Made by a program: the position numbers and the translations under genes. A DNA stretch of 64,000 bases. Origin: Gloeopeniophorella convolvens (lineage: Eukaryota; Basidiomycota; Agaricomycetes; Russulales). The stretch lies in the NCBI GenBank assembly GCA_022496205.1, contig WTXD01000031.1, positions 62,001-126,000 of the forward strand, written 5' to 3'. The notes under the pieces were generated by a model. The model saw nothing but the letters and a program-made list of their open reading frames with translations. It was not told the DNA's origin and made no database searches. This document shows, one piece after another, positions 1 to 64,000 of the stretch; position 1 is the first letter of the stretch; each line of letters starts with the position of its first letter.

Positions 1-1532
<1,532 letters not shown>

Positions 1533-3566
1533 ATGCTTTCCCCTCCCCACGAAACCATCTATCGGGATCGATACAATATAGGGTCCGCTTCCGCCCATCA
1601 GGAACTTCTGGATGTCGGCTCTTCCAGCGATGGCGACAGCCTTGTCTTGAGCCCGGGCCACGAGGCCGTCGGTAACGGCCAAGTTCCGCAGGCGCTCCCT
1701 GGCCAAGCCCACGAAGGATCTACCCCAGCCTCGTCTGCTTCTGCCGCTAGCTCCGTGGTAACGGCACCTGTGGCCTCTCAAAGTGCTGTGGCTCCTTCAC
1801 CACTGTCTTCCACCTCGGATAGCCCTCCGACGGGATCACCGAATCCGTCGGCTACGACATCAGCCGTCTCACTCACAAGCTCACCATCGTCTGCTCAGGT
1901 ATGTAGCACCGTTTTTACCCTTTTAGCAAGTATTTGCTCACAGACTGCGCTGTAGTCCACGTCGTCTATCACCCCCTCTGTGAGTACATGCGGTTTCGCG
2001 TATCTAGCGTCGTTCTCACATGAGCTATAGCCTGTTTCTGAAACACAAAGTACACCCACAACACCATCTTCATCCGACTCCGCACTTCCGTCGCCGTCTA
2101 GCGATGCTGCGCATACACCCAGTCAGTCAAGCTCGTCGCTCAGCTCGACCTTGTCGTCTGTGCAATCGTCGCCCACCTCAGCAGGGCCGACAGCAGCTGC
2201 GATAAACAACTCTCGGAATGGCCATGGTGCCCCTTTCTGGGTTGGGATTTCTCTCATCGCCGTTGCTGGTGTCGCCGCCATCATTGCTCTCTTCATCTGG
2301 TGGCTACGCATCCGGAAGCGCTCAAGTCGCCGTCCCTGGGAGACACGTTGGCGCTGGGGCCGCCTTAACAGCTACAGGTTCCCAGACGATGCTGTATCTG
2401 CCTCCGGAGCGGGCGCATCCTGGTGGCAGCCGCATGGCGATCGCGACGTTGGTGAGCCGCGGCGCAGCACGAGCAACCTTCCGTCGCCTCAGATGGCAGC
2501 CTGTGAGCCTACCCTCCCCGCCATCGCAATGACCTCGCCGTTTTCGCATGGGCCATACCCGACCCTGCGCCGCCTGCCGCTGGAGCTTCGTCCGTCCGAC
2601 TCGAGCGTGCCTGGGATCGTGCAGGACATCGGTTCCCTGCAGGTCGCCAACCTTGTTGCAGGCGACATTCTCACGTCCGGCGACGAATCAAGCCGCCCGA
2701 CGACGGTACTCGACGACGTCGGCACGCCACGCGAACTATCCGCAATGTTCAAACCGCGCTATCTGAGCCTTAACGGATCTGGTGGGCTTGACGTGCCCTG
2801 GGCACCGACGCCGCCTCCAGAGCAATCACCATTGCAGGAGCAAGCACTCAACACGACCGCTCCTCTCAATCCCAACAGGTGGAAGGAACGCCTGGAAGGT
2901 TCCGCCACGCAAAATGCTGAGCCGTTGACTCAAGGTCCTCAGCCAGGAGTTATTGAAACATGGCGGGACTCCTTGCGGAACAACATCGCGAGTGCATTCG
3001 GAGCGTTCACCGCCACCGCACCTGCGCGCCCTGATGTGACCACATACGACTGGCGTATGACGACACCGATGGTGATGCGCGCCGCGTCGGTTGCATCGAC
3101 AACTTCCAAACCCTGGAGCCTCGAAGAGACACACGACGGTGCCGGCGTCGTACACATTCGCGACGTGCCAGCTGCACCCGCGTCTGTGCCGTCGCTCGGC
3201 TCCACCCCGCTACCAACGCCGCCCGGTCTGCGGTCTCCGCCGACGAGTGCGCTTATCCCGCCCCGCCTGCCTCACCTGCCGCCGCCAGCAGTTCCGCGCA
3301 CCAGCGGGAGCTCGCGCAGCGTTTCGACGCGACGCTTGCACGGCTCGCGCCATCAGAACCCGCTCGTGCGCAGCCCGTCGTCTTCCGCGCGCTCCGCAAC
3401 ATCCGTCGGATCCGAAATGTCGCGGGCGTCGGGTGCCGCGCGCTGGTCGCGACTTTCGGAGAAGGAGGAAGCAGCGCGCCGCGCGTTGAGACAGCGCCGG
3501 CGACGGTCAGTCAGCACCGCACGGCGGCGGACACGCAGCTCTGTTCGCGGAGGCGCGCTCGCATAG
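1533..3566 (+). CDS. Single-pass membrane protein with Ser/Thr-rich ectodomain and long Pro/Ser/Arg-rich tail
   Basis: Three exons join in frame: 1533-1898, 1956-1979 and 2031-3566. Both introns are short (57 and 51 nt) with GTATGT/GTGAGT donors and TAG acceptors. The product is about 640 residues. Its first part is a low-complexity Ser/Thr/Pro/Ala stretch typical of O-mannosylated ectodomains. One strong transmembrane helix follows (FWVGISLIAVAGVAAIIALF), then a stop-transfer run WWLRIRKRSSRR. The remaining 400-odd residues are cytoplasmic, with Pro-rich segments and a very basic C-terminus. This is the Skg6/Mid2-like layout common in agaricomycetes, where such proteins are presumed wall or surface sensors. 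No signal peptide is visible, so the first exon may lie upstream and the start at 1533 is provisional. The tail and the two introns are secure; the function is inferred from architecture only. Confidence 0.72.
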
Positions 3567-3589
3567 ATTGTAACGCAGCACGATGCATG

Positions 3590-4878
3590 TCAGAGTTTGC
3601 TAGCCAGTCTTATCGGCCATATGCCGGTCTTCAATTCTCCGCGTTCATGCTTGTTCCACCACGCTAAGATGGTCTCGACGACCTCGTCTTTGTGCTTTGT
3701 AGGGTCAGTGGGGTGTGTTTTTGGGTCAAGCATAGCACGCACCTCTTTGAAGTGATGGCCGGCCTTCTCAATGAGATGAAGGTTATGGGTGCCCGGCGAC
3801 CGCTTGCTAAAGATATGCGCGTGAATGATTGCATCGTATCTGCAGCCTGTGCGTCAGCGCGGGATGTTGCTATTACATGAGAAGCGTACGGCGGTGCGTC
3901 CTTATCTAGCATCCCGTGTATGGTCAAGACGTCGGTCCGTGCAGGGAACTGGGTTTGCACGATGGACGTGTCCCACCTGGACCACTCATGGACGACGTCC
4001 CAATTCACGGGTATGACCATAGCTTTACCCGCAACGACGACGTGCCAGTCCATGTAACCATTCTTGATAAGCTCAGTCTCTCTCTTGGAGTCTATGAATT
4101 CCAAGGCCGAGTCAGCCCATCATAGCGCAAATGATACGTGGGAAGAGCTCACGTTCAAGAATTATCTGCAGGACAGAAAGGGCTGAGCTGGGTAAGTCGA
4201 TCCGAGCGGAGGTACAGCACCTCCATGCGGTAATAGCCAGATACGTTAACAAAGGCGCCGACTTGCCTGCCCTCGGCAGATGTGCATAGCCAGTGAATGG
4301 CAACGATGCTGCCACGTGAATGACCGATGACCAGATCAACAACATAGCCGTATGTCCGGGCCAGGTATGCAACTACCGCACGCAGGTCCTGCACTTCATT
4401 CGCGAAGCCCGCATACCCCCAGGTGCCGCCGGACTCATGGAGACCCCTGCGATCGAGGTCATAAACATTATGCTCATCCGCGAATGCACGAGGAAGAAGG
4501 TTACCGAAAGTCGAACCGGAAATTGTCTAGCGGAAGACGACCAGCCAGCCGTTTCTGGAACAGGTAATCCTTATGCCTGGCGAGATGCAGGATAAGTGAA
4601 AGGGCGTTGGGTGTGCAGAAGGTGTACCCCAAACCACCATGGAGGATCTAGACAACCGTCAGCTATGCGCAGACGCGCATCAGCGTAGAGCGTGGCAGGG
4701 CGCACCAGGGCGATCCTCCGACCTTGGGTCGTTCGTTGGGCTCCAGCTGTTCGAGAATGCCAACGAGTGACACGCCGGGCTCGTCTGGGTGTGGTATAGA
4801 CACTTTGTCGATCGCCTGGCGTTCATCATCTGGGTGTGTATAATGTAAGAAAGTGGGTCGCCTCAAACGCATACACAT
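3590..4878 (-). CDS. Alpha/beta-hydrolase, ectomycorrhiza-regulated-esterase type
   Basis: A minus-strand gene with short exons. Introns that restore one continuous hydrolase frame are 4447-4504, 4166-4220, 4092-4137 and 3840-3889, plus one about 50 nt long at about 4571-4620 and a further 5' one ending just before the ILHGGLGHKDYLFQKRLAG segment. Visible family hallmarks, in order, are a KVSIPHPDEPGVSLVGILEQ N-segment, the oxyanion HGG region, FDFRG, the nucleophile elbow GHSRGS (GxSxG), a late acidic region DVLTIHGMLDKDAPPYDAII, and a catalytic-His context near EKAGHHF. The serine is in GHSRG; the acid is probably the D of MLDKD or PPYD. Known relatives are annotated as ectomycorrhiza-regulated esterases; the substrate is unknown and the enzyme is probably cytosolic, with no signal seen. 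The first intron appears to use a weak donor (AAG|GTCGGA). The true ATG is uncertain: the frame is open to 4878, and an acceptor-like CACCCAG lies at about 4845. Confidence 0.78.
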
Positions 4879-6369
4879 CTCCTGACCTTTATAACTGTCC
4901 AGTTTACCGGAAATACATGTCCGATAGAGGGTGTTGCTCCGTCAGTCTGTTGCGCGTGGTGCCATGCGACCTGTGCGCGGGTCGAAGCGAAAGCCCGGGC
5001 GGTAATGCCGTACACGCCCTCGGGACCTAACGCCGATGATGGCGATCCGGAGGAGTTCGAACTCGGAGGCCCACCTTGGGCCCACCAGTGCTCTGCAACT
5101 CGCACCCCCATTCGCCTAAATACTGGTGGACAGCCTGAAACATCCCGGATCGTGAACTTTTCAGGGAAAAGAGGTCTTGCTTGGGGAATGGTCACTGCGA
5201 CAGAATCGCGACCAGGAGATCGCGATCATTCACAGTAACGGGTGGGGGGATGGCCATCGGACAGGGATTATAGCGATAAGATAAGACTCGAGAAGGGCCG
5301 CCTGCGGCGGCATGTGCCTTTGCTTGCCTCGGCGTTGTGAGATGTTTGTTTTTCAAGAATGCTTTCATGTGCGTATGTAGTACTCAGCACAAGCCGTAAG
5401 TTTCCGTTTCAGTCATCGTACATACAGCCCAACCGTGATCTGGAGAGTATGTTTTGGCCCGCCTTGGTGATAAAGATGTACAGTACGGTATTGCACATCG
5501 ACCCAGCAGTTTCGTGTTTCATTCCCTCTTTCCGTTGCTCTCGGTTCCACTGCAGTGTGATCACGCACCTCCATAACCTCATTCTCGAATAACAAACTCA
5601 GCAACTGACGAAGAGCGCGGCGGTGACTTAAAGGAGGCGCTGCATGCACGAAAGTATGACGGTGAAGGTGGTATGAGGACAGGGCTGCCACCCTCGTCTG
5701 TGGGAATACTGCCACGATCTGACGAGCATGGCGGCGCAGCGAGATGAGCATTGAAGCCTCATTCACTACGGAAGCGTCACGCGCGAGACGGCGGGGTGGC
5801 AGGAGCATCAGATACGACAAGAGGACGGGCTCGCCACTCTCGGTCTGGTCCTTGAAACTACACTTGCTTGAGCATAGCTGCGTTGGGCATAGCGTGCGTT
5901 GACGCACCCCGTCATTGGTCACTTCTGCGTTGGTGCGTGAGGTTCATGGTGGCGGCAGCGTAGCGGCTTTCATTGCTCGTGGTGACAGTGTCGTGCGGTG
6001 CGGGATTGCGTCGGAGTTACGTTATCCGGGTCTACGCACAGAGCGGAGGCCTTGCGTTAAAGATAGGAGCCACACCGGACTGGCGAGGACCTGGCAAGAT
6101 GGCGATGCTCTGGTGGTGAGAGTATTGTAGTAGGAGTGAGAAGGCAGGGCGACATCACGGGCCGTGAATTCCCGCTCTGTGATGTCCGCAATGCACTGGA
6201 ACACTGCCGATGTATGCAGGAGGTGCCTGAGGTGATCGGCAAGTGAGCACAAACGCACTAAGACTCGAATAGAGATGCACAAGAGACGCAGTTTGGGACA
6301 CAATAATGCTTCATCGGATGAGATCGAAGATTGGTTTGGGCATGATTCGATCCAGTAACTCACAGGCGA
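4879..6369. other. Intergenic; no supported gene
   Basis: The longest open frame is 169 codons on the minus strand (5413-5922). It has no motif, no introns and skewed composition, so I do not call it. The stretch contains one copy of a dispersed repeat (about 5105-5180) and ends at the large inverted repeat. Confidence 0.5.
5110..5180. repeat. Dispersed ~75-bp repeat, copy 1
   Basis: The core TGAAACATCCCGGATCGTGA followed by GGGAAAAGAGGTCTTGCT matches 9198-9243 with a few substitutions, in the same orientation. Weaker similarity extends about 30 bases to the left. It is too short and diverged to assign to a transposon family. Confidence 0.7.
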
Positions 6370-6737
6370 AAAGCTGCACAATTGCATACGGACGGATGCC
6401 GAGCGGGAGCGAGCACGGAGAGGAGCGAGTTCAATGGCACGCACTGGCAGCGGCCTGGAGAGGAGGCTAGAGAAGCCTGGAGCGGCGGAAGCTGGCGGGA
6501 GCGGTCCGGCGTGAGAACAAAAGAATGCATATGATTAGATATGATTGGAGAGCTATAAACGCCCGTAATAATCCATATGCATTCTTTTGTTCTCACGCCG
6601 GACCGCTCCCGCCAGCTTCCGCCGCTCCAGGCTTCTCTAGCCTCCTCTCCAGGCCGCTGCCAGTGCGTGCCATTGAACTCGCTCCTCTCCGTGCTCGCTC
6701 CCGCTCGGCATCCGTCCGTATGCAATTGTGCAGCTTT
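6370..6737. repeat. Perfect 164-bp inverted repeat with 40-nt spacer
   Basis: Bases 6370-6533 are the exact reverse complement of 6574-6737; I checked base pairing at both arm ends and found no mismatch along the arms. The 40-nt spacer (6534-6573) is AT-rich. The arms are GC-rich, begin AAAGCTGCACAATTGCA and contain no convincing coding frame beyond mirror-image open frames. No clear target-site duplication flanks it. It could be a foldback or MITE-like element, a recent palindrome-forming rearrangement, or a fold-back assembly artefact. Confidence 0.95.
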
Positions 6738-6870
6738 GAAAGCACCTTGCAAAGGCAATTAGATCGACCATGAGGTCATCGGAACGGTATCGCAATGGTG
6801 AGCGGCCAGATAAATCACGGCCCGGTCATGAGAATTGCGAACTTGACCGCCTTCCGTAATCGCTCGACAG

Positions 6871-8979
6871 ATGGTTAATGTTCCCATCGAACCCAACCTC
6901 GAGGAGTACGTCAAGACTCCAGAGTTCGATCGCCAGTGCCTCGAAAAAGCACGCAAGCGCGTCGCCTTATCCTGACGAGAGCGGTGACTCTGATGAAGAT
7001 GGCTCGTGGTCCAGCGACGACAGCGTCTCTAGTGCTACCACCGTTGAATCCACCCCCTACGAAGTTCCCAAGATTGAGGCGAATCTCTACTATGCCGGTG
7101 TGGGTCCAAAGGGACGCGTGCCTAAGCTCATTTATAGGACCTCTGATGACGAATTCGAGGAGCCCTCTGGCCCTGAGGCGTACAAGCGCCTCATGAGGGT
7201 TGTTGCCGTTCCAGATAGTCACGAGTTCGGTCAGAATGGAATGTGGGACGCGGTTCGCGACCAGGTGCGTGGCCTTCTCGTTACGCAATAATTTCTTGGT
7301 TAACATTCGTTCTACATAAGGTTGTGGCGTTACTCAACCAGAGGAACATTAAAGTCTCATCTGTCGATTTCGTCCGTTTCACGTGGCTCAACAAGAAGGC
7401 GGACCAGGAGATCGAGGAGGAGGACGATGACGACGACGACGACGATGCCAAGGAAGAGGAAGACGTCACCTACGAGATATCCCATCCATCCAGCCCGTCG
7501 AGGACGTAGAACGTCACTACACCAACCCTACCATCTGGATTGGCGTCTTGCCCGAGACTCTCACCGGTGCCGTTGCGCACGAGTCATCCAAGGATATCCG
7601 TGCCTTGCTCGACTCGCTCCAGGTCCAGAACGTCGACATCGCCTATCGTGAGTCGGTCTACAAGACCTTGCACGGTCACGGTCCAGCCCTTTTCCGCCCC
7701 GTTGAAGACGGTGACCCTCTCAAGGACGTCATCGACAACGTCTCTGTTTCCCTCAGTCTTCCCATTGCTGGTCGTAAGACTACTATGCAAGGCACTCTTG
7801 TCCCTACTTCCGCGTCGGCGACAAGCTCTATGCCATCACTGTCCGTCACAACGTCTTCTTGCTCAACGGGGACAACGAGTTATATAGGTACCACGGTACT
7901 TTTTTTTAATTTACTTGACACACCCTTGAAATCCAAGAGCTTTTCTGACTCTAGCCATGTCAGAATCTGCACCAAGAAGGAGGTCCTTGTCATGGGCGCG
8001 CCCGCCTTCACAAACTACCTGGTCTCCATCCAGGCCCTTATTGGCACGCACATTGACTCGGTCGAATATCTCGAGAATAAAATCAACACGCTCAAAACTA
8101 GGGTGCAGGATGGAATCAACGTCGAAGAGTCGCAGATCAAGCTGGACGAGAACGAGGCCGAGCTTTCCAAGACGCGCACCAAGATCGACAATCTCAAGAC
8201 GTTCTTTGTCGACATCAAGAAGAGGTGGAGCAAGCGCAAGGACCGAGTCATTGGGTTCGTCCGCTGGGCTCCCCCCATCGGTGCCGGTGTTGCTCCTCAC
8301 CGCTATACCCGCGACCTATGCGTCATCGAGCTGTACAAGGACAAGTTTAAGCACATGATCGGCAACGTTCTGAGCCTTGGTGCGGTGCTAATTAGTCTAT
8401 ATTTTCATTGAACACGTCGCTTTGAAATGTCATACGTCTCTCTCTTCCACAGGTCCGGGGTTGTCCCCTTCGAAGCTCAAAGCCTTGATGTACGAACGTA
8501 TCGACGTCCCATCCGAGTTCAAGTACCCCGAAGACGGTCTCCTTACCCTTGGGGGCATGCTCACCGCCGATCAGGTCAACAACCCCAACACCTTGAACCT
8601 CCAAGGCGATCGCATTCGTCGCGTTCTCAAGCGCGGCTTCACCACCAACACCACGGTTGGCACGCTCACCAGGTTTATGTCTTTCGTCCGCAAGTACTTC
8701 CCCACCGGCAATGTGGAGTCGCTCGAGGTGCCCATCCTTTCTCACGAGCACGACTCCGGCACCTTCTCCAAAGGAGGTGATTCTGGATCTCTCATCGTCT
8801 CCGCCCTCGGCGAGTTTGTTGCGTTGCTCACTGGCGGGACGAACAAGGGAACGGATGCCGGCTCCGACATCACCTTCGCCACTCTCTTCGAGTGGGTCTG
8901 GCATCTCGTCAAGGAGGAGTTCCCCGATGCCAATCTGTATTTTGACAACCTTGAAGAATTCTTCGCCGACGTGGCCTAG
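6871..8979 (+). pseudogene. Trypsin-fold serine-protease-like protein, frame broken three times
   Basis: Exons 6871-7263, 7321-7887, 7955-8379 and 8453-8979 are separated by introns of 57, 67 and 73 nt, all GT..AG. The protein begins MVNVPIEPNLEEYVKTPEFD, has an acidic linker (run of eight Asp near 7425-7450), and contains a YAITVRHNVF segment that could hold the catalytic His. A coiled-coil-prone helix insert lies at about 8050-8220. Near the end KGGDSGSLIV matches the nucleophile loop of S1-fold peptidases, followed by LGEFVALLTGG. Paralogues of this kind are common, mostly uncharacterised, agaricomycete proteins. Three one-base shifts are needed to read through: near 6966, 7478 and 7800. 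The flanking protein stays well conserved on each side, so these are recent mutations or sequence errors rather than old decay. The function is inferred from the GDSGS loop only. Confidence 0.7.
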
Positions 8980-10287
8980 GTTCGTTTCTTTTTCTTCCTT
9001 CTTTAATTAACGACCCTACTGTATAATAAGTGCAAACACGACTTTCGTCTTTGGGGGGTTTTTTTTCTGCGACTCCTTCCCTCTCCTGTACTATGCTTAA
9101 CCGGGATATGCACACGACCGGGATATGCACATTTTGGAAAGATCAGCCTCGCGCGCACTGTTCACCTACATACTTACTGTCGGTGGACACGTCAACTCTG
9201 AAACATCCGGGATCGTGAAATCCTCGGGGAAAAGAGGTCTTGCTGTCATCTCGGGTGCATATTATATTGAAAAGCCGGGAGAGCGAAGCAAGGTTAAAGA
9301 CGACGTACTTTCTAATTGTTTTCGAGCTGAGCTACTATGACCACGGTATTGTCGCCAATGTGTCATCTCGTCAACTAATCATCAGCAAGTGCTAGTGACC
9401 ATAGATCAGCACTTCAGGGCGCTTCAGGTGGCGCCTCCATGGGGGTGACTGGGGATGAGGGCACCCAGAAGAATCAAGATGCCGTCTAGGCCACGAAACC
9501 CGACCCCGGAGCGTCCAGTAATCAACCGCTTGCTTACGCACCTTACATGACATGTCATATATCAAATCCCGTGTTCTGGTAAGCCCTGAACCTGCTATGG
9601 ATATTCTAACGCCCGCTGAATATGCTGACCTGCCGATGTGTAGGATGGAGGCATCTTCGGAATTCGTCATCTGTCTATCTTGGCTCCTTGGCACAATTGA
9701 GCATGGTATGTGAACGAGTACCGCGTGGCAGACGGAAGGAACGCCACGGCTTTCCATTACTCGAACGATCAGAACGGTCTGCAGCTTGCGTAGGCGGCGT
9801 TCGATACTCGCGCGAGCAATCGAAAATGGCTCCTTGACTGTCTCTGTATGAAGCTTGATGTTGAAAGAATGCTCAATCGGGGGCATGTGCGACCTTGCTG
9901 CTCGCGCTGGCAGCGGGTGAACTCTGTCGAGGTCAGGTCGTATCTTCCGAGGAGTCGTAGCATGAGTCCGGGTGATGACGTTGCATGGAGATGATTATGA
10001 CAGAAGAAGTTTTCGTGAACCACCCAATCATGCGACCGATTCATCATCCTTATGAAGCAAACACTTGAACGAGTGAATATCCACAGTAGACATTAAAGGA
10101 TCCCTAGCGCGAAAAGGCTGAGTTAACCATCGATCTCTAATTTGTAAGAATGGACAACCCCAAGGATGTGAGTATCGTGAATCCATGTAAGCTCTCGTAA
10201 CTTGTTGGGCTGATATATTATCGATGCGAATCTGGTATGAAACGAGGACTGCCGGTCGTCACCATCTGGGAGATCGCGGTGTCACGG
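8980..10287. other. Intergenic; one repeat copy, no supported gene
   Basis: A T/TTC-rich 3' region follows the protease-like gene. The second copy of the dispersed repeat lies at about 9170-9250. A 164-codon minus frame at 9392-9886 has no recognisable motif or splice structure and is not called. Confidence 0.5.
9170..9250. repeat. Dispersed ~75-bp repeat, copy 2
   Basis: Shares CTGAAACATC..GGATCGTGAA and GGGAAAAGAGGTCTTGCT with 5133-5178 in direct orientation. Both copies sit in intergenic DNA beside genes. Confidence 0.7.
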
Positions 10288-12130
10288 TCACCACAACACC
10301 TCCACCTGTCCGACCAGTCGTCGCAGCGCGTCCACATCGTCGTCGTAGGCCGGGCAGCCTTTCAGGACAAGCCGCCGAATTGGCCGCCGAGGCGCTGACG
10401 CCTGCTCAGAATGAGCGGCAGCCTGACACCAACATGGGATTCGCGCAGACGAACGCCCCACACTTCGAGGGTCTCCAACTCGAGCAGAGGCTCAGGGGCT
10501 TGGTCTTCGGGAGGCACTAGAAGGGACAAGCATGCCAGGGCTGCGGTGTCATTGTCCGGTAGGATGAGGTGTACGGTTCGTGGAAAGTACTCGATGACGT
10601 CACGCCACATCTCAAGGTCGCTTGTCTGGAGTAAGAGTGTGTGGGCGAACGACGGGGGAAGAGCTCGATACGCTGTACGCATGGGGCCTGACAATGATTC
10701 GCCGGGGAAGCCATCAAAGTATAAGTTCAAGTCCGTATCGGCATCGCAAGGCGTTTCTACATCCAGGACGGGAAATGGTTCGTACAGAGTAGGGTGGACG
10801 ACCAGCTGTAACCCGAATTCTGGGCCTATTTCATAGTAAATCGCGACGAGCCCAGTCACGTTGGTTCCCTCGGGTTTGTTGTGGAACAAACTGAGTGTTC
10901 GACGTATGAGCGGGTTTGCCTCTTCTTCTGCTAGAGTGCAAAAATGGAAGGAGATCCGGACCTGAGAAAGGGAGGGAAATTCGAGATGGTCGCCTATATA
11001 GACGCAGTCGGAGGCGTCCCCGCCTAACACAAGCTTCCGGAGCCGGCGAAGCTCAACACGCTCGTGACTCCCTGGAGCATCTGGTGCTCCAATTGGATCG
11101 TCAGCGAAACACCATCTCAAAACGAGTACTTCCAACGCGGGAGTGCCCTTCAGGAATCCGATGACATTTGTGACGCAAAATGCTGGTTGTATGGAGTGAG
11201 GCTGAGAATCGGAAATGATGATCTCCAAACTAGTGAGGGAATGTATGGGTGGCTGTAGGGGCTGCCAAGAGACGGGAATGTCACAGATTGAGATGCGCTG
11301 GAGACGTGGGCAGCTGCGTGTCAGGAGATTGAGAGACGGGGGTTCTGGAACTGGAACTGGAGGAAAAGACCTGAAGGTCAGGCACAGTTCGATGCTCCGT
11401 AAATCAGGTGCACAGAGGTCGAAGTTGTTGAGGAACGATGTGAATCTCGAATACTCGATATAGCCCTCCACGCTTAGGAGCGATGCGCGCGTGAAGTCAA
11501 TGGGGTCGAATGTGGAGTCCAGGGTGGTGTGGTAATTCGACGGTAGCTTGCCAAAGAAGGAGAGTTTAGGGATGGATCGAGATCGAGAAAGAAAGGTTCG
11601 TAGCCATTCTGGACCCAGGTCGAGGATTATGTGTCTCCACAGGATGGGCTCACTGAGGAAAATCTGCCTCCAGCGCTGACATACATGCGAACATACGATG
11701 TACCCTAGATTTGTTGAAAACTTTAGATCCGGATCGGCGCGGATGGTGCTGTAGGATCTGAAGTAGCTCCCTAAATGCATAGCCTGCTGGACATCGGCCA
11801 CGCTGTCATCTCTGAGTAGCTCGAATATGAGGAGAAGGATGTCGAGTGACAGCCTTGAGATGGGTGAAGGGACGGCATTCCGCTGGGCCTTGAGCAACTG
11901 AAGCTCTTTCGAGATGGTGCCGATCTCATCGTCGAATGCTCTCAGGACGTTGGTGCTATCACCAGGACGAGATCCAGCACCATCTTCGACCCGCAGGGAC
12001 TGCATCTTCTCCAAGATGTCGCGGCGTTTTTGGAAGCACGAACTCCAGTAAGATACAGCACTATTCCAGAATGAACAACTGCCAGGACAGCTAACGGGGG
12101 CACCAATCACCTTTCATACAGGGGACCCAT
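10288..12130 (-). CDS. F-box/LRR-like protein A (one C-terminal frameshift)
   Basis: Exon 1 is 12111-12130 (M-G-P-L-Y-E plus two bases). Intron 12061-12110 is phase 2, and exon 2 opens with SAVSYWSSCFQKRRD. A helix with FDDEIGTISKELQLLKAQRN is followed by the F-box core ISRLSLDILLLIFELLRDD and a SHVCQRWRQIFLSEPILW segment, together about residues 60-160. The rest is an irregular leucine-rich region with HSLTSLEIII, TPALEVLVLRWCF and LRRLRKLVL. The expected ending is RRLVLKGCPAYDDDVDALRR, stopping at 10288-10290. It is reached only if one base is restored near 10376; without it the protein stops early at 10362. F-box proteins recruit substrates to SCF ubiquitin ligases through Skp1; the target here is unknown. 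Length with the correction is about 597 residues, as in the intact paralogues nearby. Confidence 0.82.
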
Positions 12131-12772
12131 GGGAGTTCTTTTATCCATCACGAGTAGCCGGGGAGCAGCAAACGAGTAGAAATGGTGATCGCACAGCGAG
12201 CCGGCAAGAATACAAGAGTAATGGTACGGGCCACCGCCACTGGTTTGCCACTGGTCGGCCACCTGGTGCCAACGAAGAGGGCCGGCGCCAGAAGCGACGA
12301 TATGTAACCGGCACAGCCCGCGTCGGAGTTGCAACCGAATCGACTGGTCTGCATCTGCAGGGTGTAGGTGTACATGTGAACGACTGTCTTCACTTGGCCA
12401 GTCTGTTACGGAGACTAGGTGCAGGGTGCGTCCGCCGCGCGGCCATGAGACGCGCCACCGCGGCTGGCCCAGCACAGTTCTCGCGGGACGCAAACAAGGG
12501 GCCTATGTATACCACGCCTGACCGCGCCAGATATAAATGCGCGCCCGAAGTGGAGGCGCGTCAACTGCACTTGTGCGCGCATCACTACGCGCCTCGCCGC
12601 GTAGCCAGACTCCTCGTTGTCCGGTACGCACGACAATGAAGATTGAAGGTCAACACGCGGCACCGCTGCTTGCCTCTTTTGACATGTCCGCTCGTATGAA
12701 TGATGTATTTCTACCCCTTCGATACATCCACCAACGGACACGCGTCTCCCACAAAACTCTGGACAACTAGAC
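12131..12772. other. Intergenic between F-box gene A and the next F-box pseudogene
   Basis: Upstream region of F-box gene A on the minus strand. Overlapping short frames on both strands show no conserved motif. A TATAAAT-like run lies near 12532-12538. Confidence 0.45.
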
Positions 12773-14504
12773 CTACGACCCCAGGACAGTAACATGATCA
12801 AACAACTCTTGGAGCCTCGTAAGCTCATCGTCGCTAAAACTACAACCTCTCAGAATAAGTCGTTGGATCTGTTGGCCCAGGAACGATGACTTCCTGAGGG
12901 AATCTAGTCTGGCGAGGTAGAAGTGTGATTGCTGGGCAGGAATATTGCGTAGCTCCAGTATAGATAGCCCGGGGAGGGTCGACCCTGCTTGCGACTGGGG
13001 CTGCAGAAGGACGCGGAGAGCCAGGATAGCCGAGTCGTGGTCCAGGAAAGCGACGTGTATGGCGCTCTGGAAGTACTGGATGACATCTCGGCGCAGTCTC
13101 TCGTCGATGCACCCCAGGTTGAGGGTATGTACGAATGTCGAAGGGAGGGGGTCCCTGATTCAACAAGCCCTGCATGGTTTCGGACTGTGATTGTGAGCTG
13201 ATTCCCGCGAATAAAATATCCACGTCTGCTTCGACCGTGTATAGGTTGGAAGGAGGTCGGATAGGAGTAGGACGTGGGGCAGAGCAAACGGTTGCTCGAA
13301 GATAGTTGGATACCGCCGAGTTGATGATGCAGACAATACCTCCTGTATCGGTACTCTGGGAATCCGATTCCGAATCGCGGAAGCAGCGCAATGCTCGGTG
13401 TGCGCTAGACAGTGTCAGGCTTGCCGCATCGACTCCGGATGTGAAGTTGACATGTACTTGAGACGAAGCGGGGAAATCAAGACGGTGGAGCAGTTGATCG
13501 CATGCCTCCGTCCGGTCTTCCCGACAAGCCTTCGCAGATTGGGGAGTTCAGCGCGCGTTCTCCTGACTGCCAAGATGCGGATGGGAAGCAGTGCATCAAA
13601 ATGAGTATCTCCAGCATCGGGGTGCTCCCAAGTATTTCGATGGCGCCTTCGATACCCGTGATCCATCCACCCTTAGGAACCCCCGGGCGACGACCTCGAG
13701 GCATGTGATGGAAAGTGCCGGTTGCGAAAGAGCCACAGGGTGCCATATAACACAGAGATGCGAAGCGAGACGCGTTCGAGGGACGTGAACGTGGTAAGCA
13801 GCGAGTCCAAGGCAACAGGCTTTGGCAGATCTAGCTCATCCACATTTGGATCAGCTCGCAGTTCGAGTTCCTTGAAGCAGGATAGAGCCCCAAGTTCGTG
13901 TTGGTATTGATACAAAAGATCCGGGGACGGGCCAGTGTAGAGTCGCAAGGCCCGGGGAAGCGAGAGGTATGGGAGGAATGATTGCATGCGCTCTATCGGG
14001 TTCGCTGTTGGCAGATCGCCAAAACAACGAACCATCGAGACACGTTGAGCCCTAGCGAGGAACGCCAAGACCCATTCCCGACCCAACCAGAGGGGTATAT
14101 CCCGCCAAAGCAATGGCGAACTCAGTGCAGTCTCTCGCCAGCGTCGACAGACATGCGAGCAGGTTATCAATCCCACCTCCGAAAGAGGCCTCGGAGCGGG
14201 GGGAGAGACTCCGTCACAGCCATGGTCCTGCTTGGCGTCCGAGCGGAAGGCCGCTACCCAGTCATCTCTGCACATCTCGAAAACGAGGAAGAGGACATCG
14301 TGACCGATCCTTGAGGCTGCGGGGCTGGCAGCATTCCGCGCCACGTTGAGTAGCTGTAGCTCAGCGTGGATTGCTGCGATGTCCTCCTGGAAACATGTGA
14401 AGATTTGCTCCGAATACCCGCCGCCTTTCCATGGGGCTTGGGGGAACGTTCTGTCCAGTTCTTCAAAGCGCCGCCGGAAGCAGGAGGCCCAGTATGATCT
14501 AGCG
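12773..14504 (-). pseudogene. F-box/LRR-like pseudogene (multiple frameshifts)
   Basis: The minus-strand second exon opens at 14504 after an acceptor, with SARSYWASCFRRRFEELD, the same junction motif as F-box gene A. One frame runs to about 13690 and includes SRIGHDVLFLVFEMCRDDW and SHVCRRWRETALSSPLLWRD. Beyond this the homologous protein continues only by changing frame several times, near 13690, 13555, 13505 and 13160. Recognisable pieces are EGAIEILGSTPMLEILIL, AELPNLRRLV, QLLHRLDFPASSQVHVNF, VHTLNLGCIDERLRRDVI and the C-terminal QRLILRGCSFSDDELTRL, ending at a TAG at 12773-12775. With this many shifts it is read as a pseudogene. Confidence 0.82.
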
Positions 14505-14811
14505 CTGTATCACAGTGAGTTGCAGTTGTAGGACGAGAGGGGGTAAGTTATACCTCAGAGGCGGGGTATCCACGGGTTGCGTGCTGTCCATAAGGTAGTG
14601 CATGCTGAGGGCGTAGCTCAGGCTGGTACAATTCGAACGTTGCAAGCTCGTGATGGTAGGGAATCCCGCCGCGTGCGCACTGCCATCCAATTGATTGATA
14701 GATCCATCGGACAAAGTCACGGAGCGTGACGGCTTTGACAGGTGTCGCCGTGTCGGGCAGTTGGAATTCGACCGGCCTCGCGCAACGGGTCAGCCACTCG
14801 CGAGGCCATGC
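14505..14811. other. Spacer 5' of the F-box pseudogene
   Basis: Contains the presumed first intron and promoter of the preceding minus-strand pseudogene. No first exon could be fixed and nothing else is recognised. Confidence 0.4.
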
Positions 14812-16440
14812 TCTGAGCTCTCGAATTCACTGATGTATAAGAATTCTCCCAGTCCGTAGAGAGATACATGCTTGCCATCGTCAGTGCAGTAAGAGACTCG
14901 GTCACTAGTCTAGCGCAGCTGCTACTATACGGCTGCTCAAGCTGACAGCCGCAAAGAGGCGACCGCCTGATGTCGACAGGAGCGCAAGATCGGGAAAGGC
15001 CACTGCCCGAGCCGACTCTGGCCCCGACGTCGCCAGAGCCTCCTCGAGCTCGTCAGCATCGCCACGGCTCGTGCGGCGGGTCTCCGCAAATGAGGGCAGT
15101 GCAGTGCAACGTCATGCCGCCCCGTCGTTCGGATGACTTCGATGACGAGCGTGCAAGTGACGGACGAGATGAAGGTGATCCACAGGAGAATGAAGGACGG
15201 GAACAGGAAGTCCGCGGCCGTCGGGAGGTTCGCCGCTAATGCCGACCGGCTCTCGGGGCCGATGTCGAGAGCAGTCTTCGTGTTGGAGAACTGGCTATCG
15301 GATCTGAGCGAAAGCGGGGTTGTGATGGAGAACCTTTGAAAGGAGCGTGGATCCGGTAGACAGTACCATGCGCTTGTGCCGCGCGCAGATCCTCCGGGAG
15401 AATCTGTCGATGCGGGATAATGGCTCGGTGAGGCTTCCGGGGACATTCAAGCCCGCACTCTCGCTGAGGATGGATGGCTAAGGTAGGGGAGGTAGTCAAA
15501 ACCGCTCCTATCGCCTAGGGCAAGGTCTCGGAAGGCGCATGGCCGGGGTCTAGTCTGGAAGTGGCTGACTTCTGGAGCATATAGTTGGCGATATGGTGCC
15601 CTCCAGCGCAATTTGGCCTTTGGGGAAGGTAACAACGCTTGGATCCATTGGAAGAAGACGCCACGATGAAGCAGTCGCAGTCAATGGCGACTGAAAGGTA
15701 GATGAGAATATGCGTAGGATGTGGAAGACGTGCTCCCAGTCGACAATGATGTCGACAGAGAGACGCTGCAGGTTGGGGGACCCATTGATGAGGGAACAAA
15801 GAGTTGGTAGCTGAGATACGATGTATCGATTGAGAGGCGTGTCTATGACAATCAAGTCCAGGCGCTCCAACGAAGGTGAAAGGAGTTGAAGGCGTTGGAT
15901 GGAACCCTGAACCGTGTGGACGCTGTCACGACGACAAGGGGAAACGAAACAGCACGTGAGCAGTAAACGGCGGTGAGCGTGTCCCTGTTCGGGAGCGATA
16001 CGCAAGGCCTAGGCTACTAAAAGACAGACAACCTCGGGATGTTCTGAGATTGCGTGAGCGTGGTGGCCGGCCACTCGGAGGCAAAGTACCGAGATATCGT
16101 CCCTGAAGACCCGAAATATGGGAACGGGGACATCGGGCGGTAGCCGGAAAGTGTTGGACAAGTGGCTCTTGGATCCTCGCAAAAGGCGTGGCAGCGAAGG
16201 CGCTTGGCGGGCCCGTGGAAGGAGTGGACACTCAGATTGGCCGCTGCGGCGGTATATTCGTGCAGTTCGGCATGGGAATTCGTTAAAAGGTTAGAGCAGG
16301 GGTCTGCTGATATACAGCGCCTACAGTATAGTAGCTAGTCGCAGTAAGTTTGAACCTCGACAAGGCCTAATAACGACGGTAGGTCGACGATGAACATGAT
16401 GGTTGAGAAAGAGAGACATACCGCTTTGTCACCACTGCGC
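14812..16440 (-). pseudogene. Segmental duplication copy A carrying a decayed F-box/LRR gene
   Basis: This segment is colinear with 18938-20572 in direct orientation, with frequent substitutions and small indels. On the minus strand broken F-box/LRR-family pieces appear in gene order: a SQNIPRLSVF-like piece near 16010-16060, then LSPSLERLDLIVIDTPLNRY, LCSLINGSPNLQRLSV, ALGDRSGFDYLPYLSHPSSA, and LDIGPESRSALAANLPTAAD near 15200-15260. No single frame covers the gene. The closest living relative in the window is the intact gene at 41828-43666, which has PVDRYPVRNPMPLRGLIDGS in the matching place. Confidence 0.78.
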
Positions 16441-17494
16441 TCCGTTCATGATGCATGATGCCGTGCACATACTGTGGACCCTAACGCAGGAGCGTCCATG
16501 CCCACCGCGCTGTGTCATGCTGCCCGGATAAGGCGACCGCAGAGCAGGCTGACGCCGTGAACAAGATTGATATCTCAATGTTGAAGCCTATTGTCAGAAT
16601 GAAATTTCTATATATCGTGTTTACCAAGTTGTTACCAAGCGTTGTCAACAAGCTGTTGTCGAGGAGGCGGGGAGATTGAGTGATGATACAGCTATGTAGA
16701 TGATGCACCGTGAGGGATAATGGATGCTTGATAAACAGAAGACAGAGCTAGTTAGCCTAATGTCTAGATGACGGGTCATCATGGTGAGCTATTGAGCTAT
16801 CGTCTCACATCTTGAGATGTCCTGCACTCACTACGGTGACGATCCGCGCGGCCTTGTACCTTCACTAGTCGATCGGTCATGGCTCCACCACCCCCGCCTC
16901 CAACCCCGCCGCCGGCGTATACGCCCGTCCGTGCGCCGGTCTCTGCTTCCGCCTCCGCCCCCACCCCCGCCCCGCGCGGACGTACAATTCTCAAGCGACT
17001 GAGTGTCGTCTAGGCCGACAGGACCTACGTGCGCACCGCGGGCTGATATTTGGGTGGGCAGAAGAGCCGCGTGGATGGGTGGAGGCACCCACGTGTACAG
17101 GGCCAATTAGGCCGTAAAGTAGTGAGGGACGGGTGCTCAGCGCTCAGCCCCTCGATCCCTCGCCCTTTCTCCTCCACCAGCGACGACGACATCTAGCATG
17201 GCAGTCAAGCAGCCACAACCGTCACCAAGTGCAACTCTTCATCCTCCAGAAGCGGGCACCAATTCCTTTCATCACCGTCAAGGACTGGTCCCTCGGGCGA
17301 AGCGCGCAGCACTGTGAGTCCTCCGATCCAGTGTTAATCCTCTCGGCGGTGCGGTTCGAGCACTCGGATTGGCGGCGACACGCCGACATCTGCTAGGATG
17401 CTGCACGGGTGCCCTGCAGTCTGTTTGCAGCCGCTCGGCTATCTTCTTCTCATATACATGACCAGGGCCAACGCTGACGTTCTGTCCTTTCACC
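16441..17494. other. Intergenic; promoter side of the Bud6-like gene
   Basis: A moderately AT-rich stretch (16560-16800) is followed by a CCACC/CCGCC-rich block (16880-16980) whose reading frames are only proline/arginine repeats. No gene is supported. The last 100 bases are probably the leader of the next gene. Confidence 0.45.
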
Positions 17495-18594
17495 ATGAAC
17501 AAGCCTGCAGTCGAGTCTTCCGTTACTCGTCTTCTCGTCTCTATCAAGCAACTTCTGGAGTCCCTAACAAACTGGTCAAATTCCAAGGCGTCAGAGGAGG
17601 AAGTTAGTGATGTCTACGTTCGTCTGGGCAACGACTTCAACGTCGTCGTAGTGGCCTTTGCTCATTATGACATCGATATGTCGTGCGCTCTTCTCCTTGT
17701 TCCTCTGGATCGCTCTTCAACTCAACGATTTCTTCAGAGAGCTCTTGAGTGTTCCTGATGACCTCCGTGCCGTTCTCGAAGACTGTCTCTCCGACGATGC
17801 GTCTACTGTCGCCCTAGAGAAGTATCTTCCCAATGTGCGATCCATCATCACCAAGCTGCTGCAAGGGCTCCGCAAGAAGCAGTCTGAATACCGTAATACT
17901 ACGAAGCGCGGATTGGATGCATCAGGTCACAGTCGGACCGGTAGACAGCTCTCTCGACCTTATCGCGTCTCATCCAGACGAGAGGTCTCCAAGCTACAAT
18001 CTTCGTCTATATCACCGCTGCCGTCCCCACCATCACCGTGCATCTGCTACCCGAAAGTACCCCACGCCTCCGGCGCAGCGGCGGCGGCTACTCCCAATTG
18101 CGGCGACAGCGCCGCGCACGGTCCCTGCGGCGTATCGCGGTCCCAGCGACGAGGCCGAGGGCACGGACACAAGGAGCATCGAGGAACGCGAGCTGGAGCT
18201 CAGTAGGAAGGAGCGCGAGGTTGCGCAGCGCGAAGCGGAGGTCGAGGAGCGCGAAGAGGCGGCTAAGCAGCGTGGCCAGGAGGCAGAGGACCTCATAAAG
18301 GAGGCCACGCGCGTGGCAGCATGGGCGCGCGAGATGATGCAGGCTCTCGCCGAGGCGCAGGCTCAAGCTCACGTCACAGGTGTGTACGTACCGCCGCCGC
18401 TTGTGGGCGGAGAAGGCAGCGACGAGTCGGATGTCGAAGACGACGAGCAGAGTGCAGACGAGGGGACTCCCGGCGCCGGTCTTCGAGAGTCGATGGCTAC
18501 CTTACGCTCGACGTGGTACACCGTCAGGACGGTCAAGTCGTACAAGGAACGCACCAACAGGGGCCCGCCAAAGAAAGACGTTGTACCCGAATGA
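17495..18594 (+). CDS. Bud6/Aip3 N-terminal-domain protein, short form
   Basis: Model: exons 17495-17682, 17738-17892 and 17978-18594. The first intron (55 nt, GTGCGC..TTCAG) is well supported because it joins HYDIDM to SELLSVPDDLRAVLEDCLSD. The second (85 nt, GTAATA..TCCAG) is proposed because it carries the frame into the acidic/coiled-coil part. The first about 115 residues match the conserved Bud6/Aip3 N-terminal domain (SSVTRLLVSIKQLLESLTNW, VSDVYVRLGNDFN, then KYLPNVRSIITKLLQGLRKK). A heptad-rich helix follows (SIEERELELSRKEREVAQRE and beyond), with an acidic tail. Full-length Bud6 bundles actin regulation with formin activation at sites of polar growth; this product (about 320 residues) lacks the long C-terminal core. 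It may be a truncated paralogue or a small-domain protein. It sits between two copies of a segmental duplication. Confidence 0.68.
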
Positions 18595-18937
18595 CCATGG
18601 TGCAGAAAGGTCTCATGCCACGTCAACTGTGCGTCTTCTCTGTTCTCTTTGTGCCCGGTTATTCACACTGATGGCCTGCGCGGGTGGAAGCCGTTATGTA
18701 CAAATACTCTTTGGGATGAACACCTCCTGTCTTGCACCCATAATCCGGCCCCGGCATTGTCAACGATCAATGACGGGGCGGGGGCGCCAGATGGAGTCAG
18801 CTTTCGTATACCAAGCCGGAGCCGGCGTCGATCATGTCGCACCTCCCCAGTCATCGTGACCCCTATGCAAACCCTTATGAGGCTCTAGAGGCCTGTAGTA
18901 GCAGGACAGGATGGGTATATAAGGACAGACACTTGGG
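18595..18937. other. Spacer downstream of the Bud6-like gene
   Basis: Holds the 3' flank of the preceding gene up to the edge of duplication copy B. A 79-codon plus frame (18649-18888) has no recognisable motif. Confidence 0.4.
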
Positions 18938-20572
18938 AGGCCATGCTCTGAGCTCTCGAACTCAGTGATGTATAACAATTCCCCCAGTCCCTAACAGAGA
19001 TACATGCTTGCCATCGTCAGTGCAGTAAGAGACTCGGTCGCTAGTCTAGCGCAGCTGCTACTATACGACTGCTCAAGCTGACAGCCGCACAGAGGCAACC
19101 GCCTGATGTCGACAGGAGCGCAAGATCGGGAAAGGCCACTGCCCGAGCCGACTCTGGCCCCGACGCCGCCAGAGCCTCCCCAAGCTCGCCAGCATCTCCA
19201 CGGCTCGTGCGGCGGGTCTCCGCAAATGAGGGCAGTGCAGCGCAACGTCGTGCCGCTCCGCCGTCCGGATGGTGTCGATGACGAGCGCGTAAGTGAAGGG
19301 CAAGGAGAATGGAGGACGGAGAAAGGCGGTCCGCGCGCGTCGGGAGGTTCGCCGCCAGTGCCGGCCGGCTCTCGAGGCCGATGTCGAGGACAGTCTTCGT
19401 GTTGGGAGACTGGCCGTCGGACGTGAGAGCACGCGTCGGAAGCACGGCCGTGACGGAGAACCTTGAGTGTTTGAGAGGAACGTGGATCCGACAGACAGTA
19501 CCATGCGCTTGTGCCGCGCGCAGATCCTCTGGAAGAATCGGTTGATACGGGCTAACGGCTCGACAAGCTCCCAGGAACATCCAAGCCCTCATTCTCGCAG
19601 AGGATGAGTGGTTGAGGTAGGGGAGGTGGTCAAAGGTGTTCCTATCGCCTAGGACAAGGTCCCGCAGGTTCGGAAGGCGCACGACCGGGGTCTAGTCTGG
19701 AAGTGGGTGACTTCTGGGGCACATAGTCGGCGATGTGGATGCTCTCCAGCGCGATTTTGCCTTTGGGGAAGGCAACGAGGCGTTGATATCGCTTGAAGAA
19801 GACGCCGCTGAAGTAGTCACAACCAATGGCGACTGAAACGTGGGTGAGAGTATGCGCAGGGTGTGGAAGAGGCGCCCCTAGTCGACAATGCCGTCGAGGA
19901 GAGACGCGCCGCAAATTGGGGGAACCATTAGTGAGGGAACGGAGAAGTGGTGGCTGGGATGCGGTGTATCGATTGAGAGGGGTGTCCATGACCATGTCCA
20001 GGTGCTCCAACGAAGATGAAAGGAGATGACGGCGTTGGAGGAAATCCTGGAGTGTGAACGCTGCCACCGCGATAACGGACAACGGAGCCTAACGAAACGG
20101 CCTGTGAGCAATCGACGGCGAGGGACATGCCTCTGTGTATCTGGGAGCGATATGCAAGGCCTAGCCACTAACATGGACAGCCTCGGGATGTTTTCGAGGC
20201 CAACTATTCGGGGGTAAAGTACCGGGTTATCGCCCTCGAAGATCCGAATACGGAGGTGGGGACGTCTAGTGGGGGCCGGTGTGTTATGGACAGCGGTTCA
20301 CGGATCCTTGCAGACTCGGACGTAGCAGCAAAAGCACTTGGGGTGACCTGGGGAAGAAGTGGACACCCAAATTGGCTGTTGCGGCGACGTGTTTATGCGT
20401 TTAGGCACGGGGGCCTATTGAATGGTTCGAGGAAAGGTCTACCGGTCTCCATAGTAGCCAGTCGCCGCAAGTTCGAACCTCGACAAGGCCTGATAACGAC
20501 AGGTAGGCCGACGATGGACATGGCGGTCGAGAAGGAGAGGCACGCTGCTTAGTCATCCCTGCGCCCCGTTTG
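18938..20572 (-). pseudogene. Segmental duplication copy B carrying a decayed F-box/LRR gene
   Basis: Second copy of the 14812-16440 segment, in the same orientation about 4.1 kb further on. Minus-strand F-box/LRR pieces include SSLEHLDMVMDTPLNRYTAS, LRSLTNGSPNLRRV, LPNLRDLVLGDRNTFDHLPY and LDIGLESRPALAANLPTRAD, in different frames. Similarity to copy A continues to about 20572, immediately before the ATG of the Na+/H+ exchanger model, where GC content jumps. The duplicated block therefore abuts the exchanger gene. Confidence 0.78.
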
Positions 20573-23069
20573 ATGGCGCACAGCACGAGTCGCAGCCTCT
20601 GCTTCACCTCGACCCCGAGCCTCTACGCTGTCCTCACACCCTCGGCACCCCCTCGCCGTCCAGCGCCCATGTCAATACACCTAGGCTCGGCCGTCGTCGC
20701 AGCGGCCGCGGACCCGTCCGCGTCGCCGGCACCCATCCCCGAGGAAGAAGAGTTCTACTCGTCGTGGTCGCTCTTCCTCGTCTGCGCGCTGCTCATCCTC
20801 TCCCTCTGGACGTCGTACTACCTCCAGATCAAGCGCATACGCGCCGTGCACGAGACCGTCGTGTCCATCGGGGCGGGCATGGTCGTGGGCTTCATCGTGC
20901 GCTTGGCGCCGGGACATTTGATTAGGGAGATGCTGGTGAGTCTTGTAGTGCTTTCGGCGGCGCGCGTGGCTGGGCGGACGGGGGTGCGGGGTGCGGTGGT
21001 GCGGTGGTGGGCTTGGGGATGGGCGGACGGGGGCAGAGGGCGGGGGGCGCAGAGGCCGCCTTGAAGCCACGTCGCGTCACGAGCGAGCGCGGGCGCGGGC
21101 GCTGACCCGCTCTCCCTGGCAGACGTTCAAACACACGCTCTTCTTCAACCTCCTCCTTCCACCCATCATCCTCAACTCGGGGTACGAGCTCAAGCAGGTG
21201 CGCGCGCGCGTGCGCATGTCTGCCCCGGACGACTGACCGCAGGGCCCCGCAGGAAAACTTCTTCCGCAACTTTGGCTCGATCCTGACGTTTGCGTTCCTC
21301 GGGACCTTCATCTCGGCCGTCGGCGTCGGGTGCGTCTGCCTGCTGCGGCGACGACGCGTGTGCGTGCGCTTACCACGCATAGGACAGGGTGCTCGTGTAC
21401 ATCTGGTCGCTCCTCGGGATCGAGTCGCTCGACCTGACGCTCCTCGAGTGCCTCACGTTCGGCACGACGCTCTCCGCGACGGACCCGGTGACCATCCTCG
21501 CGATCTTCAACCAGTACAAGGTCGACCCGAAGCTGTACACCGTCATCTTTGGCGAGAGCCTGCTGAACGATGCGGTCAGCATCGTCATGTACGAGTGCGT
21601 GTGATGACCATGTGTTTGGCGGTTGGGCGAGAGAGGCTGACTGACGGGCGCGCGCGCGCGCGCACAGGACGCTGTCCCAGTTCCACGGGACGGAGATCTA
21701 CCTGTCGTCGCTCTTCCACGGGACGGGCATCTTCCTGCTCTCGTTCAGCGTGTCGATGGCGCTCGGCGTCGCGTTTGGGCTCGCGATGTCGCTCGTGCTG
21801 AAGCACTCGTCGCTCGCGCAGTACCCGGCGATCGAGTCGTGCCTCGTCGCGCTCTCCGCATACACGTGCTACTTTTTCTCGAACGGCATCTCCATGTCCG
21901 GCATCGTCTCGCTGCTCTTCTGCGGCATCACGCTCAAGCACTACGCGTACCACACCATGTCGCGCCGCACGCAGCGCACGACGCGCTACATCTTCGGCAC
22001 GCTCGCGCAGCTCTCGGAGAACTTCATCTTCATCTACCTCGGGCTGTCCCTCTTCACGTCCCCGCCCGCCGGCGAGCGCGTCACGTCGTACGTCAAGCCG
22101 CTCTTCATCGCCGTCACGACCGTCGCGGTCGTCTTCACGCGCTACGCCGCCGTCTTCCCGCTCTCCGAGGCGATCAACTTTTTCCACCGCCACGCGCGCG
22201 GGCAGCGCGCCGAGGAGCTCCCGCACGCGTACCAGATGATGCTCTTCTGGGCCGGCCTGCGCGGCGCGGTCGGCGTCGCGCTCGCCGCGGGCTTCCACGG
22301 CCGCAACGCGCAGACGCTCCGCACGACCGTGCTCGTCGTCGTCGTGCTCACCGTCGTGCTCTTCGGCGGGACCACCGCGCGCATGCTCGAGGTGCTCGGC
22401 ATCCGCACCGGCGTCGAGGACGACGCCGCCGACAGCAGCGACGACGAGCCCGCGCCACAACCACAACCACCGCCACCGCCGCCACCGCCGACATCCGCGT
22501 CCACGCGCCGCTGGGCGCGCGCCGCGGCGCGCGTGGGCACGCACTACGCGCCGAGCAGCTACAACCACCAGGCGCAGGCCGCCGCCGCCGCCACCTCCAC
22601 CACGGGCGGCGGCGCCGGCCCCGCGCGCGCGTTCTCGCCCGCGGCGTCCGTGTTTTCCGCGGCGTCGAGCGACTCGTACGACTACGACTCGGACGGCGGC
22701 GAGGTGCTCCCGCTCGCCGCGCCGGCGCACGCGCACGCGCCACCTAGTCCGGGCGCGGGCGCAGGCGCAGAGGACGGGCGGTGGTTCCAGGCGCTCGACG
22801 AGCGCTACCTGCTCCCGCTCTTCTCGAACGCGACGGCGAGCCGGACGTTCCACGCGCGGCGCGCGCGGCGGGCCGGCGCGGGCGCGGGTGCGGGGGCGGG
22901 CGGGGAGATGATGCCGGTCGACGCGGGCGACGAGAGCGAGGGCGACGAGGGTGGTGGGAGTGTGCTGGGCACGCCTGGCGCGGGGTCGCGCGCGAGCCGT
23001 GCGGAGCGCGGGCTGCCGAGCCCGAGCCTGCGGCGGGAGAGCGACCCCGCGCTGAGCCAGTCGCCGTAG
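20573..23069 (+). CDS. Na+/H+ exchanger (CPA1/NHE, Nhx1-like)
   Basis: Five exons: 20573-20935, 21123-21197, 21253-21329, 21388-21594 and 21668-23069. The introns are GT..AG and give 707 codons plus a stop. The membrane domain starts with [20 protein letters not shown] and has about a dozen hydrophobic segments. Diagnostic family sequences are [19 protein letters not shown], the ion-binding region [12 protein letters not shown] followed by [16 protein letters not shown] (the Asn-Asp pair), and the late helix [14 protein letters not shown] with its conserved Arg. The protein exchanges monovalent cations for protons; by similarity to yeast Nhx1 it probably acts in endosomal/vacuolar or Golgi pH control. 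The final 220 residues are a cytosolic, Pro/Ser/Ala-rich, acidic-patched tail. The Met at 20669 may be the true start, since the first 32 codons lie at the edge of a duplicated block and are not conserved-looking. Codon use is extremely GC-rich at third positions. Confidence 0.9.
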
Positions 23070-24008
23070 TACCGTAGATAGAGTGGTTGTCATATTATAT
23101 TCCCCCCTGCGCGTATACATGCATAAGTGCTACATACGCGACTGCTGCTGGGACAGGCCCGCGCCCGCTGGTGCAGAGGCAGGTGCGCGCGCGCGGGCCT
23201 TCCCCCGCTCCGGTAGGACCATCCCGCTCGGCGGCCGAGTACCCTACGTCGCGCGCGCCTTGGGGCCGGAGGGCCGCGCGCATGCTTATCTGCGCGCGCG
23301 CGCCATATGCGGCATGGCAACGCGCCACCGGGCGCAGCGGCCGCGCGGGTGGATGGGGAAGCGCGGGGGCGTTGCGCGAGGGGCGGGCGGCGCCGGTGCG
23401 GCCGCGGGGGGGGAGGGGGGAGTGGCGCGGGCGAGGGTGCGGCTGCAGTCGAGCCTGGCATGGCACTAGTAACCCCATGCCCATGCGCGTAAACGCATGC
23501 TTTCCGCCGTGGTCCGCGGGGCGTCCGGCGCAGAGATGGCACTGGACTGGGCACCCGTGATACTGCAGCGGCTCATGGTCTGCGATGGCCCGCGGGTGGT
23601 AAGTATGATGCACCGCATGGTGAATATAATCGTTGAGCACGGTAGGGAAGGCGGGCGTGAATGTGTGAAAGGGCAGCGGGTGCCCGTCGCGCGTGAAGCG
23701 TGGGTGGGTGGGCCGGGCGCGATAGATGCGCGACGCCACTGGCGTGCGGAATCAAACAGGTGACCGGTGACAGACATGCAGCCCGCTGCTTCCCCGCACG
23801 GCGCGCCAGCGATCAAGGACGGCAGGCCGTGATTAAAATGATTGGCATCCATCATCGATAAACGGTTCATAAGTGCGTTGGAAGAGAATGGAACGCGGCG
23901 TCGCAGATGAAGAGGCGCAGGCCAGAAGGCGCAAGGGGGAATGGAGGGCGCTGTCAGCGCGGGCGCGATGAAGGGCGCGCAGGAATTGGGGCGGAGCGCG
24001 AGGATAGA

Positions 24009-24029
24009 GCGCGCGCGCGCGCGCGCGCG
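24009..24029. repeat. (GC)n dinucleotide tract
   Basis: Ten to eleven uninterrupted GC units, an alternating purine-pyrimidine tract of the kind that can adopt Z-DNA. It lies in the intergenic region upstream of the Galpha gene. Confidence 0.9.
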
Positions 24030-24806
24030 GCCGAGGCTTGCAAGTCGGGTCGCGGTGCAAGTCGGGTCGCGATCCGCATGGCGTGCGAGGTGGCGCGGAC
24101 GCGTGCGCGTGTGCGCGTGAATGCGTCCGACGACGGCCGGCTGCGCGACGACTGGTGGCTGGGCGTTGTTGGACGCGCGGCGAGACCGTCGGTGAGGCGC
24201 CTAGGCGATTAATCATGCAGGGTAGAGAGGTTACGGCAGGGTATCGGAATGGATCTGATGGAGGGGGAGGCTGGGAAGCGTGCGGGCACGTCGGTGGGCG
24301 AGGGGAAGCTCTCGGGGGCGGCGGCGGGGCGGGTGACGCTGGCGCCGTAACTGGAGTGGCTCTTGCACGAGCACTGGCGCAGGCAGAGTGATTTCTGGGA
24401 GCGGTGATCGTTCCTCTATGTATGTGAGGGGCCAATGAGACGGCGAGAAGCGTGGACAGAGAAGTCGAAGACCGGGCGACGCATCGAACCCCCGCACCGC
24501 AGCGATCGTCCGCCCGCCCGCTCCACCGTTTGGCGTGCTCCCTCCCGCGCCCCCCGCGCCCCCCGCGCCCGCCGCGATCGCCCGGGGACACAAACAAGGT
24601 GCCGGAGTGTCGCAAGCGTGCAGCGAGCGCCAAGCCTCCGCCGCATTCTCCCCGGCGCGCCCGCGCGCGCGCCACTCGTCCCAAACCAAACAAACCGTGT
24701 CCGAAACCGATATCGACCCCCGATATTATCCATTTCCATAATCATAATCCACGCCCTCACAATCCCGGCATAACCTTGCCCTCCCTCGCGACCGCTCCCC
24801 CCCGCC

Positions 24807-24826
24807 TTCCTTCCTTCCTTCCTTCC
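24807..24826. repeat. (TTCC)n tract in the Galpha leader
   Basis: Five TTCC units directly upstream of the ATG at 24833. Pyrimidine-rich leaders are common at fungal transcription starts. Confidence 0.85.
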
Positions 24827-24832
24827 TCCCAC

Positions 24833-26749
24833 ATGTTCCGCCACCCCGAACACGACCCCCTCGCCGCCGCCATCGCGCCCCCGCCCAACGAGGCCCCCGC
24901 CGCCCGCGCAGCCCGCCTCCGCGCAGAGGCAGACGCCCGCCGCGTGAACGACGAGATCGACGAGCAGCTCAAGGCCGAGCGCGCCGCCCGCCGCCGCCAG
25001 CGGCCCTGCGTCAAGGTCCTGCTCCTCGGACAGAGCGAGAGCGGTGCGTGCCCCACCCGCGTCCTCCACTCGCTGCCCACACCGCACCGCACCAGGAAAA
25101 TCGACGACGCTCAAGAGTGAGTGGCAGCGCGGCTTGCACCGTTTCGGGCACAGGGGCCTCCCGGGCGCCTCCCGCCGATCCGCGGACGAGACATCCGCCC
25201 CTGCGCCCCTCTCCCCGCCCCGATCCGCGCGCACACACGCTCACGCTCACGCTCACGCCCACGCCCACGCGCGCGCGCAACCCACAGACTTCCAGCTCCA
25301 ATACGCCCGCGACACATGGCTCGCCGAGCGCTCCTCCTGGCGGCCATCATCCAGCTCAACCTCGTCCGCTCCGCCGTGACCCTGCTCGACCTCCTCGCCG
25401 ACGCCCTCGCCGGCGGCACCAGCAACCCGCCGCCCTCCCCGGCCTCGCCCTTCCCGCCCGTGCCGCTCACCGAGAAACACCGCCTGCTGCGCCTGCGCCT
25501 CGCCCCGCTGCGCGGCGTGCAGGCCGACCTCGAGCGCCGCCTCGGCGCCGCCGCCGTCGAGGAGGTGCACCTCGGCGAGGTCGCCGTGCGCTCGCGCGAC
25601 GGGTGGCGCACCGCGCTCGAGCGCTTCCGCCCGCCGCGCAGCAGCAGCAGCAGCAGCAGCAGCGGCGCCGGCGCGGACGCGGCGGGGCAGGACGCGCGCG
25701 CGGACGCGCGCGCACGGCGCGATGCGGAGGTCGGCGAGGTCGTCGCGGGGTGCGCGGAGGACATGCGCGCGCTGTGGGAGGACGGCGCGGTGCGCGAGGT
25801 GCTGCGCCGGCGGCGGATCCGCATGGAGGAGGAGCCCGGCTTGTGCGTGCCGCTCCCGTTTGTGGTGCGCGTGCGCGCGGGGCTGACGACGCGCAGCTTT
25901 TTGAACGACATTGAGCGCATCGCGGCGCGCGAGTACGAGCCGTCGGACAACGACGTGATCCGCGCGCGGTTGCGCACGCTTGGCGTGCAGGAGTACAGCT
26001 TTTGGGTCGAGCAGGGTGCGTGCGCCGCGCGTTCGCGCCGTCCGTGCTTGCTGCCCGCTAACGCCGCCGCCAGCCGGGCACGAGTGGCTGATGTACGACG
26101 TTGGCGGGACACGGTCCTCGGTGCGTCGCACCCAGCGCCGCCGCCGAGAACACTAACACCGCACACGGCGGCCGGCAGCGCGCGCACTGGTACCCCTACT
26201 TCGACGACATGGACGCGATCATCTTCCTCGCGCCCATCTCGTCCTTCGACGAGCGGCTGCGCGAGGACCGCCGCGTGAACCGGCTCGAGGACACGTACAT
26301 GCTCTGGCAGACGCTCTGCTCGCTGCAGATGCTCGCCAAGACGCAGATCATCCTCTTTTTGAACAAGTGCGATCTGCTCGAGCAGAAGCTGCGCGCGGGC
26401 GTCAAGGTGCGCACGCACGTGCCGAGCTTTGGGGCGCGCAGGAACGACGTCGAGACGGTCAAGAAGTGTGCGTCCCGCAGATGTCGTGGAGGGTCGTGCG
26501 TGGGCTGATGGTGGCGGGGGACAGACTTCCAGTCGCACTTCAAGGAGATCGCGAAGCAGCATTCGCCCGAGCCGCGCCGGTTCTACGTGCACCTCACCTC
26601 GGTCGTCGTGCGTGTACCTTCGCTATAGCTCCTTGACCCGACTTGACTCGGCTCTGCGCTTGCAGGACACGCGCAGCACAGGGGCGACGCTGCGCACGGT
26701 CGAGGACGGCATCCTGCGCGCGAGCCTGCGCCGCGCGGATCTTCTGTAG
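24833..26749 (+). CDS. Atypical heterotrimeric G-protein alpha subunit (one frameshift)
   Basis: Exons: 24833-25043, 25096-25116, 25288-26015, 26074-26120, 26179-26467, 26525-26607 and 26666-26749. Visible GTPase motifs are G1 GQSESGKSTTLK (split by introns), switch I IRARLRTLGVQEYSF, switch II YDVGGTRSS, G4 LFLNKCDLL, and a C-terminal FYVHLTSVVDTRS (G5 region). The ending is LRASLRRADLL. The protein binds GTP/GDP and would couple receptors to effectors. Oddities: no Met-Gly myristoylation signal at the N-terminus; the catalytic Gln of DVGGQ is Thr; and the helical domain holds a long low-complexity insertion, including a Ser run encoded by about eight AGC codons near 25640. One base is missing near 25343 (after SSWR, before AIIQLNLVRSAV), so the frame as printed breaks there. 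Agaricomycetes are known to carry expanded divergent Galpha genes of this kind. Confidence 0.85.
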
Positions 26750-27720
26750 GAGTTATCTGTGTGTGTGTGTGTGTGTGTGTAGTGTTGCGCCACCCCCCAT
26801 CTGTACTTGTACGACTAGTGCTGACTGCCGCCCATACCCCGTACACATATGCCCTGCCCTATTTACCTACCTACTTATCTCTCTGCCTGTATCTGCCTGC
26901 CTGCCTAGGAATGGTCGCCACCCAAAAATGCCAATCCTGTTCTCTGGTAACGAATTGCCTTGCAAGGCAGCCACTGCCTCCCACCCACGCAGGCACAATG
27001 TCACCCGATCGACCCGCCGGTTCATGGTCACGTACGGGTCGGGTGCTTGCGTTGCCTAGCTTGTTTGGCGCCCCATCACGGCTGCACGGCGCGATGGCGC
27101 CTGGGGCCATCTGCGGTCCACTGGCACCATGGTTGCCCGATGGGCAGCGCCCCGTCAACCAACGGTCATATTGTATGCTCGATGCCAAGCGCAGACAAGA
27201 ACCCATGTACGATCAGAAATGATAGAGTTCTTACCGTGACCCACTATAGAATCAATGATTGGGAGCAACCAGAAATTAAGAACCTGGTTGTAGCAAGTTC
27301 CGGCGCTTCTCGAGTTGAGTTCAGTCCCTGTCGTGTCGTTTGAGTTCGTGCCGAGAAGCCGGCTCAGTTTGCACGTGTGTGGACGTCTTTGCACCTGATT
27401 CTCACGTGGGGCATAGAAAAGGCGCGTGGTCCGCGTGACCTCGCGCCGCCCCCCGTGATCCCGCACGCCCCCACGCTCCCCCCCCCGCCAGCCCGTGACT
27501 CTCTCTTCCCCCCTCCCACCTGCCCCCCCGCACCGCCCCGTACACCCCGCTACCGCCGCCTGCGCACGCTCGCCGTCGCGCACAGCCAGCGCGCACAGAC
27601 ACCGCCCCGCGCACGCCGCCCGATCAGCCAGATAAGCCGCCTTGCGCAGGGCCACACGCACCCACATATCCGCCCAGCGCACCCCTGCACACACACAACA
27701 CACACACAACACACAGCACC
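26750..27720. other. Intergenic between Galpha and bHLH genes
   Basis: Contains a GT repeat, short CTAC/TGCC repeats (26860-26910), and a C-rich promoter-like region (27460-27560) followed by CA-rich sequence just before the bHLH ATG. No gene is recognised. Confidence 0.5.
26759..26780. repeat. (GT)n microsatellite
   Basis: Eleven GT units about 10 bases after the Galpha stop codon. Confidence 0.9.
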
Positions 27721-29230
27721 ATGTCCGCCGCCCCCGCCAACCAGGACCCCGCGCTCGCGCCCCCGCCCCCCGCGCCCCCCGCCGACCCCAGCAGCGCCGG
27801 CGGCGCCCCGCCCGCCCACGTGCTCGACAGCACGCAGATCGTGCAGCTGCTCCGGCACTTCCCCAGCGTGTACCAGGTGGGCACTACCCCCTCACTGCTT
27901 CCCCTCGACTCGGCGGCGGCGGGCGACCGGGACACGTGATGCGGCGGTGCGGTCACGGCTGGGGCACGTTCGCGCGTCGGTCAGGTGCAGCGCGGCGCAG
28001 CTGCAGGTGCGGGCGCAGGTGCTCTCGGCGAAGGGCGGGGACGCGGGGACAGCACGCCGATGCTGGCCTCGTCGCCCGCTGGCCCAACCCCCGCCCAGCG
28101 CCCGCGGATGCGCCCCCTGTTTTGTTTATCGTGCGGCGTGGGAAAGTTGATACGCACATAGCCATACGCGCCCGCGCTCCGCCGCCCCCGCCGCCCCGCT
28201 CCTCCGTCCGTCCCCCCATTTTTCATTCCGCCGCTGACCCGCGCTGGCACAGCAACTCATCGACGAGCAGGGCACGCTGAAAGAGAGCGCCGCCGAGGCG
28301 CTCTCCGCGCTCGCGCAGAGCCAGGGCCAAGCGCCCGCGCCCGCGCCCGCGCAGCCCGCCGGCGGGCCCTCCGGCCTGCCCTTCCCGCTGCCCAAGCCCC
28401 TCCCGCCGCACGCGCAGCAGACGCCCATCCACTCGTCGCAGGCCCTCGCGCTGCTCGCGCTCGCGCACCCCGGCGCGGTCGCCGCGCAGGGCCTCGGGCA
28501 GCTCTCGGCGCTCGCGGCGGCTGCGGACGGGTCGGCGCCCGCGGGCGGCGAGGGCCAGGGCGACGCGGGCGAGCCGCCGAGCTCGGCGGACGAGAAGGCT
28601 GGCGACGGGCCTGCGTCGGCGTCGGCGCCGACGCGCACGCGCGGCGCGCGCAGCGCGAACATGGGCTCGGACGAGTGGGCGCGCCAGCGCAAGGACAACC
28701 ACGTGCGTGCCGCGCATACCGCATCACAGGAGTACTGACACGCCTGCGCGCTGCAGAAAGAGGTCGAGCGCCGGCGGCGCGGGAACATCAACGAGGGGAT
28801 CAACGAGCTCGGCCGGATCGTGCCGAACGGGTCGGGCGAGAAGGCCAAGGGCGCGATCCTCTCGCGCGCGGTGCAGTACATCCACCACCTCAAGGAGAAC
28901 GAGGCGCGCAACATCGAAAAGTGGACGCTCGAGAAGCTGCTCATGGACCAGGCCATGGGCGACCTCCAGGCGCAGCTCGAGGAGATGCGCCGCCTGTGGG
29001 AGGAGGAGCGCGCCGCGCGCGCGCGCGCCGAGAGCGAGCTCGACGTGCTCCGCGGGCTCAAGGGCGCGTCTGCGTCCGCGTCCGCGCCGGCTGCTGACGC
29101 CGCTCCTGCTGCTGCTGCGGCGCCGCAGGACAAGGCGGGCGATGCGTCGGCGGCGGGCGCGGGCGAGGGCGACGCGGCGAGGGACGGCGAGGAGGAGGGC
29201 CGTCCGGGCAAGCGGCAGCGCACGGATTGA
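27721..29230 (+). CDS. bHLH transcription factor, Cbf1/USF-type
   Basis: Exons 27721-27876, 28253-28702 and 28757-29230 give about 359 residues. The intron of 376 nt is unusually long for this window; the second is 54 nt. The N-terminal 200 residues are Pro/Ala/Gln-rich. The bHLH spans KDNH|KEVERRRRGNINEGI, then LGRIVPNG, and helix 2 AKGAILSRAVQYIHHLKE. An intron separates His from Lys in the basic region. The basic region has the His-Glu-Arg arrangement that reads CACGTG E-boxes. A leucine/glutamate-rich coiled coil follows (EKWTLEKLLMDQAMGDLQ onward), as in leucine-zipper bHLH proteins. The tail is acidic and ends in a basic GKRQRTD, possibly nuclear targeting. In yeasts Cbf1 binds centromere element and sulfur-gene promoters; the role here is inferred. 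Confidence 0.88.
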
Positions 29231-29324
29231 CTGCTGGCGCCGCTCCGGTGGCTCGCGGGATCGTGACCGGTGCCGACGGACGCTGTACGTTTATTGAGTT
29301 TTTACGCTGTGCTATATGGTTTTG

Positions 29325-29363
<39 letters not shown>

Positions 29364-29819
29364 CGCTGTCGTATGCGTCTCTGGTTTATATATGTACATG
29401 TTTGTGTTTGTGTTTTGTCCCGCCGTGCGATGGTCCCTGGTCGAGTGCGCGCGGGCGTGGGCGCGATGGTTGTAGCAAATACACCTCTTAGCGGTTCTTG
29501 TCCGTGATCGGCATGCATGGACGGCCCCAGGAAGCTATTGATTGGGTCGGTGTGGACGACAGCGCCCTGGGCGTCTACAGAATACACTTTGACACGCGCG
29601 GCATTGAACCCCCCATCCGCCGCGCCGTGCCCATTCAGGCCACACATAATACTCTATCAACGGAACCAACAAAGAGAAGACGAAGGTGTGAAGATCGAAG
29701 ACGCCCTGCATCCTGCCCGGGCGCACGTCAGTATATTCAAAGGGATAGAAGAGCGTTGCATGGGATGGCTCACGAAGGTGCAGGGCGGTGTAGGTATATA
29801 TATACATACCGCGGGCTGT
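29231..29819. other. Intergenic, bHLH 3' flank to pheromone gene 1
   Basis: Holds the CT repeat at 29329-29361 and no gene. From about 29590 onward short stretches (for example GACACGCGCGGCATT) recur at 31635, suggesting the pheromone genes duplicated with flanking DNA. Confidence 0.5.
29329..29361. repeat. (CT)n microsatellite
   Basis: About sixteen CT units in the 3' flank of the bHLH gene. Confidence 0.9.
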
Positions 29820-29936
29820 TCACGCGACGACGCACGAGGTGGTGGAGCCGCCTCCGCCGCTCTCAGCGTCGATGGGCGTCGAGGACGGCTGCGACTCGGT
29901 GGGGGTGGCGGAGAAGAGGTAGGAGAAGGCGTCCAT
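29820..29936 (-). CDS. Lipopeptide mating-pheromone precursor 1 (CaaX CVVA)
   Basis: A 38-residue single-exon frame that starts MDAFSYLFSA, has a Ser/Thr/Pro-rich middle (STPIDAES), and ends GGGGSTTSCVVA. Basidiomycete B-locus pheromone precursors have this plan: a short pro-region starting Met-Asp, an acid-containing cleavage site, then a Gly/Ser-rich mature peptide with a C-terminal Cys-aliphatic-aliphatic-Ala box. The box is farnesylated, trimmed and carboxymethylated. The mature peptide would be secreted and sensed by a STE3-type receptor of a compatible partner. Two similar precursors lie downstream. A TATATAAA box lies about 67 bases upstream of the ATG. The reading frame and CaaX are direct observations; the processing site and receptor are inferred from the family. 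Confidence 0.9.
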   Translation of the reverse strand: MDAFSYLFSATPTESQPSSTPIDAESGGGGSTTSCVVA

Positions 29937-31797
29937 GGTGGCGGTTGGTGCGGGAGATGCGAGTGACTCTCGAGCTGGAGGCATGGAAAGAACAGCGCAG
30001 GGTTTATATACCGTGCGCCGGTGTTTGGGAGGAGGAGGAGAAGCGTGTACGGTCGTGCCGGCGAGACACCCAAATCCATGGCCTGTCTCAAGCGGCCGCC
30101 GACGATGCGCCTTGTGCAATCTCCCCGCCGGCTCGCCAAATATTGAGCCAGCACATGCACATGCAAAGCCGTCGGGCACTCAGGCCGTGACCCACATGTA
30201 CACGCGCGCAGCAGCACCTTACAGGCGGAAGCACTCGGGGGCTGTCAGTGCAGAGGCAGGACAGGACAGGACAAGGCCCCCGGCGAGACATACATGTTCG
30301 GTCGCCACCGTGCGGCAGAGATTTGGGACGGCGTCCGGGCTCGCTGCGCATTTTCTGCTTTCTTTTTTGTTTTCTGTCGAGGGGGTGAGACGCGCCATCA
30401 CTGGTGGCGCTGAGACGGTACGGCGGGGATCCGGAGTTGGGCGGAGGAGACGAGGCGACTCAGGCACCGTCGGGCCAGATAAGTAGCCTGAGTGTTCGGA
30501 AGGGGGTGCATAAGCCGACCTGAGGTCTGTACGACGAAAGAACAAAAAGCAAGACAGCTCAGAGGGACTAGTAGTGCCGCGGCACGCCGGCGGTCGGCCT
30601 TGCTGGCTGCGGCGCCGCGTTAGGTAGGCTCGCTTGCGCCGCAGGTCCGTCCTGAGGCCGTTCGAACTGAAGCTGCGATGATGGTGCACTGGCAAGAACT
30701 AGTACTCCAATGCAGACGAACGCGGCTGCGGAGTGCTGTTTGCGGCAGTCGCCGGATCACTTTCTTCTGTTTACACGTGCCATGCGATATCAACTTCAAG
30801 TTTGTCACCAGCTACCTGCCGCACGGTTTCCGAGTCGACCATAGTCATCCTGAGCAGCGAGGACCGTGCCGCCTGGCTCCCGCCCAGGCCAAAAGGCCAA
30901 GTCTTTGAAAATCCAGGGCTATGAGCAAAAGGCCCCGAACCGCCGGCTTTGATGCACATCCGACACCGCCACCGTGAGCGTCAAGTTCTGCAGTCGTCAT
31001 GCGTCGAACTTGATGTGCGAGTTCATCAGATGTTCGAGAAGACGGACGAGAAAACCATAATTTGATCGGTTCCGACACCGTTGTGGCGATCTATTGATGA
31101 CTTGTCTAAATACAATCTGACACGCCGCATAGCATCCACATATGCATGTTAAAGTCCACTGTTGCGCTGTACGCGCTCTTAGTCCGTATATGCCCTTTAG
31201 CAAGATCGACAAGACAGAAGGGCAAGGGCAGAGGTCCCTCCATCCTGTTTTCAGAACCAGAAACAGTCAACACGCGAGGGCAAGATGTTACACTGAATGG
31301 CCTACAGGCCAATGCAAAGTGAGATTCGCAATCCTATAGCGCGGGAACATCAAGATTAGGCCTAGGATCAGAACATGTTCTCGTTTTCATGTTGGATCTG
31401 GTTCAACGTGCCAGGATCTCTGTATATGATGCTGTTCAATCATTAGAGTTCGCTGAAGAGGCGTATCTTGAGTATGTGCATGTAGCAATACACCTGCGAT
31501 GGTCACCGGCGGCGGCAGGCGTCCTTGAGGTTTACGCGCACCAACATCAGACGATATGAACAGTCTAGAGTGCTATTGGCCTACACGGAGTGCATGACAG
31601 AACACACGACGGCTATGGCCGCCCAAGTACAGTCGACACGCGCGGCATTCAGTCTCATCTACCACCACGTCGTGTCGATTCATTATACAGATACCCGTGC
31701 CCGAACCTTGCACAATGATGGATGAGTACATGCAACGAGTAACTGGCGTATGGTGGCTCACTTATATACAGGGTGAAGTACGCCGAGTATGGTCGCT
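29937..31797. other. Pheromone 1-2 spacer
   Basis: Contains the pheromone 1 promoter (30001-30117) and then about 1.6 kb with no convincing gene on either strand. Specifically, no frame with a series of hydrophobic segments like a STE3 receptor is visible. Confidence 0.5.
30001..30117 (-). promoter_or_regulatory. Promoter of pheromone gene 1
   Basis: On the minus strand a TATATAAA box (30003-30010) precedes the ATG by about 67 bases. Further upstream 30047-30117 matches 32032-32104 of pheromone gene 2: shared blocks are GTACGGT.GTGCCG, GCGAGACACCCA, TGTCTCA, CGGCC.CCGA and GCCTTGTG. The last reads CACAAGGC on the coding strand, reminiscent of the ACAAAG core bound by HMG-box mating regulators. 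That assignment is speculative. Confidence 0.6.
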
Positions 31798-31917
31798 TCA
31801 CACGATGACGCAGGAGGTGGTGGAACCTTTTCCGCTACTCTCGGAGTCGATGGGCGTCGACGGCTGAGATTCGGCGATGGAGATGGTGGTGGTGGAGAGG
31901 TAGGAGAAGATGTCCAT
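31798..31917 (-). CDS. Lipopeptide mating-pheromone precursor 2 (CaaX CVIV)
   Basis: A 39-residue single-exon frame beginning MDIFSYLSTTT, with SQPSTPIDSES in the middle and ending GKGSTTSCVIV. It aligns with precursor 1 along its length. The final residue is Val, where basidiomycete pheromones usually have Ala (or Ser/Met), so prenylation efficiency or type could differ, or the gene may be drifting. TATATAAG lies about 75 bases upstream. Same strand as precursors 1 and 3. Confidence 0.85.
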   Translation of the reverse strand: MDIFSYLSTTTISIAESQPSTPIDSESSGKGSTTSCVIV

Positions 31918-33007
31918 GGTAGTGATTATGATGTGTGCGAGAGAGATGTGAATGGATCTCGTGTTGAAGCCCCGGGCGGGCAAGGCAGAGCTTATATACG
32001 GCACACGAGACGTGTGTCGGGGGAAAAGTTTGTACGGTTGTGCCGTGCAGCGAGGCGAGACACCCATGAGTTGTCTCATTCGGCCCCCGAAGATATGCCT
32101 TGTGTTGCCCTGGGTCGTGCGTGCGCTTGATGCCGCAGCATTGAGCCAGCTCAATAAGGCGGATGGACACTCGGTCCGTGACCTATACGAGCGCAGTACC
32201 GAGGCGGCAGCACTCGAAGTTGGTGCCATGGCGATCAGTCAAAACAAGGCCAGCGACGAGATATGGGCATGTGTTAGCACTTCGATTCTCGACACACGAT
32301 TTTGCGGCAATTTTTAGACATGGATGGCGTCCAAAATCGTCACGTACTTTGTTCTCCCTTCGGTATCCCTCGGGAGCTGAGACACACTCCAATGGCGCGG
32401 AGGCGGCTCAGCAGAAGGTCAAACAAGCGAAACGAGGCAATTCAGCCGGACCAGACCGTCCGGATGAGAGCGTGTGCCGCTCAAGCGCAGCCTCAGCTAC
32501 AGAGAAAGGGGAAAAGAGAGAGCAAGAGTGTGCTAGCACAGTGCCGTTGAAGCTGCGGCGACGACGTGCTGTCGAGAGCTACTGATGAAGTTGGGGTCGA
32601 GGTTGCCTCCTAAAGCTGACCTTACATAGTAACGGAAGACCGTCGTTCCGTGTCGGGGTGGCCATTGCGCAGCCACGTGAGCACGCGGCAAGTTCGCGCC
32701 GCCGCGCGACTCGTCAGTACTACAGTACTACCGTGACCGCGACCGCGACGGTGGGTAGCGCAACCACGATTTGGGCGACAGTCTACCACTAGACCCTCGA
32801 CTCCCCTCCAAACTTTACCTCACTGCTTGTGATCTGCCTTAAAGCATTCCTTGATCCCAATCACCAGCTCCAACTTCTCTCCGCCGACTGCTGCGCGTTG
32901 CTGCGTCGAAGACGTTTCGTGGGCGGAGTCTTCAGCAATTTACTCACCGACGACGCCGGGCATCTTGAGAGCCGATCAAATCTTCTTATCAACAGCTGTC
33001 CCCAGCC
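31918..33007. other. Pheromone 2 promoter side and F-box B upstream region
   Basis: Holds the pheromone 2 promoter (31990-32104). From about 32840 onward the sequence belongs to a segment duplicated in inverted orientation at 46.2-51.0 kb. No other gene is seen. Confidence 0.5.
31990..32104 (-). promoter_or_regulatory. Promoter of pheromone gene 2
   Basis: TATATAAG (31991-31999, minus strand) plus an upstream block (32032-32104) conserved with pheromone gene 1, including GCGAGACACCCA, TGTCTCA and GCCTTGTG in the same order and near-identical spacing. Retention after divergence of the surrounding DNA suggests shared regulation. Confidence 0.6.
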
Positions 33008-34868
33008 ATGCCTACCCACTCTGAGAACAAGGGTGCTGTAAAGTTGGAAAGGTGTGAACTGTGCGAACGTGTTTGATCATTGGAGTCTTCCAGATAACTT
33101 ATGGCCGGTCCTTGGGTCATTTTTTTCCGATAGTGATGACAATCAGCACATTGCATGTGAAAATGTGCTCTCCGTAGAATTCATAGAAAGGAATATCGAA
33201 GCGGCCATTTTCAACCTTGTCAACCTCCGCTACCAGCGCAACTCCCTACTTCCTGTCTCAAAGATGGCACCGGAGACGCTCACGCTCGTATTTCACTTCC
33301 TTTCTCGGGAGTGGCGTCCCGGCTACAAAGATCATCGCCTTGGCTGGATCGTTGCCTCGCACGTATGTCGACATTGGCGTCAAATCGCCCTCAGTGCTCC
33401 GACACTATGGGTGGTGTCTATCTTTGGACTGGGCTCACATTGGTTGGAAGAGGGCATTACGAGGGCAAGAGCGGCGTCACTCGATATTGACCCGCCTGAA
33501 GGCGTAATCCCGACTTCGAACGATTGGGTGACCATCATCAACAACCTTCACCGTTGCAGCTCGGTCCGACTTGCAGACCTCCCGGTGGATTGTTCAGACC
33601 ATGTCCGTCGACTTCTCGCAACTCCGGCTCCTGTTCTTCGGAATCTCTTCCTGGCGACTGCCAAGGACCGCACCATGGATCTGCACAATCCGCCTGTTGA
33701 CCTCATGATGTTCGACGGAAGCGCACCGAACTTACGCAGAATCACCTTACATCATACCCACTTCCCGTGGGCCCTCTTTCCATGCAATTCACTATCATCT
33801 TTGGTGATAAACTGGAGCGAATGCCAGACATCCGATGTATACTCGGTGTCAGAATGGGACAACCTAATGGCCATACTATCCGCTAGCCGATCTCTACGAG
33901 TTCTGGATCTCTCTCATTGTCTTCCTACCCCTTCATATCACCAGTCACCCCAGTATCGGACGGTTCATTTACCGGACCTTGCCGATTTGCGTCTCAATGG
34001 ACCCGGTATGAGCTTCGTCGTGCGCATCATAAATGCTCTCGTCATCCCTCCGTCAACCAAGCTTTCCCTGAATTGCTCCTACGATCAGCCAGGGAACACT
34101 GTCCCATGCATAGTCATCCCCGTAGTTGCCGCACATTTTGGGAGCCCTGGATCAAGCATCCTCCGAAGCTTATGTATCTTTGAATATCCAGACGACCCAG
34201 TATCGATGGGCATAGCCGCGCGGAGTGACGTTGCTTCAATGAGCAGTTTCTTTGAAGACGGCAACTTCTTTGACATAGACAACGATGTCGTGGTCCACGA
34301 TTCATCAATTTCTTTCTCCGGGTCGGTCAACAGCGAATCGGGATCAGACGATATACCATTCGATTACCAAGACGTTCTCCGATGCGTATTCTCAATGTTC
34401 CCTCTCGCACAGCTTGGGTACCTTTACTTGGACGTCCCACCTACTACTACTCTTAAACCTGTGGACTGGTCAACGTACCTTCGCCATTGCAGTAATGTTT
34501 GCGAAGTTGACATCGTTGGGAGCAACGCGGGTTCGTTTTTCACAGCGTTGGTTTCTCAGATAAACCCTTCATCACTGGACAACCGCTACGCGAAGTCGAC
34601 AGCGCTTAACGGTCATATTCCCCCCCTCCTTCCGCAGCTTGCAACCCTTTTCATCCGCAAGGTCGATTTCACTGTCGGGGGCCGGAGCTCTGGTTCGCCA
34701 TATAACAATCTACTAACTGTGCTGGAACAACGTATACGGTTGGGGACCCCTCTCGCAAATGTGGGGGTTTGGGTTTGCAAATTTGGCTCAAAGAGAGAAA
34801 AGCGCATATCCAAGATCCGGGAAGTTTTTCCTCATTTTGAAGAAGACGGCGAAGAGCCGTGTGAGTAG
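33008..34868 (+). CDS. F-box/LRR-like protein B
   Basis: Exon 1 33008-33051 (MPTHSENKGAVKLE plus two bases) and exon 2 33134-34868 are joined by an 82-nt phase-2 intron, giving 592 residues. I placed exon 1 because the long frame has no ATG before the F-box and the 44-nt exon length is preserved in the inverted duplicate at 50839-50882. F-box region: SKMAPETLTLVFHFLSREW and SHVCRHWRQIALSAPTLW (about residues 55-120). The rest is leucine-rich: HCLPTPSYHQ, YRTVHLPDLADLRLNG and INALVIPPSTKLSL. It groups with the intact gene at 44002-45768 and the pseudogene at 46774-48433 by these segments. Presumed substrate adaptor of an SCF ubiquitin ligase; target unknown. Confidence 0.83.
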
Positions 34869-36014
34869 GGGGATGAAGCCTATCTGAGACGTGGCATCCT
34901 CGTCCTATTGACTTCAGATTAGATCTAATACCCACTCATAATCGTTGACTCCTGTATCAGACTCACGCCGACTACGCTCTCTCACTGTAGATTTACTACG
35001 CGGAGGCTATTCGGCACGATACTCAGCTACTGAACCTGATACGGAGTACATAATAGACATAAGAACCGTTGTTGCTGGCACCTCTGGCTGATGCTCCTTT
35101 GATCGGGCTGTGGTGGCTCGGGGGGCCTTCCGACGACTGGCGGCGCCGTCCCACTGGGTTGATTGCCTGTATACCCAACCTGCACCAGCACTTCACCTCA
35201 TACGAGCGCTGCTCCGGAATTGGCGTAGTCTCCTGATGTCCATGCTAGCAAGAAAACGCCGAGTTAGTCGAGGCCTGTCACGCTAAAAGGCGCTCCGCGC
35301 GACGTTCACCGACACGGGGCGAGAGCGCGCGGTGGCGCACTTTGTGCGGTTCGAGCGCAGGTACGCCATGGACTACCTCAGCGCGTTCACGGACGACCCA
35401 GACACGTCCATCGGCGTGCGGTGCGTGGCGCGCGGTTCCTGCGCTCAATTCTGCGTGTAGTAGAGCTGGTGGGGCGGTACTGGTGTGGTGTGCAGGTACG
35501 TGGCGCGGCGCTGGGCGCCGCGTCGTCGGGCGCTTCGACTCGCCCGAGCTGCGCGCCAAGATCATTGTCCCATCGCTCGAGGGCCCCGCGTCGGCCGGTG
35601 CGGCTGCGGTCACTTTTATCTTCACACGATCCCGTGCGCAACGTTTTCTTCTCTCTGCGGCGGCACTGGAGAGACTCGGAAACATTTGCTCCTGTCATCC
35701 CATTTTCCCAGGCCAATGTATATGAAGATTGAGCTATACACACCCCTGTCGAGTATCCGTGCACGCCGGAGTGGTCGCTCAGCCAGTGCCAGAACACCAC
35801 CACTGCTGAGCTTGTATTGAAAAGAGACAATGCCTAGATATCTGGACTTACGTAAGTCGAAAACGAGAGGCGTACACTCCCGTTCCATGAGTCATCAAAG
35901 TAGCGTTGTAAAAGCACCATAAACCAAGATACCACATACAGTGATCGGACGTTGACTACTAGAAAGCGCACCGCAGTCTTGGCACAGCCTCGATGGCGAT
36001 GAGGGAGGCCACGA
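34869..36014. other. F-box B to P450 spacer
   Basis: Contains the 3' flank of F-box B (also duplicated near 46.7 kb) and the relic described at 35290-35690. Nothing else is recognised. Confidence 0.45.
35290..35690 (+). pseudogene. Unidentified gene relic, copy 1
   Basis: Reads AHFVRFERRYAMDYLSAF, TDDPDTSIG, then in another frame GRFDSPELRAKIIVPSLEGP. The same peptide pieces occur at 46230-46470 on the minus strand (GRFNPELCAKVIFPLLEGP). Two copies with shared frame breaks point to a decayed gene or domain carried with the segmental duplication. I do not recognise the family. Confidence 0.5.
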
Positions 36015-38366
36015 TCACGCAAGAGACATGATGATAGGGAGGCTTGGATGCAATACCTTGGTCTCGGATCCCTTCAAAGACGGGCTGACGATGTTACCAA
36101 ATCTCCAGGTGATCTCTTGCTTTGAAGGCTCGAATTTGAATGTCGGGATGAGTTGGGACAATACAACCTCTGAAAAGAGCATAATGATCAGAGCGGCTAC
36201 CCGTTTTATCACACGGCTACGGGACGCACTCATTTCCAGCTGCGAGAACTTGAAACCGCTGCAAGAATCTAGGTCAGTCTCGCATAGCACAAGCTCTCTG
36301 CAATTATGCACGTACATGCACGATCGTCCACCGCCGATGAACGTCATCCTGGCGCATTCTCGTCAATGAGAAGACGAGGGGAGAGGAGCAGAAAATTGCT
36401 GTCGGTGACTCACGTGTTGGAATAGACACCTTGGATTCTGGCCTCTGCGACGCTCTCGGGCAGCGGAGAGAGCCAACGTTCGGGCTTCCATTCTGCGGCA
36501 TCAGGACCCCACACGAGCGGGTCGCGGTTCAGATTAGAGATTTGTATGTACACTGTCGTGTCATCAGGAATGAAGAGCTCGTTGATCTCGCGGCCCTCGG
36601 TGTCGTGGATAGGCGTTGACAACGGAAGTACGGCAGCACCACGTGTTCTATCGGGCCGTTAGCCATGGGCCAGAATACCTTGCGCAGGACTCACGTTCTC
36701 ATCACTCCAGGGACTGGGGCGTAACTGCGTATTCGTCAAGAGAGGTAGTGTAGAGGTGAGAAAGCTTGACGTACAGACGAAGGGTCTCGCGGCAAACAGC
36801 ATCCAAATAGGGCAAAGAGACAAGCTGGTCGTACGGAAGCTCTGCGTTTCCTTCACATGCTTCCTTCAACTCGCTCCTGAGCTTGTCTTGAACTTCTGGA
36901 TGAAGGGCCAGGAGATGCAAGATGCGAGAGAGAGCGCCAGAGGTCGAGTCTGTAGCTGCTAAGAGGAGGATGCTAAGAGGAGATACCCAGGTCCGTCAGT
37001 GCTTCGCCAATCTCGAGCTCTTATCACGCACGTCATCTGAGCGACAATCTCTTCCTCGCTGAGACGGTCCTTGTCAGACGCTTCTGAGTTAGCCCGGACT
37101 TAGACACAGCACGTCAGGCGGTCAGTACTAGGAAGCCGGGATTGAGGGCGTACTGAGGAGACTTATGATGTCTTTTCCCTCGCCAACTTGCTTGACAGTG
37201 GCGTCGTCGCCTTCTTCTAAAAGCCTCTTCTTCGCTTCATATACCTTGCTCGCGTTGGTGGTCATCATTCCTGCGACATCCATGGCGTGGTTCAACCTCT
37301 CCCACGGTAGTATCCTCCCTGCAATCTTCAGGAACCAGGCCGGGAATACCCTGTAAAAATAAGGGAAAATGTTCCGAGGCACGACAAGCGAAGACATAGT
37401 AGGACTGCACGCAGATCAGGTCGAGCCAGGCTCAAATAATTGGGATGCTCACATCCATTCCTTCACAGCTTTGCAGAATTCGTCGTTCCTACCGTCGAGA
37501 GTGCCAAAGTTGTACCCGAGACCAGCTTGCCCAATCAGCTCGAGCGCGAGGCGACCCATCCACTCGACGATGTCGACCTCTTGTGGGCCATCTTCTACCA
37601 TCGGCTTCAGAATCCCGTGAAGCTATCGTGATGTGAGCTGCATGTCATAGCGATGAGACAGTATGGAATTACCTGGCGTGTGACATTATGGAAGGTGGGA
37701 ATCATGTGTCGCATATGGTTGATGTGGAAGACGGGATTGAGTAACTTGCGCTGCCTGCGGTGATGGGCGCCTACGAGGTACGTATACGTCGGGAAGTGCT
37801 CGGCCGAGTAGTACAGGCCATTACGAACCTATAGTGGAGAACAAGTTCGGCCCGGATGCCTGCATATTCGCACTACTTGAATTCAGCGGCGGGTTCTGTG
37901 GTACTGGTACCAGACATACTTGAGGAAAGCGTCTGTTTCTTCGAAACATACTGGTCTCTGACAAAGATGTTGCTGCAAGCTTTGGGATCCGATATCACGA
38001 GTTGGATGTCCTAGAATCGCAGCGTGGATGTGAAATTCAACTCAATGGTGAGCACCGAGCAGAGGCCTACCCCGAAGAGTCCATACACGCGTGCCACCCT
38101 TCCGTAAGTTCGAGACAGCCCATTGTGCCAGGAGCTGGCCAGGGGATTGAACATTTGACGCATGTTCCCTTCATCCCCGGTCAGCACGATGTGGACAACA
38201 CCCAACTTGGATGCGAAAGCTTACCCCAGACAAAGGATGGGCTGGGTGGCCCAGGCACCTTCCAAAGGCATCGCTGCCTCAAACGATGCCTCAGAAGAAC
38301 AAACAAGATCGCCCCAGCCAGAGCTAAGGCAGTATACGTTGCGAGCTTGAACAGGGTTACGAGCAT
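36015..38366 (-). CDS. Cytochrome P450 monooxygenase (one frameshift)
   Basis: Minus strand, about a dozen short exons. The ATG is at 38364-38366: a hydrophobic anchor (LATYTALALAGAILFVLL) and the proline hinge WKVPGPPSPSF mark an ER-membrane P450. Downstream are HHRRQRKLLNPVFHINHMR (C-helix), VDIVEWMGRLALELIGQAGL, an I-helix oxygen motif LLLAATDSTSGALSR, the K-helix ETLR, WKPERWL, and the heme loop MTFIGGGRSC|IGFKFSQLEM. The last is split by the intron 36259-36315 and holds the cysteine ligand. The end WRFGNIVSPSLKGS is typical of basidiomycete families. Near 37945 one base is missing in a T run: DQYV must shift frame to reach FEETDAFLK, so the printed frame is interrupted. Substrate unknown. 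It lies between pheromone genes 2 and 3. Confidence 0.82.
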
Positions 38367-40318
38367 GATCAGCACGTCTCTACTGTTAGGTGCGTCGACG
38401 CAGGCTTAAATAGCATGGGGACAACCAGTTGACAAGAGTCGAGCGGCTCATCTTGTTACCTTGACGTGCCCTCGATGACTTTCATGCCTCCGAATGATAG
38501 TCACGGTGATAGGTGCGGCGTCTTCGAGAATAGAAGCATCGCTATAGTTGGTGTCGAAGTGAGTACATGGCTATCAGCTGAACCAAGTCGTGAGTATAAC
38601 CACATATATAGGACTGTCCGAGGGAGCTCAGCTGCGATGACCCTGGCTGCACGCCGGAAGGCACGAGCCCTGTTAACATCAGTGGCATACGCTATCATCC
38701 ATCCTGAGGTCATGTCCAACCTGTTGGGAGTGAAAGAGGTCGATGTTGTTCTCACGGGAAGTTCAGAACATATTACAATATCAAGGCGGGTCCATCTCTA
38801 CACGTGAGCCCATGGCATATGCTGAGATTGAAAGTCCCGAACCATGCATGGCCCATGCGTGCACGGAGAGACGACAGATTTTGACGTCGTCCAAAGAAGC
38901 TGGCTATAGGGGCACTGAGACCATGTACGCGAAACTCATCGACTGTTCGGGAAGGCGACACCGCTCCCGGCCTCCGCGGGGCCATTTGGAAGTCCAACCT
39001 GGTACTGCTTTCTGTAGGAGTCGAATAGAACGATGAGGTCAACCCTAGTAATGGGTGTGACTTACCCCGGGCTCCGAGATACGACATCGGTGCGGTGGGA
39101 AGTCGGTCGCTGACACGTTCCGGGCTGGTTCGCATGTCAGCAGGGCTTTGTCACATTCTGGGGTGACGGTGTACCGGAGTGTCGACGGAGTCTGGCGGCG
39201 CTATGCCAGGACTCATGGGCATGGCAGTTCGAAACAGCGCGTTGGACCACATATACCCAGCCAGCCCCGACTGAGCGACATGCGCAGGGAGTTTGCGTTC
39301 GTGTCATAAATATACGCAACCCTCTTGTGGTGGTTCGAATTCGGAGGATCCAATGCCATCTCGATTCTCTAGAAGTGCATACATCGGGAGCCTGGAACAA
39401 ACGGAGTCCTCAGCTATGCTATATATCGTTGCGAGAACGAACCATTCTCCGTGAGGCAAACGTCAGAATTTCCACGTGAAAGATGAAGCAGCGTACTCAC
39501 GTCGATAACCTGATCATCAAGAACCATCATCTTGCATAGACCATGGGATCGACAGTATGTAATTCCTAAGGACGCGAAAAAAAATCCACATCAGAACATT
39601 CCGCACCGCTCTGAAGACAAAGGCGCAAGCGAGAGAGGTATTTGTCGTACCTCACCAAACACTGAAGTCGTCGCCAGCGCTCGCAATTGGACCGCTTGTG
39701 CACTGAGCACTCGGACAAGACCTGGCTTCGTTCCAGCGGTCAAGGTTGATGTGGTGCTAGAATCAGCAGGGAGAATATGCCCAGCGGCATAGACAGCGTT
39801 GGTTAATAATGCGGAACGCGATCCAGACAGACAGCGAAGCTAAGTTGTGGGATTTCAGATAATTACATGGTGTGGGCACACAGACGAGCTGGCACGGCGT
39901 CCACGACTTGAACTTTGACAAGCGCCCATTGGTTACATAATATACATCACAGGCACCCACGCTTGCAACCAGATTCAGATTTACTACCCCCGGCACAGCG
40001 ATGTGTGGGAACGCCTGCGCAGTGGCGACTTTTTGGTCTTCGGTTACCACCGGTACCACGAAAGTCAATTTAGACAACAGCACCTGAAATCGAAGTAGTT
40101 CTAGCATCCTCCGGAACACGCGCCAATCATTCTCATTCCCCCGACCACACCATATCCATTCGTGATAGAGATCCATAGCGAAACCAACGAAAAAAGGAGG
40201 AAGTGCGAACATTGAGGGTATACGCATCCTACTCTGGCAGAAGTCAGTACATTCAGGGGAAAGGAGAAGTATGGATAGCGTACGGAGATGCGATACGAGG
40301 TATGCTGGTGCGGGCCGT
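38367..40318. other. P450 upstream region; no supported gene
   Basis: Only short, unconvincing frames occur. A 276-codon minus frame (39763-40593) runs antiphase through the pheromone 3 region; its second half contains protein-like stretches but no motif I recognise. No receptor-like gene is visible. Confidence 0.45.
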
Positions 40319-40438
40319 TCAGGCGACGATGCAGGAAGTGCTGCTGCCGCCTCCGTGGCTCTCGGATTCGATGGGGGTGGATGACTGGGGCTCAGCCGTT
40401 GTAGTGGAGGTAAAGAAGAGGTAAGAGAAAGCGTCCAT
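40319..40438 (-). CDS. Lipopeptide mating-pheromone precursor 3 (CaaX CIVA)
   Basis: A 39-residue single-exon frame that starts MDAFSYLFFTS, carries QSSTPIESES, and ends HGGGSSTSCIVA. It has the same plan as precursors 1 and 2 and a canonical Ala-ended farnesylation box. GTATAAAGG lies about 66 bases upstream of the ATG, matching the TATA spacing of the other two. It is 8.4 kb from precursor 2, with an F-box gene and a P450 between. The mature peptide boundaries cannot be fixed from sequence; an acidic-Ser site near ESES is one possibility by analogy. Confidence 0.9.
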   Translation of the reverse strand: MDAFSYLFFTSTTTAEPQSSTPIESESHGGGSSTSCIVA

Positions 40439-41827
40439 GGCAATGTGAGGTTTGTGCGTGGGGCGTGAGTGTTGTGTTTCTCGTACTGACGAACTAAATG
40501 TGGGCCTTTATACGTCGCGCGGAGTTCATGTCTGGTAGACACGCATGTGGAAGAGTGCGAGTGCCGATTGTGTCGTTCTGCTGCCCGAGACAAAGCGAGA
40601 CATTAGCATTTTGCGTGGACGTCGATGTCTCGTCGCTCATCCATTGCCCAGGCACGTGCACGGGCAAAGCGCCGAGACCGAGCACGAAAAGCGTGTGCGC
40701 AAAATCATGAAGACGCCGTGCTCGCGGGAGCACCCAATGCCGGTGCCATGGTGATAAGATGGAAAACCGATGCCGTCGGTGAGACATACCTGTGCGTCAT
40801 CGTCGAATACGCCCTCGGACTTGGCGGACATCCAGGTTTATCAAACTTGTTTGTTTGTTTTTGTTTTTGGGGTAAGACAGGTCCCGATCTTGGTGACAGC
40901 CGGTGCAGCGTGCAGACTCGATAACATGGCGGACGGTCTTCATCGAGACCAAGTGGCTCTGGCTCGCGCACCCAGAGAAGCCGATCATACCAGAATAGCT
41001 GCACGTGTTCAGCTATCATCTGAGGAGGATGCTCCGAGAAACCAAATGAAAGGGATTCCCGCACGGCGAACGGGAGTCCGAGACTCCAGTGCATCGCGTC
41101 GGACGACAAGTTCCGGAGGCCGGGCTGAGGCCGGATACAGGCTGCCAGGCTCCGAGAGGCGAAACAGTATCCGCATGTGGATGGCTGCAATGGTGGAGCC
41201 TGGCCCCGAAATCTGCGAAGTTAGGTCGCCGTGTGGTGTTGATGTTGAGAGGGGACCAAAACACACGACGTGACGCGTGAAGTTCAGCCTCGGAGTCTGC
41301 GACTCCGCGGCACGTGCACTGCACGTACGGTTCCGTTGACTCGAGCGCCGGTGGCGCCGCCGCCGCCAAGCACAGAGCGCTGTCGCTGGTCCTACCACTC
41401 ACTCAACTACGATCATCACCAGTCTTGATCACCGTCTGCGCGGGTTTCCTCAGCTCTGCGCGCACCATGCTCGAATTTTGGGAAGAGTATCTTCACTAAG
41501 GTACGTTGTCGGTTCGGAGGCAAGTCTCCGATGCTTAAAAAGACCCCTCGCCCTGCGCCATGATTGTCTGCATACTTATTCTAGACACAGCGAGGACCAA
41601 CCCAAGGAACTTCATTCACTCCATCACTCAAAGACAAGACGTTTTGACTGGGGTGCCGTAGTAGGCATGGAAAGACAGACATCACTTCGCGAGATCTCAC
41701 GGGTGCCAGCGTAACTGAGGCTGTGCAACTGGGCGCACGGATATATCCCGCACTATCAATCGCAAGTCAATCGCACGACCTTCTTCCCCTGAACTTCCGC
41801 GCACGACACCAAGCGTACTTCTCAAGG
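40439..41827. other. Intergenic; unassigned frames
   Basis: Overlapping frames of 130-167 codons occur on both strands at 40705-41402, but none shows a motif or splice pattern I recognise. T-rich (TTTG)n sequence lies at 40850-40868. Confidence 0.4.
40504..40601 (-). promoter_or_regulatory. Promoter of pheromone gene 3
   Basis: The TATA element is at 40504-40512 (minus strand). About 150 bases upstream of the ATG, GAGACAAAGCGAGAC (40587-40601) contains ACAAAG, the core of HMG-type pheromone response elements known from Ustilago and Cryptococcus. The long promoter block of genes 1 and 2 is not recognisable here beyond GAGAC motifs. Confidence 0.45.
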
Positions 41828-43666
41828 ATGCCTTCTGAGGCTGTCTCGGGAGCGAGGTGCGTCCTTCCGTGATCATCCAAAGGACTTTCTGCTCACTTTG
41901 CCAAAAGATGGTTAACAAGGACCTCGCGCTTTCTTTCACGCCTTAGCTTGATTGAGCATCCCTCGAGGAAACCGGATGCTCAAAACGAGGGGCATCAACC
42001 CAGTCCACCCCAATTAGAAATAGGCAACCCGCAGCCGAAACTCCAGTCTCCGGCCTCCCAGCTACCGGCGGACATCCTCATTGTCATATTCGAGATCTAC
42101 AGAGACGAATTCTTCCACGCTTTCAGAAATCATATGCATCCGGAATACCCTCCATCCACTGGCTCATGGCGGCCTCGTATACTGAACGGCAGACCTGCAC
42201 ACCTGGAATGGATCACGTGTTCGCACGTCTGTCGGCGCTGGAGACATGTCATGTTGGAAGCACCCTCCCTTTGGCGGCGCATTCCGGCTGACTTCGGCCC
42301 CACATGGTTGATGGAGTCATTCTCTCGTTCCCAACGCATCCCACGACTGCATCTGTTTGGCAATTTGGGCACCGCGTACGACCCTTGGTTGCACAAGGAC
42401 GCATCTCTTCCCACCGGAACGCCACAAGTGGCATCTGTTTCTCTCACTGCGCTGACAGAACATGCACTCATGACGATTTTCGAACACTTTGGCGCCCTTT
42501 CCTCCGACATGGAGCTTCTCGAGCTGGTCATGCAACCCCCCGTGGACAGGTATCCTGTACGGAATCCCATGCCGCTCCGCGGTTTGATCGACGGGTCGCC
42601 CAATGTGCGCCACGTTTCGCTGCACAATCTTCTTGTCACATGGATGCCTCTTTCACACCCCGCACGATCCCTGACGTCCCTTTCGGTGGTCGTCAACCAT
42701 GACCAGTTCTTCACCACGTCGCCGTTGGCTGACATACAACATGTCGTCCGCTTTCTCGAGAACACCCCCGCGCTAGAGGTCCTCAGTCTGATCTTTTGCA
42801 CTTGCATTCTCCAGGAGACCACCAATTCGTTGCCCAAGACAGTAAATCTCCCGTATCTGCGGGAACTTGTGTTGGAAGACAGGTGTGGCGCGACGGTTTA
42901 CTTTCTTCAACACGTCGACTATCCTGCTACGGCGAAGCTACAAGCTCAATTCGGGTTATCCTGGCTGCGGCATAGGACGGTTGGGCCCTTGCTGCGCCAT
43001 GTGTTCCGCTTCTTCCACGAGGACCCGCGGGCTTCCGAGACGTCTGGCCAGCTTTCCTGGCTATACACCAGCCCGACCCACGCCCAGTTGTCGATCAAAG
43101 CCACGCTACCCAAGCTGCCCACGGACTCTTCTTCGCATCTCCCGGATGCCGACGCTGCCTTGGATATCTGCCTCGAAGCACGATGGAGGCCGTTCTCGGC
43201 CTTCCCAGCGTTATGGGATATCCTCCCGGCATCCTTCACGCGGACTCTTGTGCTCGATATCGTACCCGCGAACATATGGCACGACATCGCGGCTCACTGC
43301 CCCCAGGTCACGGAGATCCACTACGACGGACACGGCATTGTAAGCAAGCTCGGCGAGGTGTTCGCATCGGCGCCGGAGTCTGGCCACGGAGTGCCGTTCC
43401 CCGAGCTTGAGCTGCTGCGGCTATTCAAGCTTGTGCTCACTGATCCGCAGCAGATCCTCTCATTGCGGGCTGCTCTGGGTACCCGCAAGCGCCTCGGGTA
43501 CCCGTTGGGCAGATTGGTGCTGGAGCAGTGTGATATCGGCCGTGCGTGGGATGTGATGCACGAGGTGGTTGAGGTAGTTGAGGTGGTGGGCGGTGGGCCC
43601 AGAGCGTATGAGGACCAGAGGATTCTAAACGTAGATTTTTATTCCGTGGCGCCTCTTCGCTTGTGA
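41828..43666 (+). CDS. F-box/LRR-like protein C
   Basis: Exon 1 41828-41856 (MPSEAVSGA plus two bases), phase-2 intron of 90 nt (GTGCGT..CTTAG), exon 2 41947-43666: 582 residues. F-box region SQLPADILIVIFEIYRDEF and SHVCRRWRHVMLEAPSLWRR (about residues 45-120). Leucine-rich repeats follow, with RGLIDGSPNVRHVSLHNLLV, FLENTPALEVLSLIFC and LPYLRELVLED. The C-terminus includes a Val/Glu-rich helix. It is the closest intact relative of the two decayed copies at 14.8-16.4 and 18.9-20.6 kb. Presumed SCF adaptor, target unknown. Confidence 0.82.
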
Positions 43667-44001
43667 CCTTATCTGTTCCAGATCTTATATTTGTCTCAAA
43701 TACACTGACGGCCTGTCCAACACGTCCAGTATAGGCAGTCGCCTCCCTTGCCGTCCACTACCCCATTGGTAGACCGCCATGATCCCTTGGTGTACATACG
43801 TAAAGTAAATATATCATAATGCTTAGACGGACTCATCCATGATGCGATGCTTGAGTGTACATGCGAGGTACAAGTTGTGGCGAGAACGATGAGGCAAACA
43901 CGACAGAGATCTAGAGGCGTCCACACTCGGCTGGCCAAGCTGTCTCAGAGCTGTGAGTTATTCAGCGTGACCCAGGGGCTCGAAGAACATGAACGCACCA
44001 T
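43667..44001. other. Convergent 3' spacer
   Basis: Short region between the ends of F-box gene C (plus) and the next F-box gene (minus). It holds polyadenylation-like AT-rich sequence (43800-43820) and nothing else recognised. Confidence 0.45.
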
Positions 44002-45768
44002 CTATTCGTCGTACGATACACTGGCCAAACTTTCTTTGTCCCATCTGAAGGTGGAGAAGTTGCTCCCAAGACCCGATAACAACGGAACCCAGTGGGAGGC
44101 AAATTTACACTTGGTGACCTCGAGCGTCTTCCGTGGAAACTTCGGTAAGGCCAACTCTTTCACTACGTCGAGGATGACGTGCGCCGTCGTCTTGTCGCGT
44201 TGTGGGGCCGGAAGCGGAATTGTGAGATCGACTCGGGTGATAGAAAGCACGGTGAGACGGGGAAACAGTCGGGGGAGCGGTGCAGAAACTGGATTGCCGG
44301 AAGGAAGGGCCGAGGTAGCAACTACTGCAGCATTGTTTGCAGCTGGCTGAGCCAGGCTAGGGTGCGTCAGGGCACGTAGGAACCCCACGAGGTGTCCACT
44401 TGCCCGAACCGTGGTGACATTATGGCAGCGACGAAGACAAGACACCCACTCCTGCGGGTCCAACATGTTGCCATTATCGACGTCGAGGCTTCGTAGGTCT
44501 TCCAGTGGGAGTAGAGGAAACAGCAAGTGGAACACGCTCCGAAGCTCCCCAGCGAACCCTTTTCCTGAGGAGTCGATACGAAGATGGAGTTCGGGTTGTC
44601 GGGACTGTTCGAAAGTGGGGTGAACACTATGGGCCGTAAGTTGAAACCACGGGAACGAAGGGCCAGAAACCGCGGGGAATTTGAGACTCATGCTCCGCAA
44701 AGGCTCCGAGTCGTTCTCGTGAAGACGCGCGAATATTAGAGGAATGATGAGACAAGAATCTTTATCTCCTGTAATCGTAGAGATGCAATGCATCCGGAGC
44801 TTCGTCGAAAGAGGAATAACCAGCGCAGACATGACGTGAAACACATCTGTGCTCGTACCAGAGAGGCTGAGATACCTCAGTCCCGGAAGATGGATGCAAC
44901 GATACTGGGGGAGCCATTGGTGGGATGCAGCGGGAATGCAGTGGTCGAGGAGAAGACTTTCGAGGTTCGGATTCCCGGATAGAACGTCAAATAGACCTTC
45001 TAGCGTGGTACCCAAGGGATGTCGCTTGCTTTGTGGTGGCAGCTGGACTTCCAGATGGGATAGCGAGCAACTCGGAAACGACTCCCACGGGATGGCGACA
45101 CGCGAGAGGGTAACAGAGCGCAACCTCGATGCTTGGTTCTCGAAAAGAGTGGTGTCGATAGCTATGTCGAAGTCCATGGCGGCCTCTCCGTCGGGGTTGC
45201 GGGATGTAATCGAGAGGTTCTCCAGCGCAGGAGCTGCTGTCGAAAGGATTTGATTGACACATTGTCGAGACTCCGCTGGGACTTCGAGGCCCAATGAACG
45301 GACGTGCGACTGATGACTTGGGAGTACTGCCAGATTGTCCAGCCGGGCCACGGATTGAGAGATCGTAATATCCAGGGGGGTCATTCTTGCTCGCGAAAAC
45401 ATCTCTGCTACCCACGTAGAACCCAGTGCGAAGCCAATATTGCCCCACAATGCAGAATCCTCCAGTGCCACCCGCCGCCATTTTCGGCATACATGCGTCA
45501 CTGCAATCCAGCCGAGAGAATTCGTCGGGGAGCCAGGGGGTTCGATGGAAGCATGGAAGTGAAATAGGTGCAACAGTATCTCCGAGGATAATCTATTGAT
45601 CGTAAGGAAGTTGTTACGGCGAGACTTCAAGGACGCGAGACTTGAAGCCATCGCCATGATCTCATCTTCAATGAGCATTCGAGAATGACTTGCATCTTGA
45701 ACACCGTTAAGTTCAGGCTTGGTGTCGGTCTCCGTGGTTGCGGAGGCATATGGTGTTACCAGAGCCAT
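44002..45768 (-). CDS. F-box/LRR-like protein, subfamily of B
   Basis: A single uninterrupted frame of 588 residues with ATG at 45766-45768. It opens MALVTPYASATTETDTK, then has EDEIMAMASSLASLKSRRNN, F-box INRLSSEILLHLFHFHASI and THVCRKWRRVALEDSALW. LRR-like segments IHLPGLRYLSLSG and MSALVIPLSTKLRM match gene B at the same relative place, so both belong to one subfamily. A proline-rich gap (LPSGNPVSAPLPRLFPRLTV) precedes the last repeats. No intron is needed, unlike the neighbours. Substrate unknown. Confidence 0.83.
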   Translation of the reverse strand: MALVTPYASATTETDTKPELNGVQDASHSRMLIEDEIMAMASSLASLKSRRNNFLTINRLSSEILLHLFHFHASIEPPGSPTNSLGWIAVTHVCRKWRRVALEDSALWGNIGFALGSTWVAEMFSRARMTPLDITISQSVARLDNLAVLPSHQSHVRSLGLEVPAESRQCVNQILSTAAPALENLSITSRNPDGEAAMDFDIAIDTTLFENQASRLRSVTLSRVAIPWESFPSCSLSHLEVQLPPQSKRHPLGTTLEGLFDVLSGNPNLESLLLDHCIPAASHQWLPQYRCIHLPGLRYLSLSGTSTDVFHVMSALVIPLSTKLRMHCISTITGDKDSCLIIPLIFARLHENDSEPLRSMSLKFPAVSGPSFPWFQLTAHSVHPTFEQSRQPELHLRIDSSGKGFAGELRSVFHLLFPLLPLEDLRSLDVDNGNMLDPQEWVSCLRRCHNVTTVRASGHLVGFLRALTHPSLAQPAANNAAVVATSALPSGNPVSAPLPRLFPRLTVLSITRVDLTIPLPAPQRDKTTAHVILDVVKELALPKFPRKTLEVTKCKFASHWVPLLSGLGSNFSTFRWDKESLASVSYDE

Positions 45769-46229
45769 GTTTCCGTGTGCATTTGTCTCGTCGCTGCGTC
45801 GAGAAAGATGACTAGGTCTATGACGCTAGCGGGGTCTGAAACGATTGCACTCACCTCTCTCCTTTTACCTTAGCACTACCATAAGCCTCTCCCATCCCGT
45901 CCTGGCGTGCGCCTCGACAAAGTAATGGCTGAATCAGCAGCAGGGCGAAGGTGGGGGTTAATTTCATTGTTATCACCGTTCCGTCGCGCAAGTGACGCGT
46001 GTCTTGCTAAGCGTGCACGTGATCATGAGACTCCTCAGCCACAAGCGCGAAGTTCTCACATTCACATGATCCACGTTTTCCGGGACGGTCGCTACTGAGT
46101 CCAAATATCTTAGAGGCCTCCGAGTGAAGGTCCGGCAAACCGCTGCAACTGCATTTGCGCAGATGACCCCTACTTCCGATGAAGAAAAGGATAACCATGA
46201 GTATAGAATGCACGTGAATCGCTTCGATG
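45769..46229. other. Spacer upstream of the minus-strand F-box gene
   Basis: Promoter side of the preceding gene; no gene recognised. Confidence 0.4.
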
Positions 46230-46470
46230 CGGCCAGGCTTCGACGCGCTCCGACACGGGTTCCGCGTCGGCCGTCGGGGTCGACCTTCCTGACAGAATTT
46301 ATGGCGGGACCCTCAAGCAGCGGGAAGATGACCTTGGCGCACAGCTCGGGGTTGAAGCGTCCGACGATGCACCCGTCCGGTGGGTGCCGCACCACGTACC
46401 TGCACACCACACCGCCCCGTCAGCTCTGTTATACGCAGAATTGAGCACGGAAGCCGCGCCTCACGCACCG
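46230..46470 (-). pseudogene. Unidentified gene relic, copy 2
   Basis: Minus-strand counterpart of 35290-35690. VVCRYVVRHPPDGCIVGRF, then NPELCAKVIFPLLEGPA, matches the copy-1 pieces. It sits at the matching place, downstream of an F-box B homologue, so it travelled with the inverted duplication. Confidence 0.5.
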
Positions 46471-46773
46471 CACGCCGACGAACATGTCTATTCCATCCGT
46501 GAACACGCTGGGTAGTCTATGGCGGCGAACTTCCCGCCGCGCAGGCCCACCGCGCGCCCTCGCCACGTATTAGTGAACGTCGTGCGTGGCGTCTTTTCGC
46601 GTGACACGCCCCGACTATCTTGGCAGTTCCTCGCTAGCGCGCTTATCAGGAGACAGTGCCAATTCTATGTCAGCGCTCGTATGCGGTAAAGTGCTGGTAG
46701 GGGGTATTGGATCTACTAGCTGAAGTCAATATGTACAGGGGTGCTACGTCTCTGATAGGCTTCATCCCCCTAT

Positions 46774-48433
46774 TCACAGGTCTCCACCGTCTTCTTGAAA
46801 CCGAGGGAAGACTTCCCGGATCTTGGATATGCGCTTTTCTCTCTCCGAGCCGAATTTGCAACCCCAAACACCCACGCTTGCGAGAGGGGTCCCCAACCGT
46901 ACGCGTTGTTCCAGCACAGCTAGGAAATTATCATATAACGAACCATAGATCCGGCACTCGACAGTGAAATCGACCTTGCGGATGGAAAGGGTTGCAAGCT
47001 GAGGAAGGAGGGGGAGCCTGTGGCCGTTAAGCGCCGTCGACTTGGCACAGCAGCGATCCAGTGGTGAAGGCTTCTTCTGAGACGCCAACGCTAAGAAAAA
47101 TGAATCCGAGTTGCTCCCCACGATGTCAACTTCACGGACGTTGCTGCAATAACGAAGGTATTCTGACCAGTCCATAGGTCTGAGAGCAGTATAAGCTGGA
47201 ACATCCAAGTAAGGTACCTAAGCTGTGTGAGAGGGAACATTGAGAATACGAATCGGAGAAGGTCTTGGCGATCGGTGGCTTGCCGCCTGATCCCCACTCC
47301 TTGTCGGCCGACCCGGAGAAAGAGATTGATGCATCGTGGACCGTGACATCATCCTCTACCTCAAAGAACCTGTCGTTGTCAAAGAAGCTGTTCATTGAAG
47401 CGACATCACTTCGCGCAGCTATGCCCATCGATCCCGGTTCGTCCGTATGTTCAAGGATACATAAACTTTGGAGGATGTTTGATCCAGGGCTCCCAAAGTG
47501 TGCAGCAACCGCGGGGATGACCATGCATGAACCAGGATTCTCTGGTTGATCGGAGCAATACAGGGTAAGCCTGCTTGACGGAGGGATGACGAGAGCATTC
47601 ATGATGTGTACGACAAAGCTCATGCCGGGTCCATTGAGACGCAAATCAGTAAGGTTCGGTAAATGAACCGCCCGATACTGAGGTGGCTGGTTATGTGAGG
47701 GGGTGGGGAAACGACAGAAGAGATCCAGAGTCCGCAGAGATCGGCTAGCGGATAGTAGGGCCATGAGATTGTCCCATTCTAACGCCAAGGATCGATGTAT
47801 CACCAAAGACGATAGTGAATTGCACGGCAAGACAGCCCAGGGGAAATTGATATAGTGAAAGGTGATTCCGCGTAAATTTGGTGCGCTTCCGTTGATCATC
47901 ACGAAGTCCGCAGACCGAACGTGCAGATGCATGTTGCGGTCGTAGGCAGTCGCCAGGAAGAGGTTCTGAAGCAGAGGAGCCGGGGTTGAGAGAAGCTGAC
48001 GGACATGGTTCGAACAATCCACCGGGAGGTCTGCAAGTCAGACCGAGCTGCAGCGGTGAAGGTTGTTGATGATGATCACCCAATCATCCAAAGTCGGGGT
48101 CACACCTCTGGGCGGGTCAATATTGAGTGGCAGCCCTCTTGCCCTCGTAATGCCCTCTTCCAACCAGCGTGAGCCCAGTCCAAAAATAGAGTCTGCCCAT
48201 AGTGTTGGGGCACTGAGGGCAATTTGACGCCAACGTCGACATATATGTGAGACGGCAAGCCAACCAAGGTGATTACGCTTGTAGCCGGGGCGCCACTCTC
48301 TCTTGAGGAAGTGAAATACAAGCGTGAGCGTCTCTGGGGCCACCTTTGAGACAAGAGGTAGGGAGTTGCGCCGGGAATGGGGGTTGACGAGGTTGGAAGT
48401 GGCTGCTTCAATACTTTTCTCTACGGGCGCTAC
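46774..48433 (-). pseudogene. F-box B paralogue, main exon, frameshifted and transposon-interrupted
   Basis: Minus strand. From 48433 inwards it reads EKSIEAATSNLVNPHSRRNS, KVAPETLTLVFHFLKREW and SHICRRWRQIALSAPTLW. It then shifts frame near 48040 to DCSNHVRQLLSTPAPLLQNL and runs to SISFSGSADKEWGSGG. Further shifts near 47270 and 47215 lead to FSMFPLTQLRYL and then to DWSEYLRYCSNVREVDIVGS, ending EVFPRFQEDGGDL at 46774. The start of the gene lies beyond a 2.29-kb insertion, at 50726-50882. Identity with gene B (33008-34868) is high throughout, so decay is recent. Confidence 0.85.
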
Positions 48434-49391
48434 CATCACCAAAACCCGAAGAAAATTTTGGAGCCTTGTAAGGCCCTATAAGGTCAAAAGGGTCGACCAG
48501 GACGAGAGATCCATGGCACCCTTTTCGATTCGGCGAGTTGTATCTCGATTCTACCAGAGCCGGGTAATTTTGAGGGGCCCTTGTAGTTTCACCCGTTATT
48601 GTAGTTTCATCACACCTTACAGTACCTCGTCGTTCCATGTTTAAATTGTCTTCAGCGACAAGTGCATTCAGAGCACATTTGGACCCTTTGGTCCTTCTGA
48701 CATTGTGACTGCGTCCCTACTCTACGCTACTACTATCCGGTCGGCGCGTGCATCCCTAGAACTTCCTGAAGGCCTGTGAGCAGACCTGCAGCTCTTCAAG
48801 GGGGGTGGGCTGTAGCAGCCGCGGGCACAGGAGCAGGAGTGGGCGCAGGAGCAGGAGCAGGCACGGGTATGGGAGCCAGGGCTGCAGAAATGGCTGGAGG
48901 ATGGAGAGCATGGATGTGTGGAGGGTGTTGGGACATGCACGCCATATGAGTGGGAACAGCTGCAAGACGAGGATGTCGGGTGCCGGAGCATGTCAGCGGG
49001 AGAAGACCACAAGTATGTGCGGGACGCACCATAATGCAGTTGGTTCCGAATCTGTGGCATACTGCGCATGCACGCAGAGCCGCACTGACGGGGTTTCGCT
49101 CATATGGCTCGCGGTAGGGGGTTGCGGAACGGCACTGTGAGAATGCGTATGGTGGCACGCCAGTCCGAGACTGTGTCAGCACGGGGTAGGATGACGATGC
49201 CACAGCTACCATGTCCGACGGGGTGTATCCGTCCGGCGACTCAATGACGCGCGGTACGGCACGCCAGTTGGAAACTGTGTCGGCGCGGGACGGCGTCAGC
49301 GCTGCCATGGTAGAGGTGGCATCGTGCGCACAAGCTTGCAGTGGCGGTGAAGCGGTGTGGAAACCAGCTCCAAAAACGGGGGCATGACCAC

Positions 49392-49765
49392 GCTCGTCAG
49401 AGTGCAGCCGCGGCGGTCCGATGCTGCGCTGGACACCGCACGCACAGTCGCGGAGCGGCGGGGGCGGTGAATCGGATGTGGTGATGAGAAAACTATCCTT
49501 GATCACGAAAGTGGGGCGGCACTCGTTAGAGCGCGGCGGTGATTCAGCGCAATGTGCAACCGCGCATGGGGTACGGGCAGGGGCCGTGTGTGCATGGTTA
49601 CAAAGTGGCAGGGGGGCGGGCTGGGCACGAGGTTGATATGGCCAATATTGTCCAGGGAAGTGGAGCCGTGCTCGTCAGAGCGCCGTGGCAGGGGTGGCGA
49701 GTCGAATGTGACGAAGACATGACCATTTTCATCCCGGAATGTGAAGCTGCACTCGTCAGAGCATG
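49392..49765. repeat. Degenerate minisatellite inside the TIR element
   Basis: The motif RCTCGTYAGAG occurs at about 49392, 49521, 49670 and 49751, each preceded by a GGAAGTGGAGC/GAAAGTGGGGC-like stretch. Spacing varies from 80 to 150 bases. A second pair (GCACGCCAGT..GAAACTGTGTC) lies at 49155 and 49260. Confidence 0.6.
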
Positions 49766-50204
49766 GCGGAGAAAGAGGGGCGCACGTTGATGCACCACGT
49801 TATGGCTGCGTCGCCAGGCGAAGCAGTTCGCTGCTGCAGCGCGGTTGTGTCGCCTTGGTTTGCAACGAGGCTGCGCGACGGGGGTTGCGGCAGCGTCGTC
49901 TTGATGAGCCCGGGGGTGGACGCGAGAGCGGGCGCGCAGTCGCTGTTTTCACCAATGGAGCCGCACGGCAAGTGTCGCAGTAAAGGTGGGCAGTCTCGTG
50001 TCCGAGACAAGCCATGGGGTGATGGGTCATCTTGGGGCTGCCATGCGCGGGTCAGGAGAGTGGGCTACACTGTTGTCGTGAAGGGAGGAGACAGAGTCGA
50101 TGAAACGATGAAAACTTTCCAAGTCAATCGCGTCAATCGTCACGCGTCACGCATCACGGGTTTTAAATTGCACCCATATTTGATTTAGAGCATGCAATTA
50201 GAAT

Positions 50205-50277
50205 GCCTCCATGGTGGAACGGTATTAGTTATATGATTGCGGTTGGTGTGGAGCTGCGGGTTCGACTCCAGCTTTTT
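50205..50277 (+). other. tRNA-like Pol III promoter unit
   Basis: An A-box match TGGTGGAACGG (50212-50222), an exact B-box GGTTCGACTCC (50259-50269) and a T5 terminator (50273-50277) have tRNA-like spacing. The acceptor stem does not pair, the D stem is poor and the T stem has a mismatch, so it is not a working tRNA. A tRNA-derived SINE head or decayed tRNA is likelier. Confidence 0.55.
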
Positions 50278-50725
50278 ACTACCTTCGTCAGTCAGTCACA
50301 ACTTCCGGAGCCAATTGTAGGGCTGGGGTGAACTCGTTGAGACAAAGTTCTCTCAAGCCCGAGTGCAACACGAGGGAGACACAGCATCCCACAGTTTCCA
50401 CTGGCCCTTGCATGGCCTTGTGGAGTTCGCTGGAATTGTGCGACGGTGTAATAACGTTGGCCGGGGCGACAGGAGGCGACAAGTCGATGTCGAATCCGGC
50501 GACCGATCGCCAAGGCCCCGTGGCAAGCCATGGCACGCCGACAACCTCCGGTAATAACCGGGTCTTATCTCATAGTTTTGATCTCACAGATATCCGGGGT
50601 TGCCCGAGCTTGCCTATCGATGAATTCTCGATCCGGAAGATATACGGGTATACCGGGGGCGATAACCGGACCCGGAAGCCATCCGGGCCGCAAGGGCCCG
50701 CAAGAAGTTTCGGGTTTTGGTGATG

Positions 50726-50882
50726 ACGGAGAGCACATTATCACAGGAAATGTGCTGATCGTTGTCACTATCGTCAAAATGGCCCGAGGACCAGCCATAA
50801 GTTCGCTGGAAGACTCCGATGATTAAGCACGTTCGCACCTTTCCAACTTTACAGCAACCTTGTTCTCGGAGTAGTTTGCCAT
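50726..50882 (-). pseudogene. 5' exons of the interrupted F-box B paralogue
   Basis: The ATG is at 50880-50882. Exon 1 (50839-50882) starts MANYSENKVAVKLE and is 44 nt, as in gene B. The intron with GTGCGAAC..GATAG leads to SDNDQHISCDNVLSV, where the inserted element begins at 50725. Homology to gene B's upstream DNA continues to about 51045. Confidence 0.8.
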
Positions 50883-51045
50883 GGCCAGGGAGGGTTGTTG
50901 ATAAGAATATTCGGTCGGAAATGCCCAGCGTCTTTAGTGAGTAGATTGCTGGAGACTCCGCCCACAAAGCGTATTCGACGCGACAGCGCGCAGTAGTCGG
51001 CAGGAGAAGTTGGAGTTAGTAATTGGGATCAAGTCGAAATTCTTT

Positions 51046-51362
51046 GGTACGGGTAATAAGCAGTGAGACAAAGTTCAGAGGGGAGTCTAGTGGCCGGAAA
51101 ACACCAGTCGACGCGGTCGCAGAGTCCACAGTACGTGCTCACGTGCTCGCATATAAGTGTGTCCTGCGGACACCTGCAGACACTCTGCGGACTGCCGGCA
51201 GTGAACGGGCGGTGACCGTGATGCTCCGTGATGATTGGTGAGTCCGCGAAGCACGATTCAATAATCACCATGGTATCACCAGACTCGTCTCATTGGATGC
51301 TGAACTCCAACAATTTCAAGACACTCGAACTTGGCCTGAACAACAAATCCACTGCGAGCGAG
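51046..51362. other. Spacer
   Basis: No gene recognised. Lies between the outer edge of the inverted duplication and the end of the next minus-strand F-box locus. Confidence 0.4.
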
Positions 51363-53320
51363 CTACTGGTCGGACTCGCGCGGGATCAACCAGGTGTAAC
51401 CATCAGTAACTCTTCGAGCAAGACGGCGACTAAACAATACAAGAATTTCCTCGATCAAATACCACAATGTGCGATCACCACACCTTCGCCCTACCGTAAC
51501 CTCCACGCTGTCGACCACCTCGCGTATAGAGTCCACATTGAGATCGTTCAATTGGCATGAATCAAAAATGACCTTTTTAAGGCCCGCTCTTGCTCCTTTC
51601 GTGCGCGGAGAACAGAAATCAACTTGATCCACCGAATTAGCGCTCTCACGCTCCACAGCTTCAGCACTTCCAGCTCGGGGAAGGCGACTGTTTCCCCTCC
51701 AGACAGTGAAAGAAGACGACATAGAGCTTTATAGGCGGCCAATCCGCAACAGGTGATTTGGGTAGCGTTGGAAAAACGCTCCGCTAGGTCACTCCAGAGC
51801 TGTGGGTCGCCATCCTCGACGACGAGAACGCGCGCGGCCAGTGCAGGAAATGTTTGGCACGCTGCGCGTAATGTGTTGATTTGGGAGGACCGACCACCCC
51901 GCGCAATGTCCTTGAAACAGAGGTTGATGTTTGGGCCTGGTTCGATGAGAGGTCGATCGTCGAACTCCAAAGAGGAGATTATGAGGGGGGTGTAGTCCGC
52001 GAGTATCTGTACCCCATGTTCCGAGCCTGGCTCTGAACTATGGAGCAAGGCGAGTGACCCTTCTGCTTCGTCTGGTAGGGTCTCCTGGTAGTAACGGAAG
52101 GTCCGATGCAAAATGGGAGCGACATCATTGTCGAATAAGTACGAAAGGCGTAGACGGACTTGCGTTGATTCGGGATATGCGATGTGGTCGAAGAAGCCAT
52201 CAGGCCATGCGCAGTCGTCCCACACAAGTTTCTGCAGGTGCGGCAGGTTGGCGATTCCATCTGTGGCTGTCGACCAGCTGATTGCCGAGGGTGGCACAAA
52301 AGTCCCCACGGGAAGGGGTCATCTTCAACACTTCTACGATATCCTTGGGCCCGGAAAACAGATGATCGAATAGTGGCCCTTGTATGTCCGCCACATCACC
52401 AAAAGGTACGTGAGCGCTTGCATGGGAAGTGGTGGTGCAGGATTCCAGGAGGGGATTATGTTAGACAGCGAGACATATTGAAGAGACGGCGAGGCGCTGA
52501 GACAATCGCCAAGGGGAAATTCACGTAGGTATTCAATTTTTAAAAGGGGCGTGATAGCGGAGAGCTCGACGCGCTTCAAAGCTACCATAGGATGCTCAGA
52601 AAACGAAAACCACCTGAGGAATGATGCAAGCGCATGCCTCCCTTTGGCTCGCAATGAGAGCACCTCTGTGCGCGAAAGGTCCAAAGAATATGAGAGCCGT
52701 TGGCCCGTAAGCACTTCGTAAGACGGCGATACGAAGCCATAGAATTGAATCCCCCGAGCGCCGTTTGAGCGGGTGAGAAAGCGTTGAAACCACGTGGGAC
52801 CCAAATCGACAAGCACGTCCTTCCACAAAGAAGGCGCACCGAGCGCTACCCGCCTCCAACGACGGCAGACGAACGTGCATATGACCCATCTATATCTGAG
52901 AGGATCGAATAATTCGGGGCACAAAGGGCTGCTTGGTTGAGACGAAGGTTGCGATTCCGAGAACTCCGAGTCGTCGCTCTCGCTGTCGTCAGAAATGATG
53001 TCTTCCTCGACAAAGAGACGGGGAGCATGGTCCAGGTTTGCTCGTGCTTGTAGCACTGCCACTGTATCGTCGATCAAAGCCTTGAATACAAGAGAGAGGA
53101 CGTCGTCCGGAAGCTGCGATACAGAGCACGCATCGTTACGGCGAGCCTTTGCAGAGTCCAGTAACGCTAAAATTGCATTGATTTCATCGTCCAACGTCTC
53201 CCGACGGCGCCTTCCTGAGTCTTCATCGAGCGGATGTCCACCGGATCGCAGGGTATGCTGGTCCACGCTCTGGGTACGCGACTGAAAGCACCGATCCCAG
53301 TAGGAGTTGGCGCCGAATGA
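51363..53320 (-). pseudogene. F-box/LRR-like gene D, three single-base frame breaks
   Basis: Minus strand. The start exon is not found; the frame opens near 53320 with GANSYWDRCFQSRTQ, the same SYW-C junction motif as genes A and H. DDEINAILALLDSAKARRN is followed by the F-box SQLPDDVLSLVFKALIDD, an acidic insert (SDDSESDDSEFSESQPSS) and TFVCRRWRRVALGAPSLWKD. The frame shifts at a T/A run near 52402 to reach DVADIQGPLFDHLFSGPKDI, near 52312 to reach GTFVPPSAISWSTATDG, and at an A run near 51577 to reach KKVIFDSCQLNDLNVDSIRE. Protein similarity is kept on both sides of each break and the breaks fall at homopolymers. Sequence error is therefore as likely as true inactivation. Confidence 0.75.
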
Positions 53321-55002
53321 AGCGTGAAATTTTGATCAGACCTAAAGCAAGGGTGCAGCTACAGCGCAGATTACCTTTCATGTGGCGTCTCGTCAGGGCG
53401 TACGTCAGTCATGGGAAGATCAAATATGCAACAGCAGTGAGGCAACTGAGGAAGCGGGATGTAGTGAGATGTGCACTACTGGGGACGGCAGCCGTGCCAG
53501 GTACTAGATCATCGATTGAAGGATTCCAGGGATCTCGCGGCCGCGGCGACTCTCATGCAGTCACGTTGTGCGCAGCAGCGACAGTGCCAGACTCCGAAGT
53601 GGCTCCGAAGCCGGCGGCCACGTGCCGTGCACCGTTGCAAAGTCCAGTCAACTCGCGCCCACCAACGTCCGCGTCCTGCAACATCCCGCAACTAGTCTGT
53701 CTCGAGTGGATCAATGAGCACATCACATGGGAGGTTCGTGCTAAGAGAGATTCGCATGCGTTCGAACTTCGAGGTTTGGGTCTGGCTCCACCCAAACGAG
53801 CATGCTGCCCTTGGCAGAAATGGGCCGAAGATTCTTTTACTGATTTGCTGTTTCAAGTACTAGAACATATACATGATTTGTGCAAGGTAGTCGAGATACA
53901 TGGTGATGGGGGTAACAACGTAGGCGGCGGGGTAGCTGCCCCCGGGCTGTGCCAGTGCTGGTTCTCCCCATCCCGCGTCGGGCCGACCCCACACGGCGCA
54001 CGACACGAACCGCGCGGGTGTACATAGGTAGCGAGGTAGTACGAAGGTGCTATCAAGGGACCGCAGCGGGGATAAGGGAAGACGGGCAGGAGTTGTAAGA
54101 CAAGAGCAGGGGTCACTGGGTCAGAACAGAGGTGCCCCATGCCAGGACATAGCCAATGGCTCCTCCTGCCTGCTTCGCCACTGGCAAAGATGGAAGGGGG
54201 GGACACAAGGGCGCGGGGGCAAAAGAGAACGCGACGGCAGCGGTAACTCGAGGGTGGAGGCAAGCGCTGCGCGGCGCAGCAGGCAGAGAGGGCACAAGGC
54301 AGTAGAAGACTCAGCAGGCTGTGCGAGGGTGCGGCGTGGACGCCGGCCGGGGGCAGGATACGGGTTCAACCACGTGTATCACACGCCTCTGAGGTGGAAA
54401 GGGGCGGGCATGAGAAGGGGGAAGGACATGGAGCAGGGCGACGGCGAGCGATGGGGATGGTGGACATGGACAAGAGAGGACCCGGGAGTCGGATGCGTCG
54501 ACAGGCGCGCGACACGCGCTCTTGCCTGCTTGCAGCAGGCTCTTGCTTGTCCATGATATATCAATGCGCCGGCCCGAGACGCGTCGTGCAGTAGGCGCCC
54601 ACAAAATTTGAATATGTCGGACCCTGAAGTCGATGCTTGAATAGGCTTGAATATGGGGTCCATTTTCACTGCTTGTCCGTCTCCTGCTAGCGCCAGGCTC
54701 AGCGCCTCTGCCTGATCTTCGCCTTCGTTATGTATATGTACCTTCGAAATTACCTACTTGAGCATGGGACAGAGGCCCACTGATCTTCCGGAATGCCCTG
54801 GGCTCCATCCTCGGCGTTCATCTGAATGCCAGGGCTCTCGAGCATCACCGGGATCGCTCATTCAACCAGTGCCATCTCCGTTTCATGGGGCAGCCATCCT
54901 GGGCCTTGGAAGTCGAATTCCGCTGCACTGACTTGGATATAAACCTTCACGATGCCCTGGCACTGTCACTACCCCCACATTCCTGTTCGTATCGAAGGCC
55001 TG
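53321..55002. other. Intergenic, purine-rich in part
   Basis: No gene supported. 54040-54560 is G/A-rich on the plus strand, which creates long Arg/Gly frames there and Pro/Ser frames opposite, without motifs. Promoter elements of F-box G should lie in the last 300 bases. Confidence 0.45.
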
Positions 55003-56813
55003 ATGGATGCACCGCCCGCGAAGCTATCACGTGAAAGGTGCCTTCCTAAACCTTAGACAGCGCCAACTACTGACCCAGCAACTTTGCCAACAGCGCTGAA
55101 TCCCGCTGGCTCTCGCTCACTCGACTTCAAGATCACCACTGGCTGGGAATGCGTGAGGCGTCAAGCACAGTTGACCTCTCTAAAGTTGCGTCTACATACG
55201 CCTTCAGAGCGAACGAACCAGAGCTCCATGCACCTACACTCCAGGGCGACGTTGCAGCCTCCCCCATCTCGAAGCTCACCTCCGACATCCTCACCCTTGT
55301 TTTCGACCTATGCAAACGAGACTTCATCGGTTCTGTGCAAGACGGAGCTTTGATGCGAGAGCTCCCCAACAACAGCAGCATTGAGGACCTCCCTCCTGCC
55401 CCTGCACCGATCACGCTCGGGTGGATCGCCTGTTCCCACGTTTGTCGACATTGGAGGGGCATCATCTTGAGCTCGCCTTCTCTATGGAGAGACATCGTGG
55501 TCGACCTTGGCCCTCTATGGCTGAAGCAATCATTCATTCGCTCTAAGCCCGTCCCCAGGGTTCGTCTCCTCGGCCGGCTCTCATCGATGTACTCAAATCC
55601 AGACATTGCAATACCTGCCACCATCGGATTTTCGCGTGTATCTGCGCTATCTTTAACTTCTCTCACAGAAGATCTGGTCGTGTCCTTCCTCAAAAGCTTT
55701 CGTCCCGGCAGCGCGTCCGCTCTGACGAATGCCGAATTAACCATCTCCCTCCCCTCTACGCGCTTCGAAGGTTCCCGGCCTGTACCCCTTAGCCTTCTGT
55801 CATGCGATTCACAGTCTATCCAGCACATGTCACTCCACAATGTCTTTGTCGCATGGGAACCCTTCCCCTTCTCAGCACGCCATCTCACGCATCTCGAAAT
55901 TACCGTGGATCGTTCAAATTTCATGACGAAATCTCCGTTGTCCCGTGTTGAAAAGGCGGTCGAATTCCTCGGGAGCACACCGGCACTGGAGGTCCTCTCA
56001 CTCATCTGGTGCTTTCAATTCAGACGTGATGCTATCCAGCCCAGCGATCAGACTGTGGAGCTCCCTCGCCTGCGAAAGCTCACATTAGACGACCGCACGC
56101 CGGAATGCATCTATCTGCTCAATCATATAGCTTTCCCTGCCACATCACGCGCTCAGATCCGTTTTAGGTTTAGCGAGATTGAGGAAGAAGACATCATCTC
56201 CGTCATTCGCCGAACATTCCGATTCTTCCTCCACGAGGAATCTCGAGCAGTCGGGGCGGCGACTGGTACTATCGGGTTATTTCAAAGCCTCAAAACCGGT
56301 CTTCACGTACTCGCACACTCCAGCCCCCACGAGGCGTTCCCACTCGAAGTGCCGATGTCCCCACCTGACGCAGATACGGATGTGAACCTTTGCTTCAAGG
56401 TTTGGCGCGGCGCGCCAGTGAACGCGTATCGCGAAGCAATCAACGCGCTCCCGGAAGCATTTGTGGACACGCTCTTGATTCAAGAAGCCAGTCCTACGCT
56501 ATGGCACCATCTCATCGAGCGGTTTCCTCGGGTTAGACACGTCGTTTGTCCCGACGGTAGCACAGCAGTTGCTCTATGCCACGCCATTTTACCACGCCAA
56601 GATGGGACGGTTCCCGCGCCAGGACTCGGGGTGCTGACATTATGTAGTATCAATATCCCTCGTTCGAACCTCGAGTCTGCCCTATTATCGGCTCTGCGGT
56701 CGCGTAGGTTGTTCGGACAGCCACTCCACCGACTCATTCTACGGAAGTGCGTGTCCCGGGTGGAGTGGTTGGTCGAAGTACGTGACAACGTCGAACACGT
56801 AGAAACGGTCTGA
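55003..56813 (+). CDS. F-box/LRR-like protein G
   Basis: Exon 1 55003-55037 (MDAPPAKLSRE plus two bases), phase-2 intron of 56 nt, exon 2 55094-56813: 584 residues. Exon 2 opens SAESRWLSLTRLQDHHW, the family junction motif. F-box SKLTSDILTLVFDLCKRDF and SHVCRHWRGIILSSPSLWRD lie at about residues 70-150. Repeats include FSARHLTHLEITV, FLGSTPALEVLSLIWCF and LPRLRKLTLDDRTPECIYLL. A DADTDVNLCFK segment is shared with genes A and H. The end LHRLILRKCVSRVEWLVEV is intact. Cellular target unknown. Confidence 0.85.
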
Positions 56814-57345
56814 TATGATGGCTGCGCTACTCGGTGGATGTACTTTGCGCAGGTGTACTTTTACGATCGCTTGTTGTGTGGCGGATTTACTTGATACAGG
56901 TGTAGGGTAGTCGGGCTCGTCTCAGTATTGCTTCTTGAAGTCAACGACATGATCCACAATACCATGTGCCGCACGACACCTTTTATCTTGGCTCCGATGT
57001 GGCGTGGCGGTGCCCGGCCGTGAAGCAGCGCGAGGGCGTCGGTCGGACGTTGGTGGACCAGAGTCCGGGAGAATGTTGCGGATTAGTGCTGGCACGGAAA
57101 GCCTTACATGCGATCGAAATAATATTCTTACTCCGTCCATAGCCCACGATAAGCACGCTTGTATGCGCGGGGGCGGAGGAAATGTTCTGATTGAGTATAC
57201 AGTGTATCACCGTTGATAGCCCGCCGGGCCCTAACCAAGCAGCAGGTCATTCGACATGACAAATTCATAACTAACAAGACATTATGGCAGTAGATACTGA
57301 ATCATTCTAAGCCTGACCTAGGCTCGTGCTCAGCTATCGGTCGCA
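56814..57345. other. Convergent 3' spacer between F-box G and H
   Basis: No gene recognised; both neighbours end into this stretch. Confidence 0.45.
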
Positions 57346-59184
57346 TTAGACTCGGAACTCCTCGACGTATTCCACAATCTCTCGCATGGCCTCCATAACA
57401 GAGCTATCTCCGGCCTCTTCAGAGTGCAGAAAGAGCCGCTTGAGTGGCCGCCCCATCTTCTCGCGAGCGCGAAGAGCCGCCAGGAGCGTGTGCCCCAGTT
57501 CGTCAGGCGTGATACGACCCACGCACATGGTGAGCTGTACTAGTTCTGGAAACGTCACCGATTGAGCCCTCCGAGTCCCTGAGGGTGTAAGGATGCCGCA
57601 GAGGGAGGCTGCCGCAGATTGGTGGCAGCACACGATCTCCATGGCGCGAGGACAGTGTTCTGCGAGCTCGTGCCACGTTCGATCGCTCCCGCACGAGACC
57701 GCCACAGTGTGTGCAAATGACGGAGGGAGGGCGTTATACGCAGCTCGAAAGGCGTTTTCTATCTCTCCATTGACTCGTCCGATGAAGCACAGATTCACGT
57801 CCAGATCGGCGCTAGCACCAATACCGAAACGTGGGATCGCGTTCTGGAAAGGAGTGTACAGGGAAGAGTGGGCCAGGATTTGCAGCCCTCCGTTTTCGGA
57901 GTCGAGGAGCACGAGCGTACCGGTAGGTCCTGAATCCGGGAGCACTTCACCAAGGCGACGGAACGACTTGGTTATCATGGAGGTGAGACCCTGCTCATTG
58001 ACGGTCGTCGCACCCATCGGGATCAAGGCGCGGACTCGCGAATTGGAAGCGAAATCAACATGGTCGAAGAAATAGAGGCAGTCACGCACTCCGATCTCCA
58101 GGTCGAGCCGTCGCAGATGAGGAAGTTCTACGGTCCGTGAGCTCGGCTCCAGCGAGTCCCGTCCAACCGAAAAGCACCGATAAAGCCTGAGGTGCTCCAA
58201 AGCTGGTGTACTGTCCAGGAATTCCACGAATCTTTCCATGCGAGACAATGAGTGCTTCGTTTGTCCGCTCTCGATGATTACGTTGAGGTGCGTTAGGTAG
58301 AGCAAAGGCTGCGCGAAGGGTTGCCATGTGATGAGAAAGTTGCGGAGGGAGATGCTTTGAAGGCGTAGCGAGCCCTCGACTAGACGATGAAGCGGCACAG
58401 GCTGGTGATCTCTTGCTGAAGAGTCCCAGGACACCCACTGATCACAAGCGAGGTCGAGCTTCTTCAGAGCGGGCGCGTTGAAACGGGAGCTGATGAGGTT
58501 GGCCATGACCGTGGGTTTGTTGAGGGCCTTGAGAACTATCTCGGACGCGCGTGAGAAGTCCAACCTGGGGGTGTAGTCCATATATGGCCCCGTGGTCAGA
58601 CGGCCAATAAAACAGAGTTCGCGGGGAGACTGTGCACGAGCTAACACCATTTGGAGCTCTCGGGGGCCTGCTTCGACGACGACGTCCTTCCACAAGGAAG
58701 AAGTATTGAGGACGATATTCCGCCAACGCTGACACACTTGCGAGCAAGTCCTCCGCGCCAGTAGGTGCGCGCGAGATGCGGTCCGGTGGCCTGGGGGATA
58801 TATGGCTGAGATAGTGCGAGGAACAGAGTCACCGCGTGCTGTCTGTCCTTGCAAGTCAATCAAGCTGCCGCGGTGGGACTCCTCGAAAATTAGAACGAGG
58901 ACATCGTAAGGAAGCTTGAAGACCGGTGCCAATGCGTTACGGTGAGCCTTGAGTGCGGGCAGTGCTACGTGCTCTAGCGCTGCGATTTCATCATCAAACA
59001 TGCCCAGGACGCTTCGCTTGACCCCCGTCGAACCGCTCGTAGAAACGGAGGCCGAATAGCTCAAAACATTTTCGCGGAGCTCAAGGCAATCAATCCAGTA
59101 GGATTTAGCACTGTCGCGACTTCGGTGAGCATCCGCGACATGTCATGAGTGAAAAGGCTCGAATGCTCACCTTTCGCAGTACAT
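57346..59184 (-). CDS. F-box/LRR-like protein H
   Basis: Exon 1 59171-59184 is only 14 nt (M-Y-C-E plus two bases). The 60-nt phase-2 intron leads to exon 2 59110-57346: 592 residues. Exon 2 opens SAKSYWIDCLELRENVLSY. FDDEIAALEHVALPALKAH is followed by F-box FKLPYDVLVLIFEESHRG and RTCSQVCQRWRNIVLNTSSL. Repeats include LLYLTHLNVIIESG, FLDSTPALEHLRLYRCF and LPHLRRLDLEIGVRDCLYFF. The end RPLKRLFLHSEEAGDSSVME is intact. The start was chosen because the long frame has no upstream ATG and the micro-exon reproduces the exon junction seen in genes A and G. Confidence 0.84.
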
Positions 59185-60169
59185 CCCGGTCACTTTTGAG
59201 GGATTGGTTTGTCGAAGATTGGGGGCGAAAGGATGCGTCAGAAAAAATGGTTGAATCGGTTCAATTCAGCGAGCTTCAAGTTGCCAGTAGGTGCAGGTAG
59301 CAGGCAGAGGTCAATTGTGTACTACGCGACCTCTGCATGGGGACAATTGTGGCGACAGGTGGCCGATGGCCGGTGGCGACCACGCGCTTTCGTGGCGCCC
59401 GGCAAAAGCCGGTCTGGCCGACCGCTAGGACACCCGACCCTGCAGCTGAGCAAATATCTCATGCCAGATTCGCCATCTCGTCCAGACTCCGACACAGCTA
59501 AGTACCGGGAGAGGGCTACGTATATACGCTCTCAGTACGTGATGCCTACGTAGCTGCTGTCGTCGTGCATCGGAGCTGTGTAAACAAATGAGACGGCAGG
59601 CGACGCCGCAGTCCATGTAAAGCCCAGGCCCAAGGGGCGCCAGCCAGCTTGGCCAGCATTCTACGCTCAGCGTTGATGCGTGCAACCGTCAGTCTCACTT
59701 CAACGCAGTAAATCCAGACCAGAAGTGGGATTAGTCGCCCGCGCCTTCTACGTTTCTTCAAAACCTCCAGAAGCCCGGGCTCACGCTGACTTCTAGTCCT
59801 GTATGCTGTCGGTCTCCACCTGTTCAGGCCGGGGCTCCATCGGAAACGCCTTGGGGTCTGCTCGCATTGTACGCCACGCCGATGCTGCAGTCTCCGAGGT
59901 ACAGCAAGGGATATGGGCAACGCGCGGGAACCGCTTCGCGAGGTCGCGCCATATCAGCTAATCTGTCGTGATGAGGCCGCGCATAAATCCGCGCTGCACT
60001 GTAGCCGCATCGTTCTTCAGGTCCATACTCCTCGAGGTGGCTAAGGGATGCCGCCTGTATTCACTATTGGCGCCCTGCAAAAGAACATATTAAGTACGTA
60101 TCGACATACGCTGAAGCGACGGGGGATTTCCAATGGGAAGTTTGACTGCCGAGGAGCCATAAGGGAGCG
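59185..60169. other. Intergenic; no supported gene
   Basis: Upstream region of F-box H, then sequence with only unconvincing short frames. Confidence 0.45.
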
Positions 60170-60560
60170 GTTCATGAACCGATAACTCGATGGAAGTTGA
60201 ATGAGGTGCGCCCTTGGAGTAACTTACTTAGTCACGGAACGACTGAGGGACGCCTCAAACCACTGGGCGCCGGTGCCTGCGAAGATAGTCCTGCACAAAG
60301 AGGGCACACTTAGAGGAACCTTTCTCCAGCGCTAGTACATACAAACACATGACCCACCCTGAAACAAGCGCCGGGGTTTCCACCAGGGTTCCAAAGTATC
60401 CTGGGGCGTGAATGCAGGTAGAGTATCCCTCCTGACTCAAAGGGAAGGTATGGGGAATGCGGTCTTCCGCGAATCAATCTCGGAACTCTTTGAGAGGGTC
60501 ATCCCTGCATGCCTCGAAAATGAGCATTCGTCTAACATAAGGGCATGCTGGGGTTAGACT
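60170..60560 (-). pseudogene. F-box gene fragment (relic)
   Basis: Minus-strand pieces RRMLIFEACRDDPLKEF (60480-60550) and, in other frames, SGWVMCLYV then RWRKVPLSVPSLCRTIFAG correspond to the F-box core and the SHVCRRWR..LSSPSLWRDI segment of the intact paralogues. A stop codon and frame changes interrupt it and no LRR part is recognisable downstream. It is a 5' fragment only. Confidence 0.6.
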
Positions 60561-61761
60561 TAGTGCCTGACGATGACATCATATGGTCAAGTGCCTCCTT
60601 TCGCGAACGAAAGCGTCCCGCACGGTAGTTCGTAGCACTGACAAAAGGATGAGCAAGATGACAGCCGGCGCAGGAACAGAGGAGATGATCTTTGATCTGA
60701 CATTACTTGTTGATAAATGGACCAGAGAGCGCGATTCGAAACAGGGTAGAGATACGGGCGAATGCCACGCGACTCCTCGGACTGGCAAGGGCTGCACACG
60801 GCGTGAATTTTGCCTTTTAGGCATACAAGGCGCCTCAGCAGTCCACGATGTCTACGAATCTGACCGCAAGTACAGTAAGCGCCGTTGAATTGAACAAACT
60901 GCGAACGGAGGTTGCGCACCCGAAATCGCAAAGCAGGCGGTGCCGGAACGCCTAGAACGCAGCGCTGCACGAGGGCAGTCAGCTTCTGGCTCTGACAGTG
61001 GCCATCCCTGAGCCGCCTAGAAAAATCGCGAACGTTGTTGCACTTACTTAACGGCGGGCCCTCGCCGCAGCTATGCGGCCGAGATTCCACGCTCTGAATG
61101 TTCAGAGATGGTTGCCGATGTGATTGAAGATGGCTGTCAAACGCGCCGACGGAGAACGTGCGAACCCATATGATGCTTGTCCAATCAGGGAAAACGCCGA
61201 CCAGCGTAGCGGGGTTGCGTGTGCGGTAAGAAAAGACAGAGAGGCGCATGCGAGGTTCCCAGCCACAGCCTCCGGGCTCTGGGCATCTCCTGCCGACGCT
61301 CAGAGATCGCTCACCGTCGTGACAGCGGATTGAACAGCAGAAGAGCAAACTGCGGGCATAACTGACCGCTGCGGCTGACGGTCCGGCAACGCCGATGCGG
61401 GCACCACACCCAAAACCGTCTGGAAGTCGTCGAATACGCTGTCATTTGCAGGCATGGAGTCATGAAGGAGGCTGTTCGGTCAAAGTCGGCGGGACGCATG
61501 CTACAGGAAATGTTCGATCCTGGGTCTGGTGGGGAGGAGTCAAGAGCCGGTGATTGTCGCGAAGGCGCCTGACGGCCCAGGCACGGGTTGAATCGCACGT
61601 GGTGTCGCGAGGGGATCAAAAGGAGGAAAATATTCCTCGCCCCGTTTTGCCTTCAGCTCAGCACCCCCCACGCTTTTGCAACGCCTCTGCCGACACGCTC
61701 GACCCCGTCGACGTAAATATCTTAGACCCTCAGTCACTCTTTCTTTCCCACCGTCACTATC
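60561..61761. other. Intergenic upstream of the secreted-protein gene
   Basis: A 253-codon minus frame (60587-61348) is open but shows no domain, is rich in Cys/Ser/Arg and has no homologue I recognise, so it is not called. The last 60 bases before 61762 are a pyrimidine-rich leader. Confidence 0.45.
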
Positions 61762-62719
61762 ATGAAGTCCTTCGCTGTTGCTTCTCTCTTCGCCACCCTC
61801 GCTGTCGCTCAGTCTGTGCGTTGCCATCACCATCTCGTGCTGGTCATGTAACCTCTTTGCTAACTCCTTGTTCGATCTTTGACAGGCGTCCTCGTCCAAT
61901 TCGACGTCGAGCTCGAATCCCCTCATTCCCGCGAACATCAGTACAAGTTGCTCGACCTTCTTCAATCAGCTGAACGACAACGACTCCCTGTCGGCTTGCC
62001 TCGCACCCCTGATCAATGCGACCTCTCAATTCAGCGCGGGTTCCAACGCGACGCAGATTTCCTCCTCCACCATCACCTCCGCTCTTGGCGCCATTTGCTC
62101 TTCCTCAAGCCAATGCGACGTTACCCTCGTCCGCACCCAGCTCACCAGCTTCTACCAAGCCTGCGGACCTGAGCTGACGTCCGCCAAGAACGACGATGTC
62201 CTCCGCTCCTATGATGTCCTCTACCTCCTTCCCGCCCTCCAACAGGCTGTGTGCCAGAAGGACGATTCTGGCGACTACTGCCTAAACAACATTACAACAT
62301 CCTCATCCGCTCCCTCTGGCAAGCGCGCGGTTTTCCGCCGTGCAGATGGCTCCCAGGTTGCGCTCATCCCCGACGTGGCTCAGTACAGCAAGGAGAATAT
62401 CGCTTTCCTCGGCCTGCAGGCCAACCTCACCTCGGACCAGCTCTGCAACCGCTGCACTGCGAACATCATGAACGTGTACACGACCCAGCTTAACGCCGTC
62501 CCCTACGCCCCCGGCATCCAGAACAGCGCTCTTCTCGCTGGCCAGCCTACCCTCTACGATGCCGTGAACAGCAAGTGCGGCGCCGCGCTCCTCGGCGGCC
62601 CCGTTCAGGCGGCAGGTGGCCTCGCGACGGGCGCTGCCCCACGCGCGGCTGACGGCTCGCTTGCGCTCCTCGGCTCAGCCCTCGCTGCCGTGGCAGCCGG
62701 TGCCATCGCCGTTCTCTAG
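61762..62719 (+). CDS. Secreted, probably GPI-anchored protein (DUF7729-like)
   Basis: Exon 1 61762-61815 encodes the signal peptide MKSFAVASLFATLAVAQS. The 70-nt intron (GTGCGT..GACAG) ends right after it. Exon 2 61886-62719 gives 295 residues in all. A Ser/Asn-rich start with N-glycosylation sequons precedes a domain with regularly placed Cys: ISTSCSTFFNQLNDNDSLSA, LGAICSSSSQCD, YQACGPEL, AVCQKDDSGDYCLNN, QLCNRCTANIMN and NSKCGAALLG. The C-terminus SLALLGSALAAVAAGAIAVL is a hydrophobic GPI-attachment tail. Such proteins are widespread in agaricomycetes and uncharacterised; cell-wall or plasma-membrane surface is the likely site. The family name is from memory. Confidence 0.88.
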
Positions 62720-64000
62720 AGGGCGCTGTGCGTCGTGTCTTGTTTTCCATCGGACTCGGCCATATTCTTTTTGCTTATTTGCTACAGTATACCCCTGGGG
62801 AGATCTACTCTGGCACAACTATGGTCATGACCGTGGATGCGTCATTACATGTTAATCGTTACACGCTTGCTCCTAAGTATAAGCCGTACCTTTGCTGTGC
62901 GAGGTCACGTTCGCGAGGATATACTCGTGTCGCTGGCGCATTTGTATATTCATTGCAATTGAAGCTACATATTTCCTAATCCCCCATGGTTCGTGTGAAG
63001 GACCTTAGTCCCCTAAAAAAAACCTCTTGAGAAGGACAGCGAGGTGGATCTGAACAAGTAGTTTCCTTCGGCGCTCCGTGGACACATCTATACAGCAGAG
63101 GGCGCCCGTTACGGCGTGTAGCCACTGGTATTTCGGTTGCTACGCCCGCAGGTTCGCGTGGCCTGGCCGCGCCATCAATATTCAATCCCATGGCCACAAT
63201 TGCATCAAGGCCGACTGACAACAGCTGGCAACCTCTGGCGACGAACAACGAGCCTTCAGTCCAATTCGGCTCGCTCCGGTAAAACTCATGGAAGCCGCAT
63301 GTACGTAATGCGCATGGCGCGAAAACGCAGACCAGCGCTCGAATCCAGACACCAGGTCCCGGCATTGATGCATCGTTGGGAGAAAACGCGTTTCCCCCGT
63401 CCATGATTCAGCATAATATGTGGCAATCTCATACACGGCATCGTAGCCCTATTGTATTTTCGTGGGACAGTCAAGGGACAGTTACAGTATGCTATACTAC
63501 TACAGCCTCTCGGGACGCAGAAGGTTCGGCCGCCGGGACCCAGCTCGTCACATATTCCCGCTAGGCCCAGAGTACCTAGCTCTCTTCCGTCCCTCCGGCT
63601 CAAATATCGAGCCATCTTGTGCGAAAGGGACGTGCCCGTTGTTCGGCATGCTTCCAGCACCCTGCAGCGACGCGCTCGAACTTCTTGCGCGGGGCTGTTG
63701 GCCCGATATCCGCACGGTCGCCTCCGGCAACCGGGGCCTGCTCTGCGGAGCGCGTGCCCGCATAGCGGAATGCGCTGTCGCGTCTGCCCAGGGATCTACT
63801 CATTCAATCGAGGCGTCAGCTGTGGGGTTAGAAGACGCGCGCAGAGCAGGGCGCTCCGCACCTGGTCCTAGGGTACGAAAGCTCGGGAGCTCCACGGAGC
63901 TCTGGGTTGCTTCCTGCTTCCGCTTGCCAAGCCTTATGGGCTCGGGATCGGGATCGGGATCGGGCCCCGGTTCTCCGTAAGGACGCCATATTTTCGTCGA
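62720..64000. other. Trailing stretch without a recognisable gene
   Basis: 3' flank of the secreted-protein gene, then overlapping short frames on both strands. A (GGGATC)n tract occurs at 63944-63964. A gene may begin beyond the window edge. Confidence 0.45.
63944..63964. repeat. (GGGATC)n hexamer tract
   Basis: Three and a half GGGATC units near the window edge. It is not a known telomere repeat, and it sits inside otherwise complex sequence. Confidence 0.85.

Follow-up and report, generated by a model that had tools for sequence, protein, structure and literature searches.

Can a cluster of short genes for CaaX peptides, by its presence alone, tell us where a fungus keeps its mating-type locus? 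The question is raised by three small frames in Gloeopeniophorella convolvens, within a window (the whole stretch of DNA analysed here) of 64 kb at positions 62001-126000 of contig C235, which is 337,600 bases long and belongs to an assembly of 36.68 Mb in 404 contigs. The initial annotation took the frames for intronless precursor genes of B mating-type pheromones, and their surroundings for a pheromone/receptor locus or its edge. The frames themselves are present as read, at 38, 39 and 39 residues, and carry the motifs described for them: an MD(A/I)FSYL start, an STPI(D/E) middle and a Gly/Ser-rich end.

29820..29936, minus strand: pheromone-like precursor copy 1, 38 aa, CaaX box CVVA, TATAWA at -74
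31798..31917, minus strand: pheromone-like precursor copy 2, 39 aa, CaaX box CVIV, TATAWA at -81
40319..40438, minus strand: pheromone-like precursor copy 3, 39 aa, CaaX box CIVA, TATAWA at -74

We argue, with a probability of roughly 0.8, that these are genes for farnesylated lipopeptide precursors of the dispersed 'non-mating-type pheromone-like' class, whose likeliest role is that of a self signal. A fourth short frame (596-709), picked up when the window was scanned with a loose CaaX pattern, ends in CITH, lacks an MD.F start and was set aside. Among 30 other ORFs of the window, a selection by length and place, Pfam recognises F-box-like domains in seven and DUF7729 in one.

Were these genuine B mating-type pheromone genes, in a window within or at the edge of a pheromone/receptor locus, STE3-type receptors would be expected nearby. 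A search of the genome with the STE3 domain (PF02076) returns 25 matches at E<=10, 23 of them at E<=0.001; 24 lie on contig C350, one on C267 and none on the whole 337.6 kb of C235. The C267 match is a fragment of 41 positions that equals the C350 fragment at 650.0 kb both in its score and in the part of the model it covers (252-292 of 292). The C350 matches include six loci between 615 and 756 kb that cover most of the domain:

C350, starts near 615.3, 618.5, 729.1, 748.4, 751.9 and 754.8 kb: six STE3 loci covering most of the domain
C350, near 643.7 and 650.0 kb: STE3 fragments (PF02076 matches)

The window genes lie at C235:91,820-102,438, and the contig reaches 91.8 kb to their left and 235 kb to their right without an STE3 match at E<=10. 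The absence of such a gene within about 100 kb on either side, which the initial annotation had named as evidence against itself, is thus what was found, to the limit of the contig at 91.8 kb on the left. Even with C235 directly next to C350, the nearest C350 receptor would still be some 338 kb from the window genes (91.8 + 245.9 kb). Nor does the contig look like the homeodomain (A) locus: the three matches to PF05920, the one profile used for it, at E<=0.001 are all elsewhere, on C365, C1 and C184. In the STE3 and PF05920 searches nothing in the window points to either mating-type locus, and neither its placement in or beside a receptor locus nor the 'B mating type' label is supported. The misplacement is a tempting one, and its correction carries a general point: CaaX pheromone frames alone do not locate a mating-type locus.

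The receptor contig, moreover, has a CaaX candidate of its own. In 66 kb of C350 (612001-622000, 640001-656000 and 724001-764000), which together hold every STE3 match of that contig, there are nine distinct CaaX frames, eight of which lack an MD.F start and were set aside. The ninth, at C350:727838-727978, encodes 46 residues with an MD.F start, ends in CTIA and stands 1.1 kb from a receptor match; a genome search with it finds itself alone, with no similarity to the window family. This is what a mating-type pheromone would be expected to look like, and we infer that it is one; further mating-type pheromones may lie in other stretches of C350 or have starts other than MD.F. No member of the window family was found in the same 66 kb.

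Used as a query against the genome, copy 1 reveals instead a family of eight paralogs on five contigs, the weakest match having an E-value of 0.0085. Three are the window copies, copy 3 being matched at E 7.1e-10 and copy 2 at E 1.5e-7; two lie on C39 and one each on C201, C301 and C350. None of the eight matches is interrupted by a stop codon.

C201:199340, paralog outside the window, from the genome search with copy 1
C350:930768, likewise
C301:25908, likewise
C39:12365, likewise
C39:14137, likewise

A C39 member used as query recovers seven of the same eight, the C301 member five, and neither adds anything new; the set looks closed at this search sensitivity, and its counts are lower bounds. 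On the window's own contig no CaaX frame with an MD.F start was found in 112.5 kb around the window (C235:1-62500 and 125501-175500), and the remaining stretch, C235:175501-337600, was covered by the family and protein queries. All eight paralogs have an open frame of 38-50 residues with an MD.F start and a CaaX end, and their alignment holds 11 invariant columns: the 11-residue end, E-S-x-G-x-G-S-x-T-x-C, accounts for seven, the start for three (M, D and F), and the last is a P. A stretch of STP(I/V)(D/E) type precedes the end in seven members. Over the last 14 codons pN/pS is 0.55 when summed over 28 pairs, which are not independent of one another, and pN exceeds pS in two of those pairs; the ends are under constraint, though of a modest degree.

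This uniformity bears directly on the mating-type reading. Because all eight ends are alike and the genes are spread over five contigs, the paralogs are poorly suited to serve as allelic specificities tied to receptors. The precursor anatomy is admittedly correct for B pheromones, and one paralog (C350:930768) does share C350 with the receptors, though 175 kb separate it from the closest STE3 match; against this stand a window contig devoid of STE3, a receptor contig with an unrelated candidate of its own and seven invariant positions in the 11-residue end of eight paralogs, unlike mating specificities. We therefore regard true B mating-type pheromones as an improbable account of the window genes. 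Alike ends issuing from dispersed genes would be poor at telling mates apart, and a self signal is therefore the likeliest role.

That the peptides are secreted signals at all is the point contested by a second alternative, in which they are small prenylated proteins with another use, such as membrane-tethered peptides. A CaaX box is by itself no proof of secretion, and the classical dipeptide cleavage site is not seen in seven of the eight paralogs: ER, EH and DR before the mature end are absent from all eight, and EE occurs in the C301 member alone, the other seven having D/E-x-E at this place. The MD.F start, the length, the Gly-rich end and the Pfam match of one paralog nonetheless fit pheromone precursors, and we hold prenylated proteins of other use to be quite unlikely. 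That match, to PF08015 ('Fungal mating-type pheromone'), is the C301 member at 25.5 bits, one of eight above the cut-off of 22; copy 1 (18.5), the C39 copies (17.5 and 14.6), copy 3 (15.0) and C201 (15.0) score below it, and copy 2 (at E<=10) and C350:930768 give no match. A PF08015 search of the genome returns copy 1 alone, at E 1.55. As the C350 mating-type-like candidate has no match either, PF08015 fails to distinguish the two classes.

The family has relatives beyond this genome. A search of 5.8 billion proteins by profile leaves, of 192 candidates, six JGI metagenome proteins of 39-48 residues at E<=0.1, with E-values from 8.1e-6 to 0.033, half of them below 1e-3, in place of the lack of conservation in related species that the initial annotation had listed against itself. 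All six carry MD(S/F)F, PSTP(I/N)D and an end in C-x-(V/I)-A, with Gly-rich but varied letters between; with PSTP(I/N)D in six of six and a varied end, the stretch before the end is therefore better conserved there than the mature end itself. In a tree of the eight paralogs and these six relatives none of the 11 inner branches is starred and nothing is firmly resolved, the window copies clustering weakly (51/84). With the one PF08015 match, the JGI relatives and a published anatomy that is alike, the identification of the frames as CaaX precursors of pheromone type is supported.

The sequences flanking the frames add to their credibility as genes. A TATAWA motif at -90 to -60 precedes 8 of the 565 ATGG sites of the window, and copies 1-3 are among the eight. 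Across the family it stands at -74 to -81 in four of eight paralogs (copies 1-3 and C201), which are likely promoters, and at -144 in the C301 paralog, and was not found within 400 bases upstream of the other three. Short frames are common, 100 ORFs of at least 30 residues overlapping a 12.5-kb stretch, yet chance or decayed copies can be rejected as a vanishingly small possibility, given that the pattern MD.F, then 15-70 residues, then a CaaX end occurs three times in the 64-kb window and not once in 100 first-order Markov windows, that the TATA boxes stand at a near-fixed distance and that the paralog matches are strong and free of stops.

Copies 1 and 2 are open in frame further upstream. 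The extra in-frame ATGs of copy 2 stand before its TATA box; copy 1 has a single one, at -48, and because this follows the TATA box a form of 54 residues may also be made. A self-comparison of the window identifies these two genes, promoters included, as a tandem duplicate, 68% alike over 316 bases (E 6.7e-22):

29819..30116, minus strand: copy 1 coding part and promoter, tandem duplicate of 31797-32104
31797..32104, minus strand: copy 2 coding part and promoter, tandem duplicate of 29819-30116

Among the 28 pairs of paralogs, upstream likeness exceeds chance in two (copies 1-2 and the C39 pair) and downstream likeness in two others (copies 1-3 and copies 2-3).

Downstream of the stop codon the description of the genes as intronless needs amending: it stands for the coding part, and splice signals make an intron in the 3'-UTR likely in copies 1 and 3, whose branch points and acceptors align.

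29713..29809, minus strand: probable 3'-UTR intron of copy 1, GTATGT...CTGAC...GCAG, 97 bases, beginning 10 bases past the stop (splice signals)
40229..40283, minus strand: probable 3'-UTR intron of copy 3, GTACGC...CTGAC...CAG or TAG, 50 or 55 bases (splice signals)

In copy 2 neither a strict nor a relaxed scan past the stop finds such a signal. Four of the eight paralogs (copies 1 and 3, C201 and one C39 copy) carry strict signals (GTRNGY, CTRAY and YAG, spanning 45-110 bases and starting no more than 70 bases past the stop), or three of seven without copy 1, whose downstream region had been seen when the criterion was written; the chance rate is 2.4% at random places in the window and 2.7% in shuffled downstream stretches. 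Relaxed signals are present in six of eight, against 7.5% and 12.9% respectively, and also in the C350 mating-type-like candidate.

If these genes are lipopeptide precursors of the dispersed class, the course of maturation can be proposed from their anatomy. The C-terminal CaaX box would undergo farnesylation, trimming and carboxymethylation, and a cut at the acidic stretch (I-D/E-x-E-S) that precedes the Gly/Ser-rich end would release a product some 10-12 residues long, for example (E)SGGGGSTTS-C(farnesyl). The peptides would presumably then be secreted and serve for self signalling, perhaps by way of STE3-like receptors with no part in setting mating type. Peptides as uniform and dispersed as these are an obvious candidate source of ligands for non-mating receptors (cf. 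PMC8161036), and the present family supplies eight paralogs of this class, all with probable ends and four with probable promoters as well. More speculatively, and with rather more doubt than confidence, we suggest that scattered Gly/Ser-rich lipopeptides are the missing 'self' ligands of orphan STE3-like receptors outside mating, so that a constitutive self-sensing system for hyphal avoidance or growth direction would run parallel to mating, kept uniform by selection and encoded by many small gene copies.

How far do known systems bear this out? Our literature search, with most subscription journals outside its reach, found no paper on the peptide motifs of the family. With B mating-type (P/R) pheromones, as gathered in PF08015, the family shares its precursor anatomy, and one paralog passes the cut-off; unlike them, it has no STE3 gene on the window contig, and its paralogous ends are alike rather than divergent. 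PMC5100862 yielded nothing on scattered precursors. In Pycnoporus cinnabarinus seven precursors are described, four of them alike and presumed not to be of mating type (PMC4101180), and by that description the split is the same as here: a few very distinct precursors plus a similar group, with an MDA/DF motif and a CaaX box. In Pleurotus tuoliensis two additional pheromone-like peptides lie off the matB scaffolds (PMC5755439), and in P. ostreatus mating and non-mating receptors have been separated (PMC12387193). For Schizophyllum commune the non-mating receptors Brl3 and Brl4 are orphans with a proposed role in hyphal self-sensing, for which self-pheromones are possible ligands (PMC8161036); whether such receptors interact with pheromones is stated to be unknown (PMC8305134), and by analogy we infer that the window-family peptides could be linked to self-sensing of this type.

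The closest counterpart is found in Agaricus bisporus, where Gly-rich precursors are scattered, where at least three of four genes are expressed and have a 3'-UTR intron, and where scattering and the want of linkage were taken as evidence against a mating-type function (PMC8305134). The likeness extends to an MD(S/A)F-type start, a Gly-rich end, a CaaX box and dispersal over scaffolds, with lengths of 44-54 residues there against 38-50 here; the 3'-UTR intron, established in A. bisporus by transcripts for at least three of four genes, is here suggested for some members by splice signals (PMC8305134). The differences lie in the peptide itself. Unlike the A. bisporus class, seven of eight members have the STP(I/V)(D/E) stretch, and the family lacks a dipeptide of ER/DR/EH type (PMC8305134). 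The end reads ES.G.GS.T.C rather than the published GGGSGN.AYC (consensus GGGSGNGAYC in Coprinopsis cinerea and GGGSGNNAYC in Laccaria bicolor, as cited in PMC8305134), and even the likest ends have GGGS and the final C in common with GGGSGN(G/N)AYC and not the rest. Apart from this exact end sequence, the window genes have the main features of the scattered non-mating-type class.

Long frames matching the F-box-like family PF12937 occur seven times among those covered by the Pfam scan of the window, three of them above the cut-off and four under it:

window 10365-12113, F-box-like frame
window 13676-14509, F-box-like frame
window 41873-43663, F-box-like frame
window 44005-45825, F-box-like frame
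window 52337-53335, F-box-like frame
window 55074-56810, F-box-like frame
window 57349-59142, F-box-like frame

These F-box-like frames are a local expansion surrounding the pheromone-like genes.

Self-comparison of the window revealed a 1.7 kb inverted duplicate (33194-34936 and 46699-48413, 82% alike), whose left arm lies between precursor copies 2 and 3 and which is accompanied by additional similar pieces (32796-33175/50726-51090 and 35184-35589/46304-46698), together with a 1.7 kb direct duplicate (14788-16453 and 18923-20575, 78% alike). A long inverted repeat of ~368 bases at 6370-6737, matching its own reverse complement at 94%, is perhaps a small transposable element. GC content reaches 67-69% across 20001-28000, against 53-62% for the remaining 4-kb steps; both strands of this stretch carry long overlapping frames, and the five scanned within it gave no Pfam match. 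Frame 61883-62716 matched DUF7729 (E 5.7e-12).

On two other contigs of the assembly, the genome profile search returned STE3 receptor fragments:

C350:643660-644017, STE3 fragment
C350:650009-650131, STE3 fragment
C267:1439-1561, STE3 fragment

The latter two are identical in score and model range, and the fragments may represent either decayed receptor copies or a duplicate.
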